A stretch of 60,263 nt of DNA, from the NCBI GenBank assembly GCA_012523575.1, contig JAAYIF010000008.1:1-60263 (forward strand), written 5' to 3'. Every line of letters begins with the position of its first letter. Position 1 is the first letter of the stretch. Shown here piece by piece: positions 1-60,263 of this stretch. Under the pieces are notes generated by a model that was not told the DNA's origin, did not search any database, and worked only from the letters and a program-made list of their open reading frames with translations. The position numbers and the translations under genes are program-made. Source of the stretch: Clostridia bacterium (GTDB lineage: Bacteria > Bacillota > DTU086).

Positions 1-698
1 ATATATTCCACCTGTTTGTCCACCTGAGAAAGGATTTTTTTTGCCGTTTCAATTTTTTTTCCTATCCTTTCTCCATCCCCCAAAACTATTTTGATTCCTG
101 AATGGGTATATAAATTAATGCATGCTGGGTTTTTAACATCAATTTCCGCCACAAACCGAAGATCATCCGGTTCGGTGGAAGTAAGAATCCTAAGGGCCGG
201 ATATAGTTTTTTATTGGAAAGGGTATCCCCGGGGGCAACATTCTTTTTAACGTCAACCCCCGTTATTACTGGAAGCTCTATATGGGAAATCCTTTCCACC
301 TGCTCTATCAGGTAGCCCCTTTTATCCAGCAGCATAAATCCTCCTTGCGTTGCAATAACGGCGGAGGGTTTATGCTCCTGAACTTCTATGGAAAGGGAAT
401 TGGGAAAAACCCGCTTCACCTCAGCATCCTTAATCACCGGATGGAGTTCAATTTTTTCCTCCATTTCCTCCAAATTAACATTAAAAATATTGGTACCCTT
501 TTTGGCCCCTGAGATTTCAATTATTTCTTTCCGGCTAAGGAGATCATTGCCTTTGATTGAAAAGGAATTAATGTTAAAAATTTCTGAATGAAAAAGAAAA
601 TATAAGGCCGAAACCACCAGTAAAAATAAAAACATCTTTTTCATGGCTTTACGATTTTTACTGTATCTATTTCTTTCTTTAGTTCTTGTTTGCTGCAA
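1..698 (-). CDS. ftsQ: Cell division protein FtsQ/DivIB (3' end cut by window)
   Basis: Bitopic divisome protein that with FtsL and DivIC/FtsB links septal wall synthesis to the Z ring. The minus-strand frame gives a basic cytoplasmic tail (QQTRTKERNRYSKNRK), one hydrophobic segment (MFLFLLVVSALYFLF), then a POTRA-like start (FNINSFSIKGNDLLSRKE) and an FtsQ-type beta domain. I place the start at the TTG at 698: it has a GGAGGTG Shine-Dalgarno seven bases upstream and adds the basic tail, whereas the internal ATG at 644 has no ribosome site. The C terminus runs off the left edge. It is last in the mur/fts cluster, after murA. A terminator lies between the two genes, so its expression probably depends on read-through or an unseen promoter. 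Family assignment is from residue pattern and gene order. Confidence 0.85.
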   Translation of the reverse strand, partial: MQQTRTKERNRYSKNRKAMKKMFLFLLVVSALYFLFHSEIFNINSFSIKGNDLLSRKEIIEISGAKKGTNIFNVNLEEMEEKIELHPVIKDAEVKRVFPNSLSIEVQEHKPSAVIATQGGFMLLDKRGYLIEQVERISHIELPVITGVDVKKNVAPGDTLSNKKLYPALRILTSTEPDDLRFVAEIDVKNPACINLYTHSGIKIVLGDGERIGKKIETAKKILSQVDKQVEY

Positions 699-735
699 AA
701 TTTAACACCTCCAAAAGCATGTCCCCCATATATCC

Positions 736-760
736 AAAAAAAGCAGCATACATGCTGCAT
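736..760 (-). terminator. Intrinsic terminator between murA and ftsQ
   Basis: On the minus strand a GCAGCA stem, a TGTA loop and TGCTGC are followed at once by seven T. The hairpin overlaps the murA stop codon and sits about 25 bases before the ftsQ ribosome site. Confidence 0.75.
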
Positions 761-2019
761 TAGCCATCAACCCTGACAATTTTTGCCCCCAATGCCCTTA
801 ATTTAAGATCAATATCCTCATAACCCCTGTCAATGTGCCTTATGTTTTCCACCACCGTAATGTCTTCGGCAGCCAGGCCGGCAAGAATCAGGGCAGCCCC
901 GGCTCTTAAGTCAGTAGCTTCCACAAAGGTACCGCTTAATTTTGGGACGCCCTTAACCACGGCAATTCTTCCCTCAACGGTTATATCGGCCCCCATTCGA
1001 TTGAGTTCCAGCGCATGCTTAAATCGATTTTCAAAAATGGTTTCCGAAATGATACTGGTACCTTCCGCCAAGGACATCAGGGCCATCATCTGAGGCTGCA
1101 TATCTGTGGGAAAACCCGGATAGGGTAGGGTCTTAATATTAACTGCCCCTATGGTTTCATCGCATGTAACTTCAATGCTGTTATGCTGGACAGCCACTTC
1201 TACCCCTGCTTCCCTGAGCTTAACAATCACCGCTTCCATATGTTCGGGAATAATATTGTTAACCTTTACTCTGCCCCCTGTAATTGCCCCTGCCACCAAA
1301 AGGGTCGCAGCCTCAATTCTATCGGGAATAATCTCATGCTCCGTTTCCTTAAGCTCCTCTACTCCTTCAATGACAATGGTTCCCATTCCCGCTCCCCTGA
1401 CTTTGGCCCCCAGTTTGTTTAAAAAATTCTGGAGATCAATTATTTCCGGTTCCCTGGCAGCATTTCTGATCACCGTTTTTCCCCGGGAGAATACCGCTGC
1501 AAGCATTATGTTCTCAGTTGCACCAACACTGGGATAATCCAGATAAATTTCTGATCCCACAGGTGGGTTTTTTAACTCCGCATGGATGTAGCCACCTTTT
1601 TCTTCCACCTCAGCCCCCAAAAGCTGAAACCCTTTAAGGTGGAGATCTATGGGTCTGGAACCGATATCACAACCCCCGGGATATGCAGCCGTAACCTTTC
1701 TCAACCTGGCCAGAAGCGCGCCCATCACTAGGTTGGAAGCTCTCAATTTTCGCGTAAGGTCTGGGGGTACCTTGTGATTGTTTAATCTAGTGGCATCAAT
1801 TTCCATGCAGCGGCCATTGTAGTTTACCTTGGCTCCCAGGCATTCCAAAACTTTTTTCATTACCATAACGTCCCTTAAACGCGGAATGCCGTAAAGCACT
1901 GACTTCCCCTTTGCCAAAAGGGCCGCTGCCATAATGGGAAGGGCAGAGTTTTTTGCGCCGTTGGCGGAAACTTCCCCTTCTAAAGGAGCACCTCCCATGA
2001 TAATAAATTTACCACCCAC
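760..2019 (-). CDS. murA: UDP-N-acetylglucosamine 1-carboxyvinyltransferase MurA
   Basis: First committed cytoplasmic step of peptidoglycan synthesis: transfers enolpyruvate from PEP to UDP-GlcNAc. The EPSP-synthase-like fold is evident from repeated inside-out alpha/beta units. The UDP-GlcNAc/PEP lysine is in NGAKNSALPI (about residue 23) and the PEP-reactive cysteine is present in PGGCDIGSRP (about residue 117), so the enzyme should be fosfomycin-sensitive. The DxxPGFPTDMQ motif near the middle is also intact. I prefer the GTG at 2019 over the GTG at 2028 because GGAGG lies eight bases before 2019 and abuts 2028. Length (about 419 residues) is normal. It follows murB by about 20 bases and ends inside a terminator. 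Confidence 0.95.
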   Translation of the reverse strand: MGGKFIIMGGAPLEGEVSANGAKNSALPIMAAALLAKGKSVLYGIPRLRDVMVMKKVLECLGAKVNYNGRCMEIDATRLNNHKVPPDLTRKLRASNLVMGALLARLRKVTAAYPGGCDIGSRPIDLHLKGFQLLGAEVEEKGGYIHAELKNPPVGSEIYLDYPSVGATENIMLAAVFSRGKTVIRNAAREPEIIDLQNFLNKLGAKVRGAGMGTIVIEGVEELKETEHEIIPDRIEAATLLVAGAITGGRVKVNNIIPEHMEAVIVKLREAGVEVAVQHNSIEVTCDETIGAVNIKTLPYPGFPTDMQPQMMALMSLAEGTSIISETIFENRFKHALELNRMGADITVEGRIAVVKGVPKLSGTFVEATDLRAGAALILAGLAAEDITVVENIRHIDRGYEDIDLKLRALGAKIVRVDG

Positions 2020-2038
2020 AGCCTTCACCTCCAGACCC

Positions 2039-2950
2039 TTACGGCCCCCGCCCCAACACTTTAATTTCTCCTTTAAGCTCTACTCCAAATTCCTTTAATA
2101 CCTCCTCCTTTATTTTTTCAATAAGCCTTAATACATCGGAAGCCGTAGCGCCCCCTTCATTGACTATGAAATTGGCATGCTTCGTTGAAACCCGGGCATT
2201 ACCTACCCTTTGGCCCTTCAACCCGGCTTTTTCAATAAAATAACCTGCCGAACCCCCCGGGGGATTTTTGAAAACACAGCCCGCCGTTGCTTCCCCCACA
2301 GGCTGGGTTTCCCTGCGGCATTTTAAATAAAGGTCCATGGTTTCCCTAATGGCTTCCTTGCTTCCTTTCTGCAATGAAAAGGAAGCCCAAAGAATAATGC
2401 TGTCTTTGGGAAAGGCACTGGTTCTGTAGCCAAAAACCAAATTCCCTGCTCCCAGTTTGGTTACCCTCCCTGAGAAATCCATTACTGCAACCTCGGAAAC
2501 CACATCCTTTATGCTTCTGCCATGGGCACCGGCATTACCAAAAACAGCACCTCCAACCGTACCCGGTATTCCCACCGCAAATTCCAGCCCCGTCAATCCG
2601 TGTTTCTGGGCCAGAGAGGCAAGGTACGGCAGGGGAACCCCCGCCGATGCCCTTATCCCGTTTCCCTTTACCACCGTCTTCCTAAGATCCGATAACTTAA
2701 TAACCAGCCCCTCAATGCCCCCATCCCTTACTAAAACATTGGTCCCGTTTCCAAGAACTGTTATGGGCACCCCGTACTTCTCCGCCAGCTTTATGGCTTT
2801 TCTGAGAGCGGAAAAAGTTTGGGGAACAAAAAGCACATCAGCAGGGCCTCCGATTTTCCAGGAAGTGTGGCGCAGAAGGGGTTCCTTTATGAAAACATCG
2901 CCCCTACCTATATTATTAATGCTCCTTATAAAGCCTTCCAACTTCACCAC
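2039..2950 (-). CDS. murB: UDP-N-acetylenolpyruvoylglucosamine reductase MurB
   Basis: FAD- and NADPH-dependent reduction of the MurA product to UDP-MurNAc. The FAD-binding PCMH-type fold shows as VLGNGTNVLVRDGGIEGLVI and the segment GIPGTVGGAVFGNAGAHG. The catalytic serine-proton donor region is GCVFKNPPGGSAG, followed by a C-terminal motif KHANFIVN. About 303 residues, without the extra C-terminal insert of the E. coli enzyme, so it is the short type IIa form usual in Gram-positives. The GTG start touches the murC stop codon (TAGGTGGTG), implying translational coupling. Confidence 0.95.
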   Translation of the reverse strand: MVKLEGFIRSINNIGRGDVFIKEPLLRHTSWKIGGPADVLFVPQTFSALRKAIKLAEKYGVPITVLGNGTNVLVRDGGIEGLVIKLSDLRKTVVKGNGIRASAGVPLPYLASLAQKHGLTGLEFAVGIPGTVGGAVFGNAGAHGRSIKDVVSEVAVMDFSGRVTKLGAGNLVFGYRTSAFPKDSIILWASFSLQKGSKEAIRETMDLYLKCRRETQPVGEATAGCVFKNPPGGSAGYFIEKAGLKGQRVGNARVSTKHANFIVNEGGATASDVLRLIEKIKEEVLKEFGVELKGEIKVLGRGP

Positions 2951-4333
2951 CTATCCCCCTGCAATAACGCTTTTGTTCACCAGTTCCGCTCCAATCTTCC
3001 ACACATCACCGGCCCCTATGGTCAGAATCAAGTCCCCTTCCTTGACAATTTTATCCAGGTATTCAACGGTTTCCTCTCTTCCGGGTATGTAGATAACATT
3101 TTCATTGCTGTACTTTTTTATTTCCTCTGCTATCAAACCGCCACTAACTCCCGGAATGGGCTTCTCCCCTGCAGCATATATTTCATTAACAATGACCAAA
3201 TGGGCATCCCCGAAAACCTTTCCGAACTCCTCATGGAGGTATTTAGTTCTTGTATAACGGTGGGGCTGGAAAACAGCGATGATGCGCCTGGGCTTTCCCT
3301 GTACCGCAGCCCTTAGGGTAGCGGCAATTTCCGTTGGATGATGAGCATAATCATCCACCACCATTGCTCCCTTAAAATTTCCCAAAAGCTGAAAACGCCT
3401 GGATGCTCCCTTAAAATTCCCCAGAGCCTTCGCAGCATCCTGAAAATCTATTCCCACAATGCGGCTTACTGCAACGGCGGCCAATGCATTAACCATATTA
3501 TGACGTCCGGGAACTTTAAGTTCCAGAGTGCCAAGCTTCTTTTTACGGAAAAAAATCTCACAAAGGCTGGAATAACCATGGAAAGAATGATGCCCAATGC
3601 TGTAATCCGCCGAAGGATGCCAGCCGTAAGTAACTACCCTGCAGGATGAATTTAAAGCAATTTCCCTTAAAAAAGGGTCATCGGCACATAAAACTGCAAA
3701 ACCGTCCCTTTGAACGCCGGCAATAAATTTTTCAAAGGCCGAAGCAATGTTTTCGAAGGTGCCGTAATAATCAAGGTGATCATTTTCCACATTGCTTACC
3801 ACACCTATATAGGGCTTTAATCTAAGAAAGGAACCGTCGCTCTCGTCCCCTTCAGCCACAAAATATTCACCCCGTCCTAATTTTGCATTTCCCCCAATAT
3901 CGTTCAATTCGCCCCCCACGGCAACGGTGGGCTCATAGCCACATTTTTCTAAACACATGGCAATCATAGACGTTATGGTGGTTTTTCCGTGGGCCCCAGC
4001 AACCACAATCCCCTTAAAACCCTCCATAAGCCTGGCAAGCATTTCTCCCCTGGATATTATTTTTAATCCCCGGCGCCGGGCCTCCAATAGTTCGGGATTA
4101 TTTTCGGGAATTGCCGAGGAAACCACCACTAAATCGGTTTCGGCTGGTATATGTTCCTCGCTATGACCAATATAGGTTAGCACTCCCAAACGGGAAAGCC
4201 TTTCTACTACGGAAGAATTTTTTATATCTGAGCCCGAAACCCTGTATCCATATTCCAGCATTATTTTTGCCAAACCGCTCATTCCTGCTCCGCCTATTCC
4301 AATAAAATGGGCTGACTTTTCATTTATCTTCAA
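2951..4333 (-). CDS. murC: UDP-N-acetylmuramate--L-alanine ligase MurC
   Basis: ATP-dependent addition of L-alanine to UDP-MurNAc. Mur ligase order is clear: N-terminal Rossmann domain (GIGGAGMSGLAKIM), central ATPase with P-loop VAGAHGKTTITSM around residue 112, EGDESDGSF and the HxxN-type motif GRHNMVNALAA, then the C-terminal domain with DDYAHHPTEI. Length of 460 residues is typical. The start is a TTG behind AAAGGAG. It is separated from murG by 130 bases in which I see no clear promoter or terminator. Confidence 0.95.
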   Translation of the reverse strand: MKINEKSAHFIGIGGAGMSGLAKIMLEYGYRVSGSDIKNSSVVERLSRLGVLTYIGHSEEHIPAETDLVVVSSAIPENNPELLEARRRGLKIISRGEMLARLMEGFKGIVVAGAHGKTTITSMIAMCLEKCGYEPTVAVGGELNDIGGNAKLGRGEYFVAEGDESDGSFLRLKPYIGVVSNVENDHLDYYGTFENIASAFEKFIAGVQRDGFAVLCADDPFLREIALNSSCRVVTYGWHPSADYSIGHHSFHGYSSLCEIFFRKKKLGTLELKVPGRHNMVNALAAVAVSRIVGIDFQDAAKALGNFKGASRRFQLLGNFKGAMVVDDYAHHPTEIAATLRAAVQGKPRRIIAVFQPHRYTRTKYLHEEFGKVFGDAHLVIVNEIYAAGEKPIPGVSGGLIAEEIKKYSNENVIYIPGREETVEYLDKIVKEGDLILTIGAGDVWKIGAELVNKSVIAGG

Positions 4334-4463
4334 AGGTTTTTCAACTCCTTTATTCCATGTTGTAATCTTTTAAAGGTGATATATTAATGTGTACTCCAAA
4401 ATATGTGGGAAACAGCGCTTATAAAAGCTTGTCCGTTAAAAAATTTTCCTTTAGTTTTAATAT

Positions 4464-5597
4464 TTAAGCTTTTTTAAGTACCCCAGAAACCACATCTATG
4501 ATTTCATCCAGAGCATGGGGTCTGCCGGCCTGGCGGCTGTTTTCGGACATTTCCCCAAGCCTTCCCTCTTTCAAAAGCCTCTGCACCTCGTCTAAAAGAA
4601 CCCTTCCCTTTAAATATTTATCCAAAACCACCTTAACAGCTCCTTTTTTCTCCAAAGCCCTGGCATTAAATTCCTGATGATTACCCGAAGCAAAGGGATA
4701 GGGAACCAATACCGCCGGTAGTCCCCTAACGGTCAGTTCCGCTAAAAAGGAAGCACCGGCTCTGGAAATAACAAGGTCCGCCGCAGCCAATCCGTACTCC
4801 ATCTGATGCAGATAGGGCACAACCTTTATATTGCTGAAGCGGGATGCATCAATACCGAATCCCAAAAGATCCTTTAATACCTCATCATAGCAGTTTTTCC
4901 CCGTCACCATTACCGCCTGCCTGCACCCCTCTTCAACAACCCATTGGATCAGCGGTACCGCGGCTTTATTCAGGGACCTTGCTCCCCTGCTCCCTCCCAC
5001 AATCAGAATGGTAAACTTATCAGGATCCAGTCCAAAGTATTCGGCCCCCTGTTCTCTAGTGGTTTTATATATTTCAGGCCGAACGGGAAGTCCGGTAACG
5101 GCGATTTTTCCCTTTTTTTTGAAATAAGGAATAGATTCCTCAAAGGTTACACATACCCTGCTGACAAAGGGAGAAAGTAGCCTGTTGGTTAGCCCCGGAT
5201 AGGCGTTCTGTTCATGAATAACCGTGGGAATTCCTTGAACCACCGCCGCCAGCATCACCGGAGCACATACATATCCCCCCGTGCCGATAACCACACAGGG
5301 CTTAAAGGAGCGGAGGATTTTTTGGGCTTCCATTATTCCCTTAGAAAACCTAAGGAGAGTTTTTATATTTTTTAAGGAAACCTTCCGTTCCAAGCCCGAA
5401 GCCGACACAGTATTAAATTTTAAACCTTCCCGGGGAATTATCTCTGCTTCCAATCCTTCCTTTGTGCCTATGTAAAGAAGTTCGGCATCGTTATATCTGT
5501 TTTTTAGCCCCTTGGCAATGGCCAGGGCGGGATATATATGTCCTCCGGTGCCTCCTCCGGTGATTACGGCCCGAAGCTTTTTTTCCTCTCTCTTCAT
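4464..5597 (-). CDS. murG: UDP-GlcNAc:lipid I N-acetylglucosaminyltransferase MurG
   Basis: Membrane-associated GT28 glycosyltransferase that converts lipid I to lipid II on the cytoplasmic face. The N-terminal glycine loop GGGTGGHIYPALA, the second loop GTGGYVCAPVMLAA, IHEQNAYPG, and the C-terminal donor site (GGSRGARSLN; ISRAGASFLAELTVRGLPA; PYPFASGNHQ) are all present. Length of 377 residues is slightly long for the family. It follows ftsW/spoVE by 18 bases, as in most Gram-positive dcw clusters. Confidence 0.95.
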   Translation of the reverse strand: MKREEKKLRAVITGGGTGGHIYPALAIAKGLKNRYNDAELLYIGTKEGLEAEIIPREGLKFNTVSASGLERKVSLKNIKTLLRFSKGIMEAQKILRSFKPCVVIGTGGYVCAPVMLAAVVQGIPTVIHEQNAYPGLTNRLLSPFVSRVCVTFEESIPYFKKKGKIAVTGLPVRPEIYKTTREQGAEYFGLDPDKFTILIVGGSRGARSLNKAAVPLIQWVVEEGCRQAVMVTGKNCYDEVLKDLLGFGIDASRFSNIKVVPYLHQMEYGLAAADLVISRAGASFLAELTVRGLPAVLVPYPFASGNHQEFNARALEKKGAVKVVLDKYLKGRVLLDEVQRLLKEGRLGEMSENSRQAGRPHALDEIIDVVSGVLKKA

Positions 5598-5615
5598 ATA
5601 TGAACCCCCATTTAC

Positions 5616-6716
5616 CTATTTGGTCCCGGAAAAACGGGAAATATTAAGGAGTATACCAATACCTGCCAGGGTAAAAACTAGCGAAGAGCCGCCGTAGCTG
5701 ATCAACGGCAGGGTTATCCCGGTAACGGGCATGGATCCCGTAACTACCCCTATATTGATTATCATTTGAAGAATTATCATAGAGGTTATTCCCACCGCCA
5801 GAAGGCTTCCAAAGTTGTCCTTTACCGAAAGGGCTATCTTAAAACCCCTCCATAAGAATATGGCAAAAAGAAGGAGTACAAAGGACGCACCTATAAAGCC
5901 CAACTCTTCTCCTAAAATGGCATAGATAAAATCGGTGTGCCGCTCCGGAAGATAGAAAAATTTCTGTCGGCTCTGTCCCAATCCCATTCCCATAAGCCCA
6001 CCGGAACCTAAGGCAAGGAGGGATTGTATAATCTGAAATCCGGAATCCATGGGATCTGCCCAGGGATTTAAAAAAGCAGTGATGCGTTTCAATCGGTAAG
6101 GTTCCATTACAATGGCAGCAGGTACCAAAGCTGCTCCCACCAGGGCTAAAATAACCAAATGGGTAGCCCTGGCTCCCGCAGCTATAAGCATAAGATAAGC
6201 GGTTCCCGCAATACTCAACGCCGTTCCCAAATCAGGCTGGAGAAGTATAAGCAAACATATAAATCCCGTTATGGCTATATGGGGCAGCACCCCTTTAAAA
6301 AAATTCTGAACTTCTTCCTGGTGATCGCTTAGGCTTTTGGCCAAAAAAATTACCAGAAGGAGTTTAATGAGCTCCGAAGGTTGAAAGGATATAATACCCA
6401 AATCCAACCACCGACTGGAACCGTGGCTCACCGTTCCTACAACCAAAACTAGAACCAAAAGCATTATGGAAAACAACAGCCCAAGATTGGCATACCTGCG
6501 TATTCTATAATAATTAAAATTCATTAATCCAATCATAACCACTATTCCCACCAGTGCCCATCTCAGCTGCCGTTTGAGATAAAAAAAGCTGTCCCCCCGG
6601 TCCAGGTAAGCTGAAACGGCACTGGCACTGAAAACCATCACTAATCCAATGGTGAGCAGGAGAAGGGTAACAAAAAAAATAGCAAAATCGGGCATTTTCC
6701 TCTTCGCACCCTGCAT
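5616..6716 (-). CDS. SEDS-family peptidoglycan glycosyltransferase FtsW/SpoVE
   Basis: Polytopic SEDS protein that polymerises lipid II together with a class B penicillin-binding protein. About ten hydrophobic segments alternate with short loops. The conserved loop with GLGQSRQKFFYLPERHTDFI and the C-terminal PVTGITLPLISYGGSS signature are both present. Position between murD and murG is the standard site of spoVE in Bacillus and Clostridia, and the partner class B PBP with PASTA domains (spoVD-like) is in the same cluster. Whether it serves vegetative division (FtsW), the spore cortex (SpoVE) or both cannot be read from the sequence. Start: ATG behind GGAGG. Confidence 0.92.
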   Translation of the reverse strand: MQGAKRKMPDFAIFFVTLLLLTIGLVMVFSASAVSAYLDRGDSFFYLKRQLRWALVGIVVMIGLMNFNYYRIRRYANLGLLFSIMLLVLVLVVGTVSHGSSRWLDLGIISFQPSELIKLLLVIFLAKSLSDHQEEVQNFFKGVLPHIAITGFICLLILLQPDLGTALSIAGTAYLMLIAAGARATHLVILALVGAALVPAAIVMEPYRLKRITAFLNPWADPMDSGFQIIQSLLALGSGGLMGMGLGQSRQKFFYLPERHTDFIYAILGEELGFIGASFVLLLFAIFLWRGFKIALSVKDNFGSLLAVGITSMIILQMIINIGVVTGSMPVTGITLPLISYGGSSLVFTLAGIGILLNISRFSGTK

Positions 6717-6720
6717 AGGT

Positions 6721-8085
6721 TTACCTCCTCAAGGAAGCTACCAATTTTTTAAAAAGATCTCCCCGCTCCTCATAATTATTGAACATATCCCAGCTGGCGC
6801 AGGCGGGGGACAAAAGCACCACCTCTCCCGGCCGCGCCACTTCACCGGCATGATAAACCGCCCTTTCAAAGGAACTTTCCCTATGGATTTCTTCAAAACC
6901 CTTTTTCTTTAAAGCATAGAAAATCTCATCGGCCGCTTCTCCCAGAAGTACCACGGCTCGCGCCTTTTTCTTAACAACCTCAGCAAATTCTGAAAAATCG
7001 CTGCCTTTATTTTTGCCCCCAGCAATTAGAACAATGGGTTCGTCAAAGGCCATAAGAGCCTTTATGGATGCATCGGGATTGGTTCCTTTGGAATCGTTAA
7101 CGTATTTAACTCCTCCTATTTCATCCACAAATTCCAGTCTGTGGGGAACCCCCCTAAAGGTTTTAAGGGTTTTGCCCATGCTTTCCCTTTCAAGGCCCAT
7201 GACAGCACCGGCCAGAATAGCTGCCAGGGCATTTTGAACATTGTGCTCCCCTTTAATATAAATATCCCCGCGGTTTAAGACCCAATTTCCGCTGTCCCCA
7301 AGGACAACATGAACAGCATCATTAAACAGATAAGCTCCCTGTTCTAAGGTATGTCTGGTGCTGAAAAATATAACCTGCCCCTTTGTGGATTGGGCCATTT
7401 TTCGTACATATTTGTCATCATAATTTAATATGGAAAAGTCTTCACCGCACTGATTGAGGAATATTCTTTCTTTGGCCCGGGCATAATTTTCAAAGTTGCC
7501 ATGCCTATCCAGATGATCCGGGGTCAAATTTAGGACAATCCCCACCCGGGGTTTAAAGGTTTCAATACGCTCCAGCTGAAAACTGCTTACCTCCACAACA
7601 ACCACATGGTCGGGAGTTATTTCCGGCACCTTCTCAATGAGAGGGACTCCTATGTTACCTGCAACCACCACAGATCTTCCCGCATCCTTAAACATGGCAC
7701 CAATGAGAGCCGTGGTAGTGGTTTTGCCGTTAGTTCCCGTAACGGCAACCACAGGGACATTAAACATGCGAAAAGCCAGCTCCAGCTCACTCCAAACGGG
7801 AATACCCTTTTCCAAGGCCTGTTTTATGGGAGGCACATCCAGAGGAACTCCCGGACTTACAATGACCAGATCGGTGCTGTGGCTGTCAACATCGGGGTAT
7901 CCACCGGCTTTAATTACCACCGAAGTATCTTTAAACCTATCCACCACATCTTTTATTTGAAAATCCTTCTTTATATCCGTTAAAGTTACCCGGGCACCCC
8001 TTTGATTTAAAAAATCAGCACAGGCTACACCTGTCTTTCCTGCCCCCACAACCAGTACCCTGCTGCCCTTTATAATCACCGCCAA
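6721..8085 (-). CDS. murD: UDP-N-acetylmuramoylalanine--D-glutamate ligase MurD
   Basis: Adds D-glutamate to UDP-MurNAc-L-Ala using ATP. Domains in order: Rossmann UDP-binding (VVGAGKTGVACADFL), ATPase with P-loop VTGTNGKTTTTALIG near residue 115, motif LNLTPDHLDRHG, NVQNALAAILAG, and the C-terminal VNDSKGTNPDAS and LSPACASWDMFNNYEERG. Length is normal (452-454). The first codon is uncertain: a TTG at 8085 lies three bases after AAGGTGG, while the GTG at 8079 has a more usual nine-base spacing. It follows mraY by 19 bases and is followed within four bases by ftsW. Confidence 0.95.
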   Translation of the reverse strand: MAVIIKGSRVLVVGAGKTGVACADFLNQRGARVTLTDIKKDFQIKDVVDRFKDTSVVIKAGGYPDVDSHSTDLVIVSPGVPLDVPPIKQALEKGIPVWSELELAFRMFNVPVVAVTGTNGKTTTTALIGAMFKDAGRSVVVAGNIGVPLIEKVPEITPDHVVVVEVSSFQLERIETFKPRVGIVLNLTPDHLDRHGNFENYARAKERIFLNQCGEDFSILNYDDKYVRKMAQSTKGQVIFFSTRHTLEQGAYLFNDAVHVVLGDSGNWVLNRGDIYIKGEHNVQNALAAILAGAVMGLERESMGKTLKTFRGVPHRLEFVDEIGGVKYVNDSKGTNPDASIKALMAFDEPIVLIAGGKNKGSDFSEFAEVVKKKARAVVLLGEAADEIFYALKKKGFEEIHRESSFERAVYHAGEVARPGEVVLLSPACASWDMFNNYEERGDLFKKLVASLRR

Positions 8086-8104
8086 ACGCCACCTTTTTAT
8101 TTCA

Positions 8105-9088
8105 TTAACCTATTTTTAAAGCAGATAAAACACCCATTAGGGCAAAAAATACCGAAAAAGCCCAAAACATAAGGACAATTTTTTCTTCATCCCATCCAGC
8201 CAGCTCAAAATGGTGGTGCAGGGGACTCATTAAAAAAATCCGCTTTCCCCTAAGCCTAAAGGAAGCTACCTGCAGAACCACGGAAAGGGTTTCAATAACG
8301 TAAATACCTCCAATTATAGGCAGAACCAGCTCTGTCCCTGTGAGCACTGACAAACATGCCACCGCAGCTCCCAGGGCAAGGGAACCGGTATCCCCCATAA
8401 ATACCTTTGCCGGATAAAAATTAAAGGCCAAAAAGCCAAAGCACCCGCCGGCAAGGGCCGCCGCAAAAACCGCCAGTTCCGGCTTGCCGGCCATGAGGGA
8501 TATAAAAACATAACCTGCGGAAACAAACATAGTACAGCCCGCAGCCAAGCCGTCAAGTCCGTCTGTAATATTTACGGCATTGGTGCTGCCTACCAAAACC
8601 AAAAGAACAAAGGGATAATACAGCGACCCCAAATCCACCGCAGCACCGGTAAAGGGCACATTTAAACCGGTACCCCTCCCCAAATACTGCACTGCATATA
8701 TCGTCAAAAGCAGACCTAGAATTACCTGCCCCAGTAATTTATATCTTGCTTTAAGCCCCAAAGGCCTTTTTAAGGCAATCTTTATAAAATCATCCATAAA
8801 TCCAATGATACCATACCCTAGGGTTACCGTAGCCGCAGTCAAGGCTTCCACACTATCCCCTGCAAAAATCATTGTGGCAATAAGCAGGGGGATAATAAAT
8901 ATTATTCCTCCCATGGTTGGGGTACCCGCCTTCTTAAAGTGCTTGGCAGGACCATCCTGGCGGATATACTGTCCCAACCTTAATTTGTTTAAAATGGGAA
9001 TTATTATTGGTCCCAAAACAACGGTGCATAAAAGGGAAGTTAAGAAAACCTTTAATAAATTTGGTGCAAAATCAGCAAACTGCTGCAT
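8105..9088 (-). CDS. mraY: Phospho-N-acetylmuramoyl-pentapeptide-transferase MraY
   Basis: Integral membrane enzyme that transfers phospho-MurNAc-pentapeptide to undecaprenyl phosphate to form lipid I. Ten hydrophobic segments are visible. Diagnostic motifs are GTPTMGGIIF, the DDFIK aspartates, NAVNITDGLDGLA, FMGDTGSLALG and MSPLHHHFELAGWDEEKIV. Length of 327 residues matches Gram-positive MraY. The stop of murF and the mraY start are three bases apart, so the genes are co-translated. Confidence 0.96.
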   Translation of the reverse strand: MQQFADFAPNLLKVFLTSLLCTVVLGPIIIPILNKLRLGQYIRQDGPAKHFKKAGTPTMGGIIFIIPLLIATMIFAGDSVEALTAATVTLGYGIIGFMDDFIKIALKRPLGLKARYKLLGQVILGLLLTIYAVQYLGRGTGLNVPFTGAAVDLGSLYYPFVLLVLVGSTNAVNITDGLDGLAAGCTMFVSAGYVFISLMAGKPELAVFAAALAGGCFGFLAFNFYPAKVFMGDTGSLALGAAVACLSVLTGTELVLPIIGGIYVIETLSVVLQVASFRLRGKRIFLMSPLHHHFELAGWDEEKIVLMFWAFSVFFALMGVLSALKIG

Positions 9089-9091
9089 AGA

Positions 9092-10474
9092 TCAATCCTC
9101 CGCATCCTTTAGAGCATTTACTATCTCTTCCATTCCCATAGCCCGGGAACCCTTTACCAAAATAACGTCTCCCGGAGCAACAATCCTTTTAAGCCGCTCA
9201 GCTGCCTGGCCTTTATCGGAAACACAGAAGACATTTTTTTCGGGCAGCCCTGCATCCATCGCTCCCTGGGCGATATATTCCGCCAGTTCCCCAACGGTGA
9301 TCAAATAATCAATGCCTAAATGAACGGCTTCCCTTCCCACTTCCCTATGTTCCTTAACGGCAATTACCCCCAATTCCAGCATGTCGCCCAGAACGGCAAT
9401 CCTGCGATTTCCAGAAAAATCCTTTAAAACCCTTAAGGAAGCTTTCATGGAATCGGGATTGGCATTGTAGGCATCGTTTATTATAGTGGTATCCCTAATG
9501 CCTTTGAGGATTTCCAGGCGCATTTTTGTAAGATGTATTTGGTTCAATCCCTGCTGTATCTCTTCCAAACCCAACCCCAGCTGAAGGGCAGCCCCCACTG
9601 CGGCAAGACAGTTGTATAAATTATGCTTCCCGGGAATGGGGAGTTCTAGGGGGCCAGAAACTTTATCCGATACCAATACAAAGGAAGAACCCCAGGGTTC
9701 GCACTGCACCTTTTCAGCCCTGATCCGGGCTATATTTCCCATACCGTAATATATTACTTCCGCTGAAGTAAGACTGCCAATCAAAGAAGACCATTCATCT
9801 TCACTATTCAGTAAAAGAAAGCCTTCCTGGGGAAGGCTTTGGGCCAATTCCCCCTTGGCTCTGGCTATATTTTCCCTTGAACCCAGCCTCTCATAATGAG
9901 CCACCCCAATGTTGGTAATGATCCCCCCGGTGGGAGCGGCAATTTCACACAGCTGAGCGATTTCTCCCAAGCCCCGCATGGCCATCTCCACCACACAAAA
10001 ACGGCAGCTTCTGCTGAGCTCCAGCAGCACTAGGGGCAAACCAATATGGTTGTTTAAATTCCCCCGGGTTCTGCACACCTCCCCTGAAGTGGACAGAATG
10101 CCCGCCAGTATATCCTTTGTGGTGGTTTTTCCGCTGCTTCCCGTTATCCCAATGACAGGGATATCAAACTTTCTCCTCCACCATGCAGCAAGCCTTTGCA
10201 GAGCCGAAAGGGTATCCTCCACCTGCACCAAACATTTACCCCGGGCATTGCCCTTAAAATCTTTGAGCACCACCGCTGCCGCAGCGCCCTTTTCAAAGAC
10301 CTGTTCCACAAAATCCTGCCCGTCGAAGTTTTCTCCCCTCAGGGCGAAAAACACTTGTCCCGGCTCAATCTTTCTGCTGTCGATGCTCACTCCCCTAAAG
10401 GAAGTTTCTCCATCTCCCCAAACCAGCTTTCCACCACAGATTTCCGCAAGTTCCTTAACCCTAAGCTCTATCAT
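9092..10474 (-). CDS. murF: UDP-N-acetylmuramoyl-tripeptide--D-Ala-D-Ala ligase MurF
   Basis: Adds D-Ala-D-Ala to complete the UDP-MurNAc pentapeptide. N-terminal UDP-binding domain with GVSIDSRKIEPGQVFFALRG, ATPase domain with ITGSSGKTTTKDILAGIL (about residue 110), GNLNNHIGLPL, and the C-terminal NDAYNANPDSMKASL followed by AVLGDMLELG. Its start overlaps the murE stop in an ATGA-type arrangement. No D-Ala-D-Ala ligase gene is in the window, so that substrate is made elsewhere. Confidence 0.95.
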   Translation of the reverse strand: MIELRVKELAEICGGKLVWGDGETSFRGVSIDSRKIEPGQVFFALRGENFDGQDFVEQVFEKGAAAAVVLKDFKGNARGKCLVQVEDTLSALQRLAAWWRRKFDIPVIGITGSSGKTTTKDILAGILSTSGEVCRTRGNLNNHIGLPLVLLELSRSCRFCVVEMAMRGLGEIAQLCEIAAPTGGIITNIGVAHYERLGSRENIARAKGELAQSLPQEGFLLLNSEDEWSSLIGSLTSAEVIYYGMGNIARIRAEKVQCEPWGSSFVLVSDKVSGPLELPIPGKHNLYNCLAAVGAALQLGLGLEEIQQGLNQIHLTKMRLEILKGIRDTTIINDAYNANPDSMKASLRVLKDFSGNRRIAVLGDMLELGVIAVKEHREVGREAVHLGIDYLITVGELAEYIAQGAMDAGLPEKNVFCVSDKGQAAERLKRIVAPGDVILVKGSRAMGMEEIVNALKDAED

Positions 10475-11964
10475 TTCTTCAGTCTCCTCAATGCTTTCCT
10501 GGCTTCCTCACGGTCATCAAAATGAAGCACTTTATCTCCTATGATCTGATAGGTTTCATGGCCCTTGCCGGCTATTACTACCATATCCCCTTTCTGCGCC
10601 ATGCGCACAGCTTCGTTTATGGCTTCCCGTCGGTTTTCTATTACTTTATATCTATCGGTAATTTCCCTTACCCCGGGAAGAATATCTTCTATGATTGCCC
10701 CGGGAGATTCACTTCTGGGATTATCCGAAGTAATGATGCAGAAATCGGAATACAAAGCTGCGGCCTCTCCCATGAGGGGCCTCTTGGTTCTGTCCCTGTC
10801 CCCCCCGCAGCCAAAAACCGTTATTATCCTCCCCGGGGTTATTTCCCTCGCCGTTTGAAGGATATTTATTAATCCGTCAGGGGTATGGGCATAATCCACA
10901 ATAACGGAAAAATCCTGCCCCTCCTCAACGGATTCAAACCTGCCGGGAACCCCTTTTGCTTTTTCTAAAGCTTCTTTAATAAGCTCTATATCAACATCTT
11001 CGTTGGCTGCGGTACAGAAGGCCGCCAGGATGTTGTACACATTAAACCTCCCCATCAACCTGACCAAAAGTTCCAGCTTTGTTCCCCCATAGGCAATTTT
11101 CAAATGGGTTCCCCTGGGTCCAATATCAACTTCCTCAACCCGAGCATCGGCTTTTTCTGAAAACCCATAAGTTATGATGGGAACTTTAGCCTTTTCAGCA
11201 ATAATTTTTCCGTGGGGATCATCCAGATTTACCACTCCAAATTTTTTGCCCTGTTTTTTCCCGCTGTGAAGACCATAAAAAAGCTCCGCTTTGGTATTAA
11301 AGTAATCATCAAAAGTGGGATGAAAATCCAGATGATCCTGGGTTATATTGGTAAACACAGCAACATCAAATTCGCAATCAGCCACCCTTTTAAGCTTTAA
11401 AGCATGGGACGAAACCTCCATGACTGCATACTCCGAACCTGCCTCAGCCATTTCTGCCAAAAGGCCCTGGAGTTCCGGGGAATCAGGGGTGGTGAGTTTT
11501 GTTTCCACGGGTTTTCCTAAAATCCTGTTTTCCACGGTCCCCATAAGGCTTACCCTTTTGCCGGCATGATGAAGGATGTTTTCTATCAAATTGGTTGTTG
11601 TGGTTTTCCCGTTGGTACCCGTAACCCCTATAACCCTGAGTTTTTGAGAGGGATAGTCATTGATGTGAGCCGAAATTCTTGATAATGCAAGGCGGCCGTC
11701 TTTAACCCGAAGCCAGGGGACCCCAACTTCGGATAAAGGTTTCCGCTCAACCACCAGAGCCGCTGCTCCCTTTTTAACGGCTTCGTTTATGTAATCGTGC
11801 CCATCACTTTTATATCCCTTTATGGCAACAAAAAGGTCTCCCTTTTCCACCTTTCTGGAATCACATTTCACTTCTTTAAACACTGTGTCTAAATTACCCT
11901 GCCATTCTATAGTACCAATTATTTCCTTAATGCCTTTCAAAACCGCCACATCCTCATCCACCAC
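10471..11964 (-). CDS. murE: UDP-MurNAc-L-Ala-D-Glu--meso-DAP ligase MurE
   Basis: Adds the third amino acid of the stem peptide. VKCDSRKVEKGDLFVAIKG opens the UDP domain, VTGTNGKTTTTNLIENIL is the P-loop, and TTPDSPELQGLLA and HLDFHPTFDDYFNTKAELF follow. The residue-3 specificity motif reads SDNPRSESP (about residue 415), the DNPR form typical of meso-diaminopimelate enzymes, so the wall is probably DAP-type. The first codon is not certain (several GTG/TTG candidates in the first nine codons). It is the first gene after the spoVD terminator, so it may carry its own promoter in the roughly 100 bases upstream. Confidence 0.95.
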   Translation of the reverse strand: MVDEDVAVLKGIKEIIGTIEWQGNLDTVFKEVKCDSRKVEKGDLFVAIKGYKSDGHDYINEAVKKGAAALVVERKPLSEVGVPWLRVKDGRLALSRISAHINDYPSQKLRVIGVTGTNGKTTTTNLIENILHHAGKRVSLMGTVENRILGKPVETKLTTPDSPELQGLLAEMAEAGSEYAVMEVSSHALKLKRVADCEFDVAVFTNITQDHLDFHPTFDDYFNTKAELFYGLHSGKKQGKKFGVVNLDDPHGKIIAEKAKVPIITYGFSEKADARVEEVDIGPRGTHLKIAYGGTKLELLVRLMGRFNVYNILAAFCTAANEDVDIELIKEALEKAKGVPGRFESVEEGQDFSVIVDYAHTPDGLINILQTAREITPGRIITVFGCGGDRDRTKRPLMGEAAALYSDFCIITSDNPRSESPGAIIEDILPGVREITDRYKVIENRREAINEAVRMAQKGDMVVIAGKGHETYQIIGDKVLHFDDREEARKALRRLKK

Positions 11965-12027
11965 TGCTAAAATATCCCTTTTATATTATGCCCTGTTGAC
12001 CTAAGTTTAACCTATGGAAAGTTAAAT

Positions 12028-12056
12028 ACAAAAACACCAGAGCCAATACTCTGGTT
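12028..12056 (-). terminator. Intrinsic terminator after spoVD
   Basis: Minus-strand stem ACCAGAG / CTCTGGT with a six-base loop, followed by GTTTTTGTATTT. The T run is short, so it may be only partly efficient. It divides mraZ-rsmH-ftsL-spoVD from murE onward. Confidence 0.6.
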
Positions 12057-12061
12057 CCTAG

Positions 12062-14194
12062 TTACTGATCCTCTTTAAACCAAACTTCCACCTTGCTCCC
12101 CCTTTTTACTTTAGTTTCGGGGGCTGGTTTCTGCCGGTGGGCTTTCCCGGAACCATGGGGAATAAGCTCAAGCCCCAAGCTTTCCAGCAGGTCAGCAACT
12201 TCAAAAATTCTCTTTCCACTGACATCGGGAACCAAAACCTCCTGGGAGCTTTCCTGATCCAAGTATATTATAACTTTTGTGCCCTCCTTTACAACTGCTC
12301 CAGGCTTAGGCAGCTGATTTTGGACCTTTTCTCCCAGTCCCACAGTTTCTACTTCCAAACGGGCTTGGGCCAGTTTTTGCCTGGCTTCGTTGGGGCTTAG
12401 GCCAACCACATCGGGAACTTCCACATCTTCTCTGGGCTTAGGACTTTCTTCCCCTGGCATCTCCGGAGGCTTAACACCCGTATCCTGTTTGGGTAATCTC
12501 AAGTAGTGAAGGGTATCCTCGACCACCCTTTTAAAAATAGGTGCCGCCACCGTACCCCCATAATAGGGGTAACCCTGGGGTTCATCAACTATCACCAGAG
12601 CAGCCACCTGGGGATCATTGGCCGGAGCAAATCCCACAAAGGAAGCCACGTATTTCCCAGGAACATAGCCCCCCTTGCCTACCTTCTGGGCTGTTCCGGT
12701 TTTACCCGCCACCCGATATCCTTCTATAAAAGCTCTACTCCCCGTACCCTCATTGACCACATTTTCCAGCATCTTGCACAATCTTTCCGAGGTTTCCGGG
12801 GAAATTACCTGCCTTACTTTCTGAGGTTCAAACTTTTCCACAACCTTTCCGCTGTTATCGCGAATTTCCTTTACCAGCAGGGGCTTCATGAGATTTCCAC
12901 CGTTGGCAACGGCTGAAACCGCCGTAATCATCTGAATGGGAGTGACCGATATTCCCTGCCCTATGGAAATTGTAGCAATGTTTATATCCTTCAGCTGCTC
13001 CAAAGGGATGAGAAGCCCCTTGCCTTCGCCGGGAAGGGTTATCCCCGTTGCTTTACCGAAACCAAAATTTTTAATGTATTCATAAAATAATCCCCTGTCT
13101 TTGTTCGTTAATCTTAATCCCACAGACGCTAAAACCGGGTTGCAGGAGTTCATCAGCGCCTCTTCAATGGTCTGACTGCCATGGGGAACGTTGGTCCAGC
13201 ACCTGATTCTTTCTGACCCCACCTTTATATACCCCGGATCATAAAATCTTTCATTATCCCTTATGACTCCCTCCTCCAGCGCCGCTGCAGCGGTAATAAT
13301 TTTAAAAGTGGAACCCGGCTCATAGGTATCGGACACCGCAATATTCCTCCACGTTTTAGGGGAAAATTTGCTGAAATTGTTAGGGTCAAAGGAAGGTCTG
13401 CAGCCAAGGGCAAGGATCTCCCCTGTCTTGGGATTCATTACGATAATGGCAGCTCCTTTGGGATTAACGCCGCTGTTCATCAGCTGATCCAGCTCGCGTT
13501 CCACAATATACTGAATTGTTTCGTCAATGGTCAAAACAAGATTGTTCCCGTCCTTGGAGGAAATATATCGGTGAACCGCCTGTGGAAGTTTTCGTCCCGC
13601 TGCATCAAACTCCATTACTATGCGGCCGGGAACCCCTCTAAGTTCCTCATCAAAGGCTACCTCCAGTCCTTCCAGCCCCTGATTGTCAATTCCCGCAAAT
13701 CCCAGCAAATGGCAAGCCAGGGTCCCGTTAGGGTAAAAGCGCTGGCTCTCTTCTATCACCTCTATACCCTCTAAATCCAGTTCCTTAATTTTCCTACCCT
13801 TTTCAAAATCCTTTATTTTCCTCTTTACCCATACACTCGAACTGTTCTGGGTTATTTTTTTCAACACTTCTTTTTTATCCATTTCAAGAATCTCTGCCAG
13901 CTGCTCCGCAATCTCTTCCGCCTTACCCGTTCTCTTAATCTGAGGGGGAAAGGCCACCACAGAATCAGCACTGACACTTACAGCAAGCTCCCTTTCATTG
14001 CGGTCATAAATGGCTCCCCTTTTGGCTTCCACCACCACTTCCCGGAGCCTGTTGTCCAGAGCCTTTTGCTGCAGCTCATCACCCTTTACAAACTGTATGT
14101 AGCCCAGGCGTAAAAAGAGCAAAAAAATAACTCCAGCCAGCAGAATGAATAACTTAGCAATACGTTTTTTTATAAAAACATTGCTCACAGACAT
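12062..14194 (-). CDS. spoVD: Class B penicillin-binding protein with PASTA domains (SpoVD/FtsI type)
   Basis: Membrane-anchored DD-transpeptidase that cross-links septal or cortex peptidoglycan. One N-terminal membrane segment (residues about 11-33), a PBP dimerisation domain with RGAIYDRNERELAVS, then the transpeptidase: STFK at about 295-298, SCN at 350-352 and KTG at 498-500, followed by FVGFAPANDPQ. Two PASTA repeats occupy about 590-710 (PDVVGLSPNEARQKL; VPDVSGKRIFEVADLL). The 710-residue length and PASTA tail match SpoVD and Pbp2B-like proteins of spore formers. Its SEDS partner is encoded at 5616-6716. Vegetative versus spore role is not resolved. Confidence 0.93.
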   Translation of the reverse strand: MSVSNVFIKKRIAKLFILLAGVIFLLFLRLGYIQFVKGDELQQKALDNRLREVVVEAKRGAIYDRNERELAVSVSADSVVAFPPQIKRTGKAEEIAEQLAEILEMDKKEVLKKITQNSSSVWVKRKIKDFEKGRKIKELDLEGIEVIEESQRFYPNGTLACHLLGFAGIDNQGLEGLEVAFDEELRGVPGRIVMEFDAAGRKLPQAVHRYISSKDGNNLVLTIDETIQYIVERELDQLMNSGVNPKGAAIIVMNPKTGEILALGCRPSFDPNNFSKFSPKTWRNIAVSDTYEPGSTFKIITAAAALEEGVIRDNERFYDPGYIKVGSERIRCWTNVPHGSQTIEEALMNSCNPVLASVGLRLTNKDRGLFYEYIKNFGFGKATGITLPGEGKGLLIPLEQLKDINIATISIGQGISVTPIQMITAVSAVANGGNLMKPLLVKEIRDNSGKVVEKFEPQKVRQVISPETSERLCKMLENVVNEGTGSRAFIEGYRVAGKTGTAQKVGKGGYVPGKYVASFVGFAPANDPQVAALVIVDEPQGYPYYGGTVAAPIFKRVVEDTLHYLRLPKQDTGVKPPEMPGEESPKPREDVEVPDVVGLSPNEARQKLAQARLEVETVGLGEKVQNQLPKPGAVVKEGTKVIIYLDQESSQEVLVPDVSGKRIFEVADLLESLGLELIPHGSGKAHRQKPAPETKVKRGSKVEVWFKEDQ

Positions 14195-14227
14195 GCTAAG
14201 TTTCTCTCCCCTAAGCCAGAGTCACAG

Positions 14228-14788
14228 TTAATTTAAAAGAAATACTTCAGCCCTTTGGTTTTTGAAAATGTTATTAAAAAACTTGGACAGCCGCTCTCCC
14301 CCGGGCATGCTTTCATCCTGATTTTGAAAATTCTGTTTTTTCTCCTGTCCAGACGTTTGGGATGATAAAGCTGCTTCTCCCTGGTCGACCTTTGCCGTTG
14401 AAACAAAAACGATCCTTTCCAGATCAGGTTTTTTCATTCCCAGCTTCTCCACTGCTTCTTTCTCAATTCTGTCCAGAGAGCTCATTTGGGCAACCACATA
14501 TTCAAGGCGCTCATTTTCATTCTGAATATGCTCAATCTCCCTCTGAAGCCTTTCAAGTTTATAACCCTGACTGGCCACCGCCGCCGTCAGAGCCGTATAA
14601 TAAATTCCAAAGGATAAAAGTAAGAATAAAGTCCCTACCATTAAGAAAAACTTCTTAATAACACCTTTACGTTTAGCCTTGCGGCCTCTGACATTCCTTG
14701 ATCCTATCCGTACCTTGCCTAAACCCTGCTCCTCCGCTGTCTGCTCAAGGCCGTAATAATCCCCTTCAAGGTCAGGAGCTACTAACAA
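14228..14788 (-). CDS. ftsL: Cell division protein FtsL
   Basis: Small bitopic divisome protein. A basic cytoplasmic stretch (RGRKAKRKGVIKKFF) precedes one membrane segment (about residues 46-70), then a coiled coil with heptad leucines and glutamates (LERLQREIEHIQNENERLEY) and the septum-formation-type motif RIEKEAVEKLGMKKPD. A longer, polar, probably disordered C-terminal tail of about 60 residues follows, making it longer (186) than most FtsL proteins. Identity rests on topology, coiled coil and position between rsmH and spoVD; sequence conservation in this family is low. Confidence 0.85.
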   Translation of the reverse strand: MLVAPDLEGDYYGLEQTAEEQGLGKVRIGSRNVRGRKAKRKGVIKKFFLMVGTLFLLLSFGIYYTALTAAVASQGYKLERLQREIEHIQNENERLEYVVAQMSSLDRIEKEAVEKLGMKKPDLERIVFVSTAKVDQGEAALSSQTSGQEKKQNFQNQDESMPGGERLSKFFNNIFKNQRAEVFLLN

Positions 14789-14824
14789 CCCTATTCAACC
14801 CCCAATCTTTTTAGAACTTTATAT

Positions 14825-15763
14825 TTAAGCAATTTTCTCAGCTATCCTTAATTTGGCACTGCGGGATCTGGGATTTAACTCCTTTTCCTTTTTACCTGCA
14901 GTTATGGGCTTTCTTGTTATGATCCTTAATGAAGGAGTTTTCCCGCATACACAATGGGGAAAATCAGCGGGGCAGACGCATCCCTGGGCATGCTTTTGAA
15001 AGGCTTCCTTAACCAGCCTGTCCTCCAAGGAATGAAATGAAATCACGCATATCCGTCCCCCAGGCCCGGCATACCGGACCATTAATTCCAAAAGCTCCCT
15101 TAAAGCATTCAACTCATCATTTACAGCAATGCGCAGAGCTTGAAAGGTTCTCCGGGCAGGATGGGGGCCCTTTCTTCTTGCCCTGGCGGGAACCGCTGCC
15201 TTAATTATTTCCACCAGCTCGCCGGTGGTGGAAAGGGGCTTTTTCTCTCGCCTTTCAACAATAAAGGAGGCTATTCTCGATGCCCACCTTTCCTCACCGT
15301 ATTGAAAGATAATTTTTTCTAGCTCGTCTTTGGAATAAGTGTTTACTATCTTCTCCGCCGTAAGCTCGGAACCGGGATCCATCCTCATATCCAGGGGAGC
15401 GTCCTCCTGGTAGGTAAACCCCCTGGCCGGATTATCCAGCTGGTAGGAAGAAACACCCAAATCCGCAAGAAAACCGTCAACCCTGGTAATGCCTAAATTC
15501 TGAAGTACTCTGTCAAGATGGCGAAAATTTTCCCGCACGATTCTTATATGGGCTTCATAACCATCAAGGCGCCTCTGGGCAGCTTTAGCGGCTTCGGGGT
15601 CTTGTTCTATACCCACAAGGGTTCCCTCATTTCCCAGTCTTTTAGCTATCTCAGAGGAATGACCCCCGCCACCCAAAGTACAATCCACATAAATGCCGTC
15701 CGGTTTTATCTTTAAGCCCTCGATCACCTCATCAAGAAGAACGGGCACATGGCAAAATTCCAA
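14825..15763 (-). CDS. rsmH: 16S rRNA (cytosine(1402)-N4)-methyltransferase RsmH
   Basis: S-adenosylmethionine-dependent methylation of C1402 in the 16S rRNA P site. Hallmarks: [13 protein letters not shown] at the N terminus, the SAM loop [48 protein letters not shown] and [12 protein letters not shown] near the C terminus. Length of 312 is normal. It lies directly after mraZ (17 bases), the conserved head of the dcw cluster. Confidence 0.97.
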
Positions 15764-15780
15764 TTAATTCACTCCCGGCA

Positions 15781-16218
15781 TCACAGGTTAAAATCCACGT
15801 CCACAATCTTTTCTGCAATTTCTTCATATTCTTCTCGGGTCTCCTGGCTGTATTTTTCCCAAATTTCTTTATTCCATATTTCTAACCTTGTTAGAACACC
15901 TATAATCACCACTTCTTTATCCAGCTCTGCATACCTGCGGAGATTAACCGGAAGGAGAACCCTGCCCTGCTTGTCCACTTCACACTCACAGGCTCCGGAT
16001 AAGAAAAAGCGAGCGAAAGCCCTGGCATCGGATCTGGTAAAGGGTAGGGAACACAGCTTCTGTTCTATCTGTTTCCACTGGTCCATGGGGTAAAGAAAAA
16101 GGCAGTTGTCAAGCCCTTTGGTTACAACAAACCTTTCCCCCAGTTCCTCCCGGAACTTTGCGGGAATAATCAGTCTGCCTTTAGCATCAAGGGTATGTTC
16201 GTATTCCCCCATGAACAT
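15781..16218 (-). CDS. mraZ: Transcriptional regulator MraZ
   Basis: DNA-binding protein with two AbrB/SpoVT-like (MraZ) repeats that in other bacteria represses its own dcw promoter. The protein begins [22 protein letters not shown]; the second repeat has [21 protein letters not shown] start it at the ATG at 16218, where GTGGAG lies nine bases upstream. The open frame extends 27 codons further, but those residues are not MraZ-like and include the likely operator. The resulting 145 residues match the family. Confidence 0.93.
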
Positions 16219-16229
16219 AGGATATCGCT

Positions 16230-16264
16230 CCACTTTGTGGGTATAACGACCCACTATAAACCAC
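16230..16264 (-). promoter_or_regulatory. Putative MraZ operator boxes
   Basis: Three GTGG elements on the minus strand just upstream of the mraZ start are spaced 10 and 21 bases apart (ending at 16264, 16254 and 16233), i.e. on one helical face. Published MraZ operators are short GTGGG-type direct repeats about 10 bp apart, so autoregulation is likely. No convincing -35/-10 pair was found nearby. Confidence 0.45.
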
Positions 16265-16318
16265 TTATTTTCACAATTTATTCTACACATAACCTCCATT
16301 TCCTGCTGTGATTTCCGT

Positions 16319-16349
16319 AAAAAAAATAAAAAAACGGCTTTTTCAGCCG
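16319..16349 (-). terminator. Intrinsic terminator after the PHP gene
   Basis: Minus-strand CGGCT-GAAAA-AGCCG hairpin followed by TTTTTTTATTTTTTTT. It ends the transcript of the PHP phosphatase and insulates the mraZ promoter region. Confidence 0.8.
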
Positions 16350-16366
16350 GATATTAAGAGGTTCCA

Positions 16367-17206
16367 TTAATTTTCTAGGGATCCCAACCGGTATTTTGCA
16401 GGCCCTAACCCCCCAATTTCCCTAAGAAGTTCCAAAGCCTTTAAAATATCCCTTCCCAAATCATCCGGTCTATGGGCATCGGAACCCACGGTGAAAAGTT
16501 TAGCTCCCTGATCCACACAGTATTCCAAAAGCCATCTTCCGGGAAAGGGCTCCCCGGGTCCCTGTCTGTATCCCGAAGTATTTATCTCAAAGGCAATTCC
16601 CCTTTTTATGGCCTCCTTTAATACCCCCCGGGCCCTTTTAGGCAGCTTTTCCAGTTCTTCCCGGCTATAATACTTAAAACCAAATCGTTTGAAAATATCC
16701 AGATGGGCTATTGCATTATAAATCCCCGCTGCCACTGCTTCTTCCAGTATGGAATAATAATCTTCCAGCAGCTCTGAAACGCTGTGCTTTAAAAAATATA
16801 TGGAGCTTTCGGTCTCCGAAGAGATAGCAGTGTGATCTATGGAGTGAACCGCCCCCAAAACATAATCAAAGGGATAGGAAGAAACAACTTCCCGAAGATC
16901 CCTTTCCATCCCGGGAATATGATCCATTTCAATTCCCGCTTTAATAATAAGCTGGTTCCCAAAACGCTTTCTTGCCTGCTCTATTTCTTTAAAATAACTG
17001 TCCAGCCAGCTTCCGGTAACGGAAACCAGCTTTCCCTCCATCCGAACAAAACCGTCAATGGCTCTTCTGACGGGATCCGCTTCATAGTGGGGTGTGAAGC
17101 ATATTTCCGATATTCCCCTTTCTATGGCTTTGAGGCAGTACTCTTCAATGCTGCCCTCGGCATCCGCACAGTAACGGCAGTGTACGTGGTAATCGCAGTA
17201 ATACAA
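16367..17206 (-). CDS. PHP-domain phosphatase of the histidinol-phosphatase (HisK/HisJ) family
   Basis: Metal-dependent phosphoesterase of the PHP fold. The metal ligands are visible in order: DYHVHCRY, TPHYE, GIEMDHIPG, GAVHSID, AHLDIFK and GSDAH. This pattern is that of HisK-type histidinol-phosphate phosphatases, but no other histidine genes are nearby, so the substrate is not established. I choose the TTG at 17206 because GGAGGGG lies seven bases before it; the ATG at 17224 lacks a ribosome site. It lies about 30 bases after the small membrane exporter gene and probably shares its transcript. A paralogue is at 27138-27902. Confidence 0.85.
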   Translation of the reverse strand: MYYCDYHVHCRYCADAEGSIEEYCLKAIERGISEICFTPHYEADPVRRAIDGFVRMEGKLVSVTGSWLDSYFKEIEQARKRFGNQLIIKAGIEMDHIPGMERDLREVVSSYPFDYVLGAVHSIDHTAISSETESSIYFLKHSVSELLEDYYSILEEAVAAGIYNAIAHLDIFKRFGFKYYSREELEKLPKRARGVLKEAIKRGIAFEINTSGYRQGPGEPFPGRWLLEYCVDQGAKLFTVGSDAHRPDDLGRDILKALELLREIGGLGPAKYRLGSLEN

Positions 17207-17239
17207 AATCTTCCCCCTCCGCATAAAGTCTTTAAAAAA

Positions 17240-17809
17240 TTAAGATGTGTTTCTTCCGCCTCTCCTCCAAAAAAATAAAAAAATCAATGCCGCTGCAAGG
17301 ATCAGTAGAAACATTCCGTAGCCCGCTGTAATAACCTTTATAACCCCAAGGGAAGCTAGGGTAACAATTACACCTGCAACAAGCATTCCTCCCCACAAAG
17401 CCGGCAGTGCATACCAAAATTTTATCCCAAATAAATAAGCAAGGAGGCTTCCCGTCCACACCCCCGTCCCGGGAAGGGGTACGGCCACAAAAAGCATTAA
17501 ACCCAAAGCGCCGTATTTCTGCACCTGGTCACTCTTTTTTCTTGTTCTCTCTAGAATGTATTCAATAATTTTCCTGAAAAAATCCACCCTGGAAAGCAGC
17601 TTAAATGTAGGTTCCAAAAGCAGTAGAAGAATAAGGGCCGGAATGCCGTTTCCCACTGCGGAAAGCCCAAAGGCCTCCCACGGGGACATACCTATGGCCA
17701 GGGCTGCCGGAATGGAAAAGCGAAGCTCCGTCACAGGTATGGCAGCAAGTATAATGATCTGTAGAGCAGTAGGCACATCCTTTATTAAATCCACTAACTG
17801 TTGGGTCAA
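17240..17809 (-). CDS. Small multidrug-export-like membrane protein (COG2426 family)
   Basis: Integral membrane protein of about 190 residues with five to six hydrophobic segments. It contains the conserved ALQIIILAAIPVTELRFSIP start, GNGIPALILLLLLEP and the glycine/proline-rich loop PLPGTGVWTGSLLAYLFGI that mark the small multidrug export family (PF06695). Actual transport substrate is unknown; the family name is weakly supported by experiment. The TTG at 17809 has GGGGGAG nine bases upstream; an earlier TTG at 17833 has no site. C-terminal tail is basic (FFWRRGGRNTS). Probably operonic with the PHP gene downstream. Confidence 0.75.
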   Translation of the reverse strand: MTQQLVDLIKDVPTALQIIILAAIPVTELRFSIPAALAIGMSPWEAFGLSAVGNGIPALILLLLLEPTFKLLSRVDFFRKIIEYILERTRKKSDQVQKYGALGLMLFVAVPLPGTGVWTGSLLAYLFGIKFWYALPALWGGMLVAGVIVTLASLGVIKVITAGYGMFLLILAAALIFLFFWRRGGRNTS

Positions 17810-17840
17810 TTTTTTCCACTCCCCCACAAGCAAAAAACAG

Positions 17841-18110
17841 GTTAAACCGCAGCAAAAACCCTTTGCCAGAATGATTGTCGTAAGCTTTTAGACTGTTGAT
17901 AAGCCTTCTCAGTAAATTTCATATAGGGCTTTGCTGCGGTTTGCGAAACGACTTAACGGACGCAGGCTAACATCCCTTAGCAAAGCGTAAAGCAAAACCG
18001 GGAACCGCGAGCAGAAGATGAGCGCCAGCCAGTCTCTCGCATGGACACCGAATTGGGCAGCCCGGTTTTAACCAGCGCAAGTTCGCAAGTAGAGAAAACC
18101 GCAGCAGAGA
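17841..18110. repeat. Inverted-repeat-rich non-coding element
   Basis: No plausible gene lies between 17810 and 18136. The stretch holds nested complementary arms: GCTGCGGTTT (17933-17942) with AAACCGCAGC (18096-18105), TTGCGAA (17941-17947) with TTCGCAA (18082-18088), AAAACCGGG (17994-18002) with CCCGGTTTT (18061-18069), and GCGAG (18007-18011) with CTCGC (18036-18040). An alternative eight-base arm GCTTTGCT/AGCAAAGC (17928-17935, 17979-17986) also exists. AAACCGCAGC occurs a third time at 17844-17853. It could be a MITE-like repeat or a structured RNA; only one copy is in the window. The promoter of the downstream exporter gene must also lie here but was not recognised. Confidence 0.6.
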
Positions 18111-18136
18111 TTCTCTGTCAACAGAATGAATGCTTT

Positions 18137-18913
18137 TTATAAGCTCTTTATTGTATTTATTGTAGGTTCTTCACCGCAAAGGGGGCACTTGGGATTTCGA
18201 GGCACCTTTATTTCCCTGAAACTGCTTTTCAGTCCGTCAAAAATCAGCATCCGGCCGCTAAGAGTATTTCCTTTACCGAGAATTATTTTAACCGCCTCCA
18301 GGGCCTGAAGGGTACCTATTATCCCCGGTATCACGCCCAGCACCCCTGCCTTTCCAGGATCATCAACATTTTCAGGCAGGGGGGGCTCTTTAAACAGGCA
18401 CCGGTAACAGGCTCCTTCCTTGGGTATAATGGTCATTATCTGCCCTTCCCAGCGGAGAACCCCCGCTTCCACCAGGGGTTTTCCCGTAAAATAACATGCA
18501 TCGATTACCAAAAAACGGGTAGGGAAATTGTCCACGGCATCCACCACTACATCGTAGGGGGAAATTATATCCATAACATTGCTCAGGTCAAGCTTTGTAT
18601 TGTACACCTCAACCTTTATATGGGGATTGAGCCGGTTTATTCTGTCCCGGGCAGATTCAACCTTGGGCCGCCTAATGGCCGGCGTTTCATGGATAATCTG
18701 CCTCTGCAGGTTGGAAACTTCCACCCTATCGCTGTCAACCACCCCTAAGGTTCCAACCCCCATAGCCGCAAGATAAAGGGCAATGGGAGAACCCAATCCC
18801 CCCGTACCGATTACAAGAACTTTTGAAGAATTAAGCTTTTCCTGGCCCTCCAAGCCGATGGTATCCATGATAATTTGGCGCTCATATCTTTTAAGCTGCT
18901 CATCACTAAGCAT
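18137..18913 (-). CDS. ThiF/MoeB-family adenylyltransferase (E1-like)
   Basis: ATP-dependent activator of the C-terminal glycine of a ubiquitin-like sulfur carrier (ThiS or MoaD type). Rossmann nucleotide loop VLVIGTGGLGSPIALYLAA (31-50), DSDRVEVSNLQRQ, the DNFPTRF adenylylation motif (128-134), and two zinc CxxC pairs (C169/C172, C243/C246). It has no rhodanese domain. The cysteine that precedes AGVxG in ThiF proteins is absent here (DPGKAGVLG), so acyl-disulfide chemistry like E. coli ThiF is unlikely and MoeB-like activity is more probable. No ThiS or MoaD gene is adjacent. It starts at an ATG behind GGGGAGGGGGG, three bases after the aldolase gene. Confidence 0.85.
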   Translation of the reverse strand: MLSDEQLKRYERQIIMDTIGLEGQEKLNSSKVLVIGTGGLGSPIALYLAAMGVGTLGVVDSDRVEVSNLQRQIIHETPAIRRPKVESARDRINRLNPHIKVEVYNTKLDLSNVMDIISPYDVVVDAVDNFPTRFLVIDACYFTGKPLVEAGVLRWEGQIMTIIPKEGACYRCLFKEPPLPENVDDPGKAGVLGVIPGIIGTLQALEAVKIILGKGNTLSGRMLIFDGLKSSFREIKVPRNPKCPLCGEEPTINTIKSL

Positions 18914-18916
18914 TTT

Positions 18917-19471
18917 TCAATCCCCCCTCCCCTTAAACACTCCGCACAGCCACAGAATTCTGCTGGAAAACTCCAGGGATGAAGTAAGCCTGAAAGCCTC
19001 CTCAAGGTCATTACCCACCGCAAAACTGCCGTGGCCCTTTACCACAACAACGGGACACTCTTTAAGAAGCCCCGGGATTTTTGCCGCCACTTTTTCGGAT
19101 CCGATGCTTCGCTCAACGTCCAGAATGGGAATTTCTTTTAGGTAATAACTTCCCTCCGCATCAACGGGCACTATTTTGTCCACCATAAGGGAAAGGGCAA
19201 CGGCGTAGGGAGGATGGGCATGAACCACCGCCCGGCAGTCAACCTCTCTGTATATGGAAAGATGAACGGAAAGTTCCCTGGAAGCTGCTTCTGAGCCTGT
19301 TCCGTCTTCTCCCACCGAAATTATGTCCCCGTCATTCAAATCCCCCAGCATGGAATTCCTTCGGGTAATGACAACGGTATCCCCTAGCTTAAGGCTCATA
19401 TTACCCCCGTGGGAACTTATTACCCCGGATTCAAAGAGCAGCCTGCCAAATTTTTTAAATTGCTCAATCAT
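18917..19471 (-). CDS. Class II aldolase / L-fuculose-phosphate aldolase-like protein
   Basis: Zinc-dependent aldolase or dehydratase/epimerase of the AraD/FucA family. Zinc and catalytic residues are placed as expected: HGGNMSLKLGD (21-31), the catalytic glutamate in SRELSVHLSIY (E66), HAHPPYA (H84, H86) and KGHGSFAVG (H147). Length of 184 is short but complete. The ATG at 19471 overlaps the stop of the kinase gene by eight bases (ATGATTGA), so the two are translationally coupled; the longer upstream frame just reads through the kinase gene. Together with a sugar kinase this suggests a sugar-phosphate degradation step; methylthioribulose-phosphate dehydratase is another possibility in the same fold. 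Confidence 0.8.
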   Translation of the reverse strand: MIEQFKKFGRLLFESGVISSHGGNMSLKLGDTVVITRRNSMLGDLNDGDIISVGEDGTGSEAASRELSVHLSIYREVDCRAVVHAHPPYAVALSLMVDKIVPVDAEGSYYLKEIPILDVERSIGSEKVAAKIPGLLKECPVVVVKGHGSFAVGNDLEEAFRLTSSLEFSSRILWLCGVFKGRGD

Positions 19472-20375
19472 ACTGTACCCCCATTTCCAGCATTGCCATG
19501 CGGGCAGCCCCCAGGGCCCCCGCTTTGTTTCCCAACTGAGCCCTAACAATCCTGACGTCTCGGGGAACAGGCAGCTTTTCTATAAATTTTCTCCTCAACA
19601 GCTCCAAAAACACTTCTCCGTACTCCGCCGCTCCTCCCCCGACAAGGATCAAAGCCGGGTCTATAAGGGCAGCGGCATTGGCCAAACCCATTGAGAGGTA
19701 TTCCATAGCTTCCGTAAGCACCCTTACCGCAGCTTCATTTCCTTTATAAACCTGCTCAAAAAACTCCCCTATATCGGGAACTCTAAGCCTAATTCCATTC
19801 TCCTCGGCCATCCTTAAAATTGCAGAAACACTGGCTAATGTCTCCAAACATCCCCTTTTTCCGCATCCGCATTTCCTTCCTCCAGGGAACAGGGTCATGT
19901 GCCCCAGCTCCGAAGCAAGGCCGTTTGCCCCCCTGTAAATTTTATCGTCCAGAATCATCCCTGAACCAATGCCCGTCCCAATGGTTATGAGCAGGAAATG
20001 ACCGCATCCCCGGCCAGCACCCAGCCATGCTTCTCCCATGGCTGCAGCATTACCGTCATTATCAAAGGAAACCTCCCCGGGGAGTACTTCCTTAAGGAGA
20101 TCCTTTATGGGCACATTCCGCCACTTAAGATTTGGGGCATTGATGATCACTTCCCTTTTAGCATCCAGCATCCCGGGAATACCAATGCCCACGGCGGCTC
20201 CCCGGTCCCCTTTCAGTTCATTCACAAGATCTGCCGTAAGCTTTAAAACATGTTTTACGCCCCCATGAGCCTCCGTGGGAATCCTCTTATAAGCCAGGAC
20301 TTCCCCTGCATCGTTTACCAAAGCTCCTTTGATGTTTGTACCTCCCATATCAATTCCCACAGCTAAAGGTGCCAA
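19464..20375 (-). CDS. ROK-family sugar kinase (glucokinase-like)
   Basis: ATP-dependent hexose kinase of the ROK family. ATP site GIDMGGTNIKGALV at the N terminus, catalytic aspartate in SFDNDGNAAAMGE, GTGIGSGMILD, the ROK signature with zinc cluster CGCGKRGCLE, and a C-terminal adenosine motif VGGGAAEYG. About 303 residues with no N-terminal helix-turn-helix, so it is an enzyme and not a ROK repressor. Glucose or N-acetylmannosamine/allose are all possible substrates. TTG start behind AAGGAG. Its stop overlaps the class II aldolase start. Confidence 0.85.
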   Translation of the reverse strand: MAPLAVGIDMGGTNIKGALVNDAGEVLAYKRIPTEAHGGVKHVLKLTADLVNELKGDRGAAVGIGIPGMLDAKREVIINAPNLKWRNVPIKDLLKEVLPGEVSFDNDGNAAAMGEAWLGAGRGCGHFLLITIGTGIGSGMILDDKIYRGANGLASELGHMTLFPGGRKCGCGKRGCLETLASVSAILRMAEENGIRLRVPDIGEFFEQVYKGNEAAVRVLTEAMEYLSMGLANAAALIDPALILVGGGAAEYGEVFLELLRRKFIEKLPVPRDVRIVRAQLGNKAGALGAARMAMLEMGVQYD

Positions 20376-20392
20376 AATGCATTACTCCTTTT

Positions 20393-20653
20393 TTAGCTCT
20401 TTTCCTTTCCCTTCGGAGAAACTGGGCATGCATTGCTCACCGTAAAATTCATCACCACCGGATGCATGGAAACAGCCTCATACATTCTCTTTAACGCGGT
20501 AAAAATCTCCTCCGAACTTCCGTAAAATACCGTACTCATGTTGCCCATTTCATAAGAGAGCCCCATATCCTTAAGCTCATTCAAGGCTTTGTCAATCACA
20601 GGGCTCAAATTCCCTGTGCCCAAAGGATACAGGGAAAACTGACAGGAAGGCAT
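20393..20653 (-). CDS. MTH1187/YkoF-type thiamine-binding domain protein
   Basis: Small protein of 86 residues with the thiamine-binding-like ferredoxin fold (PF01910, formerly DUF77): CQFSLYPLGTGNLSPVIDKAL, then LSYEMGNMSTVFYGSSEEIF and the C-terminal VVMNFTVSNA. Proteins of this family bind thiamine or related pyrimidines, or are of unknown role. The stop codon of thiI is two bases before its start, so it is translated with thiI, a gene of thiamine thiazole and tRNA thiolation. Confidence 0.75.
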   Translation of the reverse strand: MPSCQFSLYPLGTGNLSPVIDKALNELKDMGLSYEMGNMSTVFYGSSEEIFTALKRMYEAVSMHPVVMNFTVSNACPVSPKGKEKS

Positions 20654-20654
20654 A

Positions 20655-21836
20655 TTAAAGCACCCCCTCTTTAGGAGCTACAAGAATACTTTCCGCCTTT
20701 TCCACGGCTTCCTCTACAAGAACCTCATAATCCGAAACATTCTCCTCCGCCTTCTCCACCTCATCAAGCCTGGGCTTTGTTGCCGGATGTTTGGGAACAA
20801 AAAGGGTACAGCAATCCTCATAGGGTTCAATGGAAATATCGTAGGTTCCAATTTCCTTGGCCTTTTCAATAATTTCTAATTTATCCATTGTGATAAGGGG
20901 CCTTAGCACCGGCATATCTACAACCCTTTCAATTACCGCCATGCTTTCCAGGGTTTGGCTGGCCACCTGGCCCAGGTTTTCTCCAGTAAATAAAACGGTA
21001 CACCCTTCCCTTAAGGCAATTTTTTGGGCAATCCTGAACATCATCCGCCTCATAATGGTAACGTAAAACTTCTCCGGACAGTTCTTCTTTATTTCGCTCT
21101 GAAGGCGGGTAAAGGGTACCACAAAAAGCTTTATTGGCCCTCCATAGGTTGCTAAAACCCGGCAGAGCTCCACAACCTTTTCCTTTGAGCGCTCGCTGGT
21201 GAAGGGAAAACTGTGAAAGTGTATTCCAATAATCTCAACACCCCGCTTCATTGCCAGCCAGCCGGCCACGGGACTGTCAATACCCCCTGAAATCATAAGG
21301 CCCCCTTTTCCCGTTGCTCCCACGGGAAGACCCCCCGGTGCCAAGTAAGAAGTGCTGTAAATGTAAGCGCTGTTCTCTCTAATTTCTATTTTTACCGTAT
21401 AAAGGGGGTTTTTGACATCGACTTTAAGACCCTCTATATTTTTTAGTATATACTCCCCCACCATACTGTTTATTTCCGGGGACTGGTAGGGAAATTTTTT
21501 ATTGGCACGCTTTGTTTCTACTTTAAAGGTATCACCGCTTCTTAGGTTATCCTTTACCTCATCCAGGGCTCCCTTCTTTACGGCTTCCATATCAAGGAGG
21601 ACAACCCTTGCGGGGCTCAGGGATACTATCCCAAAAACCCTCCTGAGCCTTTCTATGACCTTTCCCGGTTGATCTTCGTGCTTCACATAAAGCCTTCCAT
21701 GCTCCCTTGTAACTTCTATGCCCTGCAAATCCCCCAGGGAACGGCGGATATTGTTGATCAGCATCCTTTCGAAGTATATGCGGTTTTTGCCCTTCAATCC
21801 TATTTCTCCGTAGCGCACTAGAATAACTCCGCTCAT
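20655..21836 (-). CDS. thiI: tRNA 4-thiouridine synthase / thiazole synthesis protein ThiI
   Basis: Adenylates uridine-8 of tRNA for sulfur insertion and may supply sulfur for the thiazole of thiamine. N-terminal ferredoxin-like domain (RYGEIGLKGKNR), THUMP domain, and the PP-loop ATPase motif SGGIDSPVAGWLAMKRG near residue 185, then FTGENLGQVASQTLESM. It ends without the C-terminal rhodanese domain of the E. coli protein, like Bacillus ThiI, which takes sulfur directly from the NifS-type desulfurase encoded next to it. The ATG at 21836 follows GGGAGG by seven bases; the longer frame begins inside the desulfurase gene. Confidence 0.93.
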   Translation of the reverse strand: MSGVILVRYGEIGLKGKNRIYFERMLINNIRRSLGDLQGIEVTREHGRLYVKHEDQPGKVIERLRRVFGIVSLSPARVVLLDMEAVKKGALDEVKDNLRSGDTFKVETKRANKKFPYQSPEINSMVGEYILKNIEGLKVDVKNPLYTVKIEIRENSAYIYSTSYLAPGGLPVGATGKGGLMISGGIDSPVAGWLAMKRGVEIIGIHFHSFPFTSERSKEKVVELCRVLATYGGPIKLFVVPFTRLQSEIKKNCPEKFYVTIMRRMMFRIAQKIALREGCTVLFTGENLGQVASQTLESMAVIERVVDMPVLRPLITMDKLEIIEKAKEIGTYDISIEPYEDCCTLFVPKHPATKPRLDEVEKAEENVSDYEVLVEEAVEKAESILVAPKEGVL

Positions 21837-21870
21837 TAAATTTCCTCCCTGTTTTGACCCGATAATCCCA

Positions 21871-23025
21871 TCAAAGGCTTCGCAGTTCCTCCACTGCCTC
21901 CCTAAATTTTTCCACGGCAAAATCCACTTCCTCCTGGCTATTAAGGGCAGAAAAACTCACCCGCACCGCACCTTCCAGCGCTTCCCTTTTAAGCCCCATA
22001 GCTTTCAGTACGTGGCTCACACTGCCGCCCCGGGAATGGCATGCAGACCCGGTGGATATGTAAATGCCCCACTGCTCCAGAAAGTGCACCAGCACTTCTC
22101 CCTTAACACCCGGGAAAGAAACATTTACAATGTGGGGAAGGGCCCGATTATCCAAAGGACCGTTTATAATCACATCCCTTATCCCGTCCTTAATTCCCCT
22201 TACAAATCTTTCTTTAAGCTCTTTTATTTTTTCCCAGTGGGCTTCCACATTATTTTCCAGCCCTTTAAGGGCAGCACCAAATCCCGCTATGCCGGGAAGG
22301 TTTTCCGTACCTGCCCTCATTTTCCCTTCCTGCTCTCCCCCCAAAAGGAAGGGGCTGATATTTAAACCTTCCCTTATAAAAAGGGCCCCAATTCCCTTAG
22401 GACCGTGTATTTTATGAGCACTTATGGAAAGAAAATCTATTCCCCTTTCCTTTTTTAAATCTATATTTACTTTGCCGAAGGACTGCACCGCATCCACATG
22501 AAAAAAAGCCCTATGGGAAATATTTTTAATGATTTCAGCGGCTTCAAAAACGGGCTGCAAAGCTCCGGTTTCATTGTTGGCGTGCATGATGCTTACCAAA
22601 ATGGTGTCGGGCCTAAGTTCCCTTTTCAACTCTTCTAAGCTGATAATTCCCTCTTTGGATGGAGACAAATATGTAACTTCAAATCCCCGCCCTTCCAGCT
22701 CCTTTATGGGTTCCAGCACGGAAGAATGCTCAATGGAAGTGGTTATGATATGCTTTCCAAAACGCTTTAATTTTTCAGCGGCTTTAAATACGGCCCAGTT
22801 GTTAGCCTCCGTTCCCCCCGAAGTGAAAAATATTTCTTTAGAAGAACAGTTTAAAAACCCGGCGATTCTCTCCCTTGTTTCCCTGATTATTTTCTCTGCC
22901 TCAATACCCTTGCCGTGCAGGGATGAGGGATTGCCGTATTTAATTTGGCAGGCCTCCAACATGGCCTCCACCGCTTCTGGAATAACCTTTGTGGTTGCAC
23001 TGTTGTCCAGATAAATTTCCCTCAA
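21871..23025 (-). CDS. Cysteine desulfurase (NifS/IscS family)
   Basis: PLP enzyme that releases sulfur from cysteine as a persulfide. PLP lysine K205 in SISAHKIHGPKG, HVDAVQSFGK upstream, GTENLPGIAGFG, and the persulfide cysteine C329 in STGSACHSRG. The extended-loop group I architecture and its position 34 bases upstream of thiI match the NifZ/YrvO-type desulfurases that serve ThiI and tRNA thiolation. No iscU or iscR is nearby, so a dedicated role in s4U or thiamine is more likely than general Fe-S assembly. Confidence 0.92.
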   Translation of the reverse strand: MREIYLDNSATTKVIPEAVEAMLEACQIKYGNPSSLHGKGIEAEKIIRETRERIAGFLNCSSKEIFFTSGGTEANNWAVFKAAEKLKRFGKHIITTSIEHSSVLEPIKELEGRGFEVTYLSPSKEGIISLEELKRELRPDTILVSIMHANNETGALQPVFEAAEIIKNISHRAFFHVDAVQSFGKVNIDLKKERGIDFLSISAHKIHGPKGIGALFIREGLNISPFLLGGEQEGKMRAGTENLPGIAGFGAALKGLENNVEAHWEKIKELKERFVRGIKDGIRDVIINGPLDNRALPHIVNVSFPGVKGEVLVHFLEQWGIYISTGSACHSRGGSVSHVLKAMGLKREALEGAVRVSFSALNSQEEVDFAVEKFREAVEELRSL

Positions 23026-23049
23026 AGCTTAATAACACCTCTCATGAAA

Positions 23050-23919
23050 CTACCCATCCAAATAATCCGCAGCCCTAAGGGCCGCTACCTGCCCCTGTCC
23101 CACGGCCTTGGCCAATTGGAAGGGTTTTCCTACGCAGTCCCCTGCGGCAAAAACTCCCGGTATATTGGTTTCCATATTTATGTTTACTTTGATATATTTC
23201 CCATCCTGCATCTCAAGGCCCGGTAAGAGCTGGTCCACGGGCACCGTTTCCCGGATAATGAAAACCCCCTGAACCTCAAGCCTTCCCTTTTTAAGCTCCA
23301 ATGAACTTACAAACTGATCCCCCACCACTGCCGTGGGAATATCATTGAAAATCTCAATGTTATCCCCTAAAAATCGGGGGGCGTCTTTGTAGAGCGGAAT
23401 AAAATACACCTTGTTGCTATACTGGGACAGAAGCCCGGCTTCCTTCTCTCCCTCTTTGTTAAAGGCAACAACCGCCACATCCTTCCCCTTGTAAAGGGGT
23501 GCGTCACAGGTGGCGCAGTAGCCCACTCCTCGGCCCAGAAATTCCTCTTCCCCGGGCAGAGTGGCTGTACTGGTAACCCCAACGGCAATGATTACAGCCC
23601 TGGCTGAAATAATCTCATTTTCTTTGGTTAATAGCCCAAAACTCTTGTCACCGGGAAAAATATTTATCACTTTGGTTTTTGCAATTTCAATGTTCAATCC
23701 CCTAACGTGCTTTAAAAACCGCTCCCTTAAATCTGACCCCTTAATGTTTGGGAAACCCAAATAATTGTTTACTTCCGGTGAGCTGTAGAGTTTGGGGCTG
23801 CATACTTCCCCACCTACAATTTTCACCTTTTTCTTTCTTATCTTTAAATTCACCGCAGCAGACAGTCCTGCAGGTCCGCAACCCACCACCGCTACATCGT
23901 AAAGATGAGTGCCTTCCAT
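23050..23919 (-). CDS. Thioredoxin reductase-like flavoprotein with degenerate NADPH site
   Basis: FAD disulfide oxidoreductase. FAD loop VAVVGCGPAGLSAA at the N terminus, the redox pair CATC (C135/C138) in GVGYCATCDAP, and the C-terminal FAD motif GVFAAGDCVGKPFQLAKA. In ordinary TrxB the segment after CATC carries GGGDSA and HRRxxxR, which bind NADPH. Here those positions read VVAFNKEGEKEAG and IPLYKDAPRF, so both are missing. That pattern resembles the ferredoxin-dependent flavin thioredoxin reductases of clostridia. No thioredoxin gene is adjacent. Start: the ATG at 23919 lies six bases after GGGAGGGG. Confidence 0.85.
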   Translation of the reverse strand: MEGTHLYDVAVVGCGPAGLSAAVNLKIRKKKVKIVGGEVCSPKLYSSPEVNNYLGFPNIKGSDLRERFLKHVRGLNIEIAKTKVINIFPGDKSFGLLTKENEIISARAVIIAVGVTSTATLPGEEEFLGRGVGYCATCDAPLYKGKDVAVVAFNKEGEKEAGLLSQYSNKVYFIPLYKDAPRFLGDNIEIFNDIPTAVVGDQFVSSLELKKGRLEVQGVFIIRETVPVDQLLPGLEMQDGKYIKVNINMETNIPGVFAAGDCVGKPFQLAKAVGQGQVAALRAADYLDG

Positions 23920-24003
23920 TTTTACCCCTCCCAAAAAATTATCACCCCAAAAATTCCTTATATTAATTATAAATTCCTAAGGGTTTTCTCCGTTTTGTTC
24001 CTG

Positions 24004-24663
24004 CTATTTTTCCAGCTCTTCCACCTGCTCAAGCATAGCTTCCAGTGCCTGTTTGGTGGTTTCATCCTTAGCGCGGCTTAAGGCTTGCTGCCATTGGGCC
24101 TTGGCCCCAGCCAGATCGTTTTTTCCGTAAAGAAGATACTGTCCGTAATTTATTCTCGTATCAACGGATTCCGGGTCCAGGTTTAGGGCTTCTTTATAAT
24201 ACTTTTCTGCTTTTTCCATATCCCCCACATAGTAGGCAGCCCCGGCAGCCTGGGCCAATATTTTCGCATCATCGGGATCAATTTCCACTGCTTTTTCATA
24301 GGTTTCCAGGGATTTTTTTAAGCTTTCAGTACCTTCACTTACCTCTTGACCCTCCACCAATTTTCTTACGCCCAGGTCGTAATATGCGTTGCCCAGGTTC
24401 CATAGGGTTTCAACATCCTCTGGTTTTTCCTTAAGCTTAGCTTCATATTCCTTTATTCTGTTTTCCAAATTTTCGTATTCAAAATCATAATCCATATCCT
24501 GGGTACCTTCACCACCCCTATTTCCCCTGGAAAGCAATAAATCCGGTATAAAAGCAAAATATGATCCCACAAGTCCCAGACACAAAACTACCGTTAGGAC
24601 AATAAGCCCTATCCTAAAATTCTTTTTTTTGTAAAGGTTTCTGATATTATTTAGCATTTCCAA
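24004..24663 (-). CDS. Membrane-anchored TPR protein
   Basis: Protein of 219 residues with a basic start (NLYKKKNFR), one membrane segment (about 17-38) and then tetratricopeptide repeats: WNLGNAYYDLGVRKLVEG, a helical pair beginning SLETYEKAVEIDPDDAK, and AGAAYYVGDMEKAEKYYKEA followed by INYGQYLLYGKNDLAGAK. Such proteins scaffold complexes outside the membrane; no specific partner can be named. It lies between the crp-like gene and the thioredoxin reductase-like gene and has its own good promoter. Confidence 0.7.
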   Translation of the reverse strand: MEMLNNIRNLYKKKNFRIGLIVLTVVLCLGLVGSYFAFIPDLLLSRGNRGGEGTQDMDYDFEYENLENRIKEYEAKLKEKPEDVETLWNLGNAYYDLGVRKLVEGQEVSEGTESLKKSLETYEKAVEIDPDDAKILAQAAGAAYYVGDMEKAEKYYKEALNLDPESVDTRINYGQYLLYGKNDLAGAKAQWQQALSRAKDETTKQALEAMLEQVEELEK

Positions 24664-24704
24664 TTTCCCCCGCAGTAAATTTTCAATAAATTTTGATGTT
24701 TATT

Positions 24705-24733
24705 ATTATATACAACAGAAGATATGGGAGCAA
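24705..24733 (-). promoter_or_regulatory. SigA-type promoter of the TPR gene
   Basis: Minus strand TTGCTC, 17 bases, then a perfect TATAAT. It lies just past the crp terminator and about 40 bases before the TPR start codon, in a position to drive the TPR and possibly the thioredoxin reductase-like gene. Confidence 0.55.
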
Positions 24734-24756
24734 ATAGCAGAAATCCATGACCAAAT

Positions 24757-24784
24757 ATAAAAAAGCCTCCTCCCCGGAGGCTTC
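24757..24784 (-). terminator. Intrinsic terminator after the Crp/Fnr gene
   Basis: Minus-strand stem GAAGCCTCC / GGAGGCTT with a short G-rich loop and six T. It overlaps the stop codon of the regulator gene. Confidence 0.85.
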
Positions 24785-25463
24785 AAAGCCATTTTTTAAG
24801 CCTATTTATATCCAGTATTTCTATAAACTGATTGTTTACTTTAATAATGCCTTCCTTTCTCCAAACCCCTAAAATCCTTGCCACAGTTTCCCTGGAAGTA
24901 CCCACCAAATTTGCCAGCTGCTGCTGGCTCAGTTTAAGTGATATTTTCACGCCCCTCTGGGTCTTTTCTCCATATTCTTCCCCCAAATCCAAAAGCACGC
25001 TGGTTAGACGCCCATAAGCATCCCTTAGAGCTAAATCCCTAATATGATACTGGGCGCGTCGCAGCCGCTCGGCCATAACTTTAAGAATTTTAAGGGTAAT
25101 TTCTCCGTTTTTCCTCAAAAGTTCCTCCAGAAGTTCATTTTCTATTATTCCAATCTCAGCGTCCTCAATGGCCTCTGCCGTGGCGGGATATTCCCCGCCA
25201 CCCAGAAGTAGCACCTCCGCAAAAATATCCCCTTCTTTTAAGAAGTGAAGTATCTTTTCACTTCCGTCTTCCAAGAGCTTTGATATTTTGACACTGCCTT
25301 TTTTTATAAAATAAAGCTCGTTGCCATACTCCCCTTCAATAAAGATGATCATATTTTTCCGATATTTCCTCACCTTGGTTATTTCATCAACCTTTTTTAA
25401 TTCTTCTTCCGTAAGGTGGGAAAAAATCGGTATCTTTTTAAGATAGGATATATTGCTCTCCAC
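24783..25463 (-). CDS. Crp/Fnr-family transcriptional regulator
   Basis: Cyclic-nucleotide-type beta-roll domain (about residues 10-110: MIIFIEGEYGNELYFIKKG; GDIFAEVLLLGG), a long dimer helix, and a C-terminal winged helix with QQQLANLVGTSRETVARIL as the recognition region. No cysteine cluster of the FNR kind is present at the N terminus, so an oxygen-sensing 4Fe-4S role is not indicated; the effector is unknown. GTG at 25463 is chosen since GGAGG lies nine bases before it. It has a probable promoter in the upstream gap and its own terminator, so it is a single-gene unit. Confidence 0.85.
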   Translation of the reverse strand: MESNISYLKKIPIFSHLTEEELKKVDEITKVRKYRKNMIIFIEGEYGNELYFIKKGSVKISKLLEDGSEKILHFLKEGDIFAEVLLLGGGEYPATAEAIEDAEIGIIENELLEELLRKNGEITLKILKVMAERLRRAQYHIRDLALRDAYGRLTSVLLDLGEEYGEKTQRGVKISLKLSQQQLANLVGTSRETVARILGVWRKEGIIKVNNQFIEILDINRLKKWL

Positions 25464-25540
25464 TCCTTTTAACCTCCTGCACCTGCACTGCAAATGAAAA
25501 CAATCTTTTAACAGGTTCTTAATAAATATTTACTGCGTCT

Positions 25541-25568
25541 TTTATCAAAGAAACAAAATTACAGACAA
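25541..25568 (-). promoter_or_regulatory. Candidate promoter of the Crp/Fnr gene
   Basis: Minus strand TTGTCT, 16 bases, GATAAA, four of six matches at each box. Located between perR and the regulator start. Confidence 0.35.
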
Positions 25569-25581
25569 GGCACATGCCCCT

Positions 25582-25986
25582 TTAATTTTTCATTTCTTTT
25601 TCCTCGCAATGGGGACATAAACCATAAAACTCCAAGCGATGGTAAAAAATAGAACTACCCTGGGCTTCTTGGGCTTTTTTATCCAGTTCCTCAACCACGG
25701 GCATATCTAAATCCGCAACTTTTCCACACTCCACGCATACGCAGTGATAATGATTTTCCGGATTGCCGTCGAAGCGGCTGTAAGTACTGCCGTAGCTGAG
25801 TTCAAGGATTTTACCTTCTTCCTTTAAATTATTCAGGTTTCTATAAACAGTCCCCAGGCTTAGGTTGGGTAGAATTTTTTTCGCCTCATTATAAATCCAA
25901 TCCGCAGTGGGGTGGGAGGTGGTGCTACGGAGAACGTCAAGGATAACTCTCTTTTGTTTTGTCATTCTTCTCTGTTTTTTAGCCAA
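25582..25986 (-). CDS. perR: Fur-family repressor, PerR type
   Basis: Metal-dependent peroxide-sensing repressor. N-terminal winged helix (RMTKQKRVILDVL) and dimerisation domain. All five PerR regulatory-metal ligands can be aligned with constant offset to B. subtilis PerR: H25, D73, H79, H81 and D92, where D92 is the aspartate that separates PerR from Fur. The structural zinc pairs C84/C87 and C124/C127 are intact. TTG start behind GAGGTGG. It ends an operon after lysE-like and ylbF-like genes; a Fur/PerR-like AT tract lies before that operon. Confidence 0.85.
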   Translation of the reverse strand: MAKKQRRMTKQKRVILDVLRSTTSHPTADWIYNEAKKILPNLSLGTVYRNLNNLKEEGKILELSYGSTYSRFDGNPENHYHCVCVECGKVADLDMPVVEELDKKAQEAQGSSIFYHRLEFYGLCPHCEEKEMKN

Positions 25987-26006
25987 ATGGAACCACCACC
26001 TCTTTG

Positions 26007-26369
26007 CTAATTAAGGGTATCCTTATTAACATCCAATTCAAACCACTCGGGCACTGCATCTGAAATAATTTTCTGAATGTCTGACATTAAGCGGGAAAAT
26101 TTGTACTCCGCCTCCAGATACTGTGTTATGGTGGGATTGATGCTTATTATATCATAAAGTTTTTCCAGCTGTTCCCTGGCAGCCTCATCCACTTCATGAC
26201 CGGACAGCTCAGCCACCTGTATCTCAAACTGTGCCTGCCTGAAATTATCCAGGATTTCACAGCATATTTGATTTTTGGTTAAGTTTTCCTTAGCTGCAAT
26301 AAAATCCTTATATTCCTTAGTATCTGCCAGCAATTTTGCCAGTTCTAAGGCTTTATCATATATATTCAC
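26007..26369 (-). CDS. YlbF/YmcA-family protein
   Basis: Helical protein of 120 residues in the Com_YlbF family (PF06133): an alpha-helical bundle with ALELAKLLADTKEYKDFIAA and the conserved C-terminal half INPTITQYLEAEYKFSRLM. In Bacillus, YlbF and YmcA with YaaT assist RNase Y-dependent mRNA maturation, competence and biofilm; this copy lacks the cysteines I would expect for the iron-sulfur Y complex at the C terminus, so a simple YheA/YlbF relative is as likely. GTG start eight bases after GGAGGGG, which lies inside the end of the exporter gene. Confidence 0.75.
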   Translation of the reverse strand: MNIYDKALELAKLLADTKEYKDFIAAKENLTKNQICCEILDNFRQAQFEIQVAELSGHEVDEAAREQLEKLYDIISINPTITQYLEAEYKFSRLMSDIQKIISDAVPEWFELDVNKDTLN

Positions 26370-26374
26370 AACTA

Positions 26375-27031
26375 CTACCCCTCCATAATAATATTACCAC
26401 TTATACCGGACCAGATAAAATAAATAGCAATAATTATCAAAAAAGTGCCGCACAAAACGGTTATCCCTTTGTATACGCTGTCGCTAAAAACCCTTCTTCC
26501 TGCCGTTACTGCTAAGGATACGGCAGAATACCATAGGAGATCCGACAGAATATGTCCTGAGAAAAATGCAGCAAAGCCTAAAACTCCCCATTTAAAGGAT
26601 TCCACTATAAAGGCAGCCCCCACAGTGGCCCACAATAAAAACCAGTAGGGATTGGACAGGCTTCCCATAATACCTGCCGTCACCGGGCTTCCCCAAAAAC
26701 CCTTCTTATCCTTGGGGTTTCCTTCTTTATAAGCAGCAGCGGTTCCTTTTATCCCCCTAATCATTCCCGTTCCCATCCAGATAAGAACCATACCGCCGCA
26801 GACCGCTATAAATCTTGACACAGAAGGCTGTCGCAGAAACAAACCCAGCCCAAAAAACATCCCCACGGCAGTGGCTATTTCCAAAAGGCCATGTCCTAGA
26901 ACCACAAGAGGCCCGGCAACAAACCCCTGCTTTAAGCTCCTATCAATGGTTATGGTTAAAAGGGGGCCGGGAACCACTGCTCCCGAAAAACCAACGGCCA
27001 AAGCCGTAACAAAAAGAGCGGGTATCTCCAA
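26375..27031 (-). CDS. LysE/RhtB-family exporter
   Basis: Six-segment inner membrane exporter of amino acids or related small molecules. The family signature GFSGAVVPGPLLTI is at the N terminus and the membrane segments follow the LysE pattern (NPYWFLLWATVGAAF in the middle). I choose the TTG at 27031, six bases after GGAGAGG; the open frame runs five codons further without a site. It leads the operon with ylbF-like and perR genes. A manganese or amino-acid substrate cannot be told apart from sequence alone. Confidence 0.8.
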   Translation of the reverse strand: MEIPALFVTALAVGFSGAVVPGPLLTITIDRSLKQGFVAGPLVVLGHGLLEIATAVGMFFGLGLFLRQPSVSRFIAVCGGMVLIWMGTGMIRGIKGTAAAYKEGNPKDKKGFWGSPVTAGIMGSLSNPYWFLLWATVGAAFIVESFKWGVLGFAAFFSGHILSDLLWYSAVSLAVTAGRRVFSDSVYKGITVLCGTFLIIIAIYFIWSGISGNIIMEG

Positions 27032-27046
27032 AATAATCCTCTCCAA

Positions 27047-27076
27047 TATTTATTATCATTATTATTATTATTTAAA
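27047..27076 (-). promoter_or_regulatory. Fur/PerR-box-like AT tract before the lysE-ylbF-perR operon
   Basis: The minus strand has consecutive AATAAT-AATAAT-GATAAT hexamers, like the (G/A)ATAAT arrays of Fur boxes. It is also a low-complexity TTA run, so the match may be fortuitous. A self-complementary CCCCTGCAGGGG follows at 27093-27104. Confidence 0.3.
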
Positions 27077-27137
27077 ATAAAATAAGTTCCTGCCCCTGCA
27101 GGGGATTTAAAATAAAAATTTTTCACAACCATTTTCC

Positions 27138-27902
27138 TTAATCAATGGGATGGTAAACGGACTTTCTATTCTCAAAGGACACAATTTCCCTAAAACCTAT
27201 CTCCTTTAACAATTCAAGGACCCTAAAAATATCCCTGCCCACATGCTCCGGAAGATGAGCGTCGGAACCCACCGTAACTTTTACCCCCAAGCTTTTGCAG
27301 AGCTTTAATATGGACATGTCTGGATAAATTTCTTTAACGGGTTTATACAATCCGCTGGTATTAATCTCCACGACCATGTTTCTCCGGGCCGCTTTTTCCA
27401 GGACGGGGACAACAAAATCTTCAATTCTTTTTGTAGGCCTGTGACCATATATTTTTATCAGATCCAGGTGACCGATAACATCATAGATTCCCGATTCAAT
27501 TAAATTGTCAACTAGAGAAAAATATTTTTCATAGAGTTCATCAACATCCCGGTGTTCAAACCCATGGGAATAATCAGGGTGGTCGAACATCCATCCTTCT
27601 ATTTCGTGCACCGATCCCATGACATAGTCAAAGGGGAAGGAAGCTATTTTTTCTATGATTTCCCCGTCCATATCAGGGACATGATCCACTTCCATACCCA
27701 GGCAGATTCTTATATGGGGAAAGAGCTTTCTTAAATTGTCTATTACTCCCACATCAATTTCTTTGAGGAACCAGCTGTGTTCGGCAAATCCCATTACTTC
27801 AATGCCCTTTTTTTCCGCTTCCTTTAAAAACCGGGATAAATTTTCTTCGCTGAAATCAAATTCTCCATGGGCCATTCCGTGTACATGCATATCAATCATC
27901 AT
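27138..27902 (-). CDS. PHP-domain phosphatase of the histidinol-phosphatase family (second copy)
   Basis: Paralogue of the gene at 16367, with the same metal-ligand ladder: DMHVHGMAHG, FAEHSW, GMEVDHVPDMDG, GSVHEIEGW, GHLDLIK and GSDAH. About 254 residues. I start it at the double ATG at 27902/27899; upstream of this the frame runs into the divergent transporter gene and loses similarity to PHP proteins. AAAGGG lies ten bases before the start. No histidine operon is in view, so the substrate is inferred only from the family. Its start codon is 43 bases from that of the divergent gene. Confidence 0.85.
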   Translation of the reverse strand: MMIDMHVHGMAHGEFDFSEENLSRFLKEAEKKGIEVMGFAEHSWFLKEIDVGVIDNLRKLFPHIRICLGMEVDHVPDMDGEIIEKIASFPFDYVMGSVHEIEGWMFDHPDYSHGFEHRDVDELYEKYFSLVDNLIESGIYDVIGHLDLIKIYGHRPTKRIEDFVVPVLEKAARRNMVVEINTSGLYKPVKEIYPDMSILKLCKSLGVKVTVGSDAHLPEHVGRDIFRVLELLKEIGFREIVSFENRKSVYHPID

Positions 27903-27945
27903 ATTTCTATTACCCTTTCTTAAATTATCGGCGCGGGGGAAAGAA

Positions 27946-28914
27946 ATGTTAATTGATATTTTGTTCTTTATCCTCGGTTTCCTTCTTTTTTTTACAGGTT
28001 TATCAATGTTTAAGAGGAATCTTTGTTTTGTTCCCCAAGATGTTTTAATAAAAGCGGTCAAAGGCTTTTCCCAAACACCCCTAAGGAGCACCATTGCCTT
28101 CACCGCTATAACGGCCATAATTCAAAGCAGCAGCGCTGTAACGGCGGTCACCGTAAGTATGGTGGATGCAGGTATCCTTGAATTTAGAAGCTCCATTGGC
28201 ATTATTTTGGGAACCAATATTGGAACATGCATGACCGCCCAGATAATGTCCTTAAACCTATACCATTTGGCTATACCCATTTTCGCTGCAGGGATATTGT
28301 CGTTTTTCATATCCAAAAAACTGGGATATTTCTTCATGGGACTGGGAGCCCTTTTTGAAGGCCTCCATTTAATCGGCATAGGCGCTGAACCCCTTATCCA
28401 TTCCCCGTTTTTTTATAAAATGATAAAAGCCGCAGAAAAAAAAACCATAGCGTGTATAATCATAGGAACTGCTGCCACAGCTTTAGCCCAAAGCAGCAGT
28501 GCTGTAATGGGCGTAATCATTGCCCTTTCCCAAAGGGGAATAATTGACTTAAATTCTGCAGTCGCCCTGACTCTGGGAAGCAATCTGGGCACATGCGCAA
28601 CGGCCCTCCTGGCTAGCATTGGAGGAAATGATGCCGCGAAAAAAACTGCCCTTGCCCATCTTTTGCTGAACCTTCTGGGAATTATTATAATTTTACCCCT
28701 TTTTAAGCCCTTCACCGCCCTTTCCCAGGCAACTTCGGATTCCTTGCCCCGGCAGATAGCCAACGCCCACGCCCTGTTTAATATCTTTTCATCTCTCCTT
28801 GTCCTCCCCTTCGCCTACGCCTATGCTGAAATGGTTTCCTTTATCTACAGGCTGATATTTGACTTTATGAATAGGATAATGGTATTTTGTACTAAATTAA
28901 TAAAAACACGTTAA
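27946..28914 (+). CDS. Na/phosphate-cotransporter-II-like membrane protein
   Basis: Membrane protein of 322 residues with eight or so hydrophobic segments arranged as two inverted halves. Each half carries the hallmark QSSSA motif of the PNaS family: TAIIQSSSAVTAV and TALAQSSSAVMGV, plus the paired GTNIGTCMTA and GSNLGTCATA loops. It lacks the C-terminal PhoU domain of the longer bacterial relatives. Phosphate is the usual substrate. The ATG at 27946, with GGGGGAAAG upstream, begins the first membrane segment; the open frame extends far upstream but only as the complement of the PHP gene. It is the first of three plus-strand genes. Confidence 0.85.
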   Translation: MLIDILFFILGFLLFFTGLSMFKRNLCFVPQDVLIKAVKGFSQTPLRSTIAFTAITAIIQSSSAVTAVTVSMVDAGILEFRSSIGIILGTNIGTCMTAQIMSLNLYHLAIPIFAAGILSFFISKKLGYFFMGLGALFEGLHLIGIGAEPLIHSPFFYKMIKAAEKKTIACIIIGTAATALAQSSSAVMGVIIALSQRGIIDLNSAVALTLGSNLGTCATALLASIGGNDAAKKTALAHLLLNLLGIIIILPLFKPFTALSQATSDSLPRQIANAHALFNIFSSLLVLPFAYAYAEMVSFIYRLIFDFMNRIMVFCTKLIKTR

Positions 28915-28940
28915 ACACCTCCTAAGGGAAGGGGTCAGCC

Positions 28941-30074
28941 ATGAAATGGGATGCAGCCATAATAGGTGCCGGGCCTTCGGGTTCCTATCTGGGGTGGAAA
29001 CTGGCAGGAACTGGCCTTAGGGTTATAATTTTTGAAAAGAGCACATTCCCCCGATACAAACCCTGCGGGGGTGGACTTACCAAAAAAGCCGTCAACCTTC
29101 TGCCCCAGGGGTGGGAAAACATCACAGAAGATGCCGTAAAAAATATTCTCGTTACCTATAGAGGGGAAGAAACCGTGCATTTAAATTTCCCCACCCCCCT
29201 GATCTACACCACCATGCGGGATAAGCTGGACACATGGCTGGCAAATCTGGCCAAAGAAGCCGGCGCAGTAGTGGCTGAACAGACACCCGTTCTGGATATA
29301 AAATATGCCCAGGGAAAGTTTCACATCACAACCCCCTCCCGCTGCCATAGGGCGGATTTCTTGGTGGGAGCTGACGGTCCCGCAAGCATTGTCCATAAAA
29401 AACTGCCCTTCCACTTCAAAATTAACTTTGCCAAAGCCTTTGAAGCTGAAGTTTCAGTGGACCAAAGCTTTTTACAAAAGCAGCGGTCAAGAATATGGAT
29501 CGAGTACGGCACTATAAAAAGGGGGTACAGCTGGATTTTTCCCAAAAAAGGGCACTTGTCCATGGGCAGCGGAACCTTTGAGAAAAAAGGTACGAACCCT
29601 AAAGGAGTCACCCAAAGCTTTATAAAATCCACTTTGACGGGACCCCACAAAATCAAAAAGAGCATGGGACATCCAATTCCCTATCTCACGGAAAGAAAAA
29701 ATGAATTGCACTGGAAAAGGTCGCTCTTAGTGGGAGATGCGGCGGGCTTAGCCGATCCCTTTTCGGGGGAAGGCCTTTACCATGCCTTAAAAAGCGCTGA
29801 GCTGGCCGCCGAAACCATAACAGAAGGGGCAAATTCCGGAGGAAGCCTGGATAAATATTCGGAAAAAATTACAGAAACCATTGAAAAAGAATTAAATATG
29901 GCGGTAAAAATTTCAAAACTGGTCTACAACTTCCCCCACCTGGTGCATAAAACCGTTAAGAGATATCCTGAAATCGCAGAAATGCTTTTTAAGGCAGCGG
30001 GGGGTGAACTAAGCTACTCAAACTTGCTTGAAGCGGTAAAGGAAATTCCCCTGTTGAGAATCGGTCTTGGATAA
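28941..30074 (+). CDS. Geranylgeranyl reductase-family flavoprotein
   Basis: FAD-dependent oxidoreductase of 377 residues. FAD loop AAIIGAGPSGSYLGWKLA, FPRYKPCGGGLTKKA, the GGR substrate motif RGYSWIFPKKG near residue 195, and the second FAD motif VGDAAGLADPFSGEGLYHAL. The family saturates isoprenoid double bonds (chlorophyll phytyl tails, archaeal lipids, menaquinone side chains) or, more broadly, oxidises small molecules. In a Firmicute the substrate is open; a polyprenyl chain of quinone or glycan carrier is a possible inference. It is 26 bases after the transporter gene, with GGAAGGGG as ribosome site. Confidence 0.85.
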   Translation: MKWDAAIIGAGPSGSYLGWKLAGTGLRVIIFEKSTFPRYKPCGGGLTKKAVNLLPQGWENITEDAVKNILVTYRGEETVHLNFPTPLIYTTMRDKLDTWLANLAKEAGAVVAEQTPVLDIKYAQGKFHITTPSRCHRADFLVGADGPASIVHKKLPFHFKINFAKAFEAEVSVDQSFLQKQRSRIWIEYGTIKRGYSWIFPKKGHLSMGSGTFEKKGTNPKGVTQSFIKSTLTGPHKIKKSMGHPIPYLTERKNELHWKRSLLVGDAAGLADPFSGEGLYHALKSAELAAETITEGANSGGSLDKYSEKITETIEKELNMAVKISKLVYNFPHLVHKTVKRYPEIAEMLFKAAGGELSYSNLLEAVKEIPLLRIGLG

Positions 30075-30110
30075 CACCATAAAAGATTTTCTGCATATAT
30101 GACCGACTTT

Positions 30111-30139
30111 TTGGAAATTATATTTTACTGGAATATACC
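30111..30139 (+). promoter_or_regulatory. Candidate SigA-type promoter of the stress-protein gene
   Basis: TTGGAA, 17 bases, TATACC, four of six matches each, ending 24 bases before the start codon. Confidence 0.35.
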
Positions 30140-30163
30140 ACTAAAAACCGGGAGGTTGATTAC

Positions 30164-30673
30164 ATGTCCAAGACCGTACTTGGAATATTCAGCAACGAGC
30201 GGGTTGCCGAAGAAGCAGTAAACGACCTGCGTCAAGAGGGATTTGACAGGGAAATCTCTATTCTGGCTAAAGAAAGAAAGGGAAGCGGCGGAAAAGGAGA
30301 AGGGGAAGAAGGCTTAACCAACGCAACCTTAGAAACCGCAGAAAACATCGCCGATGGCGCCACCAGCGGCGGGGTTTTAGGTGCCCTTGCAGGGCTTGCA
30401 GCAGGAGCAGGGGCGCTGGCAATACCGGGATTAGGGCCTGTGGTGGCAGCGGGACCCATAAGCGGACTTCTGACAGGAGCAGCCACAGGAGGCATTGCCG
30501 GTGGATTGCTGGACTGGGGAATTCCTGAAGAGGAAGGCCGTCGGATAGAGCAGGATATACGGGAAGGAAATGTTCTGGTGGCCATAAACACTTCAGAAGA
30601 CAAAGCGGACCGTGCAGAAGAGGTTCTCCGCAATCACGGAGCAAGAAACATAAAAGTTCACGAAAAAAAATAA
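30164..30673 (+). CDS. YflT-like general stress protein with glycine zipper
   Basis: Protein of 169 residues. The first 45 and last 40 residues match the general-stress-protein domain (VLGIFSNERVAEEAVNDLRQ at the start; the later half VLVAINTSEDKADRAEEVLR). Between them is a glycine/alanine-rich segment of about 65 residues (GVLGALAGLAAGAGALAIPG) that may span or associate with the membrane. The architecture is common in low-GC Gram-positives, where it is induced by stress; no biochemical function is known. GGGAGG seven bases before the ATG. Followed by a strong plus-strand terminator. Confidence 0.75.
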   Translation: MSKTVLGIFSNERVAEEAVNDLRQEGFDREISILAKERKGSGGKGEGEEGLTNATLETAENIADGATSGGVLGALAGLAAGAGALAIPGLGPVVAAGPISGLLTGAATGGIAGGLLDWGIPEEEGRRIEQDIREGNVLVAINTSEDKADRAEEVLRNHGARNIKVHEKK

Positions 30674-30733
30674 ACCGGCATGTTTGCCAAAGGCCTCTGT
30701 TGCAATTTACCCGCTCCGAAACTCACGCCGGTC
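30662..30733 (-). terminator. Terminator of the flagellar operon (minus strand)
   Basis: Minus-strand stem ACCGGCGTG / CATGCCGGT (one G-U pair), a structured loop of about 40 bases, then TTTATTTTTTTT. It lies 125 bases past the fliY stop and its T tail falls inside the end of the convergent stress gene. Confidence 0.6.
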
Positions 30734-30756
30734 ATCTCTTAGCACAGTAATAACTT

Positions 30757-30808
30757 AACCGGGGGCTAAAAGGTTAAAAAATACTAAATGCCCCCGGTTG
30801 TTTTTTTT
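30757..30808 (+). terminator. Intrinsic terminator after the stress-protein gene
   Basis: Plus-strand ten-base stem AACCGGGGGC / GCCCCCGGTT with a 23-base loop, then eight T after one G. Strong for the plus strand; the opposite strand has no T run. Confidence 0.85.
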
Positions 30809-30855
30809 CTTTCTGTTATTCTCAATTCCATCCCTTATTAACTTCAACGGTTCCT

Positions 30856-32019
30856 TTATCTTAACCTGTGGATTCTCTCTTCCGGGCTGATGATGTTCTT
30901 TATCTGGACTCCAAAATTCTCATTTACCACCACAACCTCACCTTGAGCAATAAGGGTGCCGTTGACATAAATATCCACCGGCTCACTGGCCAAAGAATCC
31001 AGCTCCACAATGGATCCCTGGGTCATATTGAGCACTTCTGCTATGGGCTTTTTCGTTTTCCCCAGAACAACGGAAACGTTTAAGGGAACATCCAGGATTA
31101 AATCCAGATTCCTCTTTTCCCTTTCGGACATAGTCAAAGTTTCTACCCCTGCCCTCTGGGGTTCTCTGCTTGGAGCAATGGTTTCTGCCGGTTCCTCTTC
31201 CGGCTGGCTTATCTGGGGTAGCGTCACTTCCTCAACTTCTTCCTTTTCTTCCACTGAGGTTTCCTTTGGAGACTTTTCTTCTTTCATACTTTCCCCGGCG
31301 GTCATCTGAGTAAAAAAGGAAGGATCAAGGAGCATCCGTGCCTTTTGCTTTGCAATATCAAAGGGAAGCACCTGCAAAAAATGGCTGTCCACAAGATCCC
31401 CAATGACAAGTTTAAAGGATATTACAACCACCCTTTCTTCCGTAAAGGGGGATTCATACTTCTCCTTATCAAAATCTACCTTGTAGGTTTTAGGGGGCGA
31501 AATAATAACGGGAAAATTAAACATATTGGACATGGCGGTGGCCGCAGAACCCATCATCTGGTTCATGGCTTCCGCCACAGCACTCAAATGCATCTCAGTG
31601 AGTTCCTCGGATCCTTTCCCGTCCCCTCCCATCATTAAATCCGCAATGATCATGGCATCATCGGTATGCATAAAAAAAATATTATCCCCCGAAAGCCCCT
31701 CGGTATAACTCACCTCTATAACCACATATGGTTTTTCAAAACTGTTAAAAAGCTCCCCTTGGGTAGTGGTTGTTATGCTCGGCGTGGTAATTACCACACG
31801 CTGTCTGAGAATATCCGAAAGAGTGGTGGCAGCGGAACCCATGGAAATATTGCCGATTTCCCCTAAAGCATCCTTTTCATCCTGAGTCAGTTCTTCTTCA
31901 GGTTCTTCAGGGATTTTGGGTTCACTTGCGCTCTTTTCTTCCTCTAATGCATCGCTTTCCTGGGCCCCCTGCTTCAAAAGGGCATCTATTTCTTCCTGGG
32001 ACAAAAAATTTTCACCCAA
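30856..32019 (-). CDS. fliY: Flagellar motor switch phosphatase FliY
   Basis: Switch-complex component that also dephosphorylates CheY-P. The N-terminal peptide LSQEEIDALL (CheY-binding, as in FliM) is followed by an acidic linker, a CheC-like phosphatase region with ALGEIGNISMGSAATTL and AVAEAMNQMMGSAATAM (the paired E..N catalytic motifs), a Pro/Glu-rich linker, and a C-terminal SpoA/FliN domain (NLDLILDVPLNVSVVLGKTK to FGVQIKNIISPEERI). TTG at 32019 is the likely start: it follows GGAGG by eight bases and overlaps the fliM stop. Last gene of the locus. Confidence 0.93.
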   Translation of the reverse strand: MGENFLSQEEIDALLKQGAQESDALEEEKSASEPKIPEEPEEELTQDEKDALGEIGNISMGSAATTLSDILRQRVVITTPSITTTTQGELFNSFEKPYVVIEVSYTEGLSGDNIFFMHTDDAMIIADLMMGGDGKGSEELTEMHLSAVAEAMNQMMGSAATAMSNMFNFPVIISPPKTYKVDFDKEKYESPFTEERVVVISFKLVIGDLVDSHFLQVLPFDIAKQKARMLLDPSFFTQMTAGESMKEEKSPKETSVEEKEEVEEVTLPQISQPEEEPAETIAPSREPQRAGVETLTMSEREKRNLDLILDVPLNVSVVLGKTKKPIAEVLNMTQGSIVELDSLASEPVDIYVNGTLIAQGEVVVVNENFGVQIKNIISPEERIHRLR

Positions 32020-33034
32020 AATCTTCCCCTCCTTCTGCCGGATTTTCTGCCGCAGCAAATAAACTAATCAATCCTTTAATATATGCACCTTTATTCTGTC
32101 CTACAATTCCAGGCTGAACCCTAAACTTCTTTTTCTGTTCAACCCACATTTCCAGATCCTCATCCACCCTATTGTCCAGAGTAATGACATCACCTTTTTT
32201 CATCTGAAGAAATTCCCTCATGGTAATGGTAGTTCTTCCCAAAAACACAGTCAGGTCCACTGGAGCTTTTAAAAGGGTTTTTTTCAGCTGAGGTTGAATC
32301 TCATCCCTTGCAGACCCGGAAGTTCCCGCAAACCAGTACTGCGCCGAAAGCTTTGAAATAATGGGTTCCATAGCAAGGTAAGGAAGACAGATGGTAATTA
32401 AGCTTCTATATTCCTTTACCTCCGTAGTCATGGTAACCACTGCACAGTTTTCCGAAGGAGAATACAGCTGGCTGAACTGGGGATTGGTTTCAAGAGAATC
32501 CAGTTCCGGTGAAATGTTAGCCACGTCTTCCCATGCATAGGCCAAGTGTTCAAGAATTTTTAAATTTATTTTCCGCATAACGGAAATTTCAATGTCCGTA
32601 AGTTCCCTGGTTATCTGCGGCATAATCCCCGGACCGCCGAAAACCAGATCAATAATGGGGAACAAAATACCGGGGCTAAAAACCATTAAAATAGTTTCTT
32701 CGCTGGGCTTAATTTTACAAACGGTGATTAGTGTAGGGGAAGGAAAGGATACAACAAAATCCTCATAGGTGGTCTGATCCACAGAGGCTATTTCTATTTT
32801 TATGTTGGCCCGCAAATAGGCTGATAGGTAATTGGAAAGCATCCTGGCAAAATTGTCATGGATCAGATAAAGGGTTCTCAGCTGTTCCTTGGAAAACTTA
32901 TTGGGCCTTTTAAAGTCGTATTTAACCACCTCAGGAACCTGCTGCTGCTGTTTGAACTTTTCCGTATCCAGTTCTCCCGTTGTCAACGCATTGAGAAGGG
33001 AATCTATCTCCTCCTGTGACAAAACTTCATCCAT
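32012..33034 (-). CDS. fliM: Flagellar motor switch protein FliM
   Basis: Cytoplasmic C-ring protein that receives CheY-P and sets rotation direction. N-terminal CheY-binding segment LSQEEIDSLLNAL, middle domain with FKRPNKFSKEQLRTLYLIHD, FGGPGIMPQITRELTDIE, and a C-terminal SpoA domain ending with MKKGDVITLDNRVDEDLEMW. The ATG at 33034 follows AGGTG by six bases; a GTG nine bases earlier is too close to any site. It overlaps fliY by eight bases. Length of 340 residues is normal. Confidence 0.95.
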   Translation of the reverse strand: MDEVLSQEEIDSLLNALTTGELDTEKFKQQQQVPEVVKYDFKRPNKFSKEQLRTLYLIHDNFARMLSNYLSAYLRANIKIEIASVDQTTYEDFVVSFPSPTLITVCKIKPSEETILMVFSPGILFPIIDLVFGGPGIMPQITRELTDIEISVMRKINLKILEHLAYAWEDVANISPELDSLETNPQFSQLYSPSENCAVVTMTTEVKEYRSLITICLPYLAMEPIISKLSAQYWFAGTSGSARDEIQPQLKKTLLKAPVDLTVFLGRTTITMREFLQMKKGDVITLDNRVDEDLEMWVEQKKKFRVQPGIVGQNKGAYIKGLISLFAAAENPAEGGEDFG

Positions 33035-33072
33035 ATAAAACACCTGCCCTTCATGTTAAGACCTGATATAGA

Positions 33073-33435
33073 TCAGATTGCCACCTTCTGAAGAGCCTGT
33101 ATAACCCTCTCCTGCTGGAAAGGCTTAACTATAAAATCCTTCGCCCCGGCCTGAATGGCCTCCATAACCATGGCCTGCTGTCCCATTGCACTACACATTA
33201 TAATGTTCGCATTGGGATCCAGCGCCATAATTTCCCTAACCGCAGCGATTCCGTCCTTTTCCGGCATCGTTATATCCATGGTTACCACATCGGGTTTGAG
33301 ATCCTGGTATTTTTCCACTGCTTCATTGCCGTTAGCAGCTTCCCCCACCACTTCATATCCGTTTTTCGTTAAGATATCCTTGAGCATCATTCTCATAAAG
33401 GCAGCATCATCAACCACAAGGACCCTTTTACCCAT
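33073..33435 (-). CDS. cheY: Chemotaxis response regulator CheY
   Basis: Single receiver domain of 120 residues. Acid pocket D9/D10, phospho-acceptor D54 in VVTMDITMPEKDG, S82 in MCSAMGQ and K104 in FIVKPF are all present. No output domain. It binds FliM and FliY, encoded next, and is dephosphorylated by CheC and FliY from the same operon. The kinase CheA and CheW are not in the window. Confidence 0.95.
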   Translation of the reverse strand: MGKRVLVVDDAAFMRMMLKDILTKNGYEVVGEAANGNEAVEKYQDLKPDVVTMDITMPEKDGIAAVREIMALDPNANIIMCSAMGQQAMVMEAIQAGAKDFIVKPFQQERVIQALQKVAI

Positions 33436-33458
33436 TGTCGACCCCTCCCAAATCTAAA

Positions 33459-34106
33459 TCATTGATTAACAACGCCCAATGCGCTAAGTATTTTTTCCAC
33501 CACTTCCTTTTGGGGTAGGATAAAGAAATATCCCTTTATTTCCGCTGCGGCTTCAAAAAACCGCGTCTCCACCACCAAAACCTTCTCGGAATAATATCCC
33601 CCTTCAATTAATGCTGAGCTGAGAACCGCTCCCAGCATGTCATAGGCAAAGGCAGGTACCGAAGGTTTAAAAACCAATCCCGTCATTTCGGATAAAGCGT
33701 TCAATATGGAACCGCTTAAAATATTCCCCACTTCCTTAAGCAGGGATTCCTCCACTTCCCCGATGCTTGTGGTGGCCCCCCTTTCTCTGCCGAGAATAAG
33801 GTCTGATAGGCGCATGGCACTCTCTTCATTGAGAACAAAAAGCAAAATGGCAGGGTTATCTCCCCCAAGAAGCTGCTGAACGCACACTATTACGTCCTCT
33901 TCTCCCCCAATAAGGGTAATTACGTCCTGAATATCCAAAATACCCGCCTCAGGAACATCCATGTTTATTTTTTTTGACAGCATTTGGGCCAAAGAAGTCA
34001 CCGCATTGCCCACGCCGATATTTCCAATTTCCTTGAGAACATCTAGATAAAAAGGATTAAGCTCTTCTAAAGAGGCGCTCAAATTTTCCCACCCTTTCCA
34101 CCGCAA
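33459..34106 (-). CDS. cheC: CheY-P phosphatase CheC
   Basis: Chemotaxis phosphatase and partner of CheD. Two copies of the catalytic helix are present: FYLDVLKEIGNIGVGNAVTSL and EESLLKEVGNILSGSILNAL, each with the E..N pair of an active CheC. There is no SpoA domain, which separates it from FliY. The start is unsure: a TTG at 34106 abuts the cheR stop, while a TTG at 34082 follows GGGTGGG. Its operon position between cheR and cheY is typical of Clostridia and Thermotoga. Confidence 0.9.
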   Translation of the reverse strand: MRWKGWENLSASLEELNPFYLDVLKEIGNIGVGNAVTSLAQMLSKKINMDVPEAGILDIQDVITLIGGEEDVIVCVQQLLGGDNPAILLFVLNEESAMRLSDLILGRERGATTSIGEVEESLLKEVGNILSGSILNALSEMTGLVFKPSVPAFAYDMLGAVLSSALIEGGYYSEKVLVVETRFFEAAAEIKGYFFILPQKEVVEKILSALGVVNQ

Positions 34107-34889
34107 TTATGAAAGGTGATCCTTTTTTATGTAAAACCAGTGGTAAAGCTTGTCAAACCCCAGTTCCCTATAATTCATGATGTTCTCCGTTGCTCCCACA
34201 AAGAGAACTCCCCCCACCTTAAGGCTTCTGTTCATATTCCGGTAAATTTTATCCTGGGTTTCCCTGGTAAAATAGATATTAACGTTTCTGCACACTATGA
34301 GATCAAAATCGGTATCGTATCTGTCCACTAAGAGATCATGTCTTTTAAAAGTAATATGCTTTTTCAGCTCCGGAGCAATGGAGTACAAACCACTGGGCTC
34401 CAATTTAAAATATTTTTTAAGCCTTTGCGGGGAAACATTCTTGATAAGACGCTCCTCATAAACCCCTTGTTTTGCCGCATTCAAAATATTTTCATCAATA
34501 TCGGTAGCGGTGATTTTATACTGCACCGCGGGAAACCGCTCTTCCATTATAATGGCCAGGGAATAAGGCTCAGCTCCATTGGAACATGCAGCACTCCAAA
34601 TCTTGAACCTTCTTTTGCCCTCCACCAGCTTGGGAAGAACATCCCTTTCCAGCTTTTCAAAAATTTCAGGGTTTCTGAAAAATTCCGAAACGTTAATGGT
34701 AACCTTATCCAAAAAGGTCTCCCACTTGGCCTTATCCTTCAACAAAGCCTGCAAGAATTCCCTAAAATCCTTCAGCCCATAGGTATTCATGAGGCTTTCA
34801 ATGCGGCGTTTGAGCTGCTTTTCCTTATAGCCGCTTAAGTTGATACCCTTTTTCTTATAAATTGCTTCCTTAAATTCCTGAAAATCCAT
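34107..34889 (-). CDS. cheR: Chemoreceptor methyltransferase CheR
   Basis: SAM-dependent methylation of glutamates in chemoreceptors. N-terminal helical domain (GINLSGYKEKQLKRRIESLM), SAM-binding domain with FKIWSAACSNGAEPYSLAI and TDIDENILNAAKQGVY, and LIVCRNVNIYFTRETQDKIY. The ATG at 34889 has GGGAG eight bases upstream. The matching methylesterase CheB is not present in the window. Confidence 0.95.
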   Translation of the reverse strand: MDFQEFKEAIYKKKGINLSGYKEKQLKRRIESLMNTYGLKDFREFLQALLKDKAKWETFLDKVTINVSEFFRNPEIFEKLERDVLPKLVEGKRRFKIWSAACSNGAEPYSLAIIMEERFPAVQYKITATDIDENILNAAKQGVYEERLIKNVSPQRLKKYFKLEPSGLYSIAPELKKHITFKRHDLLVDRYDTDFDLIVCRNVNIYFTRETQDKIYRNMNRSLKVGGVLFVGATENIMNYRELGFDKLYHWFYIKKDHLS

Positions 34890-34911
34890 ACCTTTCTCTC
34901 CCAATCAATCC

Positions 34912-35421
34912 TTAAAGCTTCTTCATCTTTTTACCCAAAATTCTTAAAAATACCGAGCCATCGCAGGTATCAAAAATCATGGTGCGGCCGTGGTTTCCTC
35001 CCACGTCTTTGGCCACAAGCCTTATCCCCATCTTTTTCAAAACTTCAATGGTTTTATCCACGTTGCGTTTTCCGATGTTTCCTATAACCTTGCTGTCTGC
35101 TGAGGTAAACATCTGGGCGCCGCCGGCAATTTTGGCTATTAAACCCTTCTTTCTGGCTCCCATGCCAATCATTTCTTCATACACGATGGGTATGGCCGTA
35201 TCAGCAAACTTGCCTAAATTTTCATTCCTTTTAAACTGGGTGCTGTCAGGGAGCATAATATGACACAGTCCTCCTATTTTACTTGAAGGATCATAGAGAG
35301 CCACCCCTACGCAGGACCCCAATCCCAAAGTAATGAGTTTATTGGGCGCCTCGGTTGTTTTCCATTGGGCAATTCCTACTTTGTACTCTTTAACGTCCAA
35401 ATTTGACTCTTCAACACACAT
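34912..35421 (-). CDS. cheD: Chemoreceptor glutamine deamidase CheD
   Basis: Deamidates receptor glutamines and, bound to CheC, stimulates CheY-P hydrolysis. Catalytic C37 in TLGLGSCVGVALYD and H54 in GGLCHIMLPDS, with the downstream IAGGAQMF and KDVGGNHGRTMIFDT blocks. 169 residues, normal size. Its presence next to cheC supports a CheC-CheD adaptation loop as in B. subtilis and Thermotoga. Confidence 0.95.
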   Translation of the reverse strand: MCVEESNLDVKEYKVGIAQWKTTEAPNKLITLGLGSCVGVALYDPSSKIGGLCHIMLPDSTQFKRNENLGKFADTAIPIVYEEMIGMGARKKGLIAKIAGGAQMFTSADSKVIGNIGKRNVDKTIEVLKKMGIRLVAKDVGGNHGRTMIFDTCDGSVFLRILGKKMKKL

Positions 35422-35460
35422 CTATTTACCTCCAATGGATTTAATAAAATCATTTTCCTG

Positions 35461-36228
35461 CTATACCCTGATATTGTTCGCAATATACCACATCTCGTCA
35501 AAGGTATGTATGAGCTTTGCATTGAGCTGAAGGGAACGCTGAGACAGGATCATCTCAGCCACTTCTTCCCCCAGATCCACATTTGACTGCTCAAGAAAAC
35601 CCTGCTTTATCACCCCTAAACCATCGGACCCCGGCGTGCCTTGGACTGGGGCACCGCTGGCTTCCGTCGGTGAATATAACCCTCTGCCTAAAGAATTCAA
35701 CCCGCTGGGATTAGGCACGACAAAAACGGAAAAGCTTCCTATTTCCTCCCTCGTACCATCTTCATAGGTTACAATTATCTCACCGGTATCCTTTACCGTA
35801 ATCCTTTCCCAGTTCTCGGGCATCTGTACGTAGGGGTAAACCCTTAGGCCGGTGCCTGTTACCAAATATCCCTCTACGTCAATACCAAAGCTGCCGTCCC
35901 GGGTATAGGCAATTTCCCCATTGGGAAGCTCCACCCCAAAAAAACCCTTCCCATAAACGGCCAAATCAAAATCCCTTCCCGTCTCCGTCAAAGGGCCCTG
36001 CCGGAGGTCCTTCTTGGTTTCCGAAACCCTCACTCCGCTTCCGGAAAAAACATTTTCTCCCACCGGCATGCCCGGTTTCTCAATCTCCTGGTATAAAAGA
36101 TCTTCAAATACCACGGAGCTTTTCTTAAAACCCGTGGAATTAATATTGGCAATATTGTTGCTTACGGTATCCATGCGGATGCTCTGAGCCCTAAGGCCCG
36201 AGGAAGCATTCTTTAAGCTTTCAATCAT
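35461..36228 (-). CDS. flgG: Flagellar rod/hook-basal-body protein, FlgG-like
   Basis: Axial structure protein with the N-terminal rod motif MDTVSNNIANINSTGFKKSSV, a central FlgE/F/G domain with GRDFDLAVYGKGFFGVEL and a C-terminal helix with EQSNVDLGEEVAEMILSQRS. 255 residues. It follows a closely related paralogue by 13 bases; the pair corresponds to the FlhO-FlhP (FlgF/FlgG) pair of Bacillus. Assignment of which is distal rod FlgG is by similarity of its first 40 residues and is tentative. Confidence 0.8.
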   Translation of the reverse strand: MIESLKNASSGLRAQSIRMDTVSNNIANINSTGFKKSSVVFEDLLYQEIEKPGMPVGENVFSGSGVRVSETKKDLRQGPLTETGRDFDLAVYGKGFFGVELPNGEIAYTRDGSFGIDVEGYLVTGTGLRVYPYVQMPENWERITVKDTGEIIVTYEDGTREEIGSFSVFVVPNPSGLNSLGRGLYSPTEASGAPVQGTPGSDGLGVIKQGFLEQSNVDLGEEVAEMILSQRSLQLNAKLIHTFDEMWYIANNIRV

Positions 36229-36241
36229 CGGCCCTCACCCC

Positions 36242-36997
36242 CTATCTCAAACTACCGATATCCCTGACCGCCTGCTCTAAAATGCGATCATAGGTCTGAA
36301 CAGTCCTCTGGTTGGCCTCATAAATGCGCATCATCATTATTAAATCCGTCATTTCCTGGGCAATGTCCACATTGGACATTTCCAAATACCCCTGCCTTAT
36401 GCTGTACTGGGGCTGAACAGGCTGGACATCATCGGGAGCCACAAAGGTATTTTCCCCTGCCTTGGTCAGCACCGCCCTGTTGGCAAAGTCTACAACCAAA
36501 AGGCGGTCCACTACCTGCCCGTTTTCATAAACGGTGCCGTCATCGGCAATGGATACCCCGTCCTCATCATTCAAAGCAATTAATCCGTTTTCCCCCATCA
36601 CCCTTAGGCCGTTTCCCGTTACCAGATAGCCCTCTGCGTCAATTTTAAAAGATCCGTTTCTGGTAAGCCTTATCCCTTCCTCATGCTGAACCACAAAAAA
36701 GCCATCACCCACAATGGCCACGTCAAGGGGCCTGCCCGTGGATTTCAGCTCTCCCTGATTAAAGGAAGTAACCACCCCTTGAACCTGGGTACCCCTTGAA
36801 GTATATCCCACAGCCGATGTCTGGGTTTTTTCTTCCTCCACTATGTAGTGAAGAAGCACCCTCTGAAAAGGACTCATCACCGCCGTATCCTTTTTATAAC
36901 CCGGCGCTTCTATATTGGTAATGTTGTTTGCAATGGTATCCCCATTGATCTGCTGGGCCAACATTCCCGAAGCAGCATAATATATTCCCCTGAGCAC
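36242..36997 (-). CDS. flgF: Flagellar rod/hook-basal-body protein, FlgF-like
   Basis: Paralogue of the downstream gene. N-terminal MLRGIYYAASGMLAQQ, GDTIANNITNIEAPGYKKDT, middle STGRPLDVAIVGDGFFVVQ, and C-terminal MSNVDIAQEMTDLIMMMRIY. 251 residues. Axial rod component exported by the flagellar type III apparatus. Symbol chosen from gene order (first of the FlgF/G-like pair) and could be swapped with its neighbour. Abuts the upstream MltG-like gene. Confidence 0.75.
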   Translation of the reverse strand: MLRGIYYAASGMLAQQINGDTIANNITNIEAPGYKKDTAVMSPFQRVLLHYIVEEEKTQTSAVGYTSRGTQVQGVVTSFNQGELKSTGRPLDVAIVGDGFFVVQHEEGIRLTRNGSFKIDAEGYLVTGNGLRVMGENGLIALNDEDGVSIADDGTVYENGQVVDRLLVVDFANRAVLTKAGENTFVAPDDVQPVQPQYSIRQGYLEMSNVDIAQEMTDLIMMMRIYEANQRTVQTYDRILEQAVRDIGSLR

Positions 36998-37483
36998 TCA
37001 GTTGCCCCCCTTTCCACCGCCCGTCAGAGCGGTTATAACCTTTAAAATATCCTCTCCCCGCTTAAAGGTATATGTACCCGTCCTCAGCTTATTGCTAAGG
37101 CCCATTTTCTGCATTAAAACCACAAAACTGTCTTTATTCTCAATGACTCCCTCCCTCACCAGGAGATCTCCCACCTCACTTAAAGTGAGTCCGGGTTCAA
37201 TTTTAATGGTTATTAACTGGGGTTTTTGCTTCTCATTTTCTTTACTCACCGGAGCATCCTTATCCACAGACTTCTCTTTCCCTTCACTGCCGTCATTATC
37301 TGTGTCTTTACTTTCGTATAAAACCACTTCCTCTCTGTATACCATCCCTAAATCCCTTGCCATTTCCTCTATTTGCATTTTTGAAGGTTTATGGGGATAT
37401 GCCGCCAGTAGAAAACCGGCAATGAGAAAACCCACCCCCATTCCAAAGAGAAAAACCGCATAAACATTAGCAAACTTTTTCAC
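36998..37483 (-). CDS. Membrane protein with MltG-type LysM-like domain only
   Basis: 161 residues: one N-terminal membrane segment (FLFGMGVGFLIAGFLLAAY), a charged linker of about 50 residues, and a C-terminal domain (residues about 90-155) resembling the LysM-like subdomain of endolytic transglycosylase MltG: ITIKIEPGLTLSEVGDLLV and KLRTGTYTFKRGEDILKVI. The catalytic domain of MltG with its glutamate is entirely absent. A peptidoglycan-recognition role, for instance rod passage through the wall, is inference. Its start overlaps the stop of the upstream gene by four bases, so it is an integral part of the flagellar operon. Confidence 0.65.
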   Translation of the reverse strand: MKKFANVYAVFLFGMGVGFLIAGFLLAAYPHKPSKMQIEEMARDLGMVYREEVVLYESKDTDNDGSEGKEKSVDKDAPVSKENEKQKPQLITIKIEPGLTLSEVGDLLVREGVIENKDSFVVLMQKMGLSNKLRTGTYTFKRGEDILKVITALTGGGKGGN

Positions 37484-37935
37484 CTTTTCAAATTTAAAAT
37501 TAATTCTACTTCACCCTTTCCCCTTCCAAACTCCTCTGCTATTTCATCGATGGTTTTCCCCATTTCATAGGCCATGCGTATTTTTTGAAAGTCATCGGCC
37601 TCAGCTTCCTTTACGTACTCCTCAAACTTCCTCTGCGAATCCTGTTTTTCTCCCTTTTCTCCAAAGTTATCCAGTTTCCTTTCAATCTTTGACAAACTTA
37701 CCGTTAAATTATTAATTTTTTCGTTAAGGGCTGGGGTAAGGTTTTCCTTATAGGCAGGGTAACCGGACTGTTCCATGAGCGAAACCTTATTTTCCAGCTC
37801 ATCCAGACGCTCCTCAAGTTTCATCAGCAATTTCCCAAAACCAAAAACGTCTTCCCTATCCCTAAGCTGTCCCACTGCATTTCTCCCTGTAATCAAAATA
37901 AGAAGGATTCCTAGCAGCATTAGAAAATATGCCAT
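37480..37935 (-). CDS. Membrane-anchored coiled-coil protein (DUF6115-like)
   Basis: 151 residues: a single N-terminal membrane segment (YFLMLLGILLILITG), a coiled coil (KLLMKLEERLDELENKVSL and onward to about residue 80), a polar stretch and a short helix-turn-helix-like end (IRMAYEMGKTIDEIAEEFG). This layout is common for an unnamed gene next to sigD in Clostridia and Bacilli flagellar operons. Function is unknown. It overlaps the next gene by four bases and follows sigD by 26. Confidence 0.6.
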   Translation of the reverse strand: MAYFLMLLGILLILITGRNAVGQLRDREDVFGFGKLLMKLEERLDELENKVSLMEQSGYPAYKENLTPALNEKINNLTVSLSKIERKLDNFGEKGEKQDSQRKFEEYVKEAEADDFQKIRMAYEMGKTIDEIAEEFGRGKGEVELILNLKR

Positions 37936-37961
37936 ATTTCAACAACTCCATTCAGCCATGG

Positions 37962-38717
37962 TTAAATGTATTTTTCCAACGCTTCCCGCAACTTAAGAAT
38001 GGCCCTTGCGTGAAGCTGGCTTACCCTGGATTCAGAAACTCCCAGTATACTGCCTATCTCCCGAAGGGTTAGCCCTTCAAAATAGTAAAGGGAAATCACC
38101 ATTCTGTCCTTTTCCGGAAGATCCTCCACCGCCTGAGCCAGGGAAGTCCGCAGTTCCTCTTCCACCAGCTCGGACAGGGGATTGGAGCTATGGGAGTCCA
38201 TAAGGGTTTCCCCCACGGTAATGCCCTCTTCCCTTCCTAGCAGGAAATCCTCAAGGGAGATCACCGCCATTTTATTAATTTCCGCCAGCAGTGAATGGAC
38301 CTCTTCCACATCAATGCCCATTTCCTCCGCTATCATGCTATCGGAAACCCCTTCCCTTTCTTCCGCCTCAAGCTTCCACAGCACCTTCTGAAGCTCTTTA
38401 AGCTTAGAAGCCACGGAACGGGGAGCCCACTGCCCCTTCCTTAGGGCATCCACTATGGATCCTCTGATCCTCTGAGCTGCATAGGTTTCAAACTTAACCC
38501 CCTTTTTAGGGTCAAATTTTTTCACAGCCTCCATAAGGCCGAATATGCCGCAGCTTATGAGATCCTCCCGATCCATATGATTGGGAAGCTTAAAGTTAAG
38601 CCTTCCCGCTATGTGCCTCACCAGGGGCAGATAAGACTCCACAAGGTCCTGAAAGGCTCCCTCGCTCTTATTCCTCAGGTATTCCCTCCAGAGCTCTTCC
38701 CTGTTTTTAAACAGCAT
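37962..38717 (-). CDS. sigD: Flagellar sigma factor SigD/FliA (sigma-28)
   Basis: Sigma-70-family factor for late flagellar genes. Region 2 with HMDREDLISCGIFGLMEAVK and RIRGSIVDALRKGQW, region 3 with SDSMIAEEMGIDVEEV, region 4 helix-turn-helix LTLREIGSILGVSESRVSQL. 251 residues, as expected. Its gene is embedded in the early operon, so class III genes such as flagellin follow only when the operon is read through. Its ATG overlaps the pilZ gene stop by one base. No FlgM gene is in the window. Confidence 0.95.
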   Translation of the reverse strand: MLFKNREELWREYLRNKSEGAFQDLVESYLPLVRHIAGRLNFKLPNHMDREDLISCGIFGLMEAVKKFDPKKGVKFETYAAQRIRGSIVDALRKGQWAPRSVASKLKELQKVLWKLEAEEREGVSDSMIAEEMGIDVEEVHSLLAEINKMAVISLEDFLLGREEGITVGETLMDSHSSNPLSELVEEELRTSLAQAVEDLPEKDRMVISLYYFEGLTLREIGSILGVSESRVSQLHARAILKLREALEKYI

Positions 38718-39406
38718 TAACTTTCCACCTCAAGGCGTCTCTGCTCAATGAGCTTTCTGAACACAAAAGCTATGATCAGATCCCTCTGGGTTTCGGAAAT
38801 ATCCTCAAAGGCAACGCCCAATGACCATTTATTCTTACCGCCAAAGATCTGTTCCCTTCTCACCACCCTGGCCTTGGCAGCGATTTCAATATCCCTCTTT
38901 TTTAAGTCGCTGATCTTGAATTTTAAGTAAAGCCTCTGTTTAACCTCAAGAGGCTTAGAAACCACCATCTGCATTCCTCCACCGCTTATATCCACCGTAT
39001 AGGCAGATTCAAATTTATCCCCTTTTTCATCACTGCTTTCTTCATTGTTCCCTTTTTCCTCAAGGACTTTGTACTTTACCGGAAGCTGAATTTTTATTCG
39101 TACATAATCCCTCATCTGCACCCTTTTTATATTTGAAGGAATGGAAAGCTTGTAAAGGAGAACCCTGTCCTTTTTTCTCCCAAGGACGGTGGAATTAAAG
39201 ACGTACTGGGCATCTTCCATAAACACCCTTGCATTAACGTAATCCCCAGGTTCCAAACTCATTTCCCTTCCCTGGTGAGAGGGCACATGGATGGCAATAT
39301 ATTCGTCCGTTACTTCCTGAATGGAAGTTTTAAAATACACCCTTTCCCCTTCCCGCTTAATATCCATTTTGGCATTGATCTTAAAAAGCTCAGAAGTAGA
39401 GACCAC
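38717..39406 (-). CDS. PilZ-domain protein, YcgR-like flagellar brake
   Basis: N-terminal YcgR-type domain (about residues 1-95) followed by a PilZ domain. The c-di-GMP-binding signatures are intact: the RxxxR motif in QMRDYVRIKI and the DxSxxG motif in VDISGGGMQMV. In Bacillus the related DgrA/YpfA slows motility by acting on the stator MotA; that role is inferred here. GTG start behind GGGGG. It lies between flhG and sigD. Together with the riboswitch ahead of flgB it gives two separate c-di-GMP inputs in this locus. Confidence 0.85.
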   Translation of the reverse strand: MVSTSELFKINAKMDIKREGERVYFKTSIQEVTDEYIAIHVPSHQGREMSLEPGDYVNARVFMEDAQYVFNSTVLGRKKDRVLLYKLSIPSNIKRVQMRDYVRIKIQLPVKYKVLEEKGNNEESSDEKGDKFESAYTVDISGGGMQMVVSKPLEVKQRLYLKFKISDLKKRDIEIAAKARVVRREQIFGGKNKWSLGVAFEDISETQRDLIIAFVFRKLIEQRRLEVES

Positions 39407-39424
39407 TAAAATTACCCCCTAAAA

Positions 39425-40279
39425 TTATCCAAAAAAGCGCAGAATTCTGGAAGCAAACCTCTCCTTTGCCAGATCGGTGTGCACTTTACCCATCATTAAA
39501 TTTTTAGCCACGTTCTTTATCTGATAGGATGCCCTCGCCCTGGGATACTGCAGCACAAAGGGCATCTGCTTCTTTACCGCCTTTCCCACACACTCATCAT
39601 CCAGCACATATCCCAGAACATTTATTTCTTTTTTTAGAAAATGCTTTGCAGCGGCGGTAATTCTTTCCGCCGTCTGCCTGGCCTCGGAAAAGCTGGTAGC
39701 CATATTAACCAGCAGGTGAATGCGCTCGTTCAAATTAAACTTCCACAAAACTTTGATTAAAGCGTAAGCATCCGCTATGGAAGTGGGTTCAGGGGTAACC
39801 ACCACGATAACTTCGCTGGCGGCACTGACAAAGGCCAGAACATTTCGGGAAATCCCCGCCCCCGTATCTATGAACAGAAAATCCTGCTTGCCCGTAAAAT
39901 TTCCAATACCTTCCTCAATAGCCTTTTTTTTCAATTTACTCAAAAACATCATTTCATCATAGCCCGAACCCCCGGGAATAAAATTTACCCCCGCAGGTCC
40001 CTTTATGGTGATTTCTTCAATCTTTTTTCTCCCGTTTAGCACGTCATACAGCGAATGCTTGGGGATAATTCCTAAAAGCACATCCACATTGGCCGTTCCC
40101 AAATCCGCATCCAGAAGGGCAACCTTTCTACCGGAAGAAGCAAGACAAATGGCGAGGTTCACTACCAGATTGGTTTTCCCCACCCCCCCTTTACCGCTGG
40201 TAACGGCTATAACCCTGGTGGGAGCTTTTAAATTCCTTCTATTTAATGCCCGTTCCCTTAGTTTAGCAGCCTGATCCAT
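39425..40279 (-). CDS. flhG: MinD-like ATPase FlhG (YlxH)
   Basis: ParA/MinD-family ATPase that with FlhF sets flagellar number and position. Deviant Walker A AVTSGKGGVGKTNLVVNLA near residue 27, Walker B region DLGTANVDVLLGI, and FIDTGAGISRNVLAF. An N-terminal DQAAKLRERAL segment contains the short DQAxxLR activator motif that stimulates the FlhF GTPase. Overlaps flhF by 17 bases. 284 residues, normal. Confidence 0.93.
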   Translation of the reverse strand: MDQAAKLRERALNRRNLKAPTRVIAVTSGKGGVGKTNLVVNLAICLASSGRKVALLDADLGTANVDVLLGIIPKHSLYDVLNGRKKIEEITIKGPAGVNFIPGGSGYDEMMFLSKLKKKAIEEGIGNFTGKQDFLFIDTGAGISRNVLAFVSAASEVIVVVTPEPTSIADAYALIKVLWKFNLNERIHLLVNMATSFSEARQTAERITAAAKHFLKKEINVLGYVLDDECVGKAVKKQMPFVLQYPRARASYQIKNVAKNLMMGKVHTDLAKERFASRILRFFG

Positions 40280-41336
40280 TTACCACACCACTTTTCAGAA
40301 TCATTTTTGCCAGCTTGTAGGGTTCGGCAGCTTCGATGTCGTCGGGAACACCTTGACCATTGGTAATATAGGCAACGGGTTTTTTAACCCTGTGCACCGT
40401 ATTGGCTATGGGGCCCAGATAATGGGTCTCATCCACTTTGGTAAAGATCAGCTGGGTATAGTTAAGCACCTGATATTCTGCCGTTATCCTTTCAAGATCC
40501 TTGGACTTGGTGGTGCAGCTGAGCACCAGGTATGTCTCCAGGTTATCAATGGCATCAAGAAAAGTCTTAAGCTCCGACAGCCTCATGCTGTTGAAAGGAG
40601 ACCTTCCCGCCGTATCTATGAGCACCACATCTTTATCCCGGTGCTTTTCCATCACCTGCTTCAGCTGCTGGGCAGTATACACAACATCAACATCAATGTT
40701 CAAAATATCGCCGTATATCTTCAACTGCTCCACAGCCCCAATCCGATAGGTGTCAATGGTAACCAGCCCCACCTTTTTGTTCTGAGCAAAGATGTAGTGG
40801 GCTGCAAGCTTTGCCAGGGTCGTGGTTTTCCCAACACCGGTGGGTCCCACAAAGGCAAACACCCTACCCTTTGGTTTTTCATCGGTTCGCTCAAAGATTT
40901 CCGCAAGTCGGGCGGTAAGGGCTTCCTGGATGATGTTTTCATTTTGGGGAAATTCTTCTCCAAAACTATCCGTAATGCCCTGTATAAGCTCGTCAATGAC
41001 CATGGAATTGAATTCCAGATCCTCCAGAACCTTTTTCCATTTGTTTATGGGCTTAGGGTTTGGTTCGCTGCTGCTGAGAAGTTTTCTCAGCATAAACTTC
41101 ACGTCGGTGAGCTCCTGCTTTAAACTGTCAATTTTTTTATGCTCATCAGCCCTATCCTGCTTCCCATCCTTCTCAAGGGCAGCGGTAACTTCAATCATCT
41201 TAACTCCCAGCAGACCCTTTAATCCTTCCGCCCGCACCCTTCTGCTGCTGATTATAATTGCGTCTTTCCCCAGATCCTGCTTAATCTTTTCATAGGCCTC
41301 GGGCATGCTTTTTACAAGGTACCTTTTGATTTTCAT
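40263..41336 (-). CDS. flhF: SRP-family GTPase FlhF
   Basis: SRP-like NG GTPase that directs flagellum placement. N-terminal basic B domain (KRYLVKSMPEAYEKIKQDLG), N domain, and G domain with G1 FVGPTGVGKTTTLAKLAA, DTYRIGAVEQLKIY, DTAGRSPFNS and TKVDETHYLG. 357 residues. Overlaps flhG downstream and flhA upstream by four bases. Confidence 0.95.
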   Translation of the reverse strand: MKIKRYLVKSMPEAYEKIKQDLGKDAIIISSRRVRAEGLKGLLGVKMIEVTAALEKDGKQDRADEHKKIDSLKQELTDVKFMLRKLLSSSEPNPKPINKWKKVLEDLEFNSMVIDELIQGITDSFGEEFPQNENIIQEALTARLAEIFERTDEKPKGRVFAFVGPTGVGKTTTLAKLAAHYIFAQNKKVGLVTIDTYRIGAVEQLKIYGDILNIDVDVVYTAQQLKQVMEKHRDKDVVLIDTAGRSPFNSMRLSELKTFLDAIDNLETYLVLSCTTKSKDLERITAEYQVLNYTQLIFTKVDETHYLGPIANTVHRVKKPVAYITNGQGVPDDIEAAEPYKLAKMILKSGVVNGSGC

Positions 41337-43402
41337 TCAAGAGTCACCTTCCCCAGTGTCTCAATCTCCAGTTCAGGGGCCAGTTCATTGTACGAAACCA
41401 CTGCTGCTTCCGGAATAAAACGTTCAAGAAACCTCTTGAAAGGGAGTCTCACCTTAGGGGAACACAGTATTACCGGATGCTCTCCCATATTAACGACACT
41501 GCTCACCTGGCTGCTTATGCTCTGCACCAGCTTCTCAGCTGTTTCCTGATCCAGAGCCGGATATGCCCCCTCCTGTGTTCGGCGCAGAGAACTTTCAATT
41601 ACTTCCTCCACCCTTGGATCCAGCATGATGACCTTAATCCTACCGTTCCTGCTGTATAGATTGCTGATGGTGCGATAAAGGGCCTGCCTTACCAGTCCTG
41701 TGAGCTGATCAATGTCCGTGGTGACGGGGGCACTGTCCGCCAGCACTTCCAAAATGGTTGCCAAATCCCTTATCGGTACCTGCTCCCTAAGGAGATTCTG
41801 CAGAACTTTTTGAACCTGTCCGTAGGACATAAGATCAGGAATAAGCTCCTCCACCACCGCCGGGTTCGTCTCCTTGACCGTTTCAATGAGTTCCTTGGTT
41901 TCCTGCCTTCCCAAAAGCTCATGGGCATATTTTTTAATAAATGTTGAAAGATGGGTTATCAACACCGTTGAGGCGTCCACCACCGTAAACCCTTTAAATT
42001 CCAGCTCCTCCTTAACGTCCTCCGTGACCCACCATGCGGAAAGACCAAAGGTGGGTTCCTTGGTGGGTATACCCGGCACCTCCTCATCTTGGGCCATGGG
42101 GTTCATTGCCAGATAGTGATCGGGCATTATTTCACCCCTTTCAATTTCCACACCCCTGATCTTAAAGACATAAGCATTCCTATCCAGCTCCAAATTGTCC
42201 CTTATGCGTATAGGCCGTACATAAAGCCCCAGCTCCAGAACCGTCTGCCGCCTGACAGCGGCAAGGCGGTCCAGTAGATCCCCTCCCTTTTCCTCATCGG
42301 TGAGGGGAACCAGGTTGTAGCCGATTTCTATCTCCAGGGGATCCAGCTTCATCATCCCCAGCACATTTTCAGGCTGGCGCTCCCTGGACTTAATTTCCCT
42401 GGCTTTGGCAATCTGTTCCCTTCTTGCCGCCTCCTTAGCTTCTTTAAAAAGGATATAGGAAACATAGCCCGTAACCCCGGAGAGCACCCAGAAGGGAAAG
42501 GTGGGAATAGCCGGTATTAGCCCGATAACAAAAAGGGCGCCGCTGGCCAGGGCCAAAACCCTGGGGTATCTGGTAAGCTGCTCCGATATATCCCTTCCCA
42601 GGTTCTCACCGCTTCCGGCTCTGGTAACCAAAATGCCCGCCCCTGTGGAAACCAAAAGCGCGGGTATCTGGGAAACCAGGCCGTCCCCCACTGACAATAT
42701 GGTAAACCTCTGGAGGGATTCCGTTAAAGACAACCCCATTTGCCAGATCCCTATCACAAAGCCGCCCAGTATGTTAACCAGGGTTATCACAATACCTGCT
42801 ATGGCATCCCCTCTCACAAATTTGCTGGCACCGTCCATGGCCCCATAAAAGTCCGCTTCCCGTTGAAGTTCCTTCCTTCTTTCCCTTGCCTCCTGCTCCG
42901 TGATAATCCCTGCATTGAGATCAGCGTCTATGCTCATCTGTTTTCCGGGCATGGCGTCCAGGGTAAACCTTGCCGCAACCTCAGCAACCCTTCCTGCACC
43001 GTTGGTGATCACCACAAACTGTATAACCGTTATGATAATAAATATTATCATTCCCACCACATAGTTGCCCCCAATTACGAAGCTTCCAAAGGCGGCAATT
43101 ATATACCCTGCAGAACCCTGGCTCAATATGAGCCTTGTGGAAGCAACGTTTAAGGCCAGCCTATAAAGAGTTACCACCAGCAGCAGCGAAGGAAAAACGG
43201 AAAAATGCAATGCACTGGGGGTAAACATGGTAGTAAGGAGAATTATAATGCTCACCGTAATGCTGATGGTAAGGAGGATATCGAGAACAAAGGGATCTAC
43301 GGGTACAACGATTATTATCACAATCCCCAGAATAAGAGCTGCTATTGCGAGATCATTATGTTTAGCTGCATTCTTTATATATGTCATTACCGAAGGCGCC
43401 AT
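41333..43402 (-). CDS. flhA: Flagellar export gate protein FlhA
   Basis: Large subunit of the type III export gate. Eight membrane segments in the first 320 residues, the conserved FHIPEP-type region (ITEQEARERRKELQREADFYG, GAMDGASKFVRGDAIAG), then a soluble C-terminal domain that docks substrates and chaperones (VTEDVKEELEFKGFTVVD; ILCSPKVRLPFKRFLERF). 689 residues. 61 bases after flhB; overlaps flhF by four. Confidence 0.96.
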   Translation of the reverse strand: MAPSVMTYIKNAAKHNDLAIAALILGIVIIIVVPVDPFVLDILLTISITVSIIILLTTMFTPSALHFSVFPSLLLVVTLYRLALNVASTRLILSQGSAGYIIAAFGSFVIGGNYVVGMIIFIIITVIQFVVITNGAGRVAEVAARFTLDAMPGKQMSIDADLNAGIITEQEARERRKELQREADFYGAMDGASKFVRGDAIAGIVITLVNILGGFVIGIWQMGLSLTESLQRFTILSVGDGLVSQIPALLVSTGAGILVTRAGSGENLGRDISEQLTRYPRVLALASGALFVIGLIPAIPTFPFWVLSGVTGYVSYILFKEAKEAARREQIAKAREIKSRERQPENVLGMMKLDPLEIEIGYNLVPLTDEEKGGDLLDRLAAVRRQTVLELGLYVRPIRIRDNLELDRNAYVFKIRGVEIERGEIMPDHYLAMNPMAQDEEVPGIPTKEPTFGLSAWWVTEDVKEELEFKGFTVVDASTVLITHLSTFIKKYAHELLGRQETKELIETVKETNPAVVEELIPDLMSYGQVQKVLQNLLREQVPIRDLATILEVLADSAPVTTDIDQLTGLVRQALYRTISNLYSRNGRIKVIMLDPRVEEVIESSLRRTQEGAYPALDQETAEKLVQSISSQVSSVVNMGEHPVILCSPKVRLPFKRFLERFIPEAAVVSYNELAPELEIETLGKVTLE

Positions 43403-43463
43403 ATTTTAATCCCTCACTCTATGCCAGTTTTTCAAGTCAAATCATTTTTGTATATTTTGGACC

Positions 43464-44561
43464 TTACGCCGGCTTTTTCCTTTTAAAACGATAAATTACT
43501 GCCAAAATCTCCGCCACAGCTTTGTACAGTTCCGGAGGAATCTCCTGACCTATCTCCACATTATGATAGATAAACTGTGCCACTGGCTTATTCTCCACAA
43601 CAGGCACATCATTCTCTTTTGCCCGCTGGACTATTTTTTCAGCAATGTAGCCCGCTCCCTTGGCCACAACCTCCGGAGCGTCCTGCTCCCCCACTTCATA
43701 CTTCAAAGCCACGGCAAGGTGGGTGGGGTTGGTAATAACCACCGTTGCTTCGGGAACCGCCTCCATCATCCTCCGCTGGGCCAAAAGGCGCTGTTTTTCT
43801 CTCTGCCTGGACTTGATCAAGGGGTCCCCTTCAGTCTGCTTAAATTCGTCCTTAACTTCCTTTCTGGTCATTCGAATCCTCTTTCGGAAATCATAGCGCT
43901 GGTAGATATAATCCAAAACTGCAATCACCAAAAAAGCCCCCACCGCTCCCAGCACCACCCGGGAAAGGATATTGATCACCATTTCCAGCATGGGTAGAAG
44001 ATCCAAAAACATTAAATAAACCAGATTTTCAAAATTCTTTTTAGCAAGAACATAGGTAACCCAACCTATGACAGCCACTTTCAACAAGGATTTTACAAGC
44101 TCCACCAGGGATCTTCTGGAAAAAATCCTTTTAAAGCCGTTTATGGGATTGATATTGGAAAGCTTGGGTTTAATGGCCAAAGGTGCAAAGAGAAAGCCCA
44201 CCTGTCCCAGGTTTACCGCCAAACCCGCCGCCATTCCCATAAGAAATATGGGTGCCATAAACTTAATGAAAAACAAAGAAGAATCCGCAAAGATATGCAT
44301 GAGTTCGGAATCCGTAATTCTCTTTAATGCCCCATGGGACAGGTAGCGGCTGACAAAGGCATAAAGGTTTTCAATATAATACCGATGGGTAAAAAGGATC
44401 AGTAAGAATACGGCAAAAAGAGTCACCGCAGCATTGAGATCGGTGCTCTTGGCCACCTGCCCTTCCTTACGCACCTGCCTCCGCTTATGGGGAGTGGCCT
44501 CTTCGGTTTTCTCTTCTTGAGCAAAAAGCTGAAGGTCAATCCTCAAATGCTTACTATTCAC
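43464..44561 (-). CDS. flhB: Flagellar export specificity protein FlhB
   Basis: Controls the hook-to-filament export switch. N-terminal KTEEATPHKRRQVRKEGQ, four membrane segments, then the cytoplasmic autocleavage site NPTH at 278-281 in TVVITNPTHLAVALKY and a C-terminal domain ending in basic residues. 365 residues. ATG overlaps the fliR stop by four bases, so the two are co-translated; in some clostridia they are fused. Confidence 0.96.
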   Translation of the reverse strand: MNSKHLRIDLQLFAQEEKTEEATPHKRRQVRKEGQVAKSTDLNAAVTLFAVFLLILFTHRYYIENLYAFVSRYLSHGALKRITDSELMHIFADSSLFFIKFMAPIFLMGMAAGLAVNLGQVGFLFAPLAIKPKLSNINPINGFKRIFSRRSLVELVKSLLKVAVIGWVTYVLAKKNFENLVYLMFLDLLPMLEMVINILSRVVLGAVGAFLVIAVLDYIYQRYDFRKRIRMTRKEVKDEFKQTEGDPLIKSRQREKQRLLAQRRMMEAVPEATVVITNPTHLAVALKYEVGEQDAPEVVAKGAGYIAEKIVQRAKENDVPVVENKPVAQFIYHNVEIGQEIPPELYKAVAEILAVIYRFKRKKPA

Positions 44562-45343
44562 TGCCCCATACTCCTCATAATCTGTAGTAAATCCCTTTCA
44601 ATCTGCCCCACAAGGCCGGTAACCACCGCTGTGAACAAAGGAAGAATTATAATAAGCACAATAACTCCCAATCCCGCCTTTAAAGGAAACCCCATTATAA
44701 AAACATTAATCTGGGGTACAGTCCTGCTTATGAGACTGAGGCACAGGTCCGAAATCACCATAATGGCAATCAGAGGCGCCGCAATCTTAAACCCCAAAAG
44801 AAACATCTCTTTAAAAAAGACTATGATATCCACGGAAATCCTTTTGCCCAGCATCGCCGCCCCAAGGGGCAGTATTTCAAAACTCCTTGAGAGGGCCAAC
44901 AGCAGGCTGTGGTGCCCATCCACGGCCAGAAAGAGAAGAATACCCAGGGTATACAAAAAACGGCCCATCAAAGTAACGTTGGAACCCGTCTGGGGATCAA
45001 AGATCCCAGCCATGGAAAAGCCCATGTGGAGGTCCACCAGCTCCCCCGCCACAGTTATGGCTGAAAAGACAAGGTTAGCGGTAAAACCTATGATCATCCC
45101 CACAAGGGTTTCCTTTAAAGCAAGGAGCATAAATTGCCATTGATTCCCCATGAGGTTTTCCAACCCGGTATAATCCACAGTGGGAAAAATCAGCAGTGTC
45201 ATAATAACCCCAAGGCCAATCTTGGCGTAAGCGGGAATGGCCATAGTACTGAAAAACAAAGAAACGGCCAAAAAGGACGTTATGCGTATTAGAACTAGCA
45301 CTGCCGCAAAGAAATCCACCCAATCCAAAAATTTCGCCCCCAA
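44558..45343 (-). CDS. fliR: Flagellar export gate protein FliR
   Basis: Integral membrane component of the export gate, 261 residues with five to six hydrophobic segments; GMIIGFTANLVFSAITVAGE and GFSMAGIFDPQTGSNVTLMG are the recognisable FliR blocks. Sits between fliQ (18 bases before it) and flhB, which it overlaps. Confidence 0.94.
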   Translation of the reverse strand: MGAKFLDWVDFFAAVLVLIRITSFLAVSLFFSTMAIPAYAKIGLGVIMTLLIFPTVDYTGLENLMGNQWQFMLLALKETLVGMIIGFTANLVFSAITVAGELVDLHMGFSMAGIFDPQTGSNVTLMGRFLYTLGILLFLAVDGHHSLLLALSRSFEILPLGAAMLGKRISVDIIVFFKEMFLLGFKIAAPLIAIMVISDLCLSLISRTVPQINVFIMGFPLKAGLGVIVLIIILPLFTAVVTGLVGQIERDLLQIMRSMGQ

Positions 45344-45361
45344 ACTCAGGCTCTAATTTAT

Positions 45362-45631
45362 CTATCTAATAATCTCAGGAAGACTGCCAAACAGGTTTTG
45401 TGTAAACTGAACAATGGCATTGAGCATAAAGGAGCCGAAGAGAAAAATAGCCAGGAATACGGCAATAATCCTTGGGACAAAGGTCAGGGTCTGCTCCTGT
45501 ATCTGCGTCGTTGCCTGTAGTATGCTCTCGGCCACTCCCACCAAAAGCCCAAAAAGCAGGGGAGGCCCCGCAAGCATTAGGGCCACAAGAAGGGCTTCCC
45601 TTGCAAGATAAATTATAAAATCCTGAGTCAA
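45362..45631 (-). CDS. fliQ: Flagellar export gate protein FliQ
   Basis: 89 residues with two membrane helices (ALLVALMLAGPPLLFGLLVG and IIAVFLAIFLFGSFMLN) joined by the conserved loop ESILQATTQIQEQTLTFVP. Part of the FliPQR core pore. 14 bases after fliP. Confidence 0.95.
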   Translation of the reverse strand: MTQDFIIYLAREALLVALMLAGPPLLFGLLVGVAESILQATTQIQEQTLTFVPRIIAVFLAIFLFGSFMLNAIVQFTQNLFGSLPEIIR

Positions 45632-45645
45632 TCCTTATCCCCCCG

Positions 45646-46419
45646 TCAAAAGCTCTCCAAAAGGGACTTAACCACAAGGTGCCATCCATCCACCAGTACA
45701 AAAAGCAGTATCTTAAAGGGTAGAGAAATCATAATTGGAGGAACCATGAACATCCCCATGGACATAAGGGTGCTGGCCACCACAATATCTATGATCAAAA
45801 AGGGAATAAAAATTAAAAACCCCATCTCAAAGGCCGTTTTCAGCTCACTTATTATAAACGAAGGTATTAGCACCCTCATGGGAATATCGTCCCTGCTTTC
45901 AGGCCTGTCCATCCCCGACATCCTAACGAAAAGGGCCAAGTCCTTTTCCCGAGTATGCTTAAACATAAAATTCCTTAAAGGCTCGGCCCCGGCTTCAAAG
46001 GCCTGCTCCTGGGTAATGGCCCCTTCCAGATACGGATCCACTGCCTCGCTTTTAATGTCCTGAAAAACAGGAGCCATGGTGAAGAAAGTTAAAAACAAAG
46101 CCAAGCCTATGAGTACCTGATTAGGAGGTATCTGCTGAATAGCAAGGGCCTGCCTAACAAAAGACAGCACCACAACTATCCGGGTAAAGGAAGTGAGCAT
46201 TACCAAAAATGCCGGCACCAAGGACAGCACGGTGAGTAAAATTAAAATTTTCAGCGCCCCCACCACGTCCTGGGGGCTGTCCGACTGTCCTATTTCCAAA
46301 CTAATATCCGGAATGGGAATGGGCTGGCCATTTGCCGGAACGGCAAAGAACAGAACCATTAATACTGCTAGTACAACAGATGCAAACAAAGCCTGCCGCC
46401 GCAAGGGCTTATTGTGCAT
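45646..46419 (-). CDS. fliP: Flagellar export gate protein FliP
   Basis: 257 residues with an N-terminal signal peptide (QALFASVVLAVLMVLFFAVP, cut after ANG) and four membrane helices. Family blocks: LTVLSLVPAFLVMLTSFTRI, LSFVRQALAIQQIPPNQVLI and FLIIDIVVASTLMSMGM. Forms the core of the export pore with FliQ and FliR. Confidence 0.95.
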   Translation of the reverse strand: MHNKPLRRQALFASVVLAVLMVLFFAVPANGQPIPIPDISLEIGQSDSPQDVVGALKILILLTVLSLVPAFLVMLTSFTRIVVVLSFVRQALAIQQIPPNQVLIGLALFLTFFTMAPVFQDIKSEAVDPYLEGAITQEQAFEAGAEPLRNFMFKHTREKDLALFVRMSGMDRPESRDDIPMRVLIPSFIISELKTAFEMGFLIFIPFLIIDIVVASTLMSMGMFMVPPIMISLPFKILLFVLVDGWHLVVKSLLESF

Positions 46420-46422
46420 GTC

Positions 46423-46788
46423 TCATTCCTCTCCCCTGGATCGAAAATCGTTAATTCTCTGCTTAACAGAAGAAAGCAGGCTCTCCATGCTGGAATACTT
46501 AACCTGCCCCTCCCCCAGCGATATTTCTGGATAGCTGTCCAGCTCTTTTAACAAAGTTGTGCTGCCCTCATTCTGGGCAATGAGATAGTACTTACCTGCT
46601 ACCCTGACCACCAGCAGGCTGCTTTTGGGACCCACCGGCAGCCTGTCCACCACACTCATGGCATATCCCTGGCCCATGGGATTCACAATTCTTCCCAAGC
46701 CGTACCGAATAAATATGTAAATAAAAAATAATACTATGGGAAGAAGGATGAAAATTCTGAGCAGTGCAAAAATCAGATTCCACTCCAT
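46423..46788 (-). CDS. fliO: Flagellar biosynthetic protein FliO/FliZ
   Basis: Short membrane protein that stabilises FliP during gate assembly. One N-terminal membrane segment (LIFALLRIFILLPIVLFFIY), then a small cytoplasmic domain with the conserved VDRLPVGPKSSLLVVRVAGK and YYLIAQNEGSTTLL. I start it at the ATG at 46788, one base past the fliN stop region; the longer frame overlaps fliN with no better site. About 121 residues. Confidence 0.85.
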   Translation of the reverse strand: MEWNLIFALLRIFILLPIVLFFIYIFIRYGLGRIVNPMGQGYAMSVVDRLPVGPKSSLLVVRVAGKYYLIAQNEGSTTLLKELDSYPEISLGEGQVKYSSMESLLSSVKQRINDFRSRGEE

Positions 46789-46789
46789 C

Positions 46790-47173
46790 CTAATTCTCAA
46801 ACCCCTCGACAAAGGAGCTTATCCTAATACCGAAAGATTCGTTTATTAGCACCACTTCCGCCAAGGTAAAGAGCCTATCGTTAAGGTAAACATCCACCTC
46901 TTCACCGGCAGCTTTGTTCAGTTCAATAACGGAATCTACGTCCAGCTCCAGCACTTCTCCCACCGTAAGCTGACACTGCCCCAGCTCCACTTTAACTTCC
47001 ACCAAAACATCACCCAAAAAGCCTATTTCAAGGGGCTTTTTAGCGCCCTTTGCCTTTTTGGGATCTAAAACGGGGAACTTAACCCTTTTGACCTTTTTCC
47101 TGCCCTCTTCTTCCTCCAGCAGATCCCCAATCATTGACCTTATTTTCTCCTCCGTAATAGAACCAATGTCCAT
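46790..47173 (-). CDS. fliN: FliN-type motor switch protein (SpoA domain)
   Basis: 127 residues. A charged N-terminal half (SITEEKIRSMIGDLLEEEEG and a lysine-rich stretch) precedes a complete SpoA domain: FLGDVLVEVKVELGQCQLTV, ELDVDSVIELNKAAGEEVD and FGIRISSFVEGFE. It is a second FliN-domain protein besides FliY at the other end of the operon. Placed between fliL and fliO, where Bacillus has fliY instead. Confidence 0.88.
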   Translation of the reverse strand: MDIGSITEEKIRSMIGDLLEEEEGRKKVKRVKFPVLDPKKAKGAKKPLEIGFLGDVLVEVKVELGQCQLTVGEVLELDVDSVIELNKAAGEEVDVYLNDRLFTLAEVVLINESFGIRISSFVEGFEN

Positions 47174-47191
47174 GGATAAACTTCCCCCGCT

Positions 47192-47671
47192 TTATTGAAT
47201 TATAAAGTTTTCAAAATAGAGGGCTTTTATCTGATTGGGAGGCGATAAAATGCTGTTTACAGCTTCAAAAAGTTCCATCCTAACCCTCTCAAATTTTTCG
47301 TTAGATTCAAAATCGCTGGCCTTTTTCTGATTAAGAACGGTAATTATCTTATCCCTAATCTTATATTTCTTTTGCTCAATTTCCTTAACGGTATCAACAT
47401 CGTAACATTCAACGGTAATATCCGCCCTAAGGTAACGCCTGAATCCCATATCAGCCAAATTCACCGTAAAGGTATCCAGGGTTACACTCTTAACCTTCGC
47501 CTCATCGACGGCGGAAGCAACGGAATTAACTTTACCTCCCCCTCCGGAGAAATAGTAACCTACGGCGGCACTGCCGCCTATGCTTAAAAGTACAACCAGA
47601 GCAACCAACAACCACCTTTTTATTCTTCCGCCCCGCTTTTCCTGCTTGTTTTCCTGCTGCTGTTCTGCCAT
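47192..47671 (-). CDS. fliL: Flagellar basal body-associated protein FliL
   Basis: Stator-associated single-pass membrane protein. Basic N terminus (RGGRIKRW), one membrane segment (LLVALVVLLSIGGSAAVGYY), and a periplasmic SPFH-like domain with FTVNLADMGFRRYLRADITV and the C-terminal LSPPNQIKALYFENFIIQ. ATG at 47671 preferred. Directly after motB, consistent with its role around the stator ring. Confidence 0.92.
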   Translation of the reverse strand: MAEQQQENKQEKRGGRIKRWLLVALVVLLSIGGSAAVGYYFSGGGGKVNSVASAVDEAKVKSVTLDTFTVNLADMGFRRYLRADITVECYDVDTVKEIEQKKYKIRDKIITVLNQKKASDFESNEKFERVRMELFEAVNSILSPPNQIKALYFENFIIQ

Positions 47672-47709
47672 AATGCCCTTAATCACCCCTTAACCATTTA
47701 TATTTCCCC

Positions 47710-48435
47710 TTACTCATTTATATTTTGAGTTGTAATAACCAAGACCACCCTTCGGTTCTGGGCTTGATTCTCAGGTGAAGTATTGGGCAGCACCGGCTGG
47801 TACTCGCCAAAACCCACGGCCACAAATTTCTGCGGGTCAAGCCCCCTTTCCTCCGTTAAATACCTCACCACCCTCACTGCCCTATCCACGGAAAGTTCCC
47901 AGTTTGTAGGATAATTGGCTGTTTTTATGGGACGGTTGTCCGTATGCCCTTCCACCGAAATCTGATTTGGTAGTCTTTCAAAAAGACCGCTCAAGCGATC
48001 CAGAAGAAGCCGCGCTTCCGGTTTTAAATCAGCCTTCGCGGAATCAAAAAGAATCCTTTCCTTTATATCCAGTGCTATCCCTCTCTCACGGTACCCCACT
48101 TCCACCTGGTCCGAAAGCCCATGCTCCCTAAGATAGCTTACGGTCATATCGTAAATTTCCTTGAGATTGCTTTGGGCACCTTCCCCCAGCGCCGGATCAT
48201 CCTCAAAGGCTTCACTTCTTGTGCTTTCGGGCATCACCTGTTCCAGCGGCGCCCTTCCCCCGTCCAAAATACCTGATCCTTGAAAGGACAGGATAAACTG
48301 CTGGAACTTGCTGACGTCTACTTGGGAAAAGGAATAAAGGAGCACAAAAAACACAAGAACCAAAGTCACAAGGTCCGAATAAGTCAGAAGCCAATCGTTG
48401 GTGGGAATGTTCTTTCTTATCCTACGACGCCGCAT
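47710..48435 (-). CDS. motB: Flagellar stator protein MotB
   Basis: Peptidoglycan-anchored stator subunit. Basic start, one membrane helix carrying the ion-binding aspartate D21 (LTYSDLVTLVLVFFVLLYSF), a plug/linker, and an OmpA-like domain with SVEGHTDNRPIKT and NRRVVLVI. 241 residues. Overlaps motA by 14 bases. Proton versus sodium coupling cannot be read with confidence. Confidence 0.95.
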   Translation of the reverse strand: MRRRRIRKNIPTNDWLLTYSDLVTLVLVFFVLLYSFSQVDVSKFQQFILSFQGSGILDGGRAPLEQVMPESTRSEAFEDDPALGEGAQSNLKEIYDMTVSYLREHGLSDQVEVGYRERGIALDIKERILFDSAKADLKPEARLLLDRLSGLFERLPNQISVEGHTDNRPIKTANYPTNWELSVDRAVRVVRYLTEERGLDPQKFVAVGFGEYQPVLPNTSPENQAQNRRVVLVITTQNINE

Positions 48436-49234
48436 GTAAGTGCACCTCTTCTTCCTTTTCCTTATTGTTCATTCTCTCCTGATCTTTTGGGGGTATATAG
48501 GCTTTAAGCTTTTCCTCCAGAATACGCGGGTTTAACCCCGACTGAATGGCAATAATCCCCTCAAGAATTATGGTCTTTAAACGCATTTCCTCATCACTGC
48601 GCAGGGCAAGCTTTCCCGCAATAGGGGTCATTATGAGGTTGGCAAGAACTGCTCCGTAGAATGTGGTAAGCAGCGCCACAGACATTCCCGGCCCTAGCTT
48701 GCTGGGATCATTTAAATGGGCCAGCATCTGAATAAGACCGATAAGGGTCCCAATCATACCGAAAGCTGGGGCCAGCGCAGCCCAGCTCCTAAAAATGCTC
48801 TGCCCATGTTCGTGACGCTCCGCCATACTGTCTATCTCCGTTTCCAGTATATCCCTTATGGTGTCCGGATCGATGGCATCAACGATGAGCTGGAGCCCTT
48901 TGGAAAAAAGGGGATCGTTTATGGCATCCATATCATCTTCCAGCGCCAGAAGCCCCTCTTTCCGCGCTTTTTTTGCCAGCTCAGCCAGAGTACTGATAAT
49001 CTCCTCTGCCGGGGTAAGTTCCGTGGAAAAGGCCTGCCTCGCAACGGATAATACGCCTTTAACCTGTTGAAAATCGTACTGGATTACAACGGCAAAAAAG
49101 GACCCTCCAACGGTAATGAAAACCGAGGGCAGATTCCAAAAAAGACCCAAATCACTGCCCAGTAACATACCAAACAAAACAACGACAAACCCAAGAAAAA
49201 GTCCAAAAATGGTCATTAAATCAAATTTTTTCAA
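48422..49234 (-). CDS. motA: Flagellar stator protein MotA
   Basis: Four-helix stator subunit, 270 residues. GLFLGFVVVLFGMLLGSDLG and VTVGGSFFAVV-like first helices, a cytoplasmic loop with torque-interface charges (SMAERHEHGQSIFR), and the proline-bearing helices FGMIGTLIGLIQMLAHL and VALLTTFYGAVLANLIMTPI. Placed between flbD and motB. Confidence 0.95.
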   Translation of the reverse strand: MKKFDLMTIFGLFLGFVVVLFGMLLGSDLGLFWNLPSVFITVGGSFFAVVIQYDFQQVKGVLSVARQAFSTELTPAEEIISTLAELAKKARKEGLLALEDDMDAINDPLFSKGLQLIVDAIDPDTIRDILETEIDSMAERHEHGQSIFRSWAALAPAFGMIGTLIGLIQMLAHLNDPSKLGPGMSVALLTTFYGAVLANLIMTPIAGKLALRSDEEMRLKTIILEGIIAIQSGLNPRILEEKLKAYIPPKDQERMNNKEKEEEVHLHAAS

Positions 49235-49254
49235 GAATACTCACCTCAATTTAT

Positions 49255-49449
49255 TCAGGATACCGGCGGCTGATTGACGAGCCGCCGGTATTCCAGCACC
49301 AGCTGCTTTATTTCTTCCTGAGTTTCCTTAACCAGCATTTTCCTTCCCGTGGTAAGGGTAATAAGGGTTTCCGGAACACTTTCAACCATTTCTATAAGCT
49401 CGGCATTGACGGTGACCCTTCTCCCATTTAAGGTGGTAATGTCAATCAT
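49255..49449 (-). CDS. flbD: Flagellar protein FlbD
   Basis: Small protein of 64 residues from the FlbD family (PF06289): MIDITTLNGRRVTVNAELIE followed by PETLITLTTGRKMLVKE. Found after the hook gene in many Gram-positive and spirochaete flagellar operons; role unknown, possibly linked to motor assembly. The ATG at 49449 is the family start; the preceding open codons lack similarity. Confidence 0.85.
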   Translation of the reverse strand: MIDITTLNGRRVTVNAELIEMVESVPETLITLTTGRKMLVKETQEEIKQLVLEYRRLVNQPPVS

Positions 49450-49485
49450 TGAGCCCCGCCCCCACACAGCAATTTAAACACGAGG

Positions 49486-50307
49486 TTAACGCTTGAGATT
49501 AACCAGCTCCTGAAGCATTTCGTCGGCTGTAGTGATGGTCCTGGCGTTGGCCTGATACCCCCTCTGGGTGATGATCATATCCGTAAACTCCTTTGCCAGA
49601 TCCACATTGGACATCTCCAGGGAACCGGGAACAAGGGTACCGCGACCACCTGTTCCTGGAGCAGAGATTAGATTATCCTCATCTTCAGTGTCTGCATTGA
49701 TATCAAACTGATACAAATTCTCTCCCACTTTGATCAGCCCTTCGTTGTTGGCAAATTTGGCAAGGCCTATTTGGCCTGCAGTTTGTTGGGCCCCACTGGA
49801 ATCAATATAAGTCACCGTACCGTCACTGCTGATTTTGAAGCTCTGTACATTTGAAAAATCATCAATTTTTATTTGTTTTCCACTGCTATCCAGCACAAAC
49901 ATCCCGTTGCTTTTATTAATCAAATTTCCCTCTGCATCAAACCCAAAAACTCCTGCCCTGGTATAATATTTAATGGTCCCATCTACGTCAGGAGACAAAA
50001 TAAAGAACCCTTCACCTTGAATCATCACATCAGTGGGAAAATTAGTAGGTTCCACGTTCCCCTGGGTAAAGTTGGTATCAATGCTGTTAACAGCCATGCC
50101 CACCCCAACCTGTCTGGGATTAATACCCCCTTGATTTTCAGAAGGAGCAGTTCCACCGCTTAAAGTTTGATAGAACACGTCCTGAAAGGTTACCCTGCTG
50201 CTTTTAAAAGCAACGGTATTAACATTGGCAATGTTGTTGCCGATAACGTCCATGCGGGTCTGGTGATTTCTAAGGGCTGATACCGCCGCAAACATGGAAC
50301 GCATCAT
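49486..50307 (-). CDS. flgE: Flagellar hook protein FlgE (short form)
   Basis: Axial hook protein: N-terminal MRSMFAAVSALRNHQTRMD and VIGNNIANVNTVAFKSSRV, central domain with GNVEPTNFPTDVMIQGEGFF, and C-terminal MSNVDLAKEFTDMIITQRGY. 273 residues, at the short end, similar to the Bacillus hook protein and lacking the variable outer domains of enteric FlgE. It follows fliK-flgD-flg_new, the hook module. It has an unusual GC-rich leader with a predicted anti-Shine-Dalgarno. Confidence 0.9.
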   Translation of the reverse strand: MMRSMFAAVSALRNHQTRMDVIGNNIANVNTVAFKSSRVTFQDVFYQTLSGGTAPSENQGGINPRQVGVGMAVNSIDTNFTQGNVEPTNFPTDVMIQGEGFFILSPDVDGTIKYYTRAGVFGFDAEGNLINKSNGMFVLDSSGKQIKIDDFSNVQSFKISSDGTVTYIDSSGAQQTAGQIGLAKFANNEGLIKVGENLYQFDINADTEDEDNLISAPGTGGRGTLVPGSLEMSNVDLAKEFTDMIITQRGYQANARTITTADEMLQELVNLKR

Positions 50308-50315
50308 TTTTAAAC

Positions 50316-50388
50316 GACCTCCTCTCTTTTTTTAAATCAGTGCGCCGCTTCGGTCGTTCCGCGGCGCGGGGCTTCCTCCAAGGAGGTC
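50316..50388 (-). promoter_or_regulatory. Structured flgE leader with potential anti-Shine-Dalgarno
   Basis: On the minus strand the flgE ribosome site AGGAGGTC (50323-50316) is perfectly complementary to GACCTCCT (50388-50381) in the leader. Between them a seven-base hairpin GCGCCGC / GCGGCGC and an alternative GGGGC...GCCCC hairpin that would hold GACCTCC are visible. No T run follows, so this is not a terminator. Confidence 0.4.
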
Positions 50389-50396
50389 CGGCCCCT

Positions 50397-50816
50397 TTAA
50401 ATTATCACCACACTGTCAATATTGGTGAACACATTCTCCTTCATTTGCTTTTCCTCAACCACGGTAATCACCGTATTGTTTTTCACGCTCACCACAAAGG
50501 CCGCCCCTTCCATGAGCACCAGGGTTTCCCTGGCTGCCTTTGAGCGGGCCTTGGATACCGCTTCTTCCAGACGCCTAATACTCTCGGGGGTTAAATCAAT
50601 GCTCTCTGCGCTGAGGCGTTCTTGGGCATGTTTGGAAAATTTCAAACCGGTACCTTTACTGATTTCATTGCTGAGAATTTCCTCAAAGAAAGGGCCCCCT
50701 GCATTCTTCGCCTTTTTGTTCTTCTGGGCACTTTTTCCTGTTTTGGCCGGGGAAACGGGATAAACCCTTTCTGTCCCAAACCGCACGTCAAAACCGCCCA
50801 TCATTATCACCACCAT
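50397..50816 (-). CDS. Flagellar operon protein of the TIGR02530 (flg_new) family
   Basis: About 135-139 residues; lysine-rich N-terminal half, then the family block LKFSKHAQERLSAESIDLTP, RRLEEAVSKARSKAARETLV and VSVKNNTVITVVEEKQMKEN. Found between flgD and flgE in many Gram-positive operons, probably a hook-assembly factor; function not established. Starts next to the flgD stop; a second ATG at 50804 has the better GGTGGTG site. Confidence 0.8.
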   Translation of the reverse strand: MVVIMMGGFDVRFGTERVYPVSPAKTGKSAQKNKKAKNAGGPFFEEILSNEISKGTGLKFSKHAQERLSAESIDLTPESIRRLEEAVSKARSKAARETLVLMEGAAFVVSVKNNTVITVVEEKQMKENVFTNIDSVVII

Positions 50817-51263
50817 TTATTCTGCATGCACTTCCACAACATTTCCAAAGGGTATTTCCTCTCCGTTCACAATGAGCACGGGCAGAGAATTAAAGTTCTT
50901 AACCGCTTCCACGATGCCCTCAATTTCGGAACCGTCCACCAAAGCCTTTATGCGTTTGCCCATCATGTTCAATGCCTGCAGGCCCAGAGCATATTGTCCG
51001 TCCATGCCCTTTTCCAAACTGCTTTTCAGTCCCCGAATCTCTTCCTTTATCCCCGTTATCTGCTCCAGAATACTGAACTGGGTAAGCTGGGCTATGAATT
51101 CCCTATCCTCCATGGGCTCCAGGGGATTCTGATATTTCAGCTGGGCAACGAGGATTTTCAAAAAATCATCCTTCCCCATAATCCCCTGGCTTTCTACCGA
51201 ACCCGCAGATCTGTCAGATGTTACCTGATTCAAGTAGGAAGATGTGATACCGCTTACACCCAT
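50817..51263 (-). CDS. flgD: Flagellar hook cap protein FlgD
   Basis: Hook scaffolding cap, 148 residues. The N-terminal block QGIMGKDDFLKILVAQLKYQ, NPLEPMEDREFIAQLTQFS and EQITGIKEEIRGL are characteristic. The C-terminal tudor/fibronectin-like domains of enteric FlgD are absent, which is the short Gram-positive form. Ends one base before the flg_new gene. Confidence 0.92.
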   Translation of the reverse strand: MGVSGITSSYLNQVTSDRSAGSVESQGIMGKDDFLKILVAQLKYQNPLEPMEDREFIAQLTQFSILEQITGIKEEIRGLKSSLEKGMDGQYALGLQALNMMGKRIKALVDGSEIEGIVEAVKNFNSLPVLIVNGEEIPFGNVVEVHAE

Positions 51264-51290
51264 GACCCCACCTCCTTTTATTATTTAAGA

Positions 51291-52652
51291 TTATGCAAGG
51301 TAGCTGATGGTACCCCCTATATGGGAAACTTCATGCTGAAACTCTTCTACCGCTGAGGTTTCGGGATCATAAGCCAAACCTTCTCTCTTATTAGATCCTC
51401 CCTTTCCAAAATCCTCCCCTGCATATTCGTAAGAACTCCACTGTTCAAAACTCCCTACATCCACCTCCGTCTGCTGCCAGGAAATGCCCTGACTTTCCAG
51501 GGACTGCTTCAGCTGGGAAAGATTGTCCCTGATATACTGCCTTACATGGGAATTTTCCGCTAAAATCCTTGCATGGAAGACGTTATTCTCCAGGGTAAGC
51601 TTTACCAAAAGCCTTCCCAAATACTCAGGCTTAAGCTGTAGGGTTACCTCCGACTTACCCTCCAAAGCAGTAAACCTGCTTTTCTGCACCATCTGTTCCT
51701 TAAGGATCATGGAAAGCCTCTCAATGAATCCTCCCCGGGGGACATTTTTGGGGCTTTCCGCCGCAGCCGCTGAATCCTTCACAATTATCAAACCCTTCAA
51801 TACTTCCCCGGACACCTCCGGTGAGGCCTTTTCACCGGCTGCCGTGCCCTTTACGGTATCACCTGGATTAACTGTCTTTCCCGAGGAAAGTTCCTCGTGG
51901 GGTTTCAATCCCCTGGCAAAGGTTTCAGCATCCTTATGGGCTGTTTCGGAGTACGTCTTCACGCCGCCTTCCGGTAAAGTCCCTTCTCCTAACTTTAAAA
52001 CGGGCTTTTCCCCTCCGGCTTTAAGCTCCGGCTTATTAAAAGGCAGTACGCCTTCTCCTCTTTCCAAAAGGGCTTCTAAAAAATCCCTGGGGCTTTCCGG
52101 AACACCCTTATCAGCAACCATGAGGAAAGGTTCCGCCTCGAGAACCTCACCTGTTTCGGATGCGTATACTCTGGGCAAAACAGCTGCTGCAGTTGCATCC
52201 TCTCCCGAAGAAGCTTCCAACGGAATACTCATCAAAGCTCCCGAAAGCTCACCGGAAACAGGAGGCCCATTCCCGGTAAGGAAAAAAGCCTCTTCAGCTT
52301 CTGGTGGCAGCCCTCCCTGGAACATCAGCCCCAAGACTGCGGAAAATCCGGCAGCGCCCTCTGTTTCTGCTCCCTTTTCCGCATTTTCTCCCTGTCCTGT
52401 GCTTTTAAGCTCCCCTTTTAATTCCGCCTTCCCTATATCCTTTTTTGTCGCAGCACCTTCAGCTTCTAATGCTATTTCCCCTTCAGGCCCATTTCTTTCA
52501 TCCATTCTGCTTACGGCCTTTTCAAGCTCCCTTTTAAAAGCCACTGCACCGTCCCCGGAGGAATTCTTTACGGATAATTTTACCGGATTCATCCCTGGCT
52601 TTTCCAAAAGCTGCATTATCGGAAACGCCGGCAATCCACTCACCTTTCTCAC
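51291..52652 (-). CDS. fliK: Flagellar hook-length control protein FliK
   Basis: Molecular ruler secreted during hook growth. A long low-complexity, Glu/Ala/Gly-rich N-terminal region (about 320 residues) and a conserved C-terminal domain with VTLQLKPEYLGRLLVKLTLE, LAENSHVRQYIRDNLSQLK and the LESQGI end. 453 residues. Identity from the C-terminal domain and position before flgD. The plus strand carries a long open frame across it, which is a GC-skew shadow. Confidence 0.88.
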   Translation of the reverse strand: MRKVSGLPAFPIMQLLEKPGMNPVKLSVKNSSGDGAVAFKRELEKAVSRMDERNGPEGEIALEAEGAATKKDIGKAELKGELKSTGQGENAEKGAETEGAAGFSAVLGLMFQGGLPPEAEEAFFLTGNGPPVSGELSGALMSIPLEASSGEDATAAAVLPRVYASETGEVLEAEPFLMVADKGVPESPRDFLEALLERGEGVLPFNKPELKAGGEKPVLKLGEGTLPEGGVKTYSETAHKDAETFARGLKPHEELSSGKTVNPGDTVKGTAAGEKASPEVSGEVLKGLIIVKDSAAAAESPKNVPRGGFIERLSMILKEQMVQKSRFTALEGKSEVTLQLKPEYLGRLLVKLTLENNVFHARILAENSHVRQYIRDNLSQLKQSLESQGISWQQTEVDVGSFEQWSSYEYAGEDFGKGGSNKREGLAYDPETSAVEEFQHEVSHIGGTISYLA

Positions 52653-52686
52653 CTCCTTCCCTGGATTTTAAGCTTTTATATGCTAC

Positions 52687-53121
52687 TTAACTCCCCCTTG
52701 CATAGGCGGAGGTAGCAAACTCATCCAGCCCTTTCTGTATTTCCCTTGAAACTTCATATTTGTATTGGGCAATTTTCTTCTCCTTAAGCTTTTCCAGTAC
52801 CATGGATCTGCGCCTAGCCTCAATATATTTTTTCTGAAGCTCCATCAGCTGGGAACGGGATTGCTCTACAACCTTTGCCTGCCCCTTAACGAGCTCCTCT
52901 AGAAAAAGGGATCTCTCATTCCAATGGGCAAGTTTCCAGGCCTCCATCCTTCCTTCCCCAAGGCTGTCTTTGAACTCATCATATTTTGCCCTAAGAAAAT
53001 CCAACTCCTCCACCAGGGCCCGGTGCTCCTCCCGCTTATCCATAAGCTCCGTCTTAATCTGTTCTTCCACCTGCTTCCTGTACGCCAGAACCTTTTCCAG
53101 GGAAAACTTAAACTTCTTCAT
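52687..53121 (-). CDS. fliJ: Flagellar export chaperone FliJ
   Basis: 144-residue alpha-helical coiled coil: FKFSLEKVLAYRKQVEEQIK at the N terminus is the family start, with heptad repeats throughout. It stimulates the FliI ATPase and recycles chaperones. 22 bases after fliI. Confidence 0.88.
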   Translation of the reverse strand: MKKFKFSLEKVLAYRKQVEEQIKTELMDKREEHRALVEELDFLRAKYDEFKDSLGEGRMEAWKLAHWNERSLFLEELVKGQAKVVEQSRSQLMELQKKYIEARRRSMVLEKLKEKKIAQYKYEVSREIQKGLDEFATSAYARGS

Positions 53122-53143
53122 ACCCTTCCAAGCCTCCTATACT

Positions 53144-54469
53144 CTATCCCTGCTGTCCCTCTAAAATCTCCTTTAATTCCTGCAAAGATTCCTCCAGCCT
53201 GCAGTGCTCCTCAATTCCCTGTTTTAGAAATTCAACCAGCCTCGGATGCAGCTCCACAGCCCTGTCGATTTTGGGATTGGAACCCTTTTTGTACGCGCCT
53301 ATGCTGACGAGATCCCTCGTTTCCTCAAAGGCCGCCATATATTCCTTGGCCTGATGCGCCAGCTTCTGGTGCTCCTCACTTGTTATTTCGGGCATCAAAC
53401 GGCTGATGCTCTGGAGCACGTCCACCGCAGGATAAATGTTCTGGGAGGCAAGCTGCCTGGACAGCACAATGTGCCCGTCCAGAATTCCCCGTACACTGTC
53501 GGCTATGGGTTCGTTCATATCATCAGCTTCCACCAGCACCGTGTACAGGCCCGTTATGGAACCTCTACTGGAATTACCCGCCCTTTCCAGAAGCTTGGGC
53601 AGCATGGCAAACACCGATGGAGTGTACCCCCTGGTGGTGGGAGGCTCCCCTACTGCAAGGCCCACTTCCCTCTGGGCCGCGGCAAAGCGGGTAACGGAAT
53701 CCATCATGAGCATTACATCTTTTCCCTGATCCCTGAAATATTCCGCTATGGCAGTGGCCACAAAAGCACCCTTTATACGCACCAAAGGAGGCTGATCCGA
53801 AGGAGCAGCCACCACCACAGACCTCTTAAGCCCCTCTTCTCCCAGATCCCTTTCAATGAAATCCTTTATTTCTCTGCCCCGCTCCCCTATGAGAGCCACC
53901 ACATTGACGTCCGCTCTGCAGTATCGGGCTATCATCCCCAGAAGCGTACTTTTTCCCACACCGCTTCCGGCAAAAATACCTATCCTCTGGCCACGCCCGC
54001 AGGTGGTGAAGAGATCTATAACCTTGATCCCCGTTTCCAAAACATGGGTTATGCGCTCCCTCTCAAGGGGGTTCGGGGGATCATTGGCCACACTGTAGAA
54101 GCTCTGTCCTAAGGGCACTCCCCCGCCGTTCATGGGCCTTCCCAGGCCGTCCAGCACCTTACCCAAAAGATCCTTTCCTATGTATATACTGTGGCTCTTG
54201 CCCGTGGGGAACACTTTGCTTCCCTGGGAAATGCCCTTCAAATCCCCCAGGGGCATCAAAAGAGTCCTGTCATCCTTAAACCCCATAACTTCCGCAGCTA
54301 TTCTATCCTTCCCGCCATTGGCTTCAAGGAAGCACAGTTCCCCTATGGAAGCCGAAACCCCTGCGGCTTCAATGGTAAGTCCCACAACCCTTAAAACCCT
54401 GCCTATGGATTTTAAAGTATTAATCTTGTCCAAAGCCCTCCCGTAGGGCGCCAAATCAATCCTGTTCAT
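53144..54469 (-). CDS. fliI: Flagellum-specific ATPase FliI
   Basis: F1-beta-like ATPase at the export gate. Walker A GIFAGSGVGKSTLLGMIA near residue 165, Walker B DVMLMMDSVTRFA, catalytic glutamate in ALIGERGREI, GEPPTTRGYTPSVFAMLPKL, and a C-terminal helical domain. 441 residues. Overlaps fliH by 14 bases; FliH regulates its activity. Confidence 0.96.
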   Translation of the reverse strand: MNRIDLAPYGRALDKINTLKSIGRVLRVVGLTIEAAGVSASIGELCFLEANGGKDRIAAEVMGFKDDRTLLMPLGDLKGISQGSKVFPTGKSHSIYIGKDLLGKVLDGLGRPMNGGGVPLGQSFYSVANDPPNPLERERITHVLETGIKVIDLFTTCGRGQRIGIFAGSGVGKSTLLGMIARYCRADVNVVALIGERGREIKDFIERDLGEEGLKRSVVVAAPSDQPPLVRIKGAFVATAIAEYFRDQGKDVMLMMDSVTRFAAAQREVGLAVGEPPTTRGYTPSVFAMLPKLLERAGNSSRGSITGLYTVLVEADDMNEPIADSVRGILDGHIVLSRQLASQNIYPAVDVLQSISRLMPEITSEEHQKLAHQAKEYMAAFEETRDLVSIGAYKKGSNPKIDRAVELHPRLVEFLKQGIEEHCRLEESLQELKEILEGQQG

Positions 54470-55250
54470 ACTCTTGCTGCCTCTTTATTACCTCTTCTGA
54501 AAGGAACTTCCTTATCTCATCCAGCTGACTCTCAAGGGTAGCATCCAAAAGACCCATTTCCGTTTCCACCTTGCAGCCTCCTATGCCCACGCTCTCATCC
54601 TCCAGGATGTGAATGTGGGCATTGGCACTGGCATGTCTGCTGAGCTCATCTATGTACTGATGCAGGAGCTCTGCATCTTTGGGGTTAACAATTATACTGT
54701 AGTGTTTTGCGGAAGCAAGTCTCTCCAGAGCATCCCTCACCATTCTCACCACTGTTTCCCTGTGTTCCTCCGCATGGGCATGGACCACCTTGGACGCAAT
54801 TGCAAGGCACAGGTCCACCACTTCCCCTTCAGCCGAAATTATAAGTTCCTTTCTCCGGTCTTCCGCTTCCTTCAAAACCTTAAAGGCTTTGCTCCTTATC
54901 CTGTCCGCCTCTTCCCTGGCTTCCTCCATCGCCTTTTCAAAACCCTTACGGTATCCCTCGCCGTAACCCCTTTCCTCCGCTTCCTTAAAAATCTCCTTTT
55001 CCTGTTCCCTGGCCATTTCAATAATTTGGGAAGCCTCCTCCTGGGCTTTTTTAATCAGTTCCTCTGCTTCCTTTCTTGCTCTGCTTAAAATCTCTTCTCT
55101 TTCCCTTTCAGCTGCTAAACTTTCCTTTGATAACTGCTCCAAAGATTGGCTCTCCCCGAGAAGGTCTTCCTCATCATTCTCCGCAGGCTCCAAATTAAGG
55201 TCCAGGTGGTAAACCTCGTCCACTTCTACGGAGCGCAGAACCCTAGACAA
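54456..55250 (-). CDS. fliH: Flagellar assembly protein FliH
   Basis: Peripheral stalk-like regulator of FliI. Long acidic/basic coiled coil (EEILSRARKEAEELIKKAQE and GYGEGYRKGFEKAMEEA) with a C-terminal domain similar to V-ATPase E subunit (VRMVRDALERLASAKHYSII; VGIGGCKVETEMGLLDATL). TTG start overlapping the fliG stop by eight bases. 264 residues. Confidence 0.9.
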   Translation of the reverse strand: MSRVLRSVEVDEVYHLDLNLEPAENDEEDLLGESQSLEQLSKESLAAEREREEILSRARKEAEELIKKAQEEASQIIEMAREQEKEIFKEAEERGYGEGYRKGFEKAMEEAREEADRIRSKAFKVLKEAEDRRKELIISAEGEVVDLCLAIASKVVHAHAEEHRETVVRMVRDALERLASAKHYSIIVNPKDAELLHQYIDELSRHASANAHIHILEDESVGIGGCKVETEMGLLDATLESQLDEIRKFLSEEVIKRQQEYEQD

Positions 55251-56253
55251 TTACTTCATCCTCCCCACCGCGGGAAATAATAATCTCGCCTGCTTCATCA
55301 AGGCGCCTGATGATCTGAACAATGCTCTGCTGGGCCTCTTCAACTTCACGGAGTCGCACAGGCCCCAAAAATTCCATCTCTTCCTGGAGCATTTCCCCGG
55401 CTCTCTTGGACATATTTCTCAAGATCCTGTTAAGCAGCTCATCGCTGGCTCCCTTAAGGGCTTTGGCAAGATCCTTCATATCAATCTCACGGAGCACACG
55501 GCGGATGGCCATATCGTCAAGAATATTGATATCCTCAAAGACGAAGAGCCTGTTGCGGATTTCATCCGCCAGCTCGGGATCATCTTGCTCCAAGGTTTCT
55601 ATAATGGTCCTTTCCGTACCGCGGTCCACTTTGTTCAAAATATCCACCACTGTCTGGATGCCGCCGGCAAAGGTGAACCTTTCTCCCACAAAGGTGGAAA
55701 GCTTCCTCTCCAGCACAGCTTCCACCTCTTTGATTATTTCCGGTGACGTGGTTTCCATATTGGCTATGCGCTTTGCTATCTCCGCCTGGGTTTCCTGGGG
55801 CAGCTCACTTAACACCAGAGCCGCCTGTTCAGGATCCAGATAGGACAATATTAATGCAATGGTCTGGGGATGCTCGTTCCCAATGAAGTTCACCAGATGC
55901 TTGGGATCCGTCTTCCTCAGGCCAGAAAAAGGGTATCTTTTGGTTGCCGCCGTGAGCTTGCGTATATATTCATTAGCCTTGGCAGGGCCCAAGGACTTTT
56001 CCAGCACCTGCTTTGCATACTCCACTCCGCCCTTTACAAGATAGTACTGGACCTCATGGAGTTCCAAAAATTCCTTCAGCACTGCCTGCTGGGTCTCGGC
56101 ATCCACCACATCTATATTTGCAATTTCATAGGTTATTTTTTCAATATCCTCTTCCGAAAGCTGCTTCATAACCTTGGCCGAAAGCTCAGGTCCTATGCTT
56201 ATAAGCAGGATCGCCGCTTTCTGCCTCCCGGTAAGCTTTTTGTGCTTTGTCAA
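55243..56253 (-). CDS. fliG: Flagellar motor switch protein FliG
   Basis: C-ring protein that contacts the stator. LTGRQKAAILLISIGPELSA at the start, the middle-domain EHPQTIALILSYLDPEQAAL (EHPQ motif), and the C-terminal torque helix with DMAIRRVLREIDMKDLAKAL and MLQEEMEFLGPVRLREVEEA. 336 residues. Overlaps fliF by four bases. Confidence 0.96.
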   Translation of the reverse strand: MTKHKKLTGRQKAAILLISIGPELSAKVMKQLSEEDIEKITYEIANIDVVDAETQQAVLKEFLELHEVQYYLVKGGVEYAKQVLEKSLGPAKANEYIRKLTAATKRYPFSGLRKTDPKHLVNFIGNEHPQTIALILSYLDPEQAALVLSELPQETQAEIAKRIANMETTSPEIIKEVEAVLERKLSTFVGERFTFAGGIQTVVDILNKVDRGTERTIIETLEQDDPELADEIRNRLFVFEDINILDDMAIRRVLREIDMKDLAKALKGASDELLNRILRNMSKRAGEMLQEEMEFLGPVRLREVEEAQQSIVQIIRRLDEAGEIIISRGGEDEVIV

Positions 56254-57833
56254 CTGGTTTCACCCCAATCTTCCGACAGCCATGCTCTTATCAGCTTTGC
56301 AGCTTCGTCGGGGGCTTTGCTGGCTATTTCCTTAGCGCTTTCATATCTTCTCTTATGCTGCAGCTCTTCTTCGGTGGGAATTCGCACTTCCGGTTCCTTT
56401 TCCTCTTCCTCTTCCACAGCTGCAGCTTCACTTACGGGCATTGGATAAAGTTCCTCAAATTCTTCCCTAGCACGGCGTCTGTATATAATAAATGCAGCAA
56501 TTCCCGAGATAAGCACCACTAAAGCCGCGATACCAATCAAGATATAACGTTTCAAGCGCTCCCTTCTCTCCTGCTCCTCCCGGGCCGCTTCCATTTCCCT
56601 TTCCGCTTCCTCGATATGACTCCTGTCAAAGGTGCGGCTCACCACGGAAATCTGATCTCCCCGCTCGGGCTGATATCCAACGGCAGCCTGCACTATTTCC
56701 TCGATCAAAGCTATTTCCTCAGCATCAAGCTCCCCATCCACAGCCACGGATGTGGAAATGTTTTGCACCTGTCCCGGAGCATAGACCACCGTTTCCTGAG
56801 TTTCATCTATTTCATAATTTCTGGTCACATCGGTTTCCGTCTCGCTACTCTGACCTGGTTCCAGCGCCTGATATTCTCCCACATTGGCCGGGGTACCGGG
56901 AACCCCTGCCGCGGCTCCTCCCGAAACGCTGCTCCTCTCCACCAGCTTCTCGCTTCTCACCACACCGTCTTCACCATACTCTATCCTGGTTACCTGCCTC
57001 TGGTCGAAGTTGAGATCCGCGGAAACCATTACCACAGCACGCCCGGGCCCAAGAATCCTTTCTAGGTGCTTCTCAACCCTGTCCTCCAGGTTCTTTTCAA
57101 ACTCCCTTTTCATCTCCAGCTGTCTTCTGCTTAAAGCTCCCCCTATCTTACCTTCTTCGCCCACTTCTATATCTTCACTGAGAATGTTACCCTTGGTATC
57201 GATGATATTGACCTTTTCCGGAGTAAGGTTTTCCACACTTCCCGAAACAAGATAAATAATCCCCTTAATCTGCTCCTCACTGAGCTGGGCAAAGGGTTTT
57301 AAGGCAAGGACCACAGAAGCGGAAGCGGTGCCTTCCTCTTCCACGAACACACTGTCTTCGGGAAGGACAATGTGAACCCTGGCATCCTCCACCTCGTCCA
57401 GATAGTTTATGGTCCTCCTGAGCTCCTCCTGAAGGGCTCTTTGATAGTTCAACCTCCGCTCAAAGTCGGTGGCCCCGAGTTTGCTTTCATCAAAGAGCTC
57501 AAATCCTTTTCCGGTATTGAGAACTCCGGAGCCCGCCAGCTGAAGCCTCGTTTTATACAGCACATCTTCGGGAACAAGGATGGTGTCCCCATCCCCACCA
57601 ACCTTGTACGGAACTTTCATTTCATCCAGCTTCTCCACCACAGCCCCCGCCTCTTCGGGGGACAGATCCGAGAAAAGGGGAGCATACTTCCCGCCGAAAA
57701 TCTTTTGCCCCAGAAAAACCAGCAGAATTATAACTGCTGCGGCACCCCCAATGATAACAGCCTTCCGCGCAGTTGATAGGGAGCTCCATTTTTCTGCTAA
57801 ATTTTTTATCAGCTGATTGAAGTTCAATGTCAT
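56250..57833 (-). CDS. fliF: Flagellar MS-ring protein FliF
   Basis: Forms the membrane ring that templates assembly. Membrane segments near residues 25-45 and 440-460, ring-building motifs FSDLSPEEAGAVVEKLDEM, YQRALQEELRRTINYLDEVE and VHIVLPEDSVF, and a C-terminal FliG-binding tail (EVRIPTEEELQHKRRYESAK; LIRAWLSEDWGE). 527 residues. 35 bases after fliE. Confidence 0.96.
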   Translation of the reverse strand: MTLNFNQLIKNLAEKWSSLSTARKAVIIGGAAAVIILLVFLGQKIFGGKYAPLFSDLSPEEAGAVVEKLDEMKVPYKVGGDGDTILVPEDVLYKTRLQLAGSGVLNTGKGFELFDESKLGATDFERRLNYQRALQEELRRTINYLDEVEDARVHIVLPEDSVFVEEEGTASASVVLALKPFAQLSEEQIKGIIYLVSGSVENLTPEKVNIIDTKGNILSEDIEVGEEGKIGGALSRRQLEMKREFEKNLEDRVEKHLERILGPGRAVVMVSADLNFDQRQVTRIEYGEDGVVRSEKLVERSSVSGGAAAGVPGTPANVGEYQALEPGQSSETETDVTRNYEIDETQETVVYAPGQVQNISTSVAVDGELDAEEIALIEEIVQAAVGYQPERGDQISVVSRTFDRSHIEEAEREMEAAREEQERRERLKRYILIGIAALVVLISGIAAFIIYRRRAREEFEELYPMPVSEAAAVEEEEEKEPEVRIPTEEELQHKRRYESAKEIASKAPDEAAKLIRAWLSEDWGETS

Positions 57834-57868
57834 GCACTCCCTGTTACCACAGTTTTATGCTGCGAAAC

Positions 57869-58168
57869 CTAAATCTGCATTCTGGAAATCTCCTGATAAG
57901 CCTCAATTACCTTGTTTCTTATCTGAACCGCCAGCTGAAGGGTCAGGTTTGCCCTTTCCGCAGCAATGACAACCTCGTGGATGCTGTCAATTCCCCCTGC
58001 CAGGTACTGCAGGGTAAGGGCATCAACCTCCTTCTGAAGGCTGTCCACCTTTTTCAACGCTTCATTAAAGACATCAAAAAAATCAACAGATTTTATATCC
58101 TTCTTATCTCTGTTCTTTTCAGAAAGCTCAAAAACCGAAGGATGGGCATTTACCGCAGAAATCTCCAT
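57869..58168 (-). CDS. fliE: Flagellar hook-basal body adapter FliE
   Basis: 99 residues joining the MS ring to the rod. FFDVFNEALKKVDSLQKEVD, LAGGIDSIHEVVIAAERANL and LQLAVQIRNKVIEAYQEISR are the family blocks. Third gene of the operon, 19 bases after flgC. Confidence 0.94.
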   Translation of the reverse strand: MEISAVNAHPSVFELSEKNRDKKDIKSVDFFDVFNEALKKVDSLQKEVDALTLQYLAGGIDSIHEVVIAAERANLTLQLAVQIRNKVIEAYQEISRMQI

Positions 58169-58187
58169 TTAGTAATGCACCTCCCCG

Positions 58188-58604
58188 CTAACGCCCTATC
58201 TCAAGGGCCTTCAAAGCCATGGACTTGGCAGTGTTGAGAACGGTAACATTGGCCTCGTACGCCCTTGACGCCGCAATGAGATCTATCATTTCATTTACAA
58301 TATTTATATTAGGCATTGCGACAAACCCGTTCTCATCGGCATCGGGGTGATCGGGATTGTACACCATCCTTGGGGGAGTAGCGTCCTCAATAATTCTCTC
58401 CACCCTCACCCCATTTCCTCTATATCCGCCTTCCATGGCTTCCTTAAGCCTTTCCCTGAACACCGGCATCTGCCTGCGGTACGGCCCGCCGCCCTCGGTG
58501 CGGGTGGTATTCATATTGGCAATGTTATTGGCTATGAGATCCATCCACAACTTTTGAGCGGTAAGGGCTGATGCGCTAATGGCTATTCCCGGAATGAGCT
58601 TCAT
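58188..58604 (-). CDS. flgC: Proximal rod protein FlgC
   Basis: 138 residues. ISASALTAQKLWMDLIANN and NIANMNTTRTEGGGPYRRQ form the rod N terminus; ATPPRMVYNPDHPDADENGF and MPNINIVNEMIDLIAASRAY the conserved second half. Three bases after flgB. Confidence 0.95.
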   Translation of the reverse strand: MKLIPGIAISASALTAQKLWMDLIANNIANMNTTRTEGGGPYRRQMPVFRERLKEAMEGGYRGNGVRVERIIEDATPPRMVYNPDHPDADENGFVAMPNINIVNEMIDLIAASRAYEANVTVLNTAKSMALKALEIGR

Positions 58605-58607
58605 ACC

Positions 58608-59021
58608 CTATCCCCTCCCCTCAGTGATCACATACCTTAAAAGGGACAGCTTATTATTAAGCTGCTGGGCTGCCAGATTGTAATTGATGGCGTTCATAGC
58701 AAGGACCGCCATTTCCTCTTCAATGCTCACGTTATTCCCATCGGCTCTGTGGGAAGTACTGTTATCCCTTTTTATTTCGTGAGTAATCTCATTCAAGGCC
58801 GGCACAGTTCCCAAATGGGCAGGATGGGTGCGCCTTAGGGGCACCCCTTCCTTTTCTTTCAAGGCCTGCGCCAGGAATTCCTCAAAGACCACATAGGATT
58901 TTTTGTATCCAGGGGTATTAATGTTGGCTATGTTATTTGCTACAACCTCCTGGCGTTGATAAGCAGCATTCAAATACTTTTCCAGCAGATCTATCGCAAC
59001 ATCATTAAAAATAAAGCCCAT
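58608..59021 (-). CDS. flgB: Proximal rod protein FlgB
   Basis: 137 residues, first gene of the main flagellar operon. AYQRQEVVANNIANINTPGY is the rod N-terminal signature; the second half has NVSIEEEMAVLAMNAINYNL. The ATG at 59021 is preceded by GGGGGA. The transcript leader carries the c-di-GMP riboswitch and terminator described separately. Confidence 0.95.
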   Translation of the reverse strand: MGFIFNDVAIDLLEKYLNAAYQRQEVVANNIANINTPGYKKSYVVFEEFLAQALKEKEGVPLRRTHPAHLGTVPALNEITHEIKRDNSTSHRADGNNVSIEEEMAVLAMNAINYNLAAQQLNNKLSLLRYVITEGRG

Positions 59022-59047
59022 GTCATCAATCCCCCAAAAAAATTTAC

Positions 59048-59071
59048 AAAAAACCTATCCCAAAGGATAGG
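59048..59071 (-). terminator. Riboswitch expression-platform terminator before flgB
   Basis: Minus-strand CCTATCC-TTTG-GGATAGG hairpin followed by six T, starting right after the aptamer and about 30 bases before flgB. Confidence 0.85.
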
Positions 59072-59079
59072 CGCCGATA

Positions 59080-59175
59080 ATTATAATCTGTAGCATGGCA
59101 GTCATAGCTCTAAAAAGAGCCTTAGACCCATTGCTTTGCGCGCATTTCCTTTCGGAAAGCTTGCCCAACATGGTA
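59080..59175 (-). ncRNA. c-di-GMP-I (GEMM-I) riboswitch upstream of flgB
   Basis: Minus-strand aptamer with the GEMM-I elements in order: GGGCAA (59166-59161); a P2 hairpin TTTCC-GAAA-GGAAA with GAAA tetraloop (59158-59145); GCGCAAAGC (59141-59133); GGGTCTAAGG (59129-59120); a P3 stem GCTC/GAGC (59119-59107); then CTATGACTGCC (59107-59097). The CTAAG...TATGA pair is the tetraloop receptor that docks the GAAA loop. It ends next to an intrinsic terminator. In Clostridioides difficile a riboswitch of this class ahead of flgB turns the flagellar operon off when c-di-GMP is high; the same off-switch logic is inferred here. Outer boundaries (P1) are approximate. Confidence 0.88.
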
Positions 59176-59282
59176 TATTTATCAAAGAGTAGCACATTAA
59201 GGAAATCCCAATTTTTTTTGCATTATTTCTACACTATAAAAGCAAATCCTGCATTAAATACAAAAATTTTCTTTTTTTCCAC

Positions 59283-59321
59283 AAAAAAAGCAGATTTTAG
59301 GAAAAAAGTTCTATATCTGCT
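59283..59321 (-). terminator. Second terminator after fliS
   Basis: Minus-strand AGCAGAT / ATCTGCT stem with a 19-base loop and seven T. Backs up the first fliS terminator. Confidence 0.6.
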
Positions 59322-59334
59322 CATAAACTCGTAA

Positions 59335-59373
59335 ATAATAAAAAAACCCAAAAGCTGTCTCGCCTTGGGTTTC
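59335..59373 (-). terminator. First terminator after fliS
   Basis: Minus-strand AAACCCAA / TTGGGTTT stem with an imperfect loop, followed by TTTTATTATTT, 40 bases past the fliS stop. Confidence 0.75.
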
Positions 59374-59414
59374 AAAGGACTTATATTAGGTTATGCTGCC
59401 ACAGAAGGCTCACT

Positions 59415-59822
59415 TTACCCTCGGGCTTCCGCTTCTCTGGGCACCTCTTTTAAAACCTTCAGCGACTGCTGCCACGCTTCCTTTAGCTCAGCAGCCATTC
59501 CGCACACTTCCTCAATGATCTCCGGATCTTTCTTTATATTAGCCTCAATGAGCCTGCGGTGCATATAGTCGTACAGCATAAAAAGGCTTTTGGCAATTTC
59601 TCCGGCTTCAAAATTTAAACTTCCCATAAGCTCGCCCACAATGGACTGGGCCTTAATGAGGTTTTTGTTTGCCTCCTCTATGTCGTTCCTCGAACAGGCC
59701 TCTTTAGCTACCTTTGCAAAGCGCAAAATGCCATCGTACATCATAATTATAAGCTTTTCCTTGGGAGCCGTCATCACCTGACTCTGCATATATGCTCGGT
59801 AGGAATTATTCAACCCACCCAT
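59415..59822 (-). CDS. fliS: Flagellin export chaperone FliS
   Basis: 135-residue four-helix bundle that binds the flagellin C terminus. YRAYMQSQVMTAPKEKLIIM, MYDGILRFAKVAKEA and LMGSLNFEAGEIAKSLFMLY are the family blocks. Belongs to the late filament genes (with flaG-like gene 37 bases upstream) and is separated from flgB by two terminators. Confidence 0.93.
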   Translation of the reverse strand: MGGLNNSYRAYMQSQVMTAPKEKLIIMMYDGILRFAKVAKEACSRNDIEEANKNLIKAQSIVGELMGSLNFEAGEIAKSLFMLYDYMHRRLIEANIKKDPEIIEEVCGMAAELKEAWQQSLKVLKEVPREAEARG

Positions 59823-59859
59823 CCCCCTTCAATGCTCCATTTTTTCCCCTTAAAATGCT

Positions 59860-60240
59860 TTATATAAAAACGTCCACCAAAAGACCTAGGAGCTTTTCCA
59901 TCTGAGTCATTACCGCCAGGACCTTTTCAGGATCCACAGCCCTCAGCACTCTGTTCTCCTCAGAATCCACCACCTCAACCCTGGCTTCCCCATCTTCCTC
60001 AGTGAGACGGAAACGGATGGGGTTTCTAAAGGACTCATATACGCTGTTCAGCCTGTCTAAGGACTGCTTTACATCCTCCCGGGAAAACCGGCCAAACTGC
60101 CCTTTCTCCCTCTCCTCCTGCTCCTCATACCTATCTACCCTTTTGATCTGCCTGCTGTCCCTTACCACAGGCTGAATGTACTGTTCCCTTATCTGATCTA
60201 TAACCCTGGGATCTACGCCGTTAATCTTCAACGCCATCAC
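59860..60240 (-). CDS. FlaG/YvyC-like flagellar protein
   Basis: About 123-126 residues: a charged N-terminal half and a C-terminal domain of the FlaG type (FRLTEEDGEARVEVVDSEEN, then VLRAVDPEKVLAVMTQMEKL). FlaG proteins influence filament length. The start is unclear: GTG at 60240, ATG at 60237 and TTG at 60231 all follow GAGGGG, and the TTG has the best spacing (eight bases). Gene continues a filament operon whose upstream part lies beyond the window. Confidence 0.75.
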   Translation of the reverse strand: MMALKINGVDPRVIDQIREQYIQPVVRDSRQIKRVDRYEEQEEREKGQFGRFSREDVKQSLDRLNSVYESFRNPIRFRLTEEDGEARVEVVDSEENRVLRAVDPEKVLAVMTQMEKLLGLLVDVFI

Positions 60241-60263
60241 CCCTCAAAAAATTAACCCAAAAC

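Follow-up and report, generated by a model that had tools for sequence, protein, structure and literature searches.

Organization of the flagellar locus

The window, by which we mean the whole 60,263-nucleotide stretch of DNA analysed here, carries 37 co-directional genes, most of them flagellar, that begin with flgB and occupy 30856-59021 (28,166 bp, as the original prediction of a 28-kb operon had it; Table 1). The genes were named by family searches, according to which the flgE-type product is a hook/rod protein and the flgF-type and flgG-type products are two rod proteins, and the 251-bp stretch between flgE and motA encodes a 70-residue FlbD. The run is compact: its largest gap is 89 bp and the next 61 bp, all others are 39 bp or less, and many genes overlap. 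Chemotaxis genes had also been placed in it, and cheD, cheR, cheC and cheY are indeed there, but CheW-domain proteins are encoded on another contig, one of them in a 737-residue frame that is probably CheA.

Upstream of flgB, two terminator-like hairpins come after the end of fliS (59415), from which it follows that flgB very probably begins its own transcript between 59283 and 59175. A weak candidate promoter lies in this region in the window; its -10-like block reads TTTAAT in a second genome of the same genus (G001). No SigD-type promoter near consensus was found upstream of the aptamer.

Table 1. Features of the flgB leader and the downstream operon
Feature	Position	Strand	Basis
Terminator-like hairpin ACCCAA...TTGGGT + T7 after fliS, between fliS and flgB	59340..59370	-	Sequence
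Terminator-like hairpin AGCAGAT...ATCTGCT + T7, upstream of leader	59283..59321	-	Sequence; stem and T-run also in G001
Weak candidate promoter TTGTAT - 19 nt - TATAGT	59233..59263	-	Sequence and G001 alignment (putative)
Conserved 5' leader TTTCCTTAATGTGC	59192..59205	-	Conserved in G001
c-di-GMP-I (GEMM-I) aptamer, full length	59086..59175	-	RF01051 match and residue alignments
Intrinsic terminator (expression platform): 8-bp stem, 4-nt loop, T-run	59048..59072	-	Sequence, shuffles, G001
RBS GGGGGA, spacer and flgB start codon (ATG)	59019..59035	-	Sequence; 3' of terminator, separate
flgB, first gene	58608..59021	-	TIGR01396, 107 bits (cut-off 59)
Run, first part: flgB flgC fliE fliF fliG fliH fliI fliJ fliK flgD (Flagellar_put) flgE-type flbD motA motB	30856..59021 (whole run)	-	
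Run, middle (after motB): fliL fliN-type fliO fliP fliQ fliR flhB flhA flhF flhG ycgR sigD	30856..59021 (whole run)	-	
Run, last part (after sigD): (DUF6115) (YceG-like) flgF-type flgG-type cheD cheR cheC cheY fliM fliY	30856..59021 (whole run)	-	
ycgR (PilZNR + PilZ), c-di-GMP-binding-type flagellar brake	38717..39406	-	PF12945, 63.5 bits; PF07238, 57.3 bits
sigD/fliA-type flagellar sigma factor	37962..38717	-	PF04542, PF04545, PF08281 and position
Terminator-like site after fliY, candidate operon end	30675..30690	-	Site scan

The flgB leader carries a c-di-GMP-I aptamer

When the whole window was scanned with all 4227 Rfam families, c-di-GMP-I (RF01051) was the sole family at its gathering threshold. 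The match lies on the minus strand at 59175-59086, covers the model in full (positions 1-87) and scores 63 bits against a gathering score of 35 (E 5.5e-10 in the whole window). In the 501-base surroundings the E-value is 4.5e-12, and no other family comes up to its gathering score. The GEMM-I elements listed in the original prediction are all found on the minus strand, in the same place and in order (59190-59022), and the significant model match excludes the alternative that the class has no covariance-model counterpart here. Scored with a covariance model of our own, built on 40 aptamers, the sequence reaches 75.6 bits (E 2.1e-15), which serves as a consistency check only, because the window's own aptamer is among the 40. 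At the level of sequence, the leader RNA is thus confirmed as a c-di-GMP class I riboswitch, a new instance of an already known switch type.

The key residues in ligand recognition, G20, A47, A48 and C92 (PMC3764141), have their equivalents kept in the alignment at 59165, 59137, 59136 and 59090, respectively, and the GAAA tetraloop of P2 is present (CCGAAAGG, 59155-59148). Other positions vary. The A18 equivalent (59167), an A in 36 of the 40 aligned aptamers, is U, and the C93 position is A; P1 closure is therefore irregular and affinity for c-di-GMP could be low. In P2, the window's aptamer has G25 (59160), C42 (59142) and an inserted U (59144). A18, A25 and G42 are commonly conserved, non-essential positions that do not define the class, and their replacement by U, G and C leaves the full RF01051 match unaffected. 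The sister aptamer of G001 is identical except in the apical arm of P3 and at one base beside C92.

A variant P2 loop found before flgB

The P2 variant replaces the near-invariant A25/G42 by a G-C combination with an extra U. The change at the two positions is coordinated, being G-C in the window, in G001 and in G016, and G-U in G035. A pattern search detected the altered loop in 13 of 399 sampled genomes of the phylum, one copy each, and the reversed control pattern had zero matches in the same 399 genomes. A looser pattern added two genomes from the class of G016. In all 15 genomes the motif occurs once, only before flgB, with a FlgB-like reading frame about 145 to 275 bases downstream; the genome of the window has seven further c-di-GMP-I riboswitches, all of the ordinary form. 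The sub-form looks new. Its members fall into only three families (f1, f14 and f33), most of them in one genus, and so represent few independent lineages.

These irregularities raise the question of whether the aptamer has decayed or shifted its ligand, leaving it deaf to c-di-GMP and the terminator as a constitutive attenuator. In favour of this are the U in place of the near-invariant A18, the A in place of C93, the change in the P2 loop and the score of 63 bits, which ranks seventh among the eight c-di-GMP-I riboswitches of its own genome. Against this, the equivalents of G20, A47, A48 and C92 are intact, and the sister aptamer differs at so few places. The P2 change is also shared with genomes of two other families and is thus conserved rather than the product of random decay. 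We consider a deaf aptamer highly improbable.

Terminator and direction of the switch

The intrinsic terminator, predicted to follow directly on the aptamer, is borne out at 59072-59048. It begins 13 nt past the aptamer end and consists of GCCTATCC-TTTG-GGATAGGT followed by T5-T6 (about -10.9 kcal/mol); among 500 dinucleotide-shuffled versions of the spacer between aptamer and flgB, 3 produce an equally stable hairpin with T5. The same terminator is present in G001, where the leader is also conserved. The leader as a whole (59190-59040) folds with -45.6 kcal/mol (z -2.75), and its minimum-energy fold holds the aptamer and the terminator together, without overlap.

We regard it as highly probable that this riboswitch switches the flgB operon off at the level of transcription. 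The RNA would start in the ~110 bp that separate the terminator-like hairpins after fliS from the aptamer. While c-di-GMP is low, folding of the leader would keep the terminator hairpin from forming in time, giving read-through into flgB. At high c-di-GMP, the ligand would bridge the G20 and C92 positions and lock the aptamer fold; the downstream terminator would then be free to form, and transcription would end before flgB. Because the operon includes sigD and ycgR, the switch would extend to the flagellar sigma factor and to the PilZ brake. Ligand binding and the resulting termination are what we infer from these elements, and OFF is the better reading of direction because aptamer and terminator form together in the minimum-energy fold. 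Some argument against a working switch comes from Bc1 of Bacillus thuringiensis, a c-di-GMP-I riboswitch that binds its ligand but is unresponsive in vivo (PMC11218506).

The usual logic of c-di-GMP is motile-to-sessile, and a ligand that turned flagella on would be contrary to it. Still, either direction is possible for GEMM-I aptamers: in Cd1 of Clostridioides difficile, an antiterminator competes with aptamer and terminator, which can form side by side, whereas in the pilM ON switch aptamer and terminator are mutually exclusive (PMC9262584). An ON switch, with a real aptamer whose ligand blocks the terminator and so turns on the flagellar genes, would gain from a partial-transcript fold that extends P1 by GUGCU:GGCGC and reaches two bases into the terminator stem. 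However, the 7-bp core of the terminator is untouched by the extended P1, the terminator makes no use of the aptamer 3' strand, in contrast to the account of the pilM ON switch given in PMC9262584, and in the best fold the two elements coexist. An ON switch is accordingly quite improbable, and we retain the OFF switch in what follows.

A candidate antiterminator

An OFF switch of this kind could employ an antiterminator. Constrained folding yields a candidate in which aptamer segments AAGCUU/UCC/AAAGGA/GCGC (59162-59140) pair with the terminator (59074-59051), the P2 hairpin pairing with the entire terminator hairpin, and in which the leader segment CUUAAUGUG (59201-59193) also pairs with CAUGUUGGG of the aptamer (59172-59164). 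In ensemble energy, the best fold lacking the terminator comes out 2.5-4 kcal/mol less stable (2.5; 4.0 with a longer leader). When aptamers were swapped among 17 leaders, 4 of 15 were as good as or better than the window's native pair, and the native pair of the sister genome ranked last. Over all 17 leaders, native pairs rank somewhat above chance (p = 0.02 in a one-sided KS test, in which the two sister leaders are not independent). Across five lineages of the P2 sub-form, native duplexes between the aptamer 5' half and the terminator are not favoured (20-36 of 120 permutations), because GGGCAAG is conserved in all. Swaps and permutations thus fail to separate a native-specific antiterminator of the window from chance; antiterminator pairing in this leader is hypothetical and comes from the modelled folds.

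It is possible, short of probable, that the P2 variant marks a c-di-GMP-I sub-form dedicated to flgB, with A25/G42 changed to G-C (or G-U) plus an extra U, present in at least three families as a single copy per genome, exclusively before flgB, and with antiterminators drawn from the aptamer 5' half (the P1 strand, GGGCAAG and P2) and not from the 3' strand as in Cd1. The part concerning P2 and flgB rests on the 15 of 15 genomes, and the 5'-half antiterminators are hypothetical. If real, an flgB-only sub-form would be an RNA regulator inherited along with its operon.

Reach of the switch within the operon

According to the original prediction, few or no promoters or terminators are evident inside the run. 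Internal promoter-like and terminator-like sites are no commoner than in shuffles, a result that is compatible with this claim and falls short of proving it; we infer that all 28 kb form one transcript. Long flagellar operons often have extra promoters, and the two scanned halves contain 31 and 17 sigma-70-like sites on both strands, from which internal promoters could free much of the run from a working riboswitch. Such promoters would be compatible with the OFF switch in everything except its reach. However, the site counts equal the shuffle expectation, no close SigD-type site occurs on the coding strand within the 37-gene run, and apart from the gaps of 89 and 61 bp the run offers only overlaps and gaps of at most 39 bp. 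Extensive escape through internal promoters is therefore rather unlikely.

Distribution of the arrangement

A c-di-GMP-I riboswitch before flgB is widespread in this phylum. Among FlgC loci of other genomes in the phylum (L039-L067, 28 loci once a near-duplicate had been removed), 15 have it; one of these, L057, is a weak match (E 1e-4). When the whole collection was scanned, with each species represented by one genome, the arrangement occurred at 6 of the 80 best loci, at some of them in tandem, including those of Carboxydocella thermautotrophica and of a MAG named Symbiobacterium thermophilum. A script located a terminator close after the aptamer in 15 of 20 other flgB-linked leaders, and another was read by eye in L042. 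The same architecture thus precedes flgB in many genomes of the phylum and in C. difficile, and the interpretation first offered for the window, as to class, position, terminator and downstream operon, is supported.

Several of these leaders have elaborate forms. Tandem c-di-GMP-I aptamers precede flgB in L098, L133 (the MAG named Symbiobacterium thermophilum) and L063. Three c-di-GMP-I-like elements precede flgB in a Peptococcaceae MAG (L103). In the two strong ones (1256-1331 and 1387-1462) G20 is replaced by A, the substitution associated with c-GAMP binding, and the P3 apical hairpin is seemingly missing. The flgB-linked riboswitch of L065 (2450-2636) has an insertion of ~100 nt in the P3 arm.

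The riboswitch set of the genome

Besides its eight c-di-GMP-I riboswitches, the genome (1.64 Mb, 94% complete) encodes seven GGDEF domains that score above cut-off and a single EAL domain. Judged by their sequences, the first frames after three of the riboswitches (L003, L005 and L008, the last a fragment) encode methyl-accepting chemotaxis proteins; others encode a transglutaminase-like exported protein (L001/L002), a camelysin-family protein (L006) and a HATPase-domain protein (L004). The set looks like a motile-sessile regulon of which flgB is one target. L001 and L002 are a tandem pair (G000:C46:40439 and 40662), and after the first aptamer comes a strong terminator with a loop, GGTTGCCC, similar to the aptamer 3' end. 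L005 and L008 are very similar to each other and lie on one 3.5-kb contig (G000:C47, 2010-2092 and 3228-3310), one before a methyl-accepting chemotaxis protein and the other before a fragment of one, reflecting either a local duplication or an assembly artefact.

Since ycgR lies in a riboswitch-preceded operon, a single locus may give c-di-GMP two levels of action on motility, through the riboswitch and through a PilZ protein. Via the seven further riboswitches, the same second messenger would also act on chemotaxis receptors and exported proteins.

Comparison with known systems

Two known relatives of the aptamer differ from it. The c-di-GMP-I-GGC variant (RF03167) belongs to the same Rfam clan, and one flgB-linked relative (L043) scores best against it, whereas the window's best match is RF01051. 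The pilM c-GAMP riboswitch of Geobacter has a homologous aptamer and a transcriptional platform, but it is an ON switch with mutually exclusive aptamer and terminator (PMC9262584), whereas the terminator in the window is separate. G20A is the change for c-GAMP binding (reviewed in PMC7288161); it is absent from the window, which keeps G20.

The closest parallel is Cd1 (Cdi1_3) of C. difficile (PMC3649979, PMC9262584, PMC11477304), which was not among the genome-scan matches and is compared here by its published features. There, a prematurely terminated RNA of ~160 nt is made, flgB falls three-fold on overexpression of a diguanylate cyclase (PMC3649979), and the switch is reviewed as OFF over a 29-gene operon that includes sigD (PMC11477304). 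No inverted repeats of 12 bp or more were found around the window's leader, and an invertible flagellar switch of the C. difficile type was rejected on this ground. The two systems share the aptamer family, the place before flgB, a terminator between aptamer and flgB, sigD in the operon, and an aptamer and terminator able to coexist. They differ in that the window has a short leader, with 65 nt from aptamer end to flgB, whereas in C. difficile the promoter reportedly lies 496 bp upstream of flgB; in the P2 internal-loop variant; in the antiterminator, which in Cd1 is reported with the aptamer 3' strand and whose best candidate here involves the 5' half; and in the number of operon genes, 37 versus 29. 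Because the C. difficile flgB switch is already documented (PMC3649979, PMC11477304), the finding is the same kind of switch in another lineage, and it would extend the rule that c-di-GMP shuts the flagellar operon via RNA to a small-genome lineage of the same phylum with few sequenced relatives.
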